A DNA stretch of 64,000 nucleotides from Thunnus maccoyii (Eukaryota > Chordata > Actinopteri > Scombriformes > Scombridae): contig NC_056544.1 in assembly GCF_910596095.1 (NCBI RefSeq), forward strand, positions 9,843,155-9,907,154. Reading direction: 5' to 3'. Made by a program: the position numbers and the translations under genes. The notes below the pieces were generated by a model. That model ran no database searches, was not told the DNA's origin, and was given only the letters and a program-made list of their open reading frames with translations. Below are positions 1 to 64,000 of this stretch, piece by piece; within the stretch, counting starts at the first letter, position 1, and the number at the start of each line of letters is the position of its first letter.

Positions 1-796
1 AATTTAATTTAATTTTCCGGTAATGTATTATTGTTTTTTGTGTGAAAAAATTAACTGTGAAACATTATATGGACCTATTTTAACGATCTAAAGCTCACGG
101 TCTGAAGCACACGGCGCAGGTAGATTTAGGGTGTGTCCAAATCCTCATGCTCAGTCATGGAGTAACAGGTAAAATCAGCTTGGTTTTAATTGCTGAAAGT
201 ATGGAAACCTGATCACTGTGCTCTCAAAAATGTTAAAGAATATTTGTCAAATATTGTTCAAAAAACAAATAATTAATTTTAATCATGTAAAGAATCATTA
301 ACACAGTTCTCAGGACTAGATCAGCTCTCCAAGGTGCTGATCCTGCTGCTGGCAGCAGCTAGAAGCTGTCCAGAGTTCTTTCCTCCTTTCGTTTAATCAT
401 CGTTTTCATCTCATGTGTTCCTCATGTCATCAGGTATTGATGCAGCAGGAAAGTCGATCTGTGTCTGATCCTTTGTTGTCCGTCTGTTTAATACGTGTGT
501 GTATTGCCACGATTTGGTCAAATAATTAGACAATTTTATCCGTCATTACTAACCATTATGACATGTATTTTTTAAAATATGTTGACATACACAATAATAA
601 TCTTTCATGTTGTAAATCTTTTATTGTAATCTTTTGAATGTATGTGCGCTGCTGCGTGTCCGTGTGTGTGTAACAAGCAGAGCGTTTGTTGACAGACATC
701 ACTCTGGATCAGATAGAAATGGATGCCAAATAACATCCCAAAGTCAGACTAACTGGTGTGTCTTCTGTATAAGTATATATGCTCTGTTTCTTTCAG

Positions 797-3688
797 GATC
801 TTCTACCACTTCTGACAGAGACAGTAGACCTCTATTCACAACAAGTAAATCATTCACATTCATTGCTCCTTTTACATCACTTGTATCAGACTTGTTTGGT
901 TTTTGTTTGTATTGCTTGGTGTAACTATTCAAACATATTTTCACTTGCTGACCAGTTACTGGAATGAAAAAGCTGAATTTATGGATATGAATATGAATTT
1001 ATTCAAAAGAGACCTGTAACAAAACAAGGATTGAGTTCATTTTTTTTAAATCTCTGACCCCTCAGCAACACACAACATACTGACAATCTTAAATAACTTG
1101 TTTTTTATTTCAGTTGACAATTGTGGAGACCACCCTAATGTTCCACATGGTGATGTTGTGGTAACGGAACAAATGTATTTGAAATACCAGTGTCAGAATG
1201 ATTACAAATACGAGGGACCAGAGACAGTGGTGTGTCACAACGATGGTACTTGGTCAAAACTACCCGTCTGCAAAGGTATGAACAAGTCAATACGACAACT
1301 CTTCATTTCAAAAAGTCTATCAGAGATGTTACCTGAACAATTATCCATGAGTTATTTTCTGTTAACTCTGTGCAGAGTCATCCTGTGTCCTCAATCCTGA
1401 TGAATTGGTTGGGAGAGGTTTTAAACTTTCTGGAGTTCAATACATGACGGAAGGAGGGGAGACGTTCATTTCTTGTGGTCAGGATAGTTACAGCTTGTTT
1501 CGATGCACTAATAGACAGATTAGTTTTACTGCGTGTAAGTATATAAATTAGCACTTAATATTTTAATTTACATTAATGCTTTTAGTTTCAGCCTATTTAT
1601 TGTCAGCTATCATGTATATTAACTTTCCAGCATCTGATTCACTAAAAGTATGATAGATGATGAAAAAATGTCAAAGAATACACTATAAGGGAACTTGAAC
1701 TTGAGTATTTAAAGGAGAAGCTGAGCATTATTCTATATTTTTCTAATTGTTAAGAAATCCCATGAAAAGAAAAGAACCAAAACCAACAAGTAATTGATCT
1801 TTCTTATATGTATTTGCCTGTGCTGCTGAAACTTGATATATCTTAATGCACTATGCCACACAGCTCCATTGTTGTTCAAAAACTATTACAAACACATAAT
1901 TGAGCCACAACAATGCACCTGGTGACATGTTCCTTTATTATGATGAACCTGTTCACAGTAGTTTATTTCATGTTAGTCACACATACGATGTCCTGATGCT
2001 CAATATTGCACCTAATGAAGTTATTATAACTGAGGTTCACCAACAAAGAACGTCTCACTCGATACAATTTCCTGTGCCACCTATAGGTGTGTCTATCCCC
2101 TTTCTCTCCTGTTTTTCTGTTTGTTTCAAGTTTGTTTTTATGCACTCAGACAGACTGATCTTCATAACATCACATTGTAGTTATTTTCTGTATCTGACCA
2201 TCACGGTTATGAGTTGGTCCTCAATCCATCAGACAGCGACATGTTTGATGATCGATCCATCGTTTTGGAGTCTGCTCAATCAATAGCTGTCTCTCGACCC
2301 ATTCAAAGGTCCATGTACTTCAGTGAGATATTGTCCTTTACTCCCCCATCCAGCATCAATGAAATCTCACCTTAATCCATGATCACAGATAGAGACTAAA
2401 CTGTCCATGGAAGTCCACCACTCTGTCAGACATCACACATCCAGTCAGCCTAGCTCGCCACAACTCCACTCCACCTCGCATGCCAAAGATGTCCGACTGG
2501 ACAGTTGTTCGCTTGCAGCGTGCTGTCAGGGATATGAGATTTGTTTTCAATGTAACAACAAGGCCAAACGAATCCAACTTTATAAAGACTCCATGTCCAC
2601 CTCTCAAATCCTCCCCTGCTTCCAGGTTCATTACTCCACTTCCACGCAGAACAGAGAAGAGCTGCTTCAAACCTCTTCAGCCTTCACTCGTATCTTCTCC
2701 CTTTGTGTCTAATCTGTCTCATCTCTCTTCTTCTTTCTTTCATTCCAGCATCTTTTCCTCTTTCCTTACTTCAGCCACTACTAATATTGCCCTCTTGGCT
2801 CTTTCAGCCTCCTCTCACTCCATCCATTTTCTAGTGATTTATCCTTCACCCCCCCTCCCCAATCTACACCCTCTCCTCCCCCCAAGCTCCAGGACATTTT
2901 CCTTCCCTGCCACGCCTCCCAGAACTGGCCATCCTGCGTTTCTTATTATAAAACCTATGACCAACAGCTTTTTACCTTTAGCCTCCGTCATGCCCCCCGT
3001 TCGCCCCGTTTCTCACCGTTCTGAACCATACTGCTGTTGTTTGGCTTGCAGCCTACATGGCTCCTCCGCCTACAGATCAATTTTCCAGAGCAGCAACCAG
3101 AGAGGTGAAGACCCATCGTTTGCCAGGACAGCAGCATAGTTTGTAGTAATTGCAATGATTCTGAAGTTTTTTCCACACTTGTTCCTCGTGTCACAGTCCC
3201 CACGTTTGCCCCCATAACCTCACCAAGCATCATTTATGACTCTAAATACCTCAAAAAATCTTTTCATGGAATTTGTTGACACTAAGGACAAATATAGATT
3301 AACACCAGTCTTGTCCTTAAAGAACAGAACTGATTTTCCTCTGTAGGTGCAGTCATGCAGAAAATTAGTGAATCAGACTTTAAAAAACAAAAGTTTGTGT
3401 GAATTAACCTGCCTACTAAAATATTAACTGATTTACTGCTGTTATTGGGTTATTTTTAGGTTGTACTGGTTATTATCACCAACAAGTAAGTGTTATTCTT
3501 CACTCTACTTTTCAAAGAAATAGATTATTATTATCATTAATTAATTGTTTTGTATATTCAGTATTGGATAACACTTCATTTTAACATTATTTTATCCAGC
3601 AGTTTGACAAAATTCAACAGTTAACATTTTTTATTGTCTGTGTTGTAACCAGGGACTGTGCTCGGCACGATGGCCACTTTTTGGATAA
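797..3688 (+). CDS. Factor H-related gene A, 3' part (5' exons left of window)
   Basis: These are the last exons of a complement factor H-related gene; the signal peptide and first three SCRs would lie left of base 1. The exons are the linker (797-844, Ser/Thr-rich), an SCR19-like module (1114-1275), an SCR20-like module (1376-1534), a 26-base mini exon (3460-3485) and a terminal exon (3653-3688, stop TAA). All junctions have AG/GT ends and join in frame. The SCR19-like exon has the spacing of four Cys and the Trp of sushi domains (DNCGDHP... YQC... VVCHNDGTW... PVC). The next exon has a TGGE-like 'EGGETFISC' stretch resembling 'TGESVEFVC' of human factor H SCR20. Such proteins are secreted plasma proteins that bind C3b and surface glycans. 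The last two exons add CTGYYHQQGLCSARWPLFG. If the 1534 donor is not used, the protein would instead end in CKYIN. Assignment to the factor H family is firm; the exact orthologue is not. Confidence 0.8.
1890..3240. other. Coding-like sequence of unknown origin inside the last long intron (gene A copy)
   Basis: Between the SCR20 exon and the mini exon lies about 1.35 kb with less AT than its surroundings and amino-acid composition that looks once coding. One part (1903-2090) reads like a protein segment, GDMFLYYDEPVHSSLFHV, and ends at a GT donor-like site. A second part (about 2480-3139, + strand) holds a Ser/Pro-rich open frame beginning MPKMSDWTVVRLQRAVRDMR. I do not recognise the family. 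It may be a decayed host gene fragment or an old mobile element. It is absent from the matching introns of genes D and E. Confidence 0.35.
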
Positions 3689-3926
3689 TTCATCACCAAC
3701 TGACATCAAAAATCAAGTTGGAAACTTTTGAAATATTTCCACCAGAAAACAACTGCACCCAAAAAAAATTGTATTTGATTTTTTTCAAACACGTTATTGA
3801 TGTTTTTTCATTTTGAAATAAAATATATAAACACAGTGTTAAAGCAGATTGTTCTGAGACTATCAGCTGTAACGTACGACTGGAGCTCTAACACACTAAT
3901 AACATGATCAATACTTTAAATACATA

Positions 3927-3932
3927 AATAAA
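3927..3932 (+). terminator. Polyadenylation signal, gene A
   Basis: AATAAA about 240 bases after the stop codon, conserved in the sister copies. An earlier AATAAA at 3817-3822 is lost in copies 3 and 4. Confidence 0.5.
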
Positions 3933-5753
3933 ATGTTTATGACCTACAATTGTCTGAATAAAATTCTCCATAGAAATTTAAACACAGACTTTTGTATTAT
4001 TTTGTCTACAAACTGTGTACAACAGTCATGCCAGTAAATATGGATATATCAATAAGTATTGTTCTTCTTATATTTATATATGTGAGGCAGCATCACTGCA
4101 GAGTATGCAGACACTTGGACAGACAGACTCACAAAGTTGTTCAAAGTAGTTTAAAACAGAAAGCACAGCTGTCCAAAAACAATTTACAGTCTGTCTGGTT
4201 TTCCATATAAAACCATGTGTGACGTTGTGAACGGAGAATGTGGTGACCGCTGGACCTCAAAAATGTCAATTCAACTTAAATGAGACACAATCTCTCCTTG
4301 ATGACATATTTGTATTTGATTACTTAAAGATCTTCCCCCAAACATGTTTTAAGACAAATAAAAATACTCTGCTCTTAATAATTGTGTCTGATATGATTTT
4401 TCCACAAACATCCAAGTAACTAAAGTTCTTAAAGTTACATCTCCTCCTTCATCCTTTATTACAAAAATCCACAATTTATGAAAATTATTCAAGCACATTC
4501 CTCCATGAAGTTGCAGCTATTCTCCTAAAATGAGGACTAATAATTGGAATGATGTGATAAAATGATCTCATTATCTCAAAAAAAATATTTGTTTAGTCAG
4601 TCTTTTGATCCAGAAGAGTGCAACTTGTCATTGAATCACATAGTTCAGTCTCATAAACTCGGACCAGATGGAGGTAACTCACTCATGCTGTACGTGAGAT
4701 GATGAATGTGAATATTTGAAGGTTTAGTCTACATAAAATTCCATAAACCTTTCATTACTTCACTCAAGCAAAGTATTTGCTCTAGTTGAGTCTCATTCTC
4801 ACATACAGTAACTGTAGAATATCCATGGGGATCTGAGCATCCATCTCCTCAGATGGGTATTGAATGTGTGTGAAGTTCTCAGAAGCAACTGATGGCAAAA
4901 ATGTGTTTTTAGATATTCTGTTAATCCAGGAAATGGTGAGGATCAGCTTGATAAATAGTTTGATCAGGGCAGGCACAAGACTGACCTCTGATCACACCAA
5001 TCCAGTAAATCCTTTTGAAATTTGGACTTTAAATAATCAAATTGATTTTTGTTCAGAGCTCTCTAGCAGGTGATCTGTATGGTAGTGTGGTTGCTTCACT
5101 CTAGTGACAAATGAATCGTTGTCACAGGCCTTTCTGAGACAGATTAACAAATGTGGAATTAATACAATAAATACAAAAAGTGTGCTGCTCTTTGAAGTAA
5201 ATAATATGACATTAAATGAATAGATTTACTGAACTCTATCATCTGAAGTCAGGAATCATTACTGATCACAAAACTGTTCTGTGATGTAAAACAAAATCAT
5301 GTTTGTTAGGAAGCTCATGTAAACAAGATACTCTTGTAAAAGTGACTGATCTGAATCTACAGTGTTTCAAACATTGTCTTTCTCATAACAACAATCATTT
5401 GAATTTCTTAAGTAATTTTAACAAAAGTGCTGATGTAAAGCCAAGACTTTCTGTATGCTTCAGAAGAAGAAAGATTCAACTAAGTGTGTATAATGATACT
5501 GATTTAATAAACCTATAATGTATAAAATGTAACTTAGTGTATATGTGTGTTTTTTCTCCTTTTCTGTATGTGGAGGTTTGTCCAAGTAGCCTATTTTCCC
5601 AACTTTGTTTACGATCCAGCGTAACAGCATGATGTCTGACTGTTTACTCCACAAACATTTTGGGGGGAAAGTCCTAAACAATAATTAACTGATTTGGATC
5701 TGAACTAGACTCTTAGCTCCAATTTTTCATGGGATGATTTCACTCCTGACAAA

Positions 5754-8700
5754 ATGTGCATCAGTTATCTTGGATTTGTTCTTCTGATCTGGTTTCCTGG
5801 AGCGCTACATGGTAAGAATATTGAATACTGTCACATACAACCATTTACATTTGTTAAAAACAAACTTTCTGTAGAATAATTGTGCTTTCTATTTCATTCT
5901 AGGACAAAGCGCACCACAGTCCTGCAGTGCTCCCAGCCTGGATGGTGGTTTCTTCGCCCCAAAGCAAGAGACTTATCCTCATGGAGCACAGCTGGCCTAT
6001 ACCTGTGGTACTGGACGTAAAGCAACAGTGAAGGGATGGTGGGCAACAAGCACATGTCAAAATGGCAAATGGTCTCATGAACTACAATGTATAGGTAGGT
6101 GTTTCCTAAATATATCTACTGTTGTGCGGCTCTATGGCAATGTCAGTCTGTCATTGGGTCCACTATTTCGGTCCAGACTCAGAAATCTCAGCAACTTTAG
6201 ATGCGTTACAATGAAATTCTGTACTGTTCATGGTTCCCAGAGGATGAATCCTTAATGACTCTGATTCCCTGAGTTTTCCCTCCAGTGCCACCATGAGGCC
6301 CACATTTGTGTGCTTGAGTGAAATGTCTCAACACTTTCTTGGATGCATTGTCATGACATTTTGTGCACACATTCATATCTCATAAAAAGTAAAAAGTAAA
6401 AAGTATCTAGAAAAAGTTTCCTGATGACATCAGCACGTTCAGTGTTCTTCTTGGTAAAATTGAGAGTGAGCTTCAACTGTATCAAAAGCTCTAAAACTTA
6501 AACATTTCAATCTTTCACAGTTTTTCAAGTATAAAATGTCTTTCATGAGCAATAGTCAGACGACTTTATCAACCTCTTATAAAAAAGACATGAAACAAAA
6601 CATATAAAAATATTGAATAATGTTTACTGACACTGGTTGTTTAGAAAATTAAAGAGCAAGTCATTTAAATTTATAATATGTAAATATTCTGCATGAAAAT
6701 GTCAAAAACAACTAGATCTATGTTATATATATGTTATATTTGTTGAGTTGTGTACTTACATTTTCCCAAATTTTTCCAACAATTTTCAAATCCAGAGAAA
6801 TCTGTCATTTTAATCAAGGTAACGGTCGCCTGTCAATGACATCACACCCCCTCTACCAAAGAGTTGTGCGCGTATACTCTTGACGCGTTGTGGTTGTTTG
6901 ACAAAAACTGTTATAAATTGACTTTTTTTCAGTTTTAAGCCACATTATCATGATAAACTTTTAAGATCTTGGTCGTTTTTAACTATATCATTTATCATCA
7001 GACGTCTCGATCTCAAGGTATCAGAGAAACAAGCTGAGCAAATGTTAATAGCATCTCAGCTAACAGCCCCTTCCGGACATCCGGTGCCAGCCAAACAGCG
7101 TCAGAGCAACATTGATTTTTATCATGAAACTGCTTTATTCACTGTCTTTACCTTTTTAATCACTGGGTCCATTTCATCTTGGAGAGGAGGAGACCTCTGC
7201 AGATAATTCAGCGTCTAGTAAAAACATCCTGATCGATGAACACTGAAGGAATCATAACCTGAAGAATCTGGTTGTTTAAAAATGAAGACAACAACTTCCA
7301 TGATCCCACGATACTGCACACCTTCATCACACTCCATCTTTGTTATTGTTTTGACTGAGAGACCCCTAGTGACTGAAATTACATATTGTGCGTTTAATGC
7401 AATAAACCTCTATAATGACATTTATTGGTACTATGCTAGTTTCAAAATGGGGTTCCAAACATGGGGTTTGGGACACCCGCAAGAGTCATGAGATGAATCT
7501 AAGCAGTCGCCAGTAGAGAATAAAAAAAAAAAATTGTTTTATTTTTCAGACTTTTGACTGTAATGTTTGCTTCTATATCATGAAAATCTGTATAGTTTAA
7601 CATCTTTAGGCCTCTGAAACAGATAAGGGAACATCACTCTTAAATTGACTGTTCTCAACTTGTGATGAGGGGTTGCAAGTAGATATCACTTCACATTTAG
7701 AAAGTATCTATATTATACATTTATAAAAACGGTTCTGTAAAAATGTTGACTATAGTTTTGTTCTTTTTTTCATCAGATGAAAAAGCCTGCATTCCACCAA
7801 CTATCCCCAATGCAAAATACACTGAAAACTCAAATGGTTGGTATGAAGAAGGACACATAATAAGAATAACATGTGACAAAGGATATCAAGATAAAAACCA
7901 GGATGCCACCGCTGAATGTATAAATGGAACATGGTCCTCTGTGCCGGTCTGTGAGAGTAAGTCTGTGAGATGTGTTACTCAAGTTAGTTGTGAAAACATA
8001 ATTACAGTAACCACAATAATATCTGTGTCTAAATCTGAAACCTATCTCATACATCTGGACAACTTTTCCTCTTCTAAGTTATGATATATTTGTTTATTTT
8101 TACAGAAAGTATCCAAGCATGCGGTGCGCCTCCTAAAATCCCCCACGCAGTAATCATTAATCAGGAATACCAGGATGTGTTTGCTGCAGATTCAGAAGTC
8201 AAGTATGAATGTGAAGATGGATTTACTGTAGAAGGAGCAGACACCAAAAAAACCATCATTTGTATTGCTGGAAACTGGACTACAGGCCCACCGTGCAGTA
8301 AGTGGACAATATTGAGATATGCAGTAATGGAGATACGTTGTATTGTTGTAATAACTACTATTTTAACTAATTAAATTCAAACTTTGTTAAGGACACAGCT
8401 CACGGGGGTCCATAGAACAATAAAATACAATAAGACATAAAATAAATATATTTTAATATAGATGTCATGATCAATGGTAGTAGGTTGATTTTAACTTGCA
8501 ATTTACAGTGGTCCATGTTACTCAGTAAAACACTGGAAAATGTATAATTCAGATTTTGGAATTGTTTGAAATGTTGTATCTATGGCCTATTGGGCAGAAA
8601 AATAAATATAACAAAGACAGTAAGAAAATCTGAGTATTTATGTCTATTCTTGCCTTTTATTGCCTAAAGGATCTAAGCGCCAGACTCAACTTGTATCTGA

Positions 8701-11700
8701 TTGGTCGGCGGGCCTGCTCTCACCCATCATCACATCTGCTTTCATTGATCTGATGAAAAAAGAATACAATTTTAGAAAATTTAATTTAATTTTCCGATAA
8801 TGTATTATTGTTTTTTGTGTGAGAAAATTAACTGTGAAACATTATATGGACCTATTTTAACGATCTAAAGCTCACGGTCTGAAGCACACGGCGCAGGTAG
8901 ATTTAGGGTGTGTCCAAATCCTCATGCTCAGTCATGGAGTAACAGGTAAAATCAGCTTGGTTTTAATTGCTGAAAGTATGGAAACCTGATCACTGTACTC
9001 TCAAAAATGTTAAAGAATATTTGTCAAATATTGTTCAAAAAACAAATAATTAATTTTAATCATGTAAAGAATCATTAACACAGTTCTCAGGACTAGATCA
9101 GCTCTCCAAGGTGCTGATCCTGCTGCTGGCAGCAGCTAGAAGCTGTCCAGAGTTCTTTCCTCCTTTCGTTTAATCATCGTTTTCATCTCATGTGTTCCTC
9201 ATGTCATCAGGTATTGATGCAGCAGGAAAGTAGATCTGTGTCTGATCCTTTGTTGTCCGTCTGTTTAATACGTGCGTGTATTGCCACGATTTGGTCAAAT
9301 AATTAGACAATTTTATCCGTCATTACTAACCATTATGACATGTATTTTTTAAAATATGTTGACATACACAATAATAATCTTTCATGTTGTAAATCTTTTA
9401 TTGTAATCTTTTGAATGTATGTGCGCTGCTGCTTGTCCGTGTGTGTGTAACAAGCAGAGCGTTTGTTGACAGACATCACTCTGGATCAGATAGAAATGGA
9501 TGCCAAATAACATCCCAAAGTCAGACTAACTGGTGTGTCTTCTGTATAAGTATATATGCTCTGTTTCTTTCAGGATCTTCTACCACTTCTGACAGAGACA
9601 GTAGACCTCTATTCACAACAAGTAAATCATTCACATTCATTGCTCCTTTTACATCACTTGTATCAGACTTGTTTGGTTTTTGTTTGTATTGCTTGGTGTA
9701 ACTATTCAAATATATTTTCACTTGCTGACCAGTTACTGGAATGAAAAAGCTGAATTTATGGATATGAATATGAATTTATTCAAAAGAGACCTGTAACAAA
9801 ACAAGGATTGAGTTCATTTTTTTAAGTCTCTGACCCCTCAGCAACACACAACATACTGACAATCTTAAATAACTTGTTTTTTATTTCAGTCGACAATTGT
9901 GGAGACCACCCGAGTGTTCCACATGGTGATGTTGTGGTAAAGGAACAAATTTATTTGAAATACCAGTGTCAGAAGTATTACAAAAGGGAGGGACCAGAGA
10001 CAGTGGTGTGTCACAACGATGGTACTTGGTCAAAACTACCCGTCTGCAAAGGTATGAACAAGTCAGTACGACAACTCTTCATTTCAAAAAGTCTATCAGA
10101 GATGTTACCTGAACAATTATCCATGAGTTATTTTCTGTTAACTCTGTGCAGAATCGTTCTGTGTCATCGATCCTGATGAATTGGTTGGGAGAGGTTTTGA
10201 CTTTGACTTTTTAACTTTGTTAAGGACACAGCTCACGGGGGTCCATAGAACAATAAAATACAATAAGACATAAAATAAATATATTTTAATATAGATGTCA
10301 TGATCAATGGTTGTAGGTTGATTTTAACTTGCAATTTACAGTGGTCCATGTTACTCAGTAAAACACTGGAAAATGTATAATTCAGATTTTGGAATTGTTT
10401 GAAATGTTGTATCTATGGCCTATTGGGCAGAAAAATAAATATAACAAAGACGGTTAGAAAATCTGAGTATTTATGTCTATTTCTGCCTTGGATTGCCTAA
10501 AGGATCTAAGCGCCAGACTCAACTTGTATCTGATTGGTCGGCGGGCCTGCTCTCACCCATCATCACACCTGCTTTCATTGATCTGATGAAAAAAGAATAC
10601 AATTTTAGAAAATTTAATTTAATTTTCCGATAATGTATTATTGTTTTTTGTGTGAAAAAATTAACTGTGAAACATTATATGGACCTATTTTAACGATCTA
10701 AAGCTCACGGTCTGAAGCACACGGCGCAGGTAGATTTAGGGTGTGTCCAAATCCTCATGTTCAGTCATGGAGTAACAGGTAAAATCAGCTTGGTTTTAAT
10801 TGCTGAAAGTATGGAAACCTGATCACTGTACTCTCAAAAATGTTAAAGAATATTTGTTAAATATTGTTCAAAAAACAAATAATTAATTTGAATCATGTAA
10901 AGAATCATTAACACAGTTCTCAGGACTAGATCAGCTCTCCAAGGTGTTGATCCTGCTGCTGGCAGTAGCTAGAAGCTGTCCAGAGTTCTTTCCTCCTTTC
11001 GTTTAATCATCGTTTTCATCTCATGTGTTCCTCATGTCATCAGGTATTGATGCAGCAGGAAAGTAGATCTGTGTCTGATCCTTTGTTGTCCGTCTGTTTA
11101 ATACGTGTGTGTATTGCCACGATTTGGTCAAATAATTAGACAATTTTATCCGTCATTACTAACCATTATGACATGTATTTTTTAAAATATGTTGACATAC
11201 ACAATAATAATCTTTCATGTTGTAAATCTTTTATTTGTAATCTTTTGAATGTATGTGCGCTGCTGCGTGTCCGTGTGTGTGTAACAAGCAGAGCGTTTGT
11301 TGACAGACATCACTCTGGATCAGATAGAAATGGATGCCAAATAACATCCCAAAGTCAGACTAACTGGTGTGTCTTCTGTATAAGTATATATGCTCTGTTT
11401 CTTTCAGGATCTTCTACCACTTCTGACAGAGACAGTAGACCTCTATTCACAACAAGTAAATCATTCACATTCATTGCTCCTTTTACATCACTTGTATCAG
11501 ACTTGTTTGGTTTTTGTTTGTATTGCTTGGTGTAACTATTCAAACATATTTTCACTTGCTGACCAGTTACTGGAATGAAAAAGCTGAATTTATGGATATG
11601 AATATGAATTTATTCAAAAGAGACCTGTAACAAAACAAGGATTGAGTTCATTTTTTTTAAATCTCTGACCCCTCAGCAACACACAACATACTGACAATCT

Positions 11701-14299
11701 TAAATAACTTGTTTTTTATTTCAGTTGACAATTGTGGAGACCACCCTAATGTTCCACATGGTGATGTTGTGGTAACGGAACAAATGTATTTGAAATACCA
11801 GTGTCAGAATGATTACAAATACGAGGGACCAGAGACAGTGGTGTGTCACAACGATGGTACTTGGTCAAAACTACCCGTCTGCAAAGGTATGAACAAGTCA
11901 ATACGACAACTCTTCATTTCAAAAAGTCTATCAGAGATGTTACCTGAACAATTATCCATGAGTTATTTTCTGTTAACTCTGTGCAGAGTCATCCTGTGTC
12001 CTCAATCCTGATGAATTGGTTTGGAGACGTTTTGAACTTTCTGGAGTTCAATACATGACGGAAGGAGGGGAGACGTTCATTTCTTGTGGTCGGGATCATT
12101 ACAGCCTGTTTCGATGCACTAATGGACAGATTAGTGTTACTGCGTGTAAGTATATAAATTAGCAATTTATATTTTAATTTACATTAATGCTTTTAGTTTC
12201 AGCCTATTTATTGTCAGCTATCATGTATATTAACTTTCCACCATCTGATTCACTAAAAGTATGATAGATGATGAAAAAATGTCAAAGAATACACTATAAG
12301 GGAACTTGAACTTGAGTATTTAAAGGAGAAGCTGAGCATTATTCTATATTTTTCTAATTGTTAAGAAATCCCATGAAAAGAAAAGAACCAAAACCAACAA
12401 GTAATTGATCTTTCTTATATGTATTTGTCTGTGCTGCTGAAACTTGATATATCTTATTGCTCTATGCCACACAGCTCCATTGTTGTTCAAAAACTATTAC
12501 AAACACATAATTGAGCCACAACAATGCACCTGGTGACATGTTCCTTTATTATGATGAACCTGTTCACAGTAGTTTATTTCATGTTAGTCACACATACGAT
12601 GTCCTGATGCTCAATATTGCACCTAATGAAGTTATTATAACTGAGGTTCACCAACAAAGAACGTCTCACTCGATACAATTTCCTGTGCCACCTATAGGTG
12701 TGTCTATCCCCTTTCTCTCCTGTTGGTCTGTTTGTTTCAAGTTTGTTTTTATGCACTCAGACAGACTGATCTTCATAACATCACATTGTAGTTATTTTCT
12801 GTATCTGACCATCACGGTTATGAGTTGGTCCTCAATCCATCAGACAGCGACATGTTTGATGATCGATCCATCGTTTTGGAGTCTGCTCAATCAATAGCTG
12901 TCTCTCGACCCATTCAAAGGTCCATGTACTTCAGTGAGATATTGTCCTTTACTCCCCCATCCAGCATCAATGAAATCTCACCTTAATCCATGATCACAGA
13001 TAGAGACTAAACTGTCCATGGAAGTCCACCACTCTGTCAGACATCACACATCCAGTCAGCCTAGCTCGCCACAACTCCACTCCACCTCGCATGCCAAAGA
13101 TGTCCGACTGGACAGTTGTTCGCTTGCAGCGTGCTGTCAGGGATATGAGATTTGTTTTCAATGTAACAACAAGGCCAAACGAATCCAACTTTATAAAGAC
13201 TCCATGTCCACCTCTCAAATCCTCCCCTGCTTCCAGGTTCATTACTCCACTTCCACGCAGAACAGAGAAGAGCTGCTTCAAACCTCTTCAGCCTTCACTC
13301 GTATCTTCTCCCTTTGTGTCTAATCTGTCTCATCTCTCTTCTTCTTTCTTTCATTCCAGCATCTTTTCCTCTTTCCTTACTTCAGCCACTACTAATATTG
13401 CCCTCTTGGCTCTTTCAGCCTCCTCTCACTCCATCCATTTTCTAGTGATTTATCCTTCACCCCCCCTCCCCAATCTACACCCTCTCCTCCCCCCAGACTC
13501 CAGGACATTTTCCTTCCCTGCCACGCCTCCCAGAACTGGCCAACCTGCGTTTCTTATTGTAAAATCTATGACCAACAGCTTTTTACCTTTAGCCTCCGTC
13601 ATGCCCCCCGTTCGCCCCGTTTCTCACCATTCTGAACCATACTGCTGTTGTTTGGCTTGCAGCCTACATGGCTCCTCCGCCTACAGATCAATTTTCCAGA
13701 GCAGCAACCAGAGAGGTGAAGACCCATCGTTTGCCAGGACAGCAGCATAGTTTGTAGTAATTGCAATGATTCTGAAGTTTTTTCCACACTTGTTCCTCGT
13801 GTCACAGTCCCCACGTTTGCCCCCATAACCTCACCAAGCATCATTTATGACTCTAAATACCTCAAAAAATCTTTTCATGGAATTTGTTGACACTAAGGAC
13901 AAATATAGATTAACACCAGTCTTGTCCTTAAAGAACAGAACTGATTTTCCTCTGTAGGTGCAGTCATGCAGAAAATTAGTGAATCAGACTTTAAAAAACA
14001 AAAGTTTGTGTGAATTAACCTGCCTACTAAAATATTAACTGATTTACTGCTGTTATTGGGTTATTTTTAGGTTGTACTGGTTATTATCACCAACAAGTAA
14101 GTGTTATTCTTCACTCTACTTTTCAAAGAAATAGATTATTATTATCATTAATTAATTGTTTTGTATATTCAGTATTGGATAACACTTCATTTTAACATTA
14201 TTTTATCCAGCAGTTTGACAAAATTCAACAGTTAACATTTTTTATTGTCTGTGTTGTAACCAGGGACTGTGCTCGGCACAATGGCCACTTTTTGGATAA
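5754..14299 (+). CDS. Factor H-related gene B, enlarged with an extra linker + SCR19 module
   Basis: This is a secreted complement factor H-like protein. The exons are: signal peptide (5754-5811, MCISYLGFVLLIWFPGALHG), SCR1 (5903-6094), SCR2 (7777-7956), SCR3 (8106-8297), linker (9574-9621), SCR19-like (9890-10051), second linker (11408-11455), second SCR19-like (11725-11886), SCR20-like (11987-12145), mini exon (14071-14096) and terminal exon (14264-14299). All internal exons are phase 1-1, so the chain reads through as 420 codons plus stop. The extra linker/SCR19 pair comes from a truncated 1.83-kb repeat copy, in which the SCR20 exon (from 10152) is cut and followed by intron sequence. I infer that this broken exon is skipped. 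If it were retained, the protein would end soon after it. An alternative is that B stops there and the exons from 11,408 onward belong to a headless gene; no signal-peptide exon lies between them, which favours one fused gene. Confidence 0.72.
6780..7405. mobile_element. Non-autonomous interspersed element in intron 2 of gene B
   Basis: The intron here is 1.68 kb against 0.86 kb in gene E, and the extra sequence ends with the teleost-repeat-like AAATTACATATTGTGCGTTT. The flanks (ATTTATTGGTACTATGCTAG) align again with gene E at about 37,395. No open frame of a transposase is seen. The same insert sits at about 17,390-18,010 and 26,150-26,770 in genes C and D. Boundaries are approximate and the family is not assigned. 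Confidence 0.4.
8778..10610 (+). repeat. 8.78-kb repeat, copy 2 (1.83 kb, internally deleted)
   Basis: It starts with the same boundary sequence and carries the linker and SCR19 exons. It jumps near 10,200 from inside the SCR20 exon to the intron after SCR3, and ends where copy 3 begins. About 6.9 kb of the full unit is absent. All of it lies within gene B. Confidence 0.9.
10152..10210 (+). pseudogene. Truncated SCR20 exon in the partial repeat copy
   Basis: The exon opens with a normal acceptor (TGCAG at 10147-10151) and reads ESFCVIDPDELVGRGF, like the first third of the SCR20 exon of genes A and C. It then runs into the intron sequence that normally follows the SCR3 exon (AACTTTGTTAAGGACACAG). 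Three of the four SCR cysteines and the donor site are gone, so it cannot encode a folded module. It marks the deletion or unequal-crossover joint that made the 1.83-kb repeat copy inside gene B. Confidence 0.75.
12501..13851. other. Coding-like sequence of unknown origin, gene B copy
   Basis: This is the second copy, in the intron between 12145 and 14071, near-identical to the gene A copy. It arose with the 8.78-kb repeat and not by a separate insertion. Confidence 0.35.
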
Positions 14300-14537
14300 T
14301 TCATCACCAACTGACATCAAAAATCAAGTTGGAAACTTTTGAAATATTTCCACCAGAAAACAACTGCACCCAAAAAAAATTGTATTTGATTTTTTTCAAA
14401 CACGTTATTGATGTTTTTTCATTTTGAATTAAAATATATAAACACAGTGTTAAAGCAGATTGTTCTGAGACTATCAGCTGTAACGTACGACTGGAGCTCT
14501 AACACACTAATAATATGATCAATACTTTAAATACATA

Positions 14538-14543
14538 AATAAA
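14538..14543 (+). terminator. Polyadenylation signal, gene B
   Basis: AATAAA about 240 bases after the gene B stop, same place as in gene A. Confidence 0.5.
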
Positions 14544-16364
14544 ATGTTTATGACCTACAATTGTCTGAATAAAATTCTCCATAGAAATTTAAACACAGAC
14601 TTTTGTATTATTTTGTCTACAAACTGTGTACAACAGTCATGCCAGTAAATATGGATATATCAGTAAGTATTGTTCTTCTTATATTTATATATGTGAGGCA
14701 GCATCACTGCAGAGTATGCAGACACTTGGACAGACAGACTCACAAAGTTGTTCAAAGTAGTTTAAAACAGAAAGCACAGCTGTCCAAAAACAATTTACAG
14801 TCTGTCTGGTTTTCCATATAAAACCATGTGTGACGTTGTGAACGGAGAATGTGGTGACCGCTGGACCTCAAAAATGTCAATTCAACTTAAATGAGACACA
14901 ATCTCTCCTTGATGACATATTTGTATTTGATTACTTAAAGATCTTCCCCCAAACATGTTTTAAGACAAATAAAAATACTCTGCTCTTAATAATTGTGTCT
15001 GATATGATTTTTCCACAAACATCCAAGTAATTAAAGTTCTTAAAGTTACATCTCCTCCTTCATCCTTTATTACAAAAATCCACAATTTATGAAAATTATT
15101 CAAGCACATTCCTCCATGAAGTTGCAGCTATTCTCCTAAAATGAGGACTAATAATTGGAATGATGTGATAAAATGATCTCATTATCTCAAAAAAAATATT
15201 TGTTTAGTCAGTCTTTTGATCCAGAAGAGTGCAACTTGTCATTGAATCACATAGTTCAGTCTCATAAACTCGGACCAGATGGAGGTAACTCACTCATGCT
15301 GTACGTGAGATGATGAATGTGAATATTTGAAGGTTTAGTCTACATAAAATTCCATAAACCTTTCATTACTTCACTCAAGCAAAGTATTTGCTCTAGTTGA
15401 GTCTCATTCTCACATACAGTAACTGTAGAACATCGATGGGGATCTGAGCATCCATCTCCTCAGATGGGTATTGAATGTGTGTGAAGTTCTCAGAAGCAAC
15501 TGATGGCAAAAATGTGTTTTTAGATATTCTGTTAATCCAGGAAATAGTGAGGATCAGCTTGATAAATAGTTTGATCAGGGCAGGCACAAGACTGACCTCT
15601 GATCACACCAATCCAGTAAATCCTTTTGAAATTTGGACTTTAAATAATCAAATTGATTTTTGTTCAGAGCTCTCTAGCAGGTGATCTGTATGGTAGTGTG
15701 GTTGCTTCACTCTAGTGACAAATGAATCGTTGTCACAGGCCTTTCTGAGACAGATTAACAAATGTGGAATTAATACAATAAATACAAAAAGTGTGCTGCT
15801 CTTTGAAGTAAATAATATGACATTAAATGAATAGATTTACTGAACTCTATCATCTGAAGTCAGGAATCATTACTGATCACAAAACTGTTCTGTGATGTAA
15901 AACAAAATCATGTTTGTTAGGAAGCTCATGTAAACAAGATACTCTTGTAAAAGTGACTGATCTGAATCTACAGTGTTTCAAACATTGTCTTTCTCATAAC
16001 AACAATCATTTGAATTTCTTAAGTAATTTTAACAAAAGTGCTGATGTAAAGCCAAGACTTTCTGTATGCTTCAGAAGAAGAAAGATTCAACTAAGTGTGT
16101 ATAATGATACTGATTTAATAAACCTATAATGTATAAAATGTAACTTAGTGTATATGTGTGTTTTTTCTCCTTTTCTGTATGTGGAGGTTTGTCCAAGTAG
16201 CCTATTTTCCCAACTTTGTTTACGATCCAGCGTAACAGCATGATGTCTGACTGTTTACTCCACAAACATTTTGGGGGGAAAGTCCTAAACAATAATTAAC
16301 TGATTTGGATCTGAACTAGACTCTTAGCTCCAATTTTTCATGGGATGATTTCACTCCTGACAAA

Positions 16365-19300
16365 ATGTGCATCAGTTATCTTGGATTTGTTCTTCTGATC
16401 TGGTTTCCTGGAGCGCTACATGGTAAGAACATTGAATACTGTCACATACAACCATTTACATTTGTTAAAAACAAACTTTCTGTAGAATAATTGTGCTTTC
16501 TATTTCATTCTAGGACAAAGCGCACCACAGTCCTGCAGTGCTCCAACTCTGGATGGTGGTTTCTTCGCCCCAAAGCAAGAGACTTATCCTCATGGAGCAC
16601 AGCTGGCCTATACCTGTGGTACTGGACGTAAAGCAACAGTGAAGGGATGGTGGGCAACAAGCACATGTCAAAATGGCAAATGGTCTCATGAACTACAATG
16701 TATAGGTAGGTGTTTCCTAAATATCTCTACTGTTGTGCGGCTCTATGGCAATGTCAGTCTGTCATTGGGTCCACTATTTCGGTCCAGACTCAGAAATCTC
16801 AGCAACTTTAGATGCGTTACAATGAAATTCTGTACTGTTCATGGTTCCCAGAGGATGAATCCTTAATGACTCTGATTCCCTGAGTTCTCCCTCCAGTGCC
16901 ACCATGAGGTCCACATTTGTGTGCTTGAGTGAAATGTCTCAACACTTTCTTGGATGCATTGTCATGACATTTTGTGCACACATTCATATCTCATAAAAAG
17001 TAAAAAGTATCTAGAAAAAGTTTCCTGATGACATCAGCACGTTCAGTGTTCTTCTTGGTAAAATTGAGAGTGAGCTTCAACTGTATCAAAAGCTCTAAAA
17101 CTTAAACATTTCAATCTTTCACAGTTTTTCAAGTATAAAATGTCTTTCATGAGCAATAGTCAGACGACTTTATCAACCTCTTATAAAAAAGACATGAAAC
17201 AAAACATATAAAAATATTGAATAATGTTTACTGAAACACTGGTTGTTTAGAAAATAAAAGAGCATTTAAATTTATAATATGTAAATATTCTGCATGAAAA
17301 TGTCAAAAACAACTAGATCTATGTTATATATATGTTATATTTGTTGAGTTGTGTACTTACATTTTCCCAAATTTTTCCAACAATTTTCAAATCCAGAGAA
17401 ATCTGTCATTTTAATCAAGGTAACGGTCCGCTTCATTTGGTCGCCTGTCAATGACATCACACCCCCTCTACCAAAGAGTTGTGCGCGTATACTCTTGACG
17501 CGTTGTGGTTGTTTGACAAAAACTGTTATAAATTGACTTTTTTTCAGTTTTAAGCCACATTATCATGATAAACTTTTAAGATCTTGGTCGTTTTTAACTA
17601 TATCATTTATCATCAGACGTCTCGATCTCAAGGTATCAGAGAAACAAGCTGAGCAAATGTTAATAGCATCTCAGCTAACAGCCCCTTCCGGACATCCGGT
17701 GCCAGCCAAACAGCGTCAGAGCAACATTGATTTTTATCATGAAACTGCTTTATTCACTGTCTTTACCTTTTTAATCACCGGGGCCATTTCGTTTTGGAGA
17801 GGAGGAGACCTCTGCAGATAATTCAGCGTCTAGTAAAAACATCCTGATCGATGAACACTGAAGGAATCATAACCTGAAGAATCTGGTTGTTTAAAAATGA
17901 AGACAACAACTTCCATGATCCCACGATACTGCACACCTTCATCACACTCCATCTTTGTTATTGTTTTGACTGAGAGACCCCTAGCGACTGAAATTACATA
18001 TTGTGCGTTTAATGCAATAAACCTCTATAATGACATTTATTGGTACTATGCTAGTTTCAAAATGGGGTTCCAAACATGGGGTTTGGGACACCCGCAAGAG
18101 TCATGAGATGAATCTAAGCAGTCGCCAGTAGAGAATAAAAAAAAAAAATTGTTTTATTTTTCAGACTTTTGACTGTAATGTTTGCGTCTATATCATGAAA
18201 ATCTGTATAGTTTAACATCTTTAGGCCTCTGAAACAGATAAGGGAACATCACTCTTAAATTGACTGTTCTCAACTTGTGATGAGGGGTTGCAAGTAGATA
18301 TCACTTCACATTTAGAAAGTATCTATATTATACATTTATAAAAATGGTTCTGTAAAAATGTTGACTATAGTTTTGTTCTTTTTTCATCAGATGAAAAAGC
18401 CTGCATTCCACCAACTATCCCCAATGCAAAATACACTGAAAACTCAAATGGTTGGTATGAAGAAGGACACATAATAAGAATAACATGTGACAAAGGATAT
18501 CAAGATAAAAACCAGGATGCCACTGCTGAATGTATAAATGGAACATGGTCCTCTGTGCCGGTCTGTGAGAGTAAGTCTGTGAGATGTGTTACTCAAGTTA
18601 GCTGTGAAAACATAATTACAGTAACCACAATAATATCTGTGTCTAAATCTGAAACCTATCTCATACATCTGGACAACTTTTCCTCTTCTAAGTTATGATA
18701 TATTTGTTTATTTTTACAGAAAGTATCCTAGCATGCGGTGCGCCTCCTAAAATCCCCCACGCAGTAATCATTAATCAGGAATACCAGGATGTGTTTGCTG
18801 CAGATTCAGAAGTCAAGTATGAATGTGAAGATGGATTTACTGTAGAAGGAGCAGACACCAAAAAAACCATCATTTGTATTGCTGGAAGCTGGACTACAGG
18901 CCCACCGTGCAGTAAGTGGACAATATTGAGATATGCAGTAATGGAGATACGTTGTATTGTTGTAATAACTACTATTTTAACTAATTAAATTCAAACTTTG
19001 TTAAGGACACAGCTCACGGGGGTCCATAGAACAATAAAATACAATAAGACATAAAATAAATATATTTTAATATAGATGTCATGGTCAATGGTTGTAGGTT
19101 GATTTTAACTTGCAATTTACAGTGGTCCATGTTACTCAGTAAAACACTGGAAAATGTATAATTAAGATTTTGGAATTGTTTGAAATGTTGTATCTATGGC
19201 CTATTGGGCAGAAAAATAAATATAACAAAGACAGTAAGAAAATCTGAGTATTTATGTCTATTCTTGCCTTTTATTGCCTAAAGGATCTAAGCGCCAGACT

Positions 19301-22300
19301 CAACTTGTATCTGATTGGTCGGCGGGCCTGCTCTCACCCATCATCACATCTGCTTTCATTGATCTGATGAAAAAAGAATACAATTTTAGAAAATTTAATT
19401 TAATTTTCCGATAATGTATTATTGTTTTTTGTGTGAAAAAATTAACTGTGAAACATTATATGGACCTATTTTAACGATCTAAAGCTCACGGTCTGAAGCA
19501 CACGGCGCAGGTAGATTTAGGGTGTGTCCAAATCCTCATGCTCAGTCATAGAGTAACAGGTAAAATCAGCTTGGTTTTAATTGCTGAAAGTATGGAAACC
19601 TGATCACTGTGCTCTCAAAAATGTTAAAGAATATTTGTTAAATATTGTTCAAAAAACAAATAATTAATTTGAATCATGTAAAGAATCATTAACACAGTTC
19701 TCAGGACTAGATCAGCTCTCCAAGGTGCTGATCCTGCTGCTGGCAGCAGCTAGAAGCTGTCCAGAGTTCTTTCCTCCTTTCGTTTAATCATCGTTTTCAT
19801 CTCATGTGTTCCTCATGTCATCAGGTATTGATGCAGCAGGAAAGTAGATCTGTGCCTGATCCTTTGTTGTCCGTCTGTTTAATACGTGCGTGTATTGCCA
19901 CGATTTGGTCAAATAATTAGACAATTTTATCCGTCATTACTAACCATTATGACATGTATTTTTTAAAATATGTTGACATACACAATAATAATCTTTCATG
20001 TTGTAAATCTTTTATTGTAATCTTTTGAATGTATGTGCGCTGCTGCGTGTCCGTGTGTGTGTAACAAGCAGAGCGTTTGTTGACAGACATCACTCTGGAT
20101 CAGATAGAAATGGATGCCAAATAACATCCCAAAGTCAGACTAACTGGTGTGTCTTCTGTATAAGTATATATGCTCTGTTTCTTTCAGGATCTTCTACCAC
20201 TTCTGACAGAGACAGTAGACCTCTATTCACAACAAGTAAATCATTCACATTCATTGCTCCTTTTACATCACTTGTATCAGACTTGTTTGGTTTTTGTTTG
20301 TATTGCTTGGTGTAACTATTCAAACATATTTTCACTTGCTGACCAGTTACTGGAATGAAAAAGCTGAATTTATGGATATGAATATGAATTTATTCAAAAG
20401 AGACCTGTAACAAAACAAGGATTGAGTTCATTTTTTTAAGTCTCTGACCCCTCAGCAACACACAACATACTGACAATCTTAAATAACTTGTTTTTTATTT
20501 CAGTCGACAATTGTGGAGACCACCCAAGTGTTCCACATGGTGATGTTGTGGTAAAGGAACAAATTTATTTGAAATACCAGTGTCAGAAGTATTACAAAAG
20601 GGAGGGACCAGAGACAGTGGTGTGTCACAACGATGGTACTTGGTCAAAACTACCCGTCTGCAAAGGTATGAACAAGTCAATACGACAACTCTTCATTTCA
20701 AAAAGTCTATCAGAGATGTTACCTGAACAATTATCCATGAGTTATTTTCTGTTAACTCTGTGCAGAGTCATCCTGTGTCCTCAATCCTGATGAATTGGTT
20801 GGGAGAGGTTTTAAACTTTCTGGAGTTCAATACATGACGGAAGGAGGGGAGACGTTCATTTCTTGTGGTCAGGATAGTTACAGCTTGTTTCGATGCACTA
20901 ATAGACAGATTAGTTTTACTGCGTGTAAGTATATAAATTAGCACTTAATATTTTAATTTACATTAATGCTTTTAGTTTCAGCCTATTTATTGTCAGCTAT
21001 CATGTATATTAACTTTCCAGCATCTGATTCACTAAAAGTATGATAGATGATGAAAAAATGTCAAAGAATACACTATAAGGGAACTTGAACTTGAGTATTT
21101 AAAGGAGAAGCTGAGCATTATTCTATATTTTTCTAATTGTTAAGAAATACCATGAAAAGAAAAGAACCAAAACCAACAAGTAATTGATCTTTCTTATATG
21201 TATTTGTCTGTGCTGCTGAAACTTGATATATCTTATTGCTCTATGCCACACAGCTCCATTGTTGTTCAAAAACTATTACAAACACATAATTGAGCCACAA
21301 CAATGCACCTGGTGACATGTTCCTTTATTATGATGAACCTGTTCACAGTAGTTTATTTCATGTTAGTCACACATACGATGTCCTGATGCTCAATATTGCA
21401 CCTAATGAAGTTATTATAACTGAGGTTCACCAACAAAGAACGTCTCACTCGATACAATTTCCTGTGCCACCTATAGGTGTGTCTATCCCCTTTCTCTCCT
21501 GTTGGTCTGTTTGTTTCAAGTTTGTTTTTATGCACTCAGACAGACTGATCTTCATAACATCACATTGTAGTTATTTTCTGTATCTGACCATCACGGTTAT
21601 GAGTTGGTCCTCAATCCATCAGACAGCGACATGTTTGATGATCGATCCATCGTTTTGGAGTCTGCTCAATCAATAGCTGTCTCTCGACCCATTCAAAGGT
21701 CCATGTACTTCAGTGAGATATTGTCCTTTACTCCCCCATCCAGCATCAATGAAATCTCACCTTAATCCATGATCACAGATAGAGACTAAACTGTCCATGG
21801 AAGTCCACCACTCTGTCAGACATCACACATCCAGTCAGCCTAGCTCGCCACAACTCCACTCCACCTCGCATGCCAAAGATGTCCGACTGGACAGTTGTTC
21901 GCTTGCAGCGTGCTGTCAGGGATATGAGATTTGTTTTCAATGTAACAACAAGGCCAAACGAATCCAACTTTATAAAGACTCCATGTCCACCTCTCAAATC
22001 CTCCCCTGCTTCCAGGTTCATTACTCCAATTCCACGCAGAACAGAGAAGAGCTGCTTCAAACCTCTTCAGCCTTCACTCGTATCTTCTCCCTTTGTGTCT
22101 AATCTGTCTCATCTCTCTTCTTCTTTCTTTCATTCCAGCATCTTTTCCTCTTTCCTTACTTCAGCCACTACTAATATTGCCCTCTTGGCTCTTTCAGCCT
22201 CCTCTCACTCCATCCATTTTCTAGTGATTTATCCTTCACCCCCCCTCCCCAATCTACACCCTCTCCTCCCCCCAGACTCCAGGACATTTTCCTTCCCTGC

Positions 22301-23078
22301 CACGCCTCCCAGAACTGGCCAACCTGCGTTTCTTATTGTAAAATCTATGACCAACAGCTTTTTACCTTTAGCCTCCGTCATGCCCCCCGTTCGCCCCGTT
22401 TCTCACCATTCTGAACCATACTGCTGTTGTTTGGCTTGCAGCCTACATGGCTCCTCCGCCTACAGATCAATTTTCCAGAGCAGCAACCAGAGAGGTGAAG
22501 ACCCATCGTTTGCCAGGACAGCAGCATAGTTTGTAGTAATTGCAATGATTCTGAAGTTTTTTCCACACTTGTTCCTCGTGTCACAGTCCCCACGTTTGCC
22601 CCCATAACCTCACCAAGCATCATTTATGACTCTAAATACCTCAAAAAATCTTTTCATGGAATTTGTTGACACTAAGGACAAATATAGATTAACACCAGTC
22701 TTGTCCTTAAAGAACAGAACTGATTTTCCTCTGTAGGTGCAGTCATGCAGAAAATTAGTGAATCAGACTTTAAAAAACAAAAGTTTGTGTGAATTAACCT
22801 GCCTACTAAAATATTAACTGATTTACTGCTGTTATTGGGTTATTTTTAGGTTGTACTGGTTATTATCACCAACAAGTAAGTGTTATTCTTCACTCTACTT
22901 TTCAAAGAAATAGATTATTATTATCATTAATTAATTGTTTTGTATATTCAGTATTGGATAACACTTCATTTTAACATTATTTTATCCAGCAGTTTGACAA
23001 AATTCAACAGTTAACATTTTTTATTGTCTGTGTTGTAACCAGGGACTGTGCTCGGCACGATGGCCACTTTTTGGATAA
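16365..23078 (+). CDS. Factor H-related gene C, complete five-SCR form
   Basis: This is the cleanest complete gene of the array. The exons are: signal peptide 16365-16422, SCR1 16514-16705, SCR2 18391-18570, SCR3 18720-18911, linker 20188-20235, SCR19-like 20504-20665, SCR20-like 20766-20924, mini 22850-22875 and terminal 23043-23078. They join to 350 codons plus stop. Approximate residues are signal 1-20, SCR1 20-83, SCR2 84-143, SCR3 144-207, linker 208-223, SCR19-like 224-277, SCR20-like 278-330 and tail 331-350. Each of the first four SCRs shows the four sushi Cys and the Trp before the last Cys. The two C-terminal modules resemble human factor H SCR19-20, which bind C3b/C3d and host glycans; that role here is inference. 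Compared with genes A and B(second copy), its SCR19 is more basic. The short length is like mammalian CFHR proteins, not full-length factor H with 20 SCRs. Confidence 0.83.
21280..22630. other. Coding-like sequence of unknown origin, gene C copy
   Basis: This is the third copy, in the intron between 20924 and 22850. It has the same layout and very few differences, so conservation among the three copies says nothing about function. Confidence 0.35.
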
Positions 23079-23316
23079 TTCATCACCAACTGACATCAAA
23101 AATCAAGTTGGAAACTTTTGAAATATTTCCACCAGAAAACAACTGCACCCAAAAAAAATTGTATTTGATTTTTTTCAAACACGTTATTGATGTTTTTTCA
23201 TTTTGAATTAAAATATATAAACACAGTGTTAAAGCAGATTGTTCTGAGACTATCAGCTGTAACGTATGACTGGAGCTCTAACACACTAATAATATGATCA
23301 ATACTTTAAATACATA

Positions 23317-23322
23317 AATAAA
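23317..23322 (+). terminator. Polyadenylation signal, gene C
   Basis: AATAAA about 240 bases after the gene C stop, same place as in genes A and B. Confidence 0.5.
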
Positions 23323-24964
23323 ATGTTTATGACCTACAATTGTCTGAATAAAATTCTCCATAGAAATTTAAACACAGACTTTTGTATTATTTTGTCTACA
23401 AACTGTGTACAACAGTCATGCCAGTAAATATGGATATATCAGTAAGTATTGTTCTTCTTATATTTATATATGTGAGGCAGCATCACTGCAGAGTATGCAG
23501 ACACTTGGACAGACAGACTCACAAAGTTGTTCAAAGTAGTTTAAAACAGAAAGCACAGCTGTCCAAAAACAATTTACAGTCTGTCTGGTTTTCCATATAA
23601 AACCATGTGTGACGTTGTGAACGGAGAATGTGGTGACCGCTGGACCTCAAAAATGTCAATTCAACTTAAATGAGACACAATCTCTCCTTGACGACATATT
23701 CGTGTTTGATTACTTAAAGATCTTCCCCCAAACATGTTTTAAGACAAATAAAAATACTCTGCTCTTAATAATTGTGTCTGATATGATTTTTCCACAAACA
23801 TCTAGGTAACTAAAGTTCTTAAAGTTACATCTCCTCCTTCATCCTTTATTACAAAACTCCACAATTTATGAAAATTATTCAAGCACATTCCTCCATGAAG
23901 TTGCAGCTATTCTCCTAAAATGAGGACTAATAATTGGAATGATGTGATAAAATTATCTCATTATCTCAAAAAAAATATTTGTTTAGTCAGTCTTTTGATC
24001 CAGAAGAGTGCAACTTGTCATTGAATCACATAGTTCAGTCTCATAAACTCGGACCAGATGGAGGTAACTCACTCATGCTGTACGTGAGATGATGAATGTG
24101 AATATTTGAAGGTTTAGTCTACATAAAATTCCATAAACCTTTCATTACTTCACTCAAGCAAAGTATTTGCTCTAGTTGAGTCTCATTCTCACATACAGTA
24201 ACTGTAGAATATCCATGGGGATCTGAGCATCCATCTCCTCAGATGGGTATTGAATGTGTGTGAAGTTCTCAGAAGCAACTGATGGCAAAAATGTGTTTTT
24301 AGATATTCTGTTAATCCAGGAAATGGTGAGGATCAGCTTGATAAATAGTTTGATCAGGGCAGGCACAAGACTGACCTCTGATCACACCAATCCAGTAAAT
24401 CCTTTTGAAATTTGGACTTTAAATAATCAAATTGATTTTTGTTCAGAGCTCTCTAGCAGGTGATCTGTATGGTAGTGTGGTTGCTTCACTCTAGTGACAA
24501 ATGAATCGTTGTCACAGGCCTTTCTGAGACAGATTAACAAATGTGGAATTAATACAATAAATACAAAAAGTGTGCTGCTCTTTGAAGTAAATAATATGAC
24601 ATTAAATGAATAGATTTACTGAACTCTATCATCTGAAGTCAGGAATCATTACTGATCACAAAACTGTTCTGTGATGTAAAACAAAATCATGTTTGTTAGG
24701 AAGCTCATGTAAACAAGATACTCTTGTAAAAGTGACTGATCTGAATCTACAGTGTTTCAAACATTGTCTTTCTCATAACAACAATCATTTGAATTTCTTA
24801 AGTAATTTTAACAAAAGTGCTGATGTAAAGCCAAGACTTTCTGTATGCTTCAGAAGAAGAAAGATTCAACTAAGTGTGTATAATGATACTGATTTAATAA
24901 ACCTATAATGTATAAAATGTAACTTAGTGTATATGTGTGTTTTTTCTCCTTTTCTGTATGTGGT

Positions 24965-24997
24965 CGCTGGATCGTAAACTTTGTTTACGATCCAGCG
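24965..24997. repeat. Perfect short inverted repeat, 15-bp arms, only in copy 4
   Basis: Arm CGCTGGATCGTAAAC (24965-24979), loop TTT, arm GTTTACGATCCAGCG (24983-24997). Copies 1 and 3 have the right arm only, preceded by unrelated sequence (GGTTTGTCCAAGTAGCC), so the left arm replaced that stretch. Confidence 0.9.
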
Positions 24998-25129
24998 TAA
25001 CAGCATGATGTCTGACTGTTTACTCTACAAACATTTTGGGGGGAAAGTCCTAAACAATAATTAACTGATTTGGATCTGAACTAGACTCTTAGCTCCACTT
25101 TTTCATGGGATGATTTCACTCCTGACAAA

Positions 25130-28100
25130 ATGCGCATCAGTTATCTTGGATTTGTTCTTCTGATCTGGTTTCCTGGAGCGCTACATGGTAAGAACATTGA
25201 ATACTGTCACATACAACCATTTACATTTGTTAAAAACAAACTTTCTGTAGAATAATTGTGCTTTCTATTTCATTCTAGGACAAAGCGCACCACAGTCCTG
25301 CAGTGCTCCAACTCTGGATGGTGGTTTCTTCGCCCCAAAGCAAGAGACTTATCCTCATGGAGCACAGCTGGCCTATACCTGTGGTACTGGACGTAAAGCA
25401 ACAGTGAAGGGATGGTGGGCAACAAGCACATGTCAAAATGGCAAATGGTCTCATGAACTACAATGTATAGGTAGGTGTTTCCTAAATATCTCTACTGTTG
25501 TGCGGCTCTATGGCAATGTCAGTCTGTCATTGGGTCCACTATTTCGGTCCAGACTCAGAAATCTCAGCAACTTTAGATGCGTTACAATGAAATTCTGTAC
25601 TGTTCATGGTTCCCAGAGGATGAATCCTTAATGACTCTGATTCCCTGAGTTTTCCCTCCAGTGTCACCATGAGGTCCACATTTGTGTGCTTGAGTGAAAT
25701 GTCTCAACACTTTCTTGGATGCATTGTCATGACATTTTGTGCACACATTCATATCTCATAAAAAGTAAAAAGTATCTAGAAAAAGTTTCCTGATGACATC
25801 AGCACGTTCAGTGTTCTTCTTGGTAAAATTGAGAGTGAGCTTCAACTGTATCAAAAGCTCTAAAACTTAAACATTTCAATCTTTCACAGTTTTTCAAGTA
25901 TAAAATGTCTTTCATGAGCAATAATCAGATGACTTTATCAACCTCTTATAAAAAAGACATGAAACAAAACATATAAAAATATTGAATAATGTTTACTGAA
26001 ACACTGGTTGTTTAGAAAATAAAAGAGCATTAAAATTTATAATATGTAAATATTCTGCATGAAAATATCAAAAACAACTAGATCTATGTTATATATATGT
26101 TATATTTGTTGAGTTGTGTACTTACATTTTCCCAAATGTTTCCAACAATTTTCAAGAGAGAAATCTGTCATTTTAATCAAGGTAACGGTCCGCTTCATTT
26201 GGTCGCCTGTCAATGACATCACACCCCCTCTACCAAAGAGTTGTGCGCGTATACTCTTGACGCGTTGTGGTTGTTCGACAAAAACTGTTATAAATGGACT
26301 TTTATTCAGTTTTAAGCCACATTATCATGATAAACTTTTAAGATCTTGGTCGTTTTAACTATATCATTTATCATCAGACGTCTCGATCTCAAGGTATCAG
26401 AGAAACAAGCTGAGCAAATGTTAATAGCATCTCAGCTAACAGCCCCTTCCGGACATCCGGTGCCAGCCAAACAGCATCAGAGCAACATTGATTTTTATCA
26501 TGAAACTGCTTTATTCACTGTCTTTACCTTTTTAATCACCGGGGCCATTTCATCTTGGAGAGGAGGAGACCTCTGCAGATAATTCAGCTTCTAGTAAAAA
26601 CATCCTGATCGATGAACACTGAAGGAATCATAACCTGAAGAATCTGGTTGTTTAAAAATGAAGACAACAACTTCCATGATCCCACGATACTGCACACCTT
26701 CATCACACTCCATCTTTGTTATTGTTTTGACTGAGAGACCCCTAGCGACTGAAATTACATATTGTGCGTTTAATGCAATAAACCTCTATAATGACATTTA
26801 CTGGTACTATGCTAGTTTCAAAATGGGGTTCCAAACATGGGGTTTGGGACACCCGCAAGAGTCATGAGATGAATCTAAGCAGTCGCCAGTAGAGAATAAA
26901 AAAAAAAAATTGTTTTATTTTTCAGACTTTTGACTGTAATGTTTGCGTCTATATCATGAAAATCTGTATAGTTTAACATCTTTAGGCCTCTGAAACAGAT
27001 AAGGGAACATCACTCTTAAATTGACTGTTCTCAACTTGTGATGAGGGGTTGCAAGTAGATATCACTTCATATTTAGAAAGTATCTATATTATACATTTAT
27101 AAAAATGGTTCTGTAAAAATGTTGACTATAGTTTTGTTCTTTTTTCATCAGATGAAAAAGCCTGCATTCCACCAACTATCCCTCATGCAAAATACACTGA
27201 AAACTCAAATGGTTGGTATGAAGAAGGACACATAATAATAACATGTGACAAAGGATATCAAGATAAAAACCAGGATGCCACTGCTGAATGTATAAATGGA
27301 ACATGGTCCTCTGTGCCGGTCTGTGAGAGTAAGTCTGTGAGATGTGTTACTCAAGTTAGCTGTGAAAACATAATTACAGTAACCACAATAATATCTGTGT
27401 CTAAATCTGAAACCCATCTCATACATCTGGACAACTTTTCCTCTTCTAAGTTATGATATATTTGTTTATTTTTACAGAAAGTCTCCAAGCATGCGGTGCC
27501 CCTCCTAAAATCCCCCACGCAGTAATCATTAATCAGGAATACCAGGATGTGTTTGCTGCAGATTCAGAAGTCGAGTATGAATGTGAAGATGGATTTACTG
27601 TAGAAGGAACAGACACCACAAAAACCATCATTTGTATCGCTGGAAGCTGGACTACAGGCCCACCGTGCAGTAAGTGGACAATATTGAGATATGCAGTAAT
27701 GGAGATACGTTGTATTGTTGTAATAACTACTATTTTAACTAATTAAATTCAAACTTTGTTAAGGACACAGCTCACGGGGGTCCATAGAACAATAAAATAC
27801 AATAAGACATAAAATAAATATACAACAAAACCATCATTTATAGGGCTGGAAAATGGACAAAAGGCCAATGCAGTAAGTGGACAATGTTGTGAGATATATA
27901 TATATATATGGTGATGAAAATACTTTATTTTAAATTAGTGGCTGTAGGGGGGAACAGGTGACAACATCACCTGGCTGTGGGTTTGCAGGTGGAGGTAGGT
28001 TATTGATCTATATCAAATATGAATGAAGAACATAATATTTTTAATCTCCATGTCACTGATTGAGGCTAATATTTCCCCTGGCCAGAAAAATGTTACTATC

Positions 28101-30782
28101 TTCAAATTTTTGAAAACATGATGGTAAAATGTTTAGACATTACTCTGATTCTGGAAGAATAAGATGAAAACAGCATCTCAGTGCGATACTAACTGGTGCA
28201 TCTAATGTATCTTACAGGATCATCTGTCAGCTCCGGATCGAATGGGAGAGAGGGAGGAACTCAATTCACAACAAGTAAATCAGTACATTCATTTCTACTT
28301 TTTCATCACATAATGTTCTAATTGATCAGGATTTCTAAACAGATTAGTTGTCTTTTTAATCAATAAATTAAACCTTATATCAGTAGCTCTTATCAGCAGC
28401 CTTACTGAGTTATTCAGGGATAGATTGGGTCCATCAGTGAGGCTGGCAGTAAAAGGCTGAGAAAATCAAAAACATTTTAAATAGATTAAATACTTTGGCA
28501 GCATGAAATATTTGTTTTCAGAAACCTTTTTATTTTTCCATTTTAGTTGACAAATGTGGAAGATTCCCCCAAATTTCTGATGGAGATGTTGTGGAAAAAC
28601 ATGAAATGTCTATTAAATACCGATGCAGTTCTTTTCACAAACTCGTGGGTCGAGAGACAGTGAGATGCTACAGCAGTGGCACGTGGTCAGAAGTACCCAC
28701 CTGCAAAGGTATGAACAAGTCAACTGTTAAGCTCAAAGAAGTTGACTGGGGAATAAAGTTGCTAAATTTGTTGTTGTTTCTTTTGTGCAGACGCCTACTG
28801 TTCTGTGGACACTGCTGAAAAAGATGGCTTTCAATCTGTTGGAGTTATATTTTTAGAATATGGTGAGAGAAAGAGATTTGAATGTGAGAAACCGTACAGT
28901 TGGTCGTTTCCACATTATTCTTTTGGCCGGTGCACTAATGGAAGAATGAGCTTTACTAAATGTAAGTATCACTTTAAGCTCTTTACATTTTAATATATTA
29001 ATATTCTATAAACAGAAATACAGATATTTATATTATTATATATTATTATATTATAATATATTAATATTCCATTCATATTCCAATCATTCTGATTGGTTAG
29101 GATCCAGAAGCTTTGTCAACAAACTATGAAACAAACTGTAATAGTAGGATTTCATTACTTTTTCTTGTTCTTTACTCGAAATGTCAACTTCTCAAATACA
29201 GTGGAAACCGCTTATAGTGATCATGGTTACAGTGATCAATCAGTTATATGGATCAAAAAGCTCAGGACAGAATCATTCCTATACAAATGCTGTTTAAATA
29301 ATTTGCTTATAGTAATCAAGTAGTCCACTTACAGTGTTCATTTTGGGTCTTGTCCAGCAGTCTCCAGCTAGAGGCGGAAGTGTCGTTTAGTTTGCCGGTT
29401 AAGTAGTTTGCTGATCAGGCTCTAAATGGTTAGGTGCTCTGCCTTGAGCCCGGACAGCTCAGGATCTGTCACCATATTGTGACAATAACACAAATGTTAT
29501 TGGACCAAATGGATCAAATTCTGATAATAAAATAAGTCGTTTCCTGGGGGTTATGAGGCTCAAAAAATTGTATTCACTGTTTTACAGCTGCTCCATTTTC
29601 AATGTGTGTGGGAAAATGCTTTTTGGGCCAGTGAGCATCACATGACTGACTCAGAAGTTGTAATTATACAGTTTGGCCACTATGTCAAATTTGCTTCACA
29701 CGAGTCCTCAGGAACAGCGGCGGGCTTTGAAGCCAATTTGACATGGTGGCCAAACTGTGGAATTACAACCTTTGGGTCCAACAGGAGTACAAAAAGCATT
29801 TTTCCCGCACACAATCATGGAAAAAGGAGCGGCTGTAAAACGGTGGATACTTTTTTTTTAGCATCACAACCCCCACGAAATGATTTGTTTCACTATCAGA
29901 ATTTGATCCAGCTGAGGTCTCTAGTGAGCATGCTCTCATAGGGCCCATAGAGCGTGCACAGTATGTTTTCATCCAGCTAATTTCTTTATAGCGGGAAATG
30001 GCTTTTTTGGCTTCATGCGCCACTGAGCAACTTTTATAGGAATGAACAGGGCCCCGCCTCTGACGCTATATCCAGTTTTCTTTATACATCCATGGCTTCA
30101 CAGCCCAGTGCAGTTCCTGGGGACTTGGTTGAAGCCTGGGCTTTTGACTTGCAGGGAGCATTTCTACATATCTTTTGGAATTTTAACCATGTTTAGCACA
30201 GATATCATAACAGTATATAAATAACAGAAAATCACAAAAAGCATTATATGGCCCCTTTAAAGGAAGTTTGACATTTTAGGAAGTATTATTGTTCACTTTC
30301 TTGCTGAGAGACAGGTATTGATCTTCTCATCTAACACTCTTCAAGAAAACGAATAAGTGCATTTCCCAAAATGTTGGACTATTCTTTTATTCCACTGATT
30401 TAGCATTGCACTCCTATAACACTGTCTGACTTGAAATGGACTTCTTAAAAAATCAGAAAATCTGAATCGATGCAGCAGAACCAGAGATACAGTTCTTCTA
30501 CAATTAAAGTAAATAAGCTGTTCCACAAATTCACTGCTGTGCTTCTATATGATTGTTTCCAGGTTGTAACAGGGCTGAACATGCTGTGGTGAGTATTACT
30601 CCTGAGTCTACTTTGAAACACGCTGTACTTACACTAATGTTGTCTTCCATTTGAAGCATCACTACTATTTCTTGAACTTTTATTTACATTTATGATTATG
30701 TATTTATATATTACTTTTTTATTATCTTTTATTGGAGTTGTTAATGTTTGTAAATCCTCTATTTTGTAAACAGGGTTGCTAA
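25130..30782 (+). CDS. Factor H-related gene D, hybrid (type-1 front, type-2 C-terminus)
   Basis: The exons are: signal peptide 25130-25187 (MRISYLGF...), SCR1 25279-25470, SCR2 27152-27328 (one codon shorter, HIIITC instead of HIIRITC), SCR3 27478-27669, Ser/Gly linker 28218-28274 (SSVSSGSNGREGG), SCR19-like 28547-28708 (CGRFPQISDGDVV...), SCR20-like 28791-28961 (YCSVDTAEKDGF... ERKRFEC), mini 30563-30588 and terminal 30774-30782. They join to 347 codons plus stop. The front half is part of the fourth 8.78-kb repeat copy. From about 27,823 on, the sequence is of a second, diverged type shared with gene E. The tail after SCR20 is CCNRAEHAVGC. If the donor at 28961 is ignored, the alternative end is CKYHFKLFTF. 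A polyadenylation signal lies at 31033. This is a secreted complement regulator by family; which ligand it binds cannot be told. Confidence 0.8.
27824..27872 (+). pseudogene. Relic 3' end of a type-2 SCR3 exon (gene D)
   Basis: The stretch reads TIIYRAGKWTKGQC followed by the donor GTAAGTGG. It aligns with the end of the functional SCR3 exon (TIICIAG.W.TGPPC, same donor). The third sushi Cys is replaced by Tyr and the 5' two thirds of the exon, with its acceptor, are missing. It follows directly on type-1 repeat sequence, so it is the hybrid joint between the two gene types. Confidence 0.65.
29511..29909. repeat. Long imperfect palindrome in the last intron of gene D
   Basis: The left arm (from GGATCAAATTCTGATA) and right arm (to TATCAGAATTTGATCC) pair over roughly 190 bases each, with mismatches and small gaps and a short centre near 29,715. 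Internal paired landmarks are GTTTTACAGC.GCTCC and ACAGTTTGGCCAC.ATGTCAAATT. It looks like a fold-back or MITE-type element. A TATGGCCCCTTTAAAGG stretch near 30,247 may be part of a larger element. Confidence 0.7.
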
Positions 30783-31032
30783 GGCTGTATCACAAAGGGG
30801 AAGACAATGCTGCCTTTGGATTTATGCACAACCGACTGAAAACCAGCCTGGAAACATTAAGTTATGATCATGCTGTCACACACTGTGCTGGGCTTCTCAA
30901 GAAACATTTCTGGCTTTTCATTTTAATTGATGAATGCCTACATAATTTAGGAGCATATGGTCTGTCTGTGTGCTCAAAGCTGTGAAAATAACTTGACAGA
31001 TAAATATGGTGCATATTTGATGGACTGGCCTG

Positions 31033-31038
31033 AATAAA
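31033..31038 (+). terminator. Polyadenylation signal, gene D
   Basis: AATAAA about 250 bases after the stop, shared with gene E. Confidence 0.55.
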
Positions 31039-33111
31039 ATCTTCGACTGGAATGTCAAAACTAATGTTTCTACAACTGTGTCTGCAGAGTTTTTGTATCT
31101 AAATCATAGACTGTGTGTAAAGATGAACGTAGCGAGGTGTGACATCACCCATTGGTTTGCACTGGAGCCGGTTTAAAGCCCAGAGTTGCTACTTACGGTC
31201 AGCGCCATCTTTTCCATTTGGAGCCAGGACCGTCCACTAAGGAGTGCAGGTTGTTGCCTTTTCACGCTGTGGAAATACATATGGAACTCTAGCTTACTGG
31301 GAACACCATGCTGTGCACACTTGGGTTTCTTTAGTTCAATTGTGCTAATAGGGCTGGTATTGTAATCAAGTAGCATTAAACTTACCAAAATATTGCAACA
31401 ATTGTTTAATTCTTTTCTTTTCTGTTCTTGTACCAATATGAAAACAAATAACATCTGACAACAGAGCACAGGACAACAGAGAAAACTAGACTCGAAGAAA
31501 CCAAAACAAAAAAGAAAAAAGGCAAAACAGAAGCAACAAGAACAGCATAAGAGCAAACAAACAAACAAAAAAAGGTTAATATTTGGCTTAGATCTTCTTA
31601 TTGCAGCATGCATGTGTTTAGGTAGGTGTGTGTGTGTGTGTTTGTGAGGGTGGGAGCTGGGGAGAGCAGCAGGTGAGCAAACTGTCAATCAACACCCACA
31701 CAGCAGACATCAGAGCTTCTAATCTCAATTCAAATCTTATTAATGGAGCAATAATTTCCAAAATGACCACCAGCACACCTATTAGATGGTGGGAATTTAG
31801 TGATTGAGTCCATAATGTCTTGTTGAAAAACACTATTAACTTAATATTTCTAGTGAGAAGTTGACCCTTTTTGATTGGGAGTCAGTTGGAGCTGGGGATT
31901 TTTTGGAGCTGTCAGTGGTATTACTTTAAGGTATTTCCACATTGGTTTCACCCTCAAGCTGTGGTAGTTGTAAAAAAGTAAAAGTGACAAACAACGTGAC
32001 AGGTGGAAATAGCCGCCAGATAAACCTTTATGGTAGAAAATGCCATCCCTTTGTTCAGCAGATCCTGCAGAAATGACGGGGCAACTGCCAAAGGGCAACT
32101 GAATTATATGGTCTGGCATCCAAAGCACCATTCCACAAATACTCACCATTTGCAGTTGTAAAGTGACCTTGCGCCGGTCTCATTTAAGGCGGTTTAGTGC
32201 CACCTTGTGGACATATATGGGAAAAAAAACATTTGTTTTAGTTGAACAAGCATGCAGTTCATCGCTTTCCTTTCCTTGGTGGAATATGGATTACATATGC
32301 CTTTAAGTGCTGCTTAACAGTAATATTATTAGTAATATTACATAGTATTGTGTTTGTAACACAAGTGTTGAGTTGTCAGCACTGACTTTATTCTGTTGTT
32401 ATGGGAATTGTTGGATGCTTCAGTTGAGCTAATTAAGAGCTAACAGGCTAAATGACTAGCATCACATGTAGGCTACAATGTTTTACATATTTGCTTTGGT
32501 CTATTTTGGTTTATTTGAAATATTGTATAGAGTACTCTACAGATAGCAATATTTAATGTGTTTATGTAATACTAGTGCAGTGCCCGTTCAAAACATGCTT
32601 GTTCAGAACAGGCCAATTTCTCAGTACCTAAAGAGAACAGTGCCTTTCCCCGGTCCCCAAAACGCCTCAAAGCATGGCTATCAGTAGACGCTACAACTTA
32701 TCGATGTTCCCTAAATGTCTCACAAACAGCCTATCGGTACACACTGGAATCCGAGTCCAAGTCAAGTCCCCATTACCTGAGTCCGAGTCCGAGTTGAGTT
32801 CCCAGATGGGCTCCAGTGCTCCACTCTGGCACAAAGAGCTGCCATACAATAAAAAAGGTCTACAGTAAACAAAAATGGCACAACTGTGATTTCATATTAA
32901 TATTAATGATGCACCGATTGCAATTTTTCTTGGATTTTTGGCGATTCTGATTTTCTTTATATAGAATTAAAGAAGAATTTGTTTTGTTTTTTGGACTTAA
33001 AGGTATTACAAATTGCGAGCTTTGTGTCTTCTTCACTCACGCTAAATAACTACCATACAAACGACGATGTGTATTTGTGGCTGTGATGTCTTTACGCTGT
33101 GTTCGCGTCTG

Positions 33112-33112
<1 letters not shown>

Positions 33113-33186
<74 letters not shown>
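33113..33186. repeat. (GT)n microsatellite
   Basis: An almost pure GT dinucleotide run of about 74 bases. Confidence 0.97.
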
Positions 33187-33187
<1 letters not shown>

Positions 33188-33509
33188 TATAATGTCTGTG
33201 CCGCAGCTGCTGCTGTGTGCATGACGTGAACCATAGTGTGGCTATGTGAAAATTTGACGGCAAAACATCCGATATATATTATTTCTTTATCAATTAACAA
33301 GTTCGAGTCCTCGTCTTCAACTTCCGAGTCCGAATGCAGTCAATGCTCGAGTCCAAGTCCGAGTCCTGAAAATCAGTCTCAAACTCGAGTAGTAATAGTG
33401 TTCCTTCTCTGAACACCAGCATCACAGCTGCCAGCGAGTTGTGGCTGCGCAGGGAGGCGTATCCCAGAGTAAGATACAGAGCGGGTACTTGAAAGTGAAC
33501 CACTGACTT

Positions 33510-33603
33510 CTTTGTTTCCTTACCTGAGTGGGTCCTGAAGTGCATTTCTAGACTTTCCTTTAAATTCTTTCTTGCAAACCTCACACTGATGCACAGCAGT
33601 TTT
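33510..33603 (-). pseudogene. Stray fragment of a zbtb41 zinc-finger exon
   Basis: On the minus strand this matches almost base for base the zbtb41 exon at 45363-45275, including its 3' splice donor and about 15 bases of the following intron. Shared residues are SLEMHFRTHSG. Five bases are missing between the AAAGGAAAG and CTAGAAATG parts, which shifts the frame. There is no acceptor or neighbouring exon, so it is a DNA-level duplicate and not a processed copy. Confidence 0.8.
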
Positions 33604-33850
33604 CAATCAAGTCAAGTCAATTTTATTTATAGCCCAATATCACAAATCACAAATTTGCCTCAGAAGGCTTTTACAGTCTGTACAACAATACAACCTCCTC
33701 TGTCCTTAGACCCTCGATTTGAATGAGGAAGAACTCCCTCAAAAAGCTCTTTAACAGGGGAAAAAAATGGAAGAACCGAGGAGGGATCCCTCTCCCAGGA
33801 CGGACAGATGTGCAGATGTGTGTACAGAATAGAACAAAAAAGAAACATTT
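33604..33850. mobile_element. Common teleost interspersed repeat
   Basis: The stretch has the familiar teleost motif TTTATTTATAGCCCAATATC, then CTCTGTCCTTAGACCCTCGA and GAGGGATCCCTCTCCCAGGA. It has no coding capacity. The family name cannot be given from memory with certainty. Confidence 0.6.
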
Positions 33851-36571
33851 TCATAACAAAATGGTGGCCATCAAGCTACCAATTTCAAATGTATAGATAG
33901 CATGATGAAGCTTAATTTCTCTCGAATAACAACAGTTTTGGGTCAGTGAATCCAGAGAGATCTGTAGGGAATTGGCTGGTATTTAGGGAATTTGTCTTGC
34001 ATTGTGATTTTATTTCAGAACTGCCTCTTTTTATTTTCGCAACAGGTAATTGTGTTATTTCATCAGCAGGTCAACTGGTATTAGAAAAGACTTTATTTAC
34101 TTTATTCCACATATGGGAGCTGTTTCGAACAGCAGACGTATTGTTCACAGACTCAAATCCTTGTATTATAAAAGATAGATGGGGAAGAATATCTGGTCTG
34201 TTATGCACCATTTGAATGCCATTGATAATGTTCTCTTTTTTGACTTCTACAGTGCTACTGTGTGAAATATAATTTTAGGTGTGATTTAAAAAATAATTTC
34301 ACACTGTAATTAAAGCAATACACAGTGTATTTTCCGTATGGTGGGTTTACAGGCACATCCACTATCTACTAACCAACAGTCTTTGCTTCAATGAAAGTAG
34401 AAGTATTAACATGCAATGAATTTCATTATATTCAGTTTTATTTTGATAATGATGCACATACTTGTTTTTGCAATTATACAAAAACAGCCATTATACAACC
34501 TTTGCATGCTAACATTATTCTTCATCTATTCATATACCAAAGAGAAAATAAAATTGTTGAGTGAGCTTCCTTTACATGTGGTGATATTATTTTGTTCCAC
34601 AGTACTTTTGAATTGTATTTATTGGGACAATGTACAGTTTTAAACAAATGTTAACATTTTATTTACTGTACCAGAGTTAGCTTTAAAGCTAATTTTCACT
34701 CCCTTACAAATAAAACATAACAGCACAATAACAAACAGTACAAAGCAAAAAACACACAGGACACATTATACAAAATTACACACAATAGCACATCACATAC
34801 ACCCACAACTAGAAATTAATAATGTAAACTTGTCAAATTAAAAGCAAGATTATTAGAGATTATATGAGAAGACCATCAGATGAAATTTAGATTCAGTGGT
34901 TACAGAGCTGAGTAGTTTTTAGTGGATTTTTAAATTTGGTTTTGAATGTACTGACAGATTTTGATCAGCTGTGTTTTCTGTTGGGAAAATTGATCATTCA
35001 TTAAACATGCACAACTTGCAACTTTATCATCTTCCAGAGATAATTTGTTATTTTCTTTGCATGCTCATGGTGACAATGTTGAAATGCTGGTTTCAGCAGG
35101 TATAGCCTAATGGTTACTGTGTTAACCATCTTAGTATAGCACGTTAGCATGCTAACGTTGCCTAATTAGCGAAAAACACAAAGTACACGCTGATGGGAGG
35201 ATTGTTAGTTTTGCATCTGGTAATTAACTAAGGAACTGGAAAATGTTTGACCTGACAATGACACTAGGTGAAAAGTTAAGGGATCACCAAAGTTATTAAA
35301 ATTCACACTGAGGGGGACAATAATGTGTGTACTAAATTTCATAGCAATCAATCCAATACTTGTAGAAACATTCCTCTTAAAACTACAGTGGCTTCTTTGC
35401 TGCTAAATTTATTTCAGCCTTTATTCATTTTGTTTACTACTGTGATTTTCCTACTGTGACATGTCAAAATGTCCTCCTAACCTTCTAGGCCTCTCAACCA
35501 CTTTAAAGGTTTCCATATTGTGCCATCATATTTTGGAATAAACTTTTCGCCGCCATCAAGGAATCAGGCTCTGTTGTGATCTTTAAATCTTAATTTAAAA
35601 TTTAATTAAATTTTAATCCTTTTGTACTATTAGTGCCCATATAGCCCTCTACATTTAGTAGGATTCAGTGCCAGCCTCAGTTGTGCAATGGAAGTGTTAG
35701 TGCAACTCCAGCTTAGCTCAGGCCTAACTAGGTTTATTTCTGTTTTACCAAGTTGTGAGATCAACAATGACTTTTGCGTTTGATGCATGCATGCTGCTCT
35801 GCTCTCCTTCAAAGTGTTGGATCACCTTCATCCTCCACTCTTCAATTCTCACCTAACTGGGCCCTCATGGAGCTGAACCAGCAATTACAACTGATTCAGG
35901 CTCCAGGAATTTGTATTGTAGGATTTCCTCTCTACTTTTGTTTTATAAGTAAATGTATCTTTGCAGAATTTCACCTCTGTTTCTAAAGTCTTCTAATGTG
36001 ACTGTGTTTTAGTGTTTCATAATGCTGACCTCTGATCACAGCACTCCGGAAAGTCATTACGAAATCTGGACTCTAAACGATCTCATAGATTTTTGTAGAA
36101 AACATTGTTTGCAAAATCTAGAGACAAATGAATCACCATGGGCATTTCTCAAACAAATTAAATGTGCAATAATAAGAGCAGTGTTTTCTAGAATATTATT
36201 AATCTGCCTCTTAGATATTTTTATGGTGATTTTGATAAAAAAAAACAAAAAAAAAACTGAAATTCGACAGCATCAGAAGCATCAACTCTACAGAACATTG
36301 ATCTGTGTGCTTTAAGAACATGTTAGCATTTGTAAGAAAGCTCAAATGATCAAGACACTGATCTGACCAGTGTACATGTAGCCTATTTGTACATTTGTTT
36401 GTTGACTTCCGAGCAACAGTTTGTTGACAGTTACTCAGCGTACTGTTTACTATTTCTTAATTTCGTAACTCTTTGGGGAAATGCCACCAGCAATTATTAA
36501 CTGGCCCTGATCTCAACTAGTCTCTCACTGTGGTCCATCTGCTTTGTCGTGGCGGTTTAGTACTTGACAAA

Positions 36572-38498
36572 ATGTGTGTGAGGTATCTTGGATTTCTTCT
36601 TCTGATTTGGTTTCCTGGAGCGCTGCATGGTGAGAAGATTAAATTCTGTCAATTAGAAACATTTTTATTTATAAATATATATGTATCTAGTATGTACGCT
36701 TGTTTATCATTGTATTTCAGCACAAAGAGGACAACAAGGTTGTCTTGCTCCCAAACTGGATAATGGTTATTTTGTCCTTGAAGAAGGGACTCCTCATGAG
36801 CTCATTTATGCCTGTGATAAGGGGCATAAGCCAGTAGTGGAGGGTTGGTGGGCAACAAGTATATGTCAAGATGGGAAATGGTCTCATGAACCACAATGTA
36901 TAGGTAAGTGTTTAATATACAGTATATGTCTATTGGGTCGCTTGAAGGAGCTGAAAGGTTTCCTTTAGGTCATTTAAATTGAAGGTGCTTGTGGAATTTT
37001 GTGTAGGCTGCAAAGTTATAATATCATGAATTATCTAAATACACAAGATGAACTGAAAATAGGTCAACAGATTCAAGGAAATTATTTCAGATCATTTCAG
37101 AAATTAAATAAACATGCACAATAAAAATGGCATTTCTGGATGACAGGGCATCTTGTTTTGGATGCAACTTTTTCAAAGAGGTCAGCATCTAAATGTAAAA
37201 AAAAAAAAAATAAGATGTCGACACATCTTATTTCTGTTGTACTGTGTGTATTGTCTATAAACGCTGGTAAAAATGCAAATTAACCACAGTAATAAATGTT
37301 CTAAAACGCAAATATAAAATATCTTCCAGGAGCAACCACATGCTTCATAACCTTTAAAAAGGAAGTAATTTATGGCTACATGCCTATTGACATTTATTGA
37401 TATTATGCTAGTTTCGAACTGGGGTTCCAAACCCCACAAGGAGTCACAAGATGAATCTAAGGTGTCACTAGTAGGAAATAAGAAAAAAAAAAAAAAGAAT
37501 TCTGTTACACAAAGTTATTTTTATTTTTCTCTGTTTACCTCTTTGTTGTCAAACTATGTAGTTTAATATCTTAACACCAATGAAACTAATAAGGAAACAT
37601 CACTCTTAAATTGAACTATTCTCAACTTGCTTCCTGTTATGAGGCGTCACAAGTAGATATTATTTTGTATTTAGAAAGTATCAGTACTACACATTCATAA
37701 AAGTCGTTTTGTAAAAAAGTCTGAAAATGTTGACTGTAGTTTTGTTCTTTTTTCATCAGATGAAAAAGCCTGCATTCCACCAACTATCCCTCATGCAAAA
37801 TACACTGAAAACTCAAATGGTTGGTATGAAGAAGGACACATAATAATAACATGTGACAAAGGATATCAAGATAAAAACCAGGATGCCACTGCTGAATGTA
37901 TAAATGGAACATGGTCCTCTGTGCCGGTCTGTGAGAGTAAGTCTGTGAGATGTGTTACTCAAGTTAGCTGTGAAAACATAATTACAGTAACCACAATAAT
38001 ATCTGTGTCTAAATCTGAAACCTATCTCATACATCTGGACAACTTTTCCTCTTCTAAGTTATGATATATTTGTTTATTTTTACAGAAAGTCTCCAAGCAT
38101 GCGGTGCGCCTCCTAAAATCCCCAACGCAGTAATCATTAATCAGGAATACCAGGATGTGTTTGCTGCAGATTCAGAAGTCAAGTATGAATGTGAAAATGG
38201 ATTTACTGTAGAAGGAACAGACACCAAAAAAAAAATCATTTGTATTGCTGGAAACTGGACTACAGGCCCACCGTGCAGTAAGTGGACAATATTGAGATAT
38301 GCAGTAATGGAGATACGTTGTATTGTTGTAATAACTACTATTTTAACTAATTAAATTCAAACTTTGTTAAGGACACAGCTCACGGGGGTCCATAGAACAA
38401 TAAAATACGATAAGACATAAAATAAATATACAACAAAACCATCATTTATAGGGCTGGAAAATGGACAAAAGGCCAATGCAGTAAGTGGACAATGTTGT

Positions 38499-38539
<41 letters not shown>

Positions 38540-41500
38540 GGTGATGAAAATACTTTATTTTAAATTAGTGGCTGTAGGGGGGAACAGGTGACTACATCAC
38601 CTGGCTGTGGGTTTGCAGGTGGAGGTAGGTTATTGATCTATATCAAATATGAATGAAGAACATAATATTTTTAATCTCCATGTCACTGATTGAGGCTAAT
38701 ATTTCATCTAGCCAGAAAAACATTAGTATCTTCAAATAAATAAATAAAATGAATAATAAATATATGTATATTTAAAAGTAATATATCTAAAAAAGATCAA
38801 GTACACAAAAAAAGGATTCAACAATGATCAGACATTTGCATACAAGCTGGAACGTCAATGGACCCACATTCTAGACAAGAATCTGATGGAGCTCAGTTCG
38901 GGGTTGGTTAAGTCTAAAATAATACCGTCTGCAGATTCAGATGACCTACACATACTGTACAATGTATTAAATACAGTATGAATGAATGTCCATTTATCTC
39001 TCCAGTCCAGTTTCTCTCTAGAATATGTGCTGTATGTACACCTAATGAGTTTTCTGTTTTCCTGTCAGGCAGTGGAACCAGACCAGGTACTGGGCATGGT
39101 GGCAGGACACAACCTACAGGTGGAGGTAGGTTATTGATCTATATCAAATATGAATGAAGAACATAATATTTTTAATCTCCATGTCACTGATTGAGGCTAA
39201 TATTTCCCCTGGCCAGAAAAACATTAGTATCTTCAAATAAATAAATAAAATGAATAATAAATATATATATATATTTAAAAGTAATATATCTAAAAAAGAA
39301 CAAGTACACAAAAAAAGGATTCAACAATGATCAGACACTTGCATACAAGCTGGAACGTCAATGGACCCACATTCTAGACAAGAATCTGATGGAGCTCAGT
39401 TCGGGGTTGGTTAAGTCTAAAATAATACCGTCTGCAGATTCAGATGACCTACACATACTGTACAATGTATTAAATACAGTATGAATGAATGTCCATTTAT
39501 CTCTCCAGTCCAGTTTCTCTCTAGAATATGTGCTGTATGTACACCTAATGAGTTTTCTGTTTTCCTGTCAGGCAGTGGAACCAGACCAGGTACTGGGCAT
39601 GGTGGCAGGACACAACCTACAGGTGGAGGTAGGTTATTGATCTATATCAAATATGAATGAAGAACATAATATTTTTAATCTCCATGTCACTGATTGAGGC
39701 TAATATTTCCCCTGGCCAGAAAAACATTAGTATCTTCAAATTTTTGAAAACATGATGGTAAAATGTTTAGACATTACTCTGATTCTGGAGGAATAAGATG
39801 AAAACAGCATCTCAGTGCGATACTAACTGGTGCATCTAATGTATCTTACAGGATCATCTGTCAGCTCCGGATCGAATGGGAGAGAGGGAGGAACTCAATT
39901 CACAACAAGTAAATCAGTACATTCATTTCTACTTTTTCATCACATAATGTTCTAATTGATCAGGATTTCTAAACAGGTTAGTTGTCTTTTTAATCAATAA
40001 ACTAAACCTTATATCAATAGCTCTTATCAGCAGCCTTACTGAGTTATTTAGGGATAGATTGGGTCCATCAGTGAGGCTGGCAGTAAAAGGCTGAGAAAAT
40101 CAAAAACATTTTAAATAGATTAAATACTTTGGCAGCATGAAATATTTGTTTTCAGAAACCTTTTTATTTTTCCATTTTAGTTGACAAATGTGGAAGATTC
40201 CCCCAAATTTCTGATGGAGATGTTGTAGAAAAACATGAAATGTCTATTAAATACCGATGCAGTTCTTTTCACAAACTCGTGGGTCGAGAGACAGTGAGAT
40301 GCTACAGCAGTGGCACGTGGTCAGAAGTACCCACCTGCAAAGGTATGAACAAGTCAACTGTTAAGCTCAAAGAAGTTGACTGGGGAATAAAGTTGCTAAA
40401 TTTGTTGTTGTTTCTTTTGTGCAGACGCCTACTGTTCTGTGGACACTGCTGAAAAAGATGGCTTTCAATCTGTTGGAGTTGTATTTTTAGAATATGGTGA
40501 GAGAAAGAGATTTGAATGTGTGAAACCGTCCAGGTGGTCGTTTGCACATTATTCTTTTGGCCGGTGCACTAATGGAAGAATGAGCTTTACTAAATGTAAG
40601 TATCACTTTAAGCTCTTTACATTTTAATATATTAATATTCTATAAACAGAAATACAGATATTTATATTATTATATATTATTATATTATAATATATTAATA
40701 TTCCATTCATATTCCAATCATTCTGATTGGTTAGGATCCAGAAGCTTTGTCAACAAACTATGAAACAAACTGTAATAGTAGGATTTCATTACTTTTTCTT
40801 GTTCTTTACTCGAAATGTCAACTTCTCAAATACAGTGGAAACCGCTTATAGTGATCATGGTTACAGTGATCAATCAGTTATATGGATCAAAAAGCTCAGG
40901 ACAGAATCATTCCTATACAAATGCTGTTTAAATAATTTGCTTATAGTAATCAAGTAGTCCACTTACAGTGTTCATTTTGGGTCTTGTCCAGCAGTCTCCA
41001 GCTAGAGGCAGAAGTGTCGTTTAGCTTGCCGGTTAAGTAGTTTGCTGATCAGGCTCTAAATGGTTAGGTGCTCTGCCTTGAGCCCGGACAGCTCAGGATC
41101 TGTCACCATATTGTGACAATAACACAAATGTTATTGGACCAAATGGATCAAATTCTGATAATAAAATAAGTCGTTTCCTGGGGGTTATGAGGCTCAAAAA
41201 ATTGTATTCACTGTTTTACAGCTGCTCCATTTTCAATGATTGTGTGTGGGAAAATGCTTTTTGGGCCAGTGTGCATCACAGGACTGACTCAGAAGTTGTA
41301 ATTATACAGTTTGGCCACTATGTCAAATTTGCTTCACACGAGTCCTCAGGAACAGCGGCGGGCTTTGAAGCCAATTTGACATGGTGGCCAAACTGTGGAA
41401 TTACAACTTCTGGGTCCAACAGGAGCACAAAAAGCATTTTTCCCGCACACAATCATGGAAAAAGGAGCAGCTGTAAAACGGTGGATACATTTTTTTTTGC

Positions 41501-42420
41501 ATCACAACCCCCACGAAATGATTTGTTTCACTATCAGAATTTGATCCAGCTGAGGTCTCTAGTGAGCATGCTCTCATAGGGCCCATAGAGCCTGCACAGT
41601 ATGTTTTCATCCAGCTAATTTCTTTATAGCGGGAAATGGCTTTTTTGGCTTCATGCGCCACTGAGCAACTTTTATAGGAATGAACAGGGCCCCGCCTCTG
41701 ACGCTATATCCAGTTTTCTTTATACATCCATGGCTTCACAGCCCAGTGCAGTTCCTGGGGACTTGGTTGAAGCCTGGGCTTTTGACTTGCAAGGAGCATT
41801 TCTACATATCTTTTGGAATTTTAACCATGTTTAGCACAGATATCATAACAGTATATAAATAACAGAAAATCACAAAAAGCATAATATGGCCCCTTTAAAG
41901 GAAGTTTGACATTTTAGGAAGTATTATTATTCACTTTCTTGCTGAGAGACAGGTATTGATCTTCTCATCTAACACTCTTCAAGAAAACGAATAAGTGCAT
42001 TTCCCAAAATGTTGGACTATTCTTTTATTCCACTGATTTAGCATTGCACTCCTATAACACTGTCTGACTTGAAATGGACTTCTTAAAAAATCAGAAAATC
42101 TGAATCGATGCAGCAGAACCAGAGATACAGTTCTTCTACAATTAAAGTAAATAAGCTGTTCCACAAATTCACTGCTGTGCTTCTATATGATTGTTTCCAG
42201 GTTGTAACAGGGCTGAACATGCTGTGGTGAGTATTACTCCTGAGTCTACTTTGAAACACGCTGTACTTACACTAATGTTGTCTTCCATTTGAAGCATCAC
42301 TACTATTTCTTGAACTTTTATTTACATTTATGATTATGTATTTATATATTACTTTTTTATTATCTTTTATTGGAGTTGTTAATGTTTGTAAATCCTCTGT
42401 TTCGTAAACAGTATTGCTAA
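36572..42420 (+). CDS. Factor H-related gene E, with duplicated Gly/Thr linker exons
   Basis: The exons are: signal peptide 36572-36629 (MCVRYLGFLLLIWFPGALHG), SCR1 36721-36903, SCR2 37760-37936, SCR3 38086-38277, linker alpha copy 1 39069-39125, linker alpha copy 2 39572-39628, linker beta 39852-39908, SCR19-like 40181-40342, SCR20-like 40425-40595, mini 42201-42226 and terminal 42412-42420. All fit in phase and give 382 codons plus stop. Linker alpha (SSGTRPGTGHGGRTQPTGG) is Gly/Thr-rich, and together the three linkers make a hinge of about 57 residues between SCR3 and the C-terminal pair. SCR1 (QGCLAPKLDNGYF...) is clearly diverged from the A-D version, while SCR2-SCR3 are almost identical to gene D, which indicates conversion or unequal exchange. 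The tail is CCNRAEHAVYC. An in-frame upstream ATG at about 36,530 exists, but the hydrophobic signal fits the 36572 start, as in the sister genes. Confidence 0.82.
38432..38480 (+). pseudogene. Relic 3' end of a type-2 SCR3 exon (gene E)
   Basis: This has the same 49-base relic and donor as in gene D, in the same position after the intact SCR3 exon. It shows that D and E share one hybrid joint and were duplicated after it formed. Confidence 0.65.
38502..38538. repeat. (TA)n microsatellite
   Basis: A pure AT/TA run of about 37 bases; the gene D counterpart at 27,892-27,909 is about half as long. Confidence 0.95.
38625..39628 (+). repeat. Two tandem units of about 503 bases, each with a linker-alpha exon
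   Basis: Units 38625-39125 and 39126-39628 are near-identical. Each has an intron part starting GTAGGTTATTGATC and one 57-base exon (39069-39125 and 39572-39628) with acceptor CCTGTCAG. A shortened earlier unit, with only the exon end GTGGAG left (38619-38624), precedes them. Gene D has only that shortened form (27989-27994). Confidence 0.9.
41145..41547. repeat. Long imperfect palindrome in the last intron of gene E
   Basis: This is the copy of the gene D palindrome in the duplicated block. Arms and centre are preserved with few changes. Confidence 0.7.
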
Positions 42421-42670
42421 GGCTGTATCACAAAGGGGAAGACAATGCTGCCTTTGGATTTATGCACAACCAACTGAAAACCAGCCTGGAAACATTAAGT
42501 TATGATCATGCTGTCACACACTGTGCTGGGCTTCTCAAGAAACATTTCTGGCTTTTCATTTTAATTGATGAATGCCTACATAATTTAGGAGCATATGGTC
42601 TGTCAGTGTGCTCAAAGCTGTGAAAATAACTTGACAGATAAATATGGTGCATATTTGATGGACTGGCCTG

Positions 42671-42676
42671 AATAAA
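42671..42676 (+). terminator. Polyadenylation signal, gene E
   Basis: AATAAA about 250 bases after the stop, shared with gene D; the duplicated block ends about 57 bases further on. Confidence 0.55.
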
Positions 42677-42733
42677 ATCTTTGACTGGAATGTCAAAACT
42701 AATGTTTCTACAACTGTGTCTGCAGAGTTTTTG

Positions 42734-44474
42734 TGCCCAAATCGCCCCCAGTAGCAACCCATCCATCCATCTATCATCCACACCCACTTATCCTGTTCAG
42801 GGTTGTCAGTGGCTGGAGGCTCTCAGGTCTAAGGGCTAACACACACACAGACACACACACACACAATCATCTGTTTTCATTTCTGATTTTATTGATCATG
42901 ACACAAAGTTTGAAAAGACCACTATTTCAGATTGTGAAGGTGAACTGTTTCAACTCTACTGTAACTCTCCGACAATGAATTCTGAAGAAATGCTTGTAAC
43001 TGCCACAAAATTAAGACCCACCAGCAAAACCACCCTCAGATGCAACAAATATTTTACCACATTGTGTGGTAGTGATTCCACTTTACTGTTTTTGTTGATT
43101 CTTCCACTCCTTAAAGCTTTTTAGTGAGTTTCCACTCATTGTTAAGCTTTCCAATCCACAGCTTTACTCTTTAGATTCACTCTCACTGCTCCGATAGCAA
43201 CATTTTTGGCTGCAGTAGGCAGCTGAATTAGCAAAAAAGCTCTTAAAACCCACTGTACACTACCTGTTCAGCACCAAAAAGGCAAACAGACAGTTAGGGA
43301 CTAGCTGTGAACATAGTGGAGCATTTGGCAGCTAAAGAGTAAGATATTTCCCTCAGGAGTTGATAGAGACCAAAAACAGAGCTGAGTGAATGCAGTACAT
43401 TCACCAGGTAGACAGAAACAGGACTCCAAATGAATGCTAACTTGGCTTCGTGACTGCTGGATGTGAAAATAAGCACATTTGCTGAGAAGTTCACTGTATC
43501 AATGTAAAAGGTGAAAATATGAGTTTTGCAATCACAACTTCTTTCCGCTGCCCCTCAGAGGCCAAAAAATCACTTAATGCAGGTTTAAATACTAAAAACG
43601 TTAACAAAATGTGATTCCATTTCTTCGATCACATTTTACATGATTTTACAACTGAGAGACAGGTTGTACAGGCAGTACAAAACTTACACAATTTAAGTCT
43701 CCTCAGTAACAGACTGCCACTAGTGATATTTTTAAATCTTAACTATGGATATTTATCTATTTGGCAATTCAATTAAATGTTCAGTCCAAACAAATGTTAA
43801 AACAGTAACTGTTCATCATAAGTCATTAAAACCTAGATTGATAAACTAGAACCAGCAAATGATTTTTTACAGGATAAATGACTTCAATTTATCAAAATTC
43901 AAATTTTCTGTCAATCAATGAATCCATTAAAAAGCTAATTGTTCCAGCTCAAATAGAAATAACAAAAAAAAAAAACAGCAAACACTTACAAACAAGTTAT
44001 TCTGTGGCAACAAAGCCCCAAACATTAGTGAGAACGAGAAGAAAATGTGAAGAGGATTTTAAAAAAGTGAATACTCCAAGCAACAACATAAAGAAGACGG
44101 TGTAATGCATACTGTATGAAAGGATGATGACGTTGAAAAGCAATGTTTTTGCTTTAGCTAAACTGAAAACAGCCCTGTCTGAATCCTGCTTTCAAACATG
44201 TCACACAAATATGTTTATTTTTTCAACAATAAGGTGTGAGTTTTCTGTGAGATCAGGCTGAGCACAATGCAAGTTATCTCTCTATGTCACAGCAGAACCA
44301 AAATAAATCAAGTGCAGTAGTTTAGTTTTAATTTAATCATTTTACATGGAGGTCAATAATTGGCTATTCTTGAAATGTAGATATTTATCAGTGGTTCTAT
44401 AACGTAGCTTCTGTTCCTCTGACCAAATAATTGTTTGAGTTGGTTGGACTGGTCCAGTTTTTGGTTGTAGAACA
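42734..44474. other. Intergenic interval between gene E and zbtb41
   Basis: No gene is seen. At about 42,757-42,830 lies a teleost CATCCATC / CACTTATCCTG.TCAGGGT repeat, followed by a (CA)n run at 42,841-42,866. The right part includes the zbtb41 3' UTR on the minus strand. Confidence 0.6.
44214..44219 (-). terminator. zbtb41: Possible polyadenylation signal, zbtb41
   Basis: TTTATT on the + strand (AATAAA on the minus strand) about 255 bases past the zbtb41 stop. Others may exist further away. Confidence 0.4.
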
Positions 44475-49961
<5,487 letters not shown>

Positions 49962-50482
49962 TGGTGTGTCTGACAGGCTACCATGAATCACTCCTGAAAA
50001 CCAGAGGAAGAGAAACCGTGCTGAAATTGAACATGCTAACCTCCCACGTATTGTGCTTTCAGTTCTGATAGGACAAAATGGCCAACATGTAACTAAATGG
50101 ATACAACAATTGTATTAACAGCATGAAGCTGACATGAAGAGGCCACTGTGGTGGAAAGTTCATAGCTGTGCACGAAAAAATGCACAATAACGATACATTG
50201 CTAACATTTGAGAGATATTTCTTCCAATTATTATTCAAATGCTACACTCGTCAGGCAACAGAGGCGTACGTTAAATGTGAAAATTAAGATTGTAACCATG
50301 TTGCTGTCCTGAATTATTAAGCAAGTCGGTTGCATTTGCACCTTCGCTCCCCACCTCAAGGACCCCTAACATATGTTATCAGCCTGACGGCGGGCCCCCT
50401 CCGAGGAGAGTGTCGACAAACGACCCTCACTGCTACCTTGGAAATTAACGTCTATGTTGGGGTGTTTTAAACAAAATCTTAC

Positions 50483-50640
50483 CTTAGAGATGCGAGCCGT
50501 GTTTATAAAGCACTGCACACCCCGGCTGGCATTAGTCATGTGGACAATAAACGGATGAATAATAATTTCCTGAACAACTGTAACGCCACACCTCCCCATC
50601 CCACCAGAAATGTCGAACATCGTAACAAACAACTCGCCCA
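50483..50640 (-). promoter_or_regulatory. zbtb41: zbtb41 5' UTR exon and likely promoter
   Basis: On the minus strand a good splice donor (CTAAG|GTAAGA) ends an exon at 50483, and the acceptor CAG at 49994-49996 opens the coding exon, so this is an untranslated first exon. An inverted CCAAT motif with an adjoining GGGCG lies at about 50,632-50,645, in a relatively CpG-rich stretch, which suits a housekeeping-type promoter. The transcription start is not determined and the upper boundary is approximate. Confidence 0.4.
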
Positions 50641-51109
50641 TTGGCTGTTTCAGCTTTTGTCCTCGAAAGCTCTTATTTGGAGGCGTAAACACACGTAAAA
50701 AATGTAACAGACAGCGAGAGAAGTACAAGCACTGATACCACTTTAACTACTTCATTTCCTATGAAACGCATAAAAAGTAAAACAAGAATTAAAACTAAAC
50801 AAAGAGGAAGACGTTTTTCTTTTTTTCGCTTTATTGCACGAAGAGGAGAACGTGTTGCCGTCGAGTAGAGCGTTCATGACAGCAGGGTATCTTGGGTAAT
50901 GTAGTCTAGATGCTGATAGCCTACCTCCATTACCTGCTCTACAGCAGTGTGATATATCAGTCATTGACTCTGTTTTTATTGTATAACATCTGTCTATCTA
51001 TCTATCTATCTGTGCATACCTTACATATTTCCTAAATTAATATATCCTCTGGCATAATAACACTTGCACTTTATTTAATAGTTGTTTTTTCACACATATT
51101 TGATCATAG

Positions 51110-51615
51110 TAGAGCCCGACCAATATATCAGTCAGCCGATATTATTGACCAATATTGGGCTATCACAGATGTATTGGTATCAGCGTATATGTTGTCCGAT
51201 ATGCGCCGATATATATATGTATTTTTTTTAAAGTTATATAGGCAGCATTTTATGTATATTGGATCCTTTTTCTTTCTTCAAGTTTAATATGTACATACAT
51301 ATGGTTTTTTTGTTCTATGTTTTTTTATTTATAGTTATTTATCGTTATTAAATTCCCAGTGAAGTTTACTGTATCAGTGCACCAATGTTATTTTATACAA
51401 TAAAGTTTATTGTTAAACTGTAAAATATCATGCTTCCATTACATATCTTTGTCACGAGTGTTTGATAACCACATTTCAGCGATCATTGCAAAAAATGTGT
51501 ATTTATGTATATATTCTGTGTATATATAAGATTATTGGCCGATATATCAATATCAGAATTTTTTAACTCCCTAATTTTGGTATCAGCCCCAAAAATCCAG
51601 CATCAGTCAGGCCCT
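51110..51615. mobile_element. Teleost repeat of the GCCCGACC.ATATATC type
   Basis: It opens AGAGCCCGACCAATATATCA and ends CAGCATCAGTCAGGCCCT, partly inverted with respect to each other. The interior has repeated GCCGATAT motifs. It is widespread in fish and has no coding frame. It lies upstream of the zbtb41 5' end and of crb1. Confidence 0.55.
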
Positions 51616-52159
51616 GGATCATAACCCTTAGTTCTGGTCTATAGCATACCGTGAGTGCCACTGTAAATCCTGTCCCAGGGCAATTGTAAATTAAGTAACA
51701 ACAAAAACAGCAGTAAGGCCATTAGTATCATTAATGCACAAATTGAATGTTCTCAGAGCTCTTCAGAGAAATTACACGAGATGACGTCAGTGACGTTTTA
51801 ATGACAGAGATACTTCCCAGATTAGAACTACTGGCTTCAGTTGATTTCTTTCAGAGACTGGGCCTCGGTCCAGCCAACTGCTGTGGCCAAATAGTAATTA
51901 ACTGAGGACACACTCATGTATGTGGGCATGTATGCATTCATGTGCACACGTGAAACTGTACTTATGTCTATGTTCCATGTATGTGGAGTTAGGATGTGGG
52001 AATATTTCTCTCTAGAGATAGAGTACTTTATTTGCCAAAAAAAAAAAATACTTTATTTGCTAAAGAGTCTCAGTAAGACTGAGAATATTTCTCTCTACAG
52101 AAGACTGAAGTTATAAAGAGAAACTGAGTGTTAAGATTCATCATCTGTACCAAAACACT

Positions 52160-53174
52160 TACCCCAATTAATTCTATGGTTCAACCATTCAATTTTACTC
52201 CTCTTGATGTGATAGAGGTCCATAGAGCCTTAAAGCAACTGGATCCTAACAAATGACAAGCTTGATCCTTACTTTTTTATAGCAGACTTTATAGCAGAAC
52301 ATCTGATTCATATTTTTAATCTTACCCTTTCCAACAATAAGACTCCTAACATATGGAAATCTGCCTATGTTCTCCCTTTGCTGAAAGGAAGGGATATCTC
52401 AGTTAATAACTACAGGCCGATCTCTCAATTATGTGTTTTAGCTGAAGTCCTTGAAGAGCTTGTTAGTGAACAACTCAAAGAATTTTTAGACACAAATCAT
52501 ATTCTTCATCACAGCATCAGTCAGGCTTTGGAAAACAACACGGCACAATAGCCGCTTCTGTTAAAGTGGTGAATGACATTATTGAGGCACTGAACTGCAA
52601 AACAAGACTGTCCAAGGCTTTGGACACAGTTTACCATGTCACCTTGGCGGATAGACTACAATATTGGCTTATCTGGTTATGCTATAAGCTGGTTTTCAAA
52701 TTAGCTGGGTCTTCCTCTTCCTTCCTCCCTGTATCAAAGGATGTGCCCCAGGGTTCCATACTAGGACCACTGCTGTTCTCCATATATGTAAATAATCCTT
52801 GTGATAACTTAGCAAATGCTGCGTTCCATTTTTATGCACGATACATTATCTATTGCTCATCCCCTTCAGTAGTACAAACCCTTGATTTTCTGCAGTCTGC
52901 CTTTGATGTTGTTCAGTCTCATTTAACTCAAATTAAGTTGGTGTTACATGCAGACAAATCCAAATTCATGCTATTTTCAAAAGCCAAAGAGTTACCATCT
53001 AACTTCCCTAAGATCTCAACTGCTCAAGGGGTTGAAATTGAAATGGTCACAACATATAAGTATTTAGGTATTATTATTGATCAGAACTTGTCATTCAAAT
53101 CACACACTGAAAAGCTTGTTTCCAAGCTGAAATTTAAATTCAGTTTCTTTTTTAGGAACAAATCCTGTTTGTGA
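52160..53174 (+). mobile_element. LINE (non-LTR) reverse transcriptase fragment, L2/CR1-like
   Basis: An open frame (52566-53174) encodes the RT palm region with PVSKDVPQGSILGPLLFSIY and later TYKYLGIIIDQNLSFKSH, typical of CR1/L2/Rex-type LINEs. The catalytic FYADD box is altered to FYARYIIY, so it is inactive. Upstream (52,200-52,560) out-of-frame remnants of RT blocks such as NYRPIS are visible, with stops. There is no endonuclease domain and no clear 3' tail; it is truncated at both ends. Confidence 0.85.
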
Positions 53175-53245
53175 CAGGTGTATTTGTCTGTTTGTATTGT
53201 TTGTGTTTATTGTTGTAACAATGTTTATGCTCCTCTCTTGGCCAG

Positions 53246-53282
53246 GTCTCTCTCTCTCTCTCTCTCTGTGTCTCTCTCTCTC

Positions 53283-53337
<55 letters not shown>

Positions 53338-53366
53338 ATATATATGTATATATGTATATACACACA
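53246..53366. repeat. Compound CT / TA / TG microsatellite
   Basis: Consecutive runs of (CT)n, (TA)n, (TG)n and mixed TATATG lie just downstream of the LINE fragment and about 310 bases before the crb1 signal exon. Confidence 0.95.
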
Positions 53367-53676
53367 TGCCATTGTTTTCTTCAAATGTGCCTTGGCTGTC
53401 ACTTATATAAGTGTAGATCAGAGTTCTATCTAGGAAAGATGTCTGGAGTTTCTCAAATTAGCCTCCGGGCTGAACCCCTCCCTTTGCCAACTCATTTAAT
53501 GTGTAAGACATTGTAAGTGCATTAGCTTAATCCATCCTATCTGGCGGTGAACACACACAGGCATGGAGGAGCGGAGCTGAAGATGGAGCTGCACACATGA
53601 GCATTCTCCACCTGTCTTTGACCTAAAATGAAGATATTACTAAACATCTTTTAAGTTGGAGGATTTGTTGAGGACA

Positions 53677-56600
53677 ATGTTGAGATTCAGCGTACATGTT
53701 TGGATGTTATGGTTTCTTTGTGCAGGTAATCTACAGAATGTATGTGGTAATAATTGTTGAATATTATTTGCAAATGTTCATCATGTCCTTCATCAATGTA
53801 GCTGTTAAATGTGTTGTATCAGTAGGGTAATAATTAGTGTATATGCAGAATAATAATTAGTATATTTTTCTTTTATTGTCATTCTGTTTGGCTGAGGTGC
53901 TCAATTAGTGTATGTTATAATGCACAACAGAAATTTGTATAGCTGGTTTCAATTCTAGATTTATTTTGTATGTCTAAACTAAATTACATTTTTTTAGATT
54001 TCTAAAATTTAAAGTTAGAGTTTCTTTCTCTTTTAATTTCTCATCTTAATTCTGTAGATTTATATCTACTGCTCCACACATGTTTGTAACTGTGTGCTGA
54101 CCCTTACTGACACATGGGTTTCAAATCTGAATGCAGTTTCATTTTTCATTGTTTTAAATCATGTACTGTAATTGTCTCTCCAGGCACTTTCTCTGATGAG
54201 GACATCAATGGATGTGAACAGCAGCCATGCCAAAACGGTGGCGTATGTGAGAGTCACAATGGAGGTTTCAGATGCCTTTGCTCCCAGCAGAGCCAAAGTG
54301 GGCGCCTCTATGGGGGGGAGACCTGCACAATTGCACTTTCAGGCTGTGATGACAACCAATGCGAGAATGGAGGAATATGCTCCCCCTTATTTGTAAATGA
54401 TGAGCACACTTATACATGCATCTGCCTTGCTGGCTTTACAGGCCCTAAATGCGAGACCACCACCGTCTTTTCATTTGAGTCTAGAGGCTACATGTACATA
54501 GAGACTCAGCTCTTAGACCCAGAGGCCCCTCTTAATGTGACATTCAGCTTCAGGACAGAAAGACCTGTCGGCACCCTCCTGCAGCGTAGAGTGGATGACC
54601 TGCTTCTCAGCATTGAGCTGATGGATGGAAAACTTTGCCTCCGCAGTCTGAGAGGCCAAGGGTCCAGCACACTGGTTCAGGAGCTCCCAGAGTACATGTC
54701 CAACAACAAGTGGCACACGGTGGAGGCGTCACTGGGCGGCGTGGTCAGCCTCATCAGGCTGCTCTGTACTGAAGGAAGCTGCACCATGGACACCAGCGCT
54801 GAAGTCCAGCTGTTTGAGCAAACCTCTGCTGCTCTCCCCCAGCCAGGAACAGTTCATCAAAGTCTCTTCATAGGAGCAGTTGGGGTTAACTGGGGCCTTG
54901 GCAGAGCAGTGGATGAAGCAGACTACCTGCCTGCTTTTGTGGGCTGCTTCAGAGATGTGTTTGTGGACTCACGTCTGGTGGTGCCTGTTATAGAGGCAGA
55001 AGATTCAGATGTCCAGGCAAACATCACTGTGGGATGCAGCGACAAAGACAAGTGCGATGACAGCCCATGTCAGAACCGAGGGCGCTGTGTGAGCCAGGGC
55101 TGGAGGAGCTACATGTGTGAGTGTCTCAGACCGTATGAGGGCACCAACTGTGCAGAGGGTAAGTCGTACACACACACACATACTAACAACACTGCATGCC
55201 ATTTCGATGTCTCAAAATCAATCCAACCAGTTCAGCCATTAAGTTCCCAGCACCATCTTCTTCTATTTTGCTTCATTTCCTCAAAGAAAACCTGATTGCC
55301 AACCACCTACTGTACACAATGTATTGTAGGTGCAAATTGTTAGCTATCTTGCCACAAATGACACAAACAATGTAACACAAAAGGAACCTTTAGGTATCTC
55401 TCAAAATAACCTGTTATAGATATTGTTATTTCACTCATAGTTTCCTGTCCCCAGATAATCATGAAACTGATCTATGATGTTTTTGACTGGCATATCACTT
55501 TAAGAGTGAAGGTTTCAGTGGTGTAATATCGGTATATATTATCTTGAGAAGGAACATTTCTATAGGCAGAACTACTGGAAGACCAATGCTGTAAAAACAG
55601 GTATAGGTTGAGTCAAGTTCAACCTCAGTCACATCACTGCAGAAGTCTCAATGGGTAGCTATGAGGAGATCCACCCTACAGGATGATAAATTTAGTCAGT
55701 AGACTTTAAAGGAGCTTACAGCCAGTAGAAATAGCACAGAGTTCAGCCATAGAGTCATGCAATTAGGAGGCATTCAGTAACACCTGAGCCAAGGATTAAA
55801 AAAACGTGGGTTTCAGTAGCTGACCTGGAACACCTTTGCTTTGGCAAATCAGGGAGTCTTACTGTCTCACACCATGCAGGGACATTATGGTTGGTTGGCA
55901 TCTAGAGCAGCTCTGACTGTACTTTTCAATGAACAGAATTAGCAGAGAACACTTGTCTCTGTCAAAACAGTGCTGGAAATAGTCCTTAACATCACCTGTC
56001 TTTCAATACAAGCTTTTGGCTGGTTGTAGTCTATCCATTCAGTTAATAACTGCACAAAAACTTAATGTTTTAGTATTAAATTGCTGATGTACTAATCAGG
56101 AAGAATTTTTTTCTCTCTTCCCTGCGCCCACATAGAGTATATCACTGCAAGGTTTGGAAGCAAAGACTTGGAGAGTTATGCTGTCTTCTCATTAGACGAT
56201 GACCCAGATGATACTGTGACCATATCCATGTTCATTCGCACCAGACAGTCCAGCAGCCTCCTCCTCATCCTGGCCAACAGCACCAGCCAGTACCTCCGCC
56301 TCTGGCTTGAGAAGGGCAGGGTCAAAGTTCAGGTGAACAACTTTGAGACCCTGGTTGGCCATGGTGTGGTCACTGACGGCCATTTCCACCTGGTGACTGT
56401 GAAGCTGGAGGGAATGGCAGCTATTTTGCTCCAGTCAGCCCAGAGCCAGGGCTCTATGCCCATTAGGCAGATCCAAGCCCATTCTGGTGATCTGGTCTTT
56501 GTTGGGGGGCTACCAGACCCAAGGGCCTCTGCTTCATTTGGTGGCTACTTTAAGGGATGCATCCAGGATCTGAGGATTAACAGCAAACGACTGCAGTTTT

Positions 56601-59600
56601 ATCCCATGAAAACTTCAGTGGAATCTTACAACCTGGAGAAACTCATCAACATCGAACAAGGATGCAGCAGTGACAATGCCTGTGCTGTGAGTAGCTGACA
56701 GAGCATTCATATAGCAATCTAGTCATGTTTATTGTGTTGTCTTTTCATTTCTAATCTGCACCAATAATGGTAGAGAACACTGTAGAACTGACAGAGGCAT
56801 GTCTTGATTGATTTGGGCTCTTTTCACTTCATTAGGTTAACCCCTGTCTCAATGCTGGAGTGTGTTACTCCATGTGGGACGACTTCATCTGTAACTGCCC
56901 CCCCAACACTGCAGGCCAGCGCTGTGAGGAGGTGAAATGGTGTGAGCTGTCTCCCTGCCCTGCCACTGCTGTGTGCCAGCCCCGCCCACAGGGCTTTGAA
57001 TGTGAGTGTCCTGAGATAAGTGTTGTTGTGCACTATTCCTGTCTCAGAAAGACCACAGTCTTAAAAATACATAACCATGGGATAAAAAAAGTCTAGAGAC
57101 TCTCTAAGAATGGCCGAGAAATAGGATCTATGCTATAAATACTATATTGTGTGCAGGTACCGTCACTATTCCTATATATGACTTGTAAAAACATCACTCA
57201 GGAATAGGATCCATAATAAATGTGTAAGCCTATTATTATACCAGCCCATATCTGATCTTGGTTTGTATCCACTGAAGGGACTGCCTGCAGTGTGCAGTCC
57301 CTTCAGGCCGCTCACTGGTGCAGGCACTGATTAATTACAGTGTGGCTGATTACAGTAGGGAACAGAGGTGAGGCAGGGATCCTACATAGGATTCCTCTAA
57401 GACGTGGTAATCCCTTGTCAGATTAAGTCTGCTGCCACATGCCCGTGGAAGTTTGTGATGACAGCTCTTCCTGGAAATGTCACATGTTCACCAAGAGAAA
57501 AATAGGGGAGCTGTTGATCCGGAGAAGCTGCCAATCTAAGCCTTTTTTTCTATGTTCTTCATACCATTACGTGCCTGCATTTGTGCACGTTAAGTATATT
57601 TTCACACTTTTCTGCATTTATCTGCTCCCCTCTTTTTTTTTTTTGGAATTACTGACCTGGTCTGGGAAGCTTTTTTTTCCACAGTTGGTTGTGGATTCCT
57701 GCATGTCACATGTTCGCAACCAAGGACCCAGCAAATCACATTGTACGCAGGTGCCTAAAGTCTGTTTTGACTATTGCGCAATTTACCCGACAAAACAAAC
57801 TGTAACTAACTGTTTTCTTATTTAGCTTTGTATTATGAGCGATCCTGTCCTACATGAACACACAACTTTTGCCAAAGTTACAACAGTTTTTTTCAGTTTT
57901 TCACGTGACAGATTTCTGTATTTGTGCTTTTTTCACTGGTTTGAAGTGGGCAGTGCTCGGCTAGAGAAAGGTGACGTACTTCCATGCGCAATGAGGATTG
58001 AGCAATGTTTGAATCAAATTGTGAGGACAGTTGTTGGGTTGTTGGTTAATGTTGCCAGCAGTCAATTAGGGCTGCAACTAACGATTATTTTCATTATCGA
58101 TTAATTGATTAGTTGGTGCTCCATAAAATGTCACAAAATGGTGAAAAATGACGATCATCATTTCCCAAAGCCCAAATTGATGTCCTCAAATATCTTCTTT
58201 TATCCTGAACAACAGTCCACAGACCAAAGATATTCAGTTTACTGTTATAGAGAAATATTCCCATTTGAGAAGCTTGAAACAGAGAATTTGGGACTCAAAA
58301 CAATCAATCAGTGATCAAAATAGTTGGTAATTAATTTAATAGTTGGCAACCAATCAATTAGTTGACTAATCATGCAGCTCTACTGTCAATCAATTCTGAT
58401 CAAACCACACCCGCATACTCCTGGTGGAACAGATTGGTCTAAGTAATCTTAAATAATACCTCTTTTTTTTTTTTTTGTAAGAGTAATGTAACACCTCCTG
58501 TAAATCTTGCCTTTGCTGATATCCAGTGGTTTACGTTTTCACCATCCTGCAGTGATGCACAGGTGTACTCCAGGACACCATGACATCGTTCTTGGGTGTG
58601 GTTACAGGTGCAACAAAGCACACAGGAAAACAATAAATCGTAACATGTAATTTCAGTTCCATTAAGTCTCTTCTCTTTCTCTCCTACAGGTTTATCTAAT
58701 GTGACATTTCGGGCTGAGAGTGAAGTTTTGCTCTATCGGAGCAATGGGAAGATTAAGCGCAGCCTCACCAGTGTCTCCCTCAGCTTCCGCACAAGACAGT
58801 TTGCTGCCACCATACTGCATGCACAAAAGGGCTCAGCCTACCTCACCATCTCCCTCCAGGACTCTCATGTGGTCATGGAGCACCAGGCTAGTGTTGACAA
58901 GGATTCCCTCAAGATGACTGTACAGAGCCAGGGTTCAGTCAGTGATGGAGAGTGGCACATTGTGGAGCTCAGTATGGACAACCAGACCTCCCGGTGGATC
59001 ATGGCTGTGGATAGAGGTAAAGAGGAGGTGTCCAAGATAACTGCTGGGAACCTGGATTTTCTTAGGGATGGAGTAGACATCTTCCTCGGGGGCCTGGATG
59101 CTACAGTGAGCTTGTCTGGGTGTCTGGGCCCTGTGGAGGTTGGAGGCCTTCTTCTTCCTTTCCACTTGGACACAGAGCTGAACCTCCCCAGACCTCAGGA
59201 GGAGCAGTTTGCGAGGATAAACATCAATGCTGCCCCGCGATACGGCTGCTGGGGAGCCAATGTGTGTGCGGCCAACCCCTGTCAGAACGAGGGTGCGTGT
59301 GAGGACCTGTTCGACCTGCCTCACTGCATGTGTCCCTCCGAGTGGACAGGGCCGCTATGCCAAGACCCGACAGACAAGTGCGCCTCCAGCCCCTGCATCT
59401 ACGGTGACTGCACCAACCTATCTGACGGATACAAATGTGTGTGTGAGCAGGGGTACACTGGTGAACAGTGTGAGACAGAAGTTGATTTGTGTGAAAATAG
59501 CAATTGCAGCAGTGGTGCCACGTGCCTCAAAGGTTTCCAAAGCTACACATGCCTCTGCCCCCAGAATCTGACAGGCCAATACTGCGAGTGAGTTCTTCCA

Positions 59601-61097
59601 CTTTGTTAATAACAACAAAGTTACAGTAGCACAACCTAAAACCAGAATTTTACTAACCAGAATTGTACTATATGGCACTAACTTGTCTCTAACAGTGAGA
59701 AGATTCCTGAGATCCCATGGTACATTGAGACAAACCCGTAAGTGTTTTTACATTAAATACCAAAAATAAACACATTTCCTTTGTTTCGCTATACTAATGT
59801 ACTACTAAATAATTGATGATGGCATTGACATTGTTTTTATTCGTCGATCTATCAAGACTTCCTCGGTTGCCTGTATCTACGTGCATGGGAACAAGATGGA
59901 ACTACAGCTGCTTTAATGGAGGGAACTGTTCTGAAGCAGACGCCTGCTACTGCCTGCCTGGTTTCACAGGACAGTGGTAGGTCATGCATCATGATTCTTA
60001 ATCCTCTTTGCCGCCCGAAGGTCCTGACCCCGAGGTTCCTCACACTCCACGTTAGGACCAAATGGTACCACATGAGGTTGCTAGACATGCAAACAGGGAT
60101 GCTCATATTAGATTTAAGACTGGTATATTGACGTCTGTGTATTCTTTAAATTAAATGTAAAAAAAATCTAGGTTACCTCGACACAAGAGACTTTTGAGAC
60201 CTGAAACCAGGGTCATGAGCCAGAAAAGGTTGATAAAACTCTGCACTAAAGCCTGCGTTTAAATCTGCTGTAATCATTATGTCTATATTAACAATGGCTC
60301 TAATGACTAGGTGTTATGTTAAAGGTGTTGCTTGAAGTGACGAACCCACAGAAAATTATCACCAAACCAAACCAAATTATTTTTTATTATATTATTTGTT
60401 TTGGTTTTCTGACCAGCAACTTTACTGTTGTGGTTCATTCTCACTGCTCTCATCTGTGTCGCTTTTAGATGCAGCTGCTCAGTGAAAAAACTCAAAAATC
60501 CATTTTTTAAAAACAAAGACTTACATTCATCAGGTGGCCAAAAGAATAATTACAAATAAACGCTACTGTTGCTTCATATCTGCTGGATGTGTAAAAATGC
60601 CACCATATTGTAACAAGTTTGCCATGTATCTACTGGTCAATGTTGTGTTGGGATCAGCTTGTTTCCGCTGCTCCCAAGTCGCCAAAAAATTAATTACTGC
60701 ATGTTTAAATTTCCGATTTGGATTTTGTGTAAAATTTCAACACTTTCTTAGACATGTGCAGCACATGAATGTATCATAAGAACTATTAAGTTACACGGTG
60801 TTTCATGTTCTTAATTCTTCTCTCATTCTTACTCCTCCTTCTAGGTGTGAGAAGGATGTGGATGAATGTGCCTCGGAGCCGTGTCTGAACGGAGGCTTCT
60901 GTATCAATTACGTGAACAGTTTTGAGTGTGTGTGTGATATGAATTACTCAGGGATACACTGCCAAATGGATGTCAGTGACTTCTACTTGTACATCTTCTT
61001 GGGCCTGTGGCAGAACCTGTTCCAGCTGATGTCCTACCTTATCATACGCCTCGATGATGAGCCAGAAATTGAGTGGGGATTCCACGTCAATGATTAG
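53677..61097 (+). CDS. crb1: Crumbs homolog 1, short CRB1-B-like form
   Basis: This is a single-pass cell-surface polarity or adhesion protein of retina and epithelia. The exons are 53677-53725 (signal peptide [17 protein letters not shown]), 54184-55158, 56136-56686, 56836-57001, 58690-59587, 59696-59737, 59857-59976 and 60845-61097. They join to exactly 1,017 codons plus stop. The order is two EGF modules, laminin G 1 (about 107-300), EGF, laminin G 2 (342-515), EGF, a partial EGF, laminin G 3 (581-765), and five C-terminal EGF modules ending [14 protein letters not shown]. Then comes a membrane segment (about 983-1003, [15 protein letters not shown]) and a short acidic tail ending [10 protein letters not shown]. 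Stretches such as PQEEQF and NGGNC match human CRB1. The roughly ten N-terminal EGF repeats and the FERM/PDZ-binding tail ending ERLI of canonical CRB1 are not found. The own signal exon and different tail are like the alternative isoform CRB1-B. Confidence 0.93.
58067..58382. mobile_element. Teleost non-autonomous repeat with TAGGGCTGCAACTAA ends, in crb1 intron
   Basis: It starts TAGGGCTGCAACTAACGATT and ends GACTAATCATGCAGCTCTA, an approximate terminal inverted repeat, with the usual interior ATTTTCATTATCGATTAAT. It is non-coding. Confidence 0.65.
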
Positions 61098-61895
61098 GAC
61101 TCCTGCTGGGATAGTGTGATCAAACTGGACTATAAATCTGGATAAGGTGTTACACTGAATTACATTTTTAAAAATGTCAATACACAGAAATGATTTGTTG
61201 TAAACTGCACATGGTACATCAATAGGCCCATTACACCAAAAAATACCAAAAGGACAAAAGAACTAAAACAACTGCTGGTGAATCCAGATTTTTGGGGACA
61301 GACCACTTGTTTACTGCTGCATAGGTTATCATTAATCCTCTTTGACAGTAAACCAAGAGGCTATGTATTGGTTCTAAAAACTGGTGTAAAACTAGTTCCC
61401 TATGTGCACACATCCAGTGCCACTCCATTATATGAGTCAGATTGTTCTGACCAGTTTTCTTGATAGTCTTACACCAAGGACAGTTGTTGTGCTCTCAGCT
61501 CTATAAAGAACCATTAACACAAGAACTAAAATTGTTTAATAATTTTCTTTTGTATTATTAAAAAAACAAGAGAGACAGGAAAAAGTTGCATTTTGTGCAA
61601 TAAATATATATTATCTGTGAAACTGTAACTCATAATAACTAGTGTACTGACAAGGTCAGTAGAAATGTGTCTGTTGTGAACAGATTTATGCGATTGAATG
61701 TTACATATTGCACCATATTTCACTCAGTATAATAATGCATTTTATCTGGTTCTCATACTGAAAACCACACGTTAGAGAGAGTTCCTCTTGTGCCTTAAAT
61801 CTCCACCTTTTATCCTGAGCACTGCTTTCTAATCAGTGCATGTCTTATAACTGTTCAGGGACACGTTCACATACAGTTATAATCCACTGGAGATT

Positions 61896-62013
61896 AATAA
61901 AATATCTGTCTATAGCTAGAAAGTCATTTATTCACTCTATGATAAATTGATGAAGGCAATTCTGGATGCAGTGCATGCAGTACCTGACATGTAAGATGAA
62001 AACATAAAATAAA
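61896..62013 (+). terminator. crb1: Polyadenylation signals, crb1
   Basis: AATAAA at 61896-61901 and again at 62008-62013, about 0.8-0.9 kb after the crb1 stop; the region between stop and signals is a plain 3' UTR. Confidence 0.5.
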
Positions 62014-62034
62014 CTTTGTTGCAAACTGTCTGCT

Positions 62035-62040
62035 TTTATT
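62035..62040 (-). terminator. senp5: Polyadenylation signal, SENP-family gene
   Basis: TTTATT on the + strand gives AATAAA on the minus strand, about 630 bases past the stop. It is only about 20 bases from the last crb1 signal on the other strand. Confidence 0.5.
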
Positions 62041-62666
62041 TAAACCTTTTTGTACATATTTCTATTGAGCAACAAATAAAAACAATAGTTTGGACAACTT
62101 AACTTTCTTCACAAACAAAATACACACAGCATCTATTCCATCATCTGGTGCTAACGGATGAACTACAACGCAAAAACATCCCAAACCACAAGGGGATAAT
62201 GCAATTAGACTTAAAAAATGTGCAAATAAGGTGTATAAATATCTCTACAGAAAATAAGTTACACCTAACCACAGAAACAAATGATGAAAGATTAGATCCA
62301 TTTCAACAGACAGTTCTTTAGAGAGTTATAATCTATAAGATCAGTCCATTTAATAAGGCTCTGTCGTTGCACCGTTTCCTTCAGTAGATGTTTGAACTGT
62401 TACATGAACAATACAATTTTTCTCTTAAATAACATGCCTGATTAAATACAGATAATATAAATACAGTGATCGTATAAAGATTAGGATTTAGCATGAACAG
62501 TGCATCTGCTACAAGACTGACTGGGATCATCCATATGCACTCACAGTGCTACAGAACAGCAATGGAGCCTTAAACAGACAAGTGTTGAATGATGATTTCA
62601 TACCCTAATGGGAAGCAGCACATATTATCAGCAATACATATTGTACATGTAACTGCAAGATACTCC

Positions 62667-63736
62667 TCAGCCCTGTTCATGGAGTTTACAATCACAGAGC
62701 TCCTTGTAGATCCTCTTACGTATCTTTGGTATGTCTTTCTGTGAAAACTGGAGTGGTTGTGCCAGGGCAAGGCATCTGGAATACTGAGAGAGAGGGCAGA
62801 AGGGAGTGATGATGTAATATATGAATGGATGAAAACAAATCAGACACAATAATGATTGGAGTCGGGCATACTAAGATGAAAAAAAGAATTCTGGTACCTC
62901 CAAGACAAAAACTCCACAGTCATTTTCATTGGTCTGTTGTGGGATTTTCTGTGAAGAACAGCAGGGGGAGACAAGACATCATGTCAGTGAGTGTGTCAGC
63001 TGAAAGTGAGCAGCAGGTGACGTTTTTATCCCTGATATGGCCTCTGGCACATACATTTTGTTCCTTTTGTGCCACAAGCTTTTGTAGTCTGTTATTATGG
63101 GATATTACATCAATGAAACATACCTCATCGAACGACACTGTCCAACCATTTTCAAATGCTGTTTGCTGCTTCTCTTTTGCTTCTGTCATCAAGTATTTCA
63201 AGATGTTCTATTGAAACAAAAACATAAAGTAAACAGTTTTACAATGTCTTACATACATTGACTTATAACCACTTCAGGGGAAGCTAATTAAATATTTATT
63301 ATGGATACTGGTGGAGTGACTGAAAATATAAAGAATATGTTATTACCCTTGCAACCTTCTGGAGCGCATTCCCTTGAGAGTCGTAAAGGCAGATCTTCTT
63401 TTTGACAATGTCAGCAGTCACCAGACACCAGTGAACCTCCAGGTGGATGGGCACCAAAAGCAGGCTCTTTGAAAACAAATCAACCTGCCCAAGAAGAGAC
63501 CCAGGGTCGGGTTAAATCCACTCACAGCATTCTCTCTCAATTTCTAAAGTCACTCTCACCTTTTAAAAACTGATCATGTTAAAGTTATTTATTCTCTGTT
63601 TTTTTTCCAAATCTACACGACAACAGCAATCTATATTGCAAACCATCTTAGACCTAACCTGCTTTGTCCATCTCTTAACGCCATCATATCCTTTGGTCAT
63701 GAGCTGCCGGTGGAAGAAGCTGTTGAGAAAATGGAC
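62667..63736 (-). CDS. senp5: SUMO-specific protease of the SENP3/SENP5 family, C-terminal part
   Basis: This is a cysteine protease (C48/Ulp1 family) that matures SUMO or removes it from targets, mostly in the nucleolus for SENP3/5. Five exons run leftward: 63736-63659 ([12 protein letters not shown]... [10 protein letters not shown]), 63484-63347 ([20 protein letters not shown]), 63207-63124 ([14 protein letters not shown]), 62948-62898 ([17 protein letters not shown]) and 62783-62667 (ending [16 protein letters not shown], stop). They give 155 codons. The catalytic His is in EVHW, the Asp in LYDSQG, and the Cys with its preceding Gln in [11 protein letters not shown]. The N-terminal region continues beyond base 64,000. 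The C-terminal helix [19 protein letters not shown] looks closer to SENP5 than SENP3, but the two are hard to tell apart from this part alone. It converges with crb1. Confidence 0.85.
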
Positions 63737-64000
63737 CTGGGAGTGATAAAAACAGGGATAAAAATCAAACTACAATTATGAGACAACAGGTCTATGTGTG
63801 TCTTACATGTGTGCTTATTTGTTTAAAACCTATTCTAGTCAGATTATGAAAGTCAAACACATTGGGTCAGCTTTAAAACAAATAGACCTGGGCCAGCACT
63901 TGCAAAATTGTTATTGTCTTAAGGTTCTTCAAATACTCAAAAGATAGGACAATTCTCTGACTGTGACACAATCAATATCACAGGCAAGGAAGACAAGGAA

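What the first reader, a model, noticed from the sequence alone, without database searches (positions are those of the whole stretch)
9890..20665. SCR19 exons differ almost only by amino-acid changes that raise positive charge
Comparing the SCR19-like exon of repeat copies 1 and 3 (1114-1275, 11725-11886) with copies 2 and 4 (9890-10051, 20504-20665), I see six residue changes in 54 codons (N to S, T to K, M to I, N to K, D to Y, Y to R) and about two silent ones. The introns on both sides are nearly unchanged. Four changes add positive charge. In human factor H this region binds C3b/C3d and polyanions, so the two versions may differ in surface recognition. This pattern fits positive selection or conversion from an unseen donor.
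Basis: partly seen in the sequence, partly recalled or inferred. Interest (0 to 1): 0.75.

Follow-up and report, generated by a model that had tools for sequence, protein, structure and literature searches.

The report
Diversified ends of fish complement-regulator genes
In what is probably a fish chromosome, a row of nearly identical factor H-like immune genes differs mostly in the last two protein modules, the part that in human factor H touches its targets, which suggests that evolution keeps these ends different while the rest is kept alike; the pattern is real, but positive selection is not proven.

Summary
At the given coordinates the two SCR19-like exon versions (A: 1114, 11725; B: 9890, 20504) differ at 10 of 162 bases, giving six amino-acid changes and two silent differences; adjacent introns differ at 1-3 of 368. 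With six copies, all 8 fixed A/B differences lie within 76 bp of the exon; none lies in 869 noncoding bases.

Two parts of the interpretation weaken. The share of amino-acid changes is what chance gives (8N:2S; about 80% of sites are nonsynonymous). And 'raising charge' is not one direction: T looks derived in A1/A2, and SCR20 shows no charge trend.

The wider pattern is stronger: the SCR20 exon differs by 5-10% in 9 of 10 gene pairs whose noncoding DNA differs by 0.4-1.1%. A second gene pair shows only a non-significant hint (p = 0.08). Site patterns conflict on both sides of the A/B block, which indicates recombination. Best reading: conversion homogenises the array while selection keeps the two C-terminal domains different, as in primate L/M opsins. 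No donor for the B block was found in the assembly.

The parts
1114..1275 (+). A1: SCR19-like exon, version A
   Evidence: 162 bp, AG/GT borders, identical to A2
9890..10051 (+). B1: SCR19-like exon, version B
11725..11886 (+). A2: SCR19-like exon, version A; all variation among the six copies lies in 11726-11822
20504..20665 (+). B2: SCR19-like exon, version B
11747..11822 (+). 76-bp core holding all 8 differences fixed between A0/A1/A2 and B0/B1/B2 (9912-9987 in B1)
   Evidence: 8 of 8 fixed sites; 0 in 869 noncoding bp
1376..1551 (+). SCR20-like last exon of A1, with stop codon; hypervariable between gene copies
11987..12162 (+). SCR20-like last exon of A2
20766..20941 (+). SCR20-like last exon of B2, identical to that of A1
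10152..10273 (+). Truncated SCR20 exon of B1: the repeat match ends at 10204 and the frame runs into the next module, giving an unrelated tail and a stop; keeps 1 of 4 cysteines
797..844 (+). Linker exon before A1 SCR19, identical in all six copies (others in the window at 9574, 11408, 20188)
   Evidence: 0 of 48 sites vary
5754..5811 (+). Signal-peptide exon (by eye) of the gene that carries B1
   Evidence: 1 of 58 sites varies
5903..6094 (+). SCRa exon of the same gene; not elevated (3 of 192)
7778..7956 (+). SCRb exon of the same gene; not elevated (4 of 179)
8106..8298 (+). SCRc exon of the same gene; 9 of 193 vary, 6 of them in one copy only
28547..28708 (+). Divergent SCR19-like exon (47% identity), used as outgroup; near twin at 40181-40342
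28791..28993 (+). SCR20-like exon of the divergent gene, four cysteines; 5 differences from its twin at 40425-40627, all amino-acid changing

Best explanation
This is a tandem array of factor H-related-like genes (signal peptide, SCRa, SCRb, SCRc, linker, SCR19, SCR20), probably in a fish. Recent duplication and gene conversion keep the noncoding DNA and most of the upstream exons about 99% alike (shown for the sequence, inferred for the process). The two C-terminal SCR exons escape this: they carry several-fold more differences than the DNA around them, in amino-acid and probably also in silent sites (shown, silent part weakly). The likely cause is selection that favours different C-terminal recognition surfaces, so that exchanges erasing the difference are lost and new amino-acid changes are kept (inferred). 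The SCR19 A/B contrast is one block of this kind: an older pair of sequence versions on a young, reshuffled background (inferred). Functionally the copies would bind C3 fragments through the same conserved contacts but differ in neighbouring surface, hence in avidity or in the surfaces recognised (inferred).
For: 8 of 8 fixed A/B sites in 76 bp of E19, none in 869 noncoding bp. E20 differs at 9-18 of 176 in 9 of 10 gene pairs with noncoding divergence 0.43-1.11%. Pooled nonsynonymous changes 25 per 263 sites against noncoding 104/7076, p = 2.6e-12; silent 4/67, p = 0.018, or 5/68 with the split codon, p = 0.0037. Internal controls not raised: linker 0/48, signal peptide 1/58, SCRa 3/192, SCRb 4/179. 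Sites that conflict with the A/B split lie on both sides of the core (11545; 11988, 11991, 11993, 12001, 12034), so modules have recombined around it; A1 and B2 share an identical SCR20 exon although they differ in SCR19. Precedent: gibbon L/M opsins, exon divergence above intron divergence through conversion and selection against it (PMC3213168, abstract).
Against: N and S rates do not differ significantly (p = 0.47). SCRc is also raised (9/193, p = 0.004), 6 of 9 sites in one copy. The last 64 bp of E19 do not vary, which fits a tract boundary as well as selection. There are only about two independent A and two B lineages, because B0-A1 and B1-A2 share one junction and so look like copies of one dimer. 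The second gene pair does not replicate the excess at the 5% level (SCR20 5/203 against 29/2746, p = 0.08), and its SCR19 exons differ only at one silent base. No second species, no polymorphism and no expression data.
Confidence: 0.52

Rival explanations
1. One short ectopic conversion copied a diverged sequence from an unseen donor into the ancestor of B (or of A), without selection; the block then spread with the dimer duplication.
For: Sharp block inside the exon, ending mid-exon at 11822; A0 and B2 differ at 3 of 867 noncoding bp but 8 of 162 exon bp; silent sites also raised.
Against: No donor in the assembly: the exon DNA search returned 6 copies only, and the exact 21-base B stretch is found only in B0, B1 and B2; matches with up to 3 mismatches number 27 including these 3, against 82 for the reversed pattern. 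It does not explain the separate excess in SCR20, with low variation in the 100-bp intron between (2 variable positions).
Confidence: 0.27
2. Recent positive selection alone: new amino-acid substitutions fixed one after another in B and in SCR20, on a background that is simply young.
For: Nonsynonymous rate 6.5 times the noncoding rate, more than relaxed constraint can give.
Against: dN/dS about 1.7-2.0 for A/B, not significant; silent sites seem raised as well; one codon needs three base changes; the outgroup suggests that not all changes are on the B side.
Confidence: 0.12
3. Clustered mutation: one or two multi-nucleotide or template-switch events made 5 of the 8 fixed differences (TG to GT and TAC to AGG within 13 bp).
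For: Spacing of the changes.
Against: No local template in 94 kb: the longest match elsewhere that spans two or more B-specific sites is 10 bases, and the A sequence gives 11 as a control. It does not explain the other three sites or SCR20. Transition:transversion 14:16 in the two exons against 63:42 in noncoding, p = 0.21.
Confidence: 0.05
4. Assembly artefact (collapsed or falsely duplicated haplotypes).
For: Units about 99% identical in one contig; no reads available.
Against: A and B states recur in three copies each, with different flanks; SCR19 frames are open in all six copies.
Confidence: 0.03

Closest known systems
Primate L/M opsin gene pair (PMC3213168, abstract read)
   Same: Tandem duplicates with exon divergence above intron divergence, and exon and intron phylogenies that disagree; the authors propose conversion plus selection against homogenisation.
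   Different: Here several immune-type genes and two terminal exons; nonsynonymous sites exceed noncoding 6.5 times; selection is not demonstrated.
Human CFH/CFHR1-5 cluster and hybrid CFH/CFHL1 genes (PMC1626556, start of abstract seen in a search listing; details of SCR19/20 exchange recalled)
   Same: Tandem SCR genes of high sequence identity that rearrange; E19 aligns best to factor H SCR19.
   Different: Here five SCRs and a linker exon; the SCR20-like exon is not recognised by Pfam; two genes seem to carry B and A SCR19 in series.
Teleost cfh family expansion (PMC7768046, abstract and sections 17 and 24 read)
   Same: Species-specific cfh duplication in teleosts, tandem in some.
   Different: The parts read give gene numbers (two to six in teleosts) and linkage, not exon-limited divergence or conversion.

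Membership tests
Factor H / factor H-related (SCR) proteins | Sushi/SCR domains in separate exons | tested here: met
   Pfam Sushi over cut-off for E19 A and B, SCRc, SCRa and the outgroup E19; SCRb by a profile built here
Factor H / factor H-related (SCR) proteins | A domain homologous to SCR19 near the C-terminus | tested here: met
   Of 18 stretches matched in human factor H, SCR19 scores highest, 21.9 bits
Factor H / factor H-related (SCR) proteins | Last domain homologous to SCR20 | tested here: inconclusive
   Four cysteines and terminal position, but no Pfam match, and the phmmer alignments to factor H SCR19-20 constructs end soon after SCR19
Factor H / factor H-related (SCR) proteins | Binds C3b/C3d and polyanions | not testable with these tools
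   Inference only: the equivalents of D1119, Q1139 and Y1142 are kept in A and B
Positive selection on codons | dN significantly above dS | tested here: not met
   E19+E20: N 25/263, S 4/67, Fisher p = 0.47
Concerted evolution with protected exons (opsin type) | Exon divergence above intron divergence | tested here: met
   not at the 5% level in the second gene pair
Concerted evolution with protected exons (opsin type) | Silent divergence in the exons above intron divergence | tested here: inconclusive
   4/67 or 5/68 against 104/7076, p = 0.018 or 0.0037, very few sites
Concerted evolution with protected exons (opsin type) | Exon and flank partitions disagree (recombination) | tested here: met
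   Incompatible sites on both sides of the core; identical E20 in A1 and B2; on the left side one site only
Concerted evolution with protected exons (opsin type) | Pattern kept across species | not tested
   No collection of other fish genomes is offered by the tools; no search was run for one

The most novel reading that the evidence does not exclude
The array works as a diversity store for complement recognition: a homogenised scaffold on which short SCR19 and SCR20 cassettes are diversified and reshuffled between genes by micro-conversion, and two genes offer a B and an A SCR19 in series (or by alternative splicing). The animal would then hold a small set of factor H-related proteins with the same C3 contact but different surface specificities, driven by microbes that capture factor H or mimic its ligands.
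Probability: 0.2. Interest if true: 0.75.

Novelty: new member of a known kind. Interest (0 to 1): 0.47.

Why it matters
The C-terminal end of human factor H is a point of conflict with microbes: seven microbes studied in PMC3630169 (passages) bind it at a common site on domain 20. An array with about 99% identical scaffolds and different C-terminal ends is a clean natural test of that conflict: the homogenised DNA gives an internal clock, and recombinant A and B ends can be compared side by side for C3d, heparin and sialic-acid binding. It also warns that a high share of amino-acid changes in a short exon is not by itself evidence of selection.

Tried and rejected
Rejected: relaxed constraint or decay as the sole cause, because nonsynonymous change exceeds the noncoding rate 6.5 times and, apart from the truncated SCR20 of B0 and B1, the SCR exons translated are open. 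Rejected: a local template for the B stretch. Not supported: a different mutation spectrum (p = 0.21). Rejected: a one-way rise in charge; the simulated chance of net +4 or more in six random changes is 0.035 one-sided, 0.043 two-sided, but the comparison was chosen after seeing the data and one of the six changes is not a fixed A/B difference.

Mended on re-check: one search gave p = 0.03 for the second gene pair with an exon length of 165 entered by hand; the exon is 203 bases with its stop codon and the value is 0.08. The pooled noncoding count (105/7135) counted 59 bases twice; without them it is 104/7076 with the same p values to two figures. I lowered the best explanation from 0.55 to 0.52 and raised the conversion rival from 0.25 to 0.27 for the first of these.

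Led nowhere: structure prediction (not accepted); paper searches (0 papers; 1 paper, not on point); one search printed mostly gap columns and was replaced.

Not done: maximum-likelihood trees, codon-model tests, solvent exposure, scans of the viral, metagenome or prokaryote collections, a check of other SCR gene arrays of this genome as a control.
Full report
What was checked. Aligning the modules confirms ten A/B differences in the exon. Six codons change the residue (N to S, T to K, M to I, N to K, D to Y, Y to R) and two differences are silent.

Where it is. The window lies at contig 12, 9843155-9907154, of a 782-Mb genome held without a name. That it is a fish is my inference from the exon-intron genes, the genome size and the kind of gene; no call names the organism. 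Searching that genome with the exon gives six close copies, all in this array: A0 and B0 upstream of the window, then A1, B1, A2 and B2. Two relatives at 47% identity lie in the window at 28549 and 40183. Exons with EGF-like domains (Pfam) at 55-59 kb may be crb1, a gene that PMC7768046 links to teleost cfha (section 24); I did not verify that identity.

Gene anatomy. Each repeat unit holds a gene: signal peptide, SCRa, SCRb, SCRc, a 48-bp linker exon, SCR19 and SCR20 with the stop codon (from sequence only, no transcript). A0 and B2 are each followed by a full SCR20. B0 and B1 are not: the repeat match breaks inside SCR20 (at 10204 for B1) and the next A module begins a few bases later. The SCR20 frame of B0 and B1 runs into unrelated sequence and stops. 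The genes with B0 and B1 therefore either end in a short tail or splice on to the A module and carry SCR19-B and SCR19-A in series; this is inferred from order and phase. It also means that 'copies 1 and 3' and 'copies 2 and 4' are two slots of a duplicated dimer, not four independent genes.

Exon against intron. In the six-copy module, 869 noncoding bases have 10 positions with more than one base and none that separates all A from all B (columns with gaps left out of the fixed count). The 162-bp SCR19 exon has 10 variable positions, 8 of them fixed between A and B, all 8 inside 76 bp. The linker has none in 48. In all nine A/B pairs the adjacent introns differ at 1-3 of 368 bp and the exon at 8-10 of 162. 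So the contrast is not chance, with the caution that five of the eight fixed sites fall in 13 bp and may be two events.

The larger pattern. The five full SCR20 exons (those of B0 and B1 are truncated and left out) have 21 variable positions in 176 bases, against 95 in 6266 noncoding bases of the same alignment, p = 3e-12. Pair by pair, SCR20 differs at 9-18 of 176 in 9 of 10 pairs, with noncoding divergence of 0.43-1.11%; the tenth pair, A1 and B2, is identical in SCR20. SCRa, SCRb and the signal peptide are not raised. SCRc is (9 of 193, p = 0.004), with 6 of the 9 sites in one copy only.

A second gene pair. The two divergent genes at 27986-31096 and 39620-42734 differ at 35 bases plus a 4-base gap. 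Five fall in the SCR20 exon, and all five change the residue. Against 29 in 2746 other bases this is 5 in 203, p = 0.08; an earlier value of 0.03 used too short an exon length. Their SCR19 exons differ only at one silent base. This is a hint at most for SCR20, and no support for SCR19.

Selection test. SCR19 has 8 nonsynonymous and 2 silent changes by codon tree, SCR20 17 and 2 (the split first codon, one more silent change, is not in these counts). About 80% of sites are nonsynonymous, so the ratio itself is unremarkable: p = 0.47. What is remarkable is the density: nonsynonymous 9.5% of sites against 1.5% for noncoding, p = 2.6e-12; silent 6-7%, p = 0.018 or 0.0037 depending on whether the split codon is counted. 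A rate above the noncoding rate is not what relaxed constraint gives. A raised silent rate, if real, suggests that the exon versions are older than the DNA around them, as when conversion homogenises the flanks.

Recombination. Site 11545 on the left and 11988, 11991, 11993, 12001 and 12034 on the right are incompatible with the A/B split, and A1 and B2 share SCR20 while differing in SCR19. In the left flank A0 sides with B at 11108, 11651, 11661 and 11726. So modules have exchanged sequence around the SCR19 core, while the core stayed sorted. The left side rests on one incompatible site, and recurrent mutation could mimic it. This resembles the opsin pattern: exon divergence above intron divergence through conversion and selection against it (PMC3213168, abstract).

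Direction of change and charge. With the 28549 exon as outgroup, the outgroup base matches A at 11749, 11786, 11810 and 11822, matches B at 11776 and 11811, and matches neither at 11747, 11820 and 11821. The outgroup is distant (47% identity), so single sites are weak. A0 has K at the T/K site, so T is probably new in A1/A2. Net charge (K and R minus D and E) is -3 for A0, -4 for A1/A2, 0 for B and +2 for the outgroup; SCR20 variants range from -2 to 0 without a trend. So B is less negative than A, but 'changes that raise positive charge' describes a contrast, not a direction of evolution.

Position on the domain. SCR19 is the best of 18 stretches of human factor H matched by the A exon, and a mini-factor H chain aligns residue by residue. 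With that alignment, three of four residues that PMC5096715 chose for mutation at the C3d interface (Asn1117, Asp1119, Gln1139, Tyr1142; passages) are kept in both A and B (Asp, Gln, Tyr; the Asn is His in both). The changes N to K, D to Y and Y to R fall at 1140, 1141 and 1144, beside them (numbering by my own alignment). In PMC3630169 (passages) several microbes bind human domain 20 at a common site, while the domain 19 mutants D1119G, Q1139A and W1157L did not reduce microbial binding. So an effect on recognition is plausible and untested, and for microbial capture domain 20 is the likelier target.

Donor. The exact 21-base B stretch occurs only in the three B copies; matches with up to three mismatches number 27 including these three, against 82 for the reversed pattern. 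The exon DNA search returned no other locus, within that tool's stated limits. A donor may exist in another haplotype or be lost.

Verdict. I file it as a new member of a known kind: concerted evolution with protected, diversified exons, here in factor H-related-like genes. I searched the held papers for teleost factor H duplication, CFHR selection and conversion, and fish CFHR arrays, looked at the listed titles and abstract starts (20 of 113, 2 of 2, 0, 1 of 1 and 6 of 25), and saw no description of this exon-limited pattern; the library lacks most subscription journals.

Noticed in passing
L023-L024, window coordinates -27785 to -17669 (G000 contig 12, 9815369-9825485): About ten head-to-tail copies of a 1011-bp repeat, about 99% alike, sit where the upstream gene should have its linker and SCR19 exons; each holds a piece (about 370 bp) similar to the intron before the linker. 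The profile and tblastn searches found no SCR or linker exon in it.
   Followed up: partly
10152-10273, and the same junction at -458 and after, upstream of the window: SCR20 of B0 and B1 is cut by the dimer junction; the join shows repeated ACTTT words, which suggests a microhomology-type break (by eye).
   Followed up: partly
1376-1551 and 20766-20941: The SCR20 exons of A1 and B2 are identical although the other pairs differ by 9-18 bases: a likely conversion between an A and a B gene.
   Followed up: yes
28791-28993 and 40425-40627: The second, separate gene pair has 5 differences in SCR20, all amino-acid changing, but the excess is not significant (p = 0.08).
   Followed up: yes
55053-59540: EGF-like exons downstream of the array, perhaps crb1, which would mark the teleost cfha locus.
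   Followed up: partly
38616-39741: A 625-bp stretch matches itself at a 501-bp offset (98.7%) between SCRc and SCR19 of the last gene.
   Followed up: no
27160-27324 and 37768-37932: SCRb of the two downstream genes lacks one arginine codon that the array genes have.
   Followed up: no
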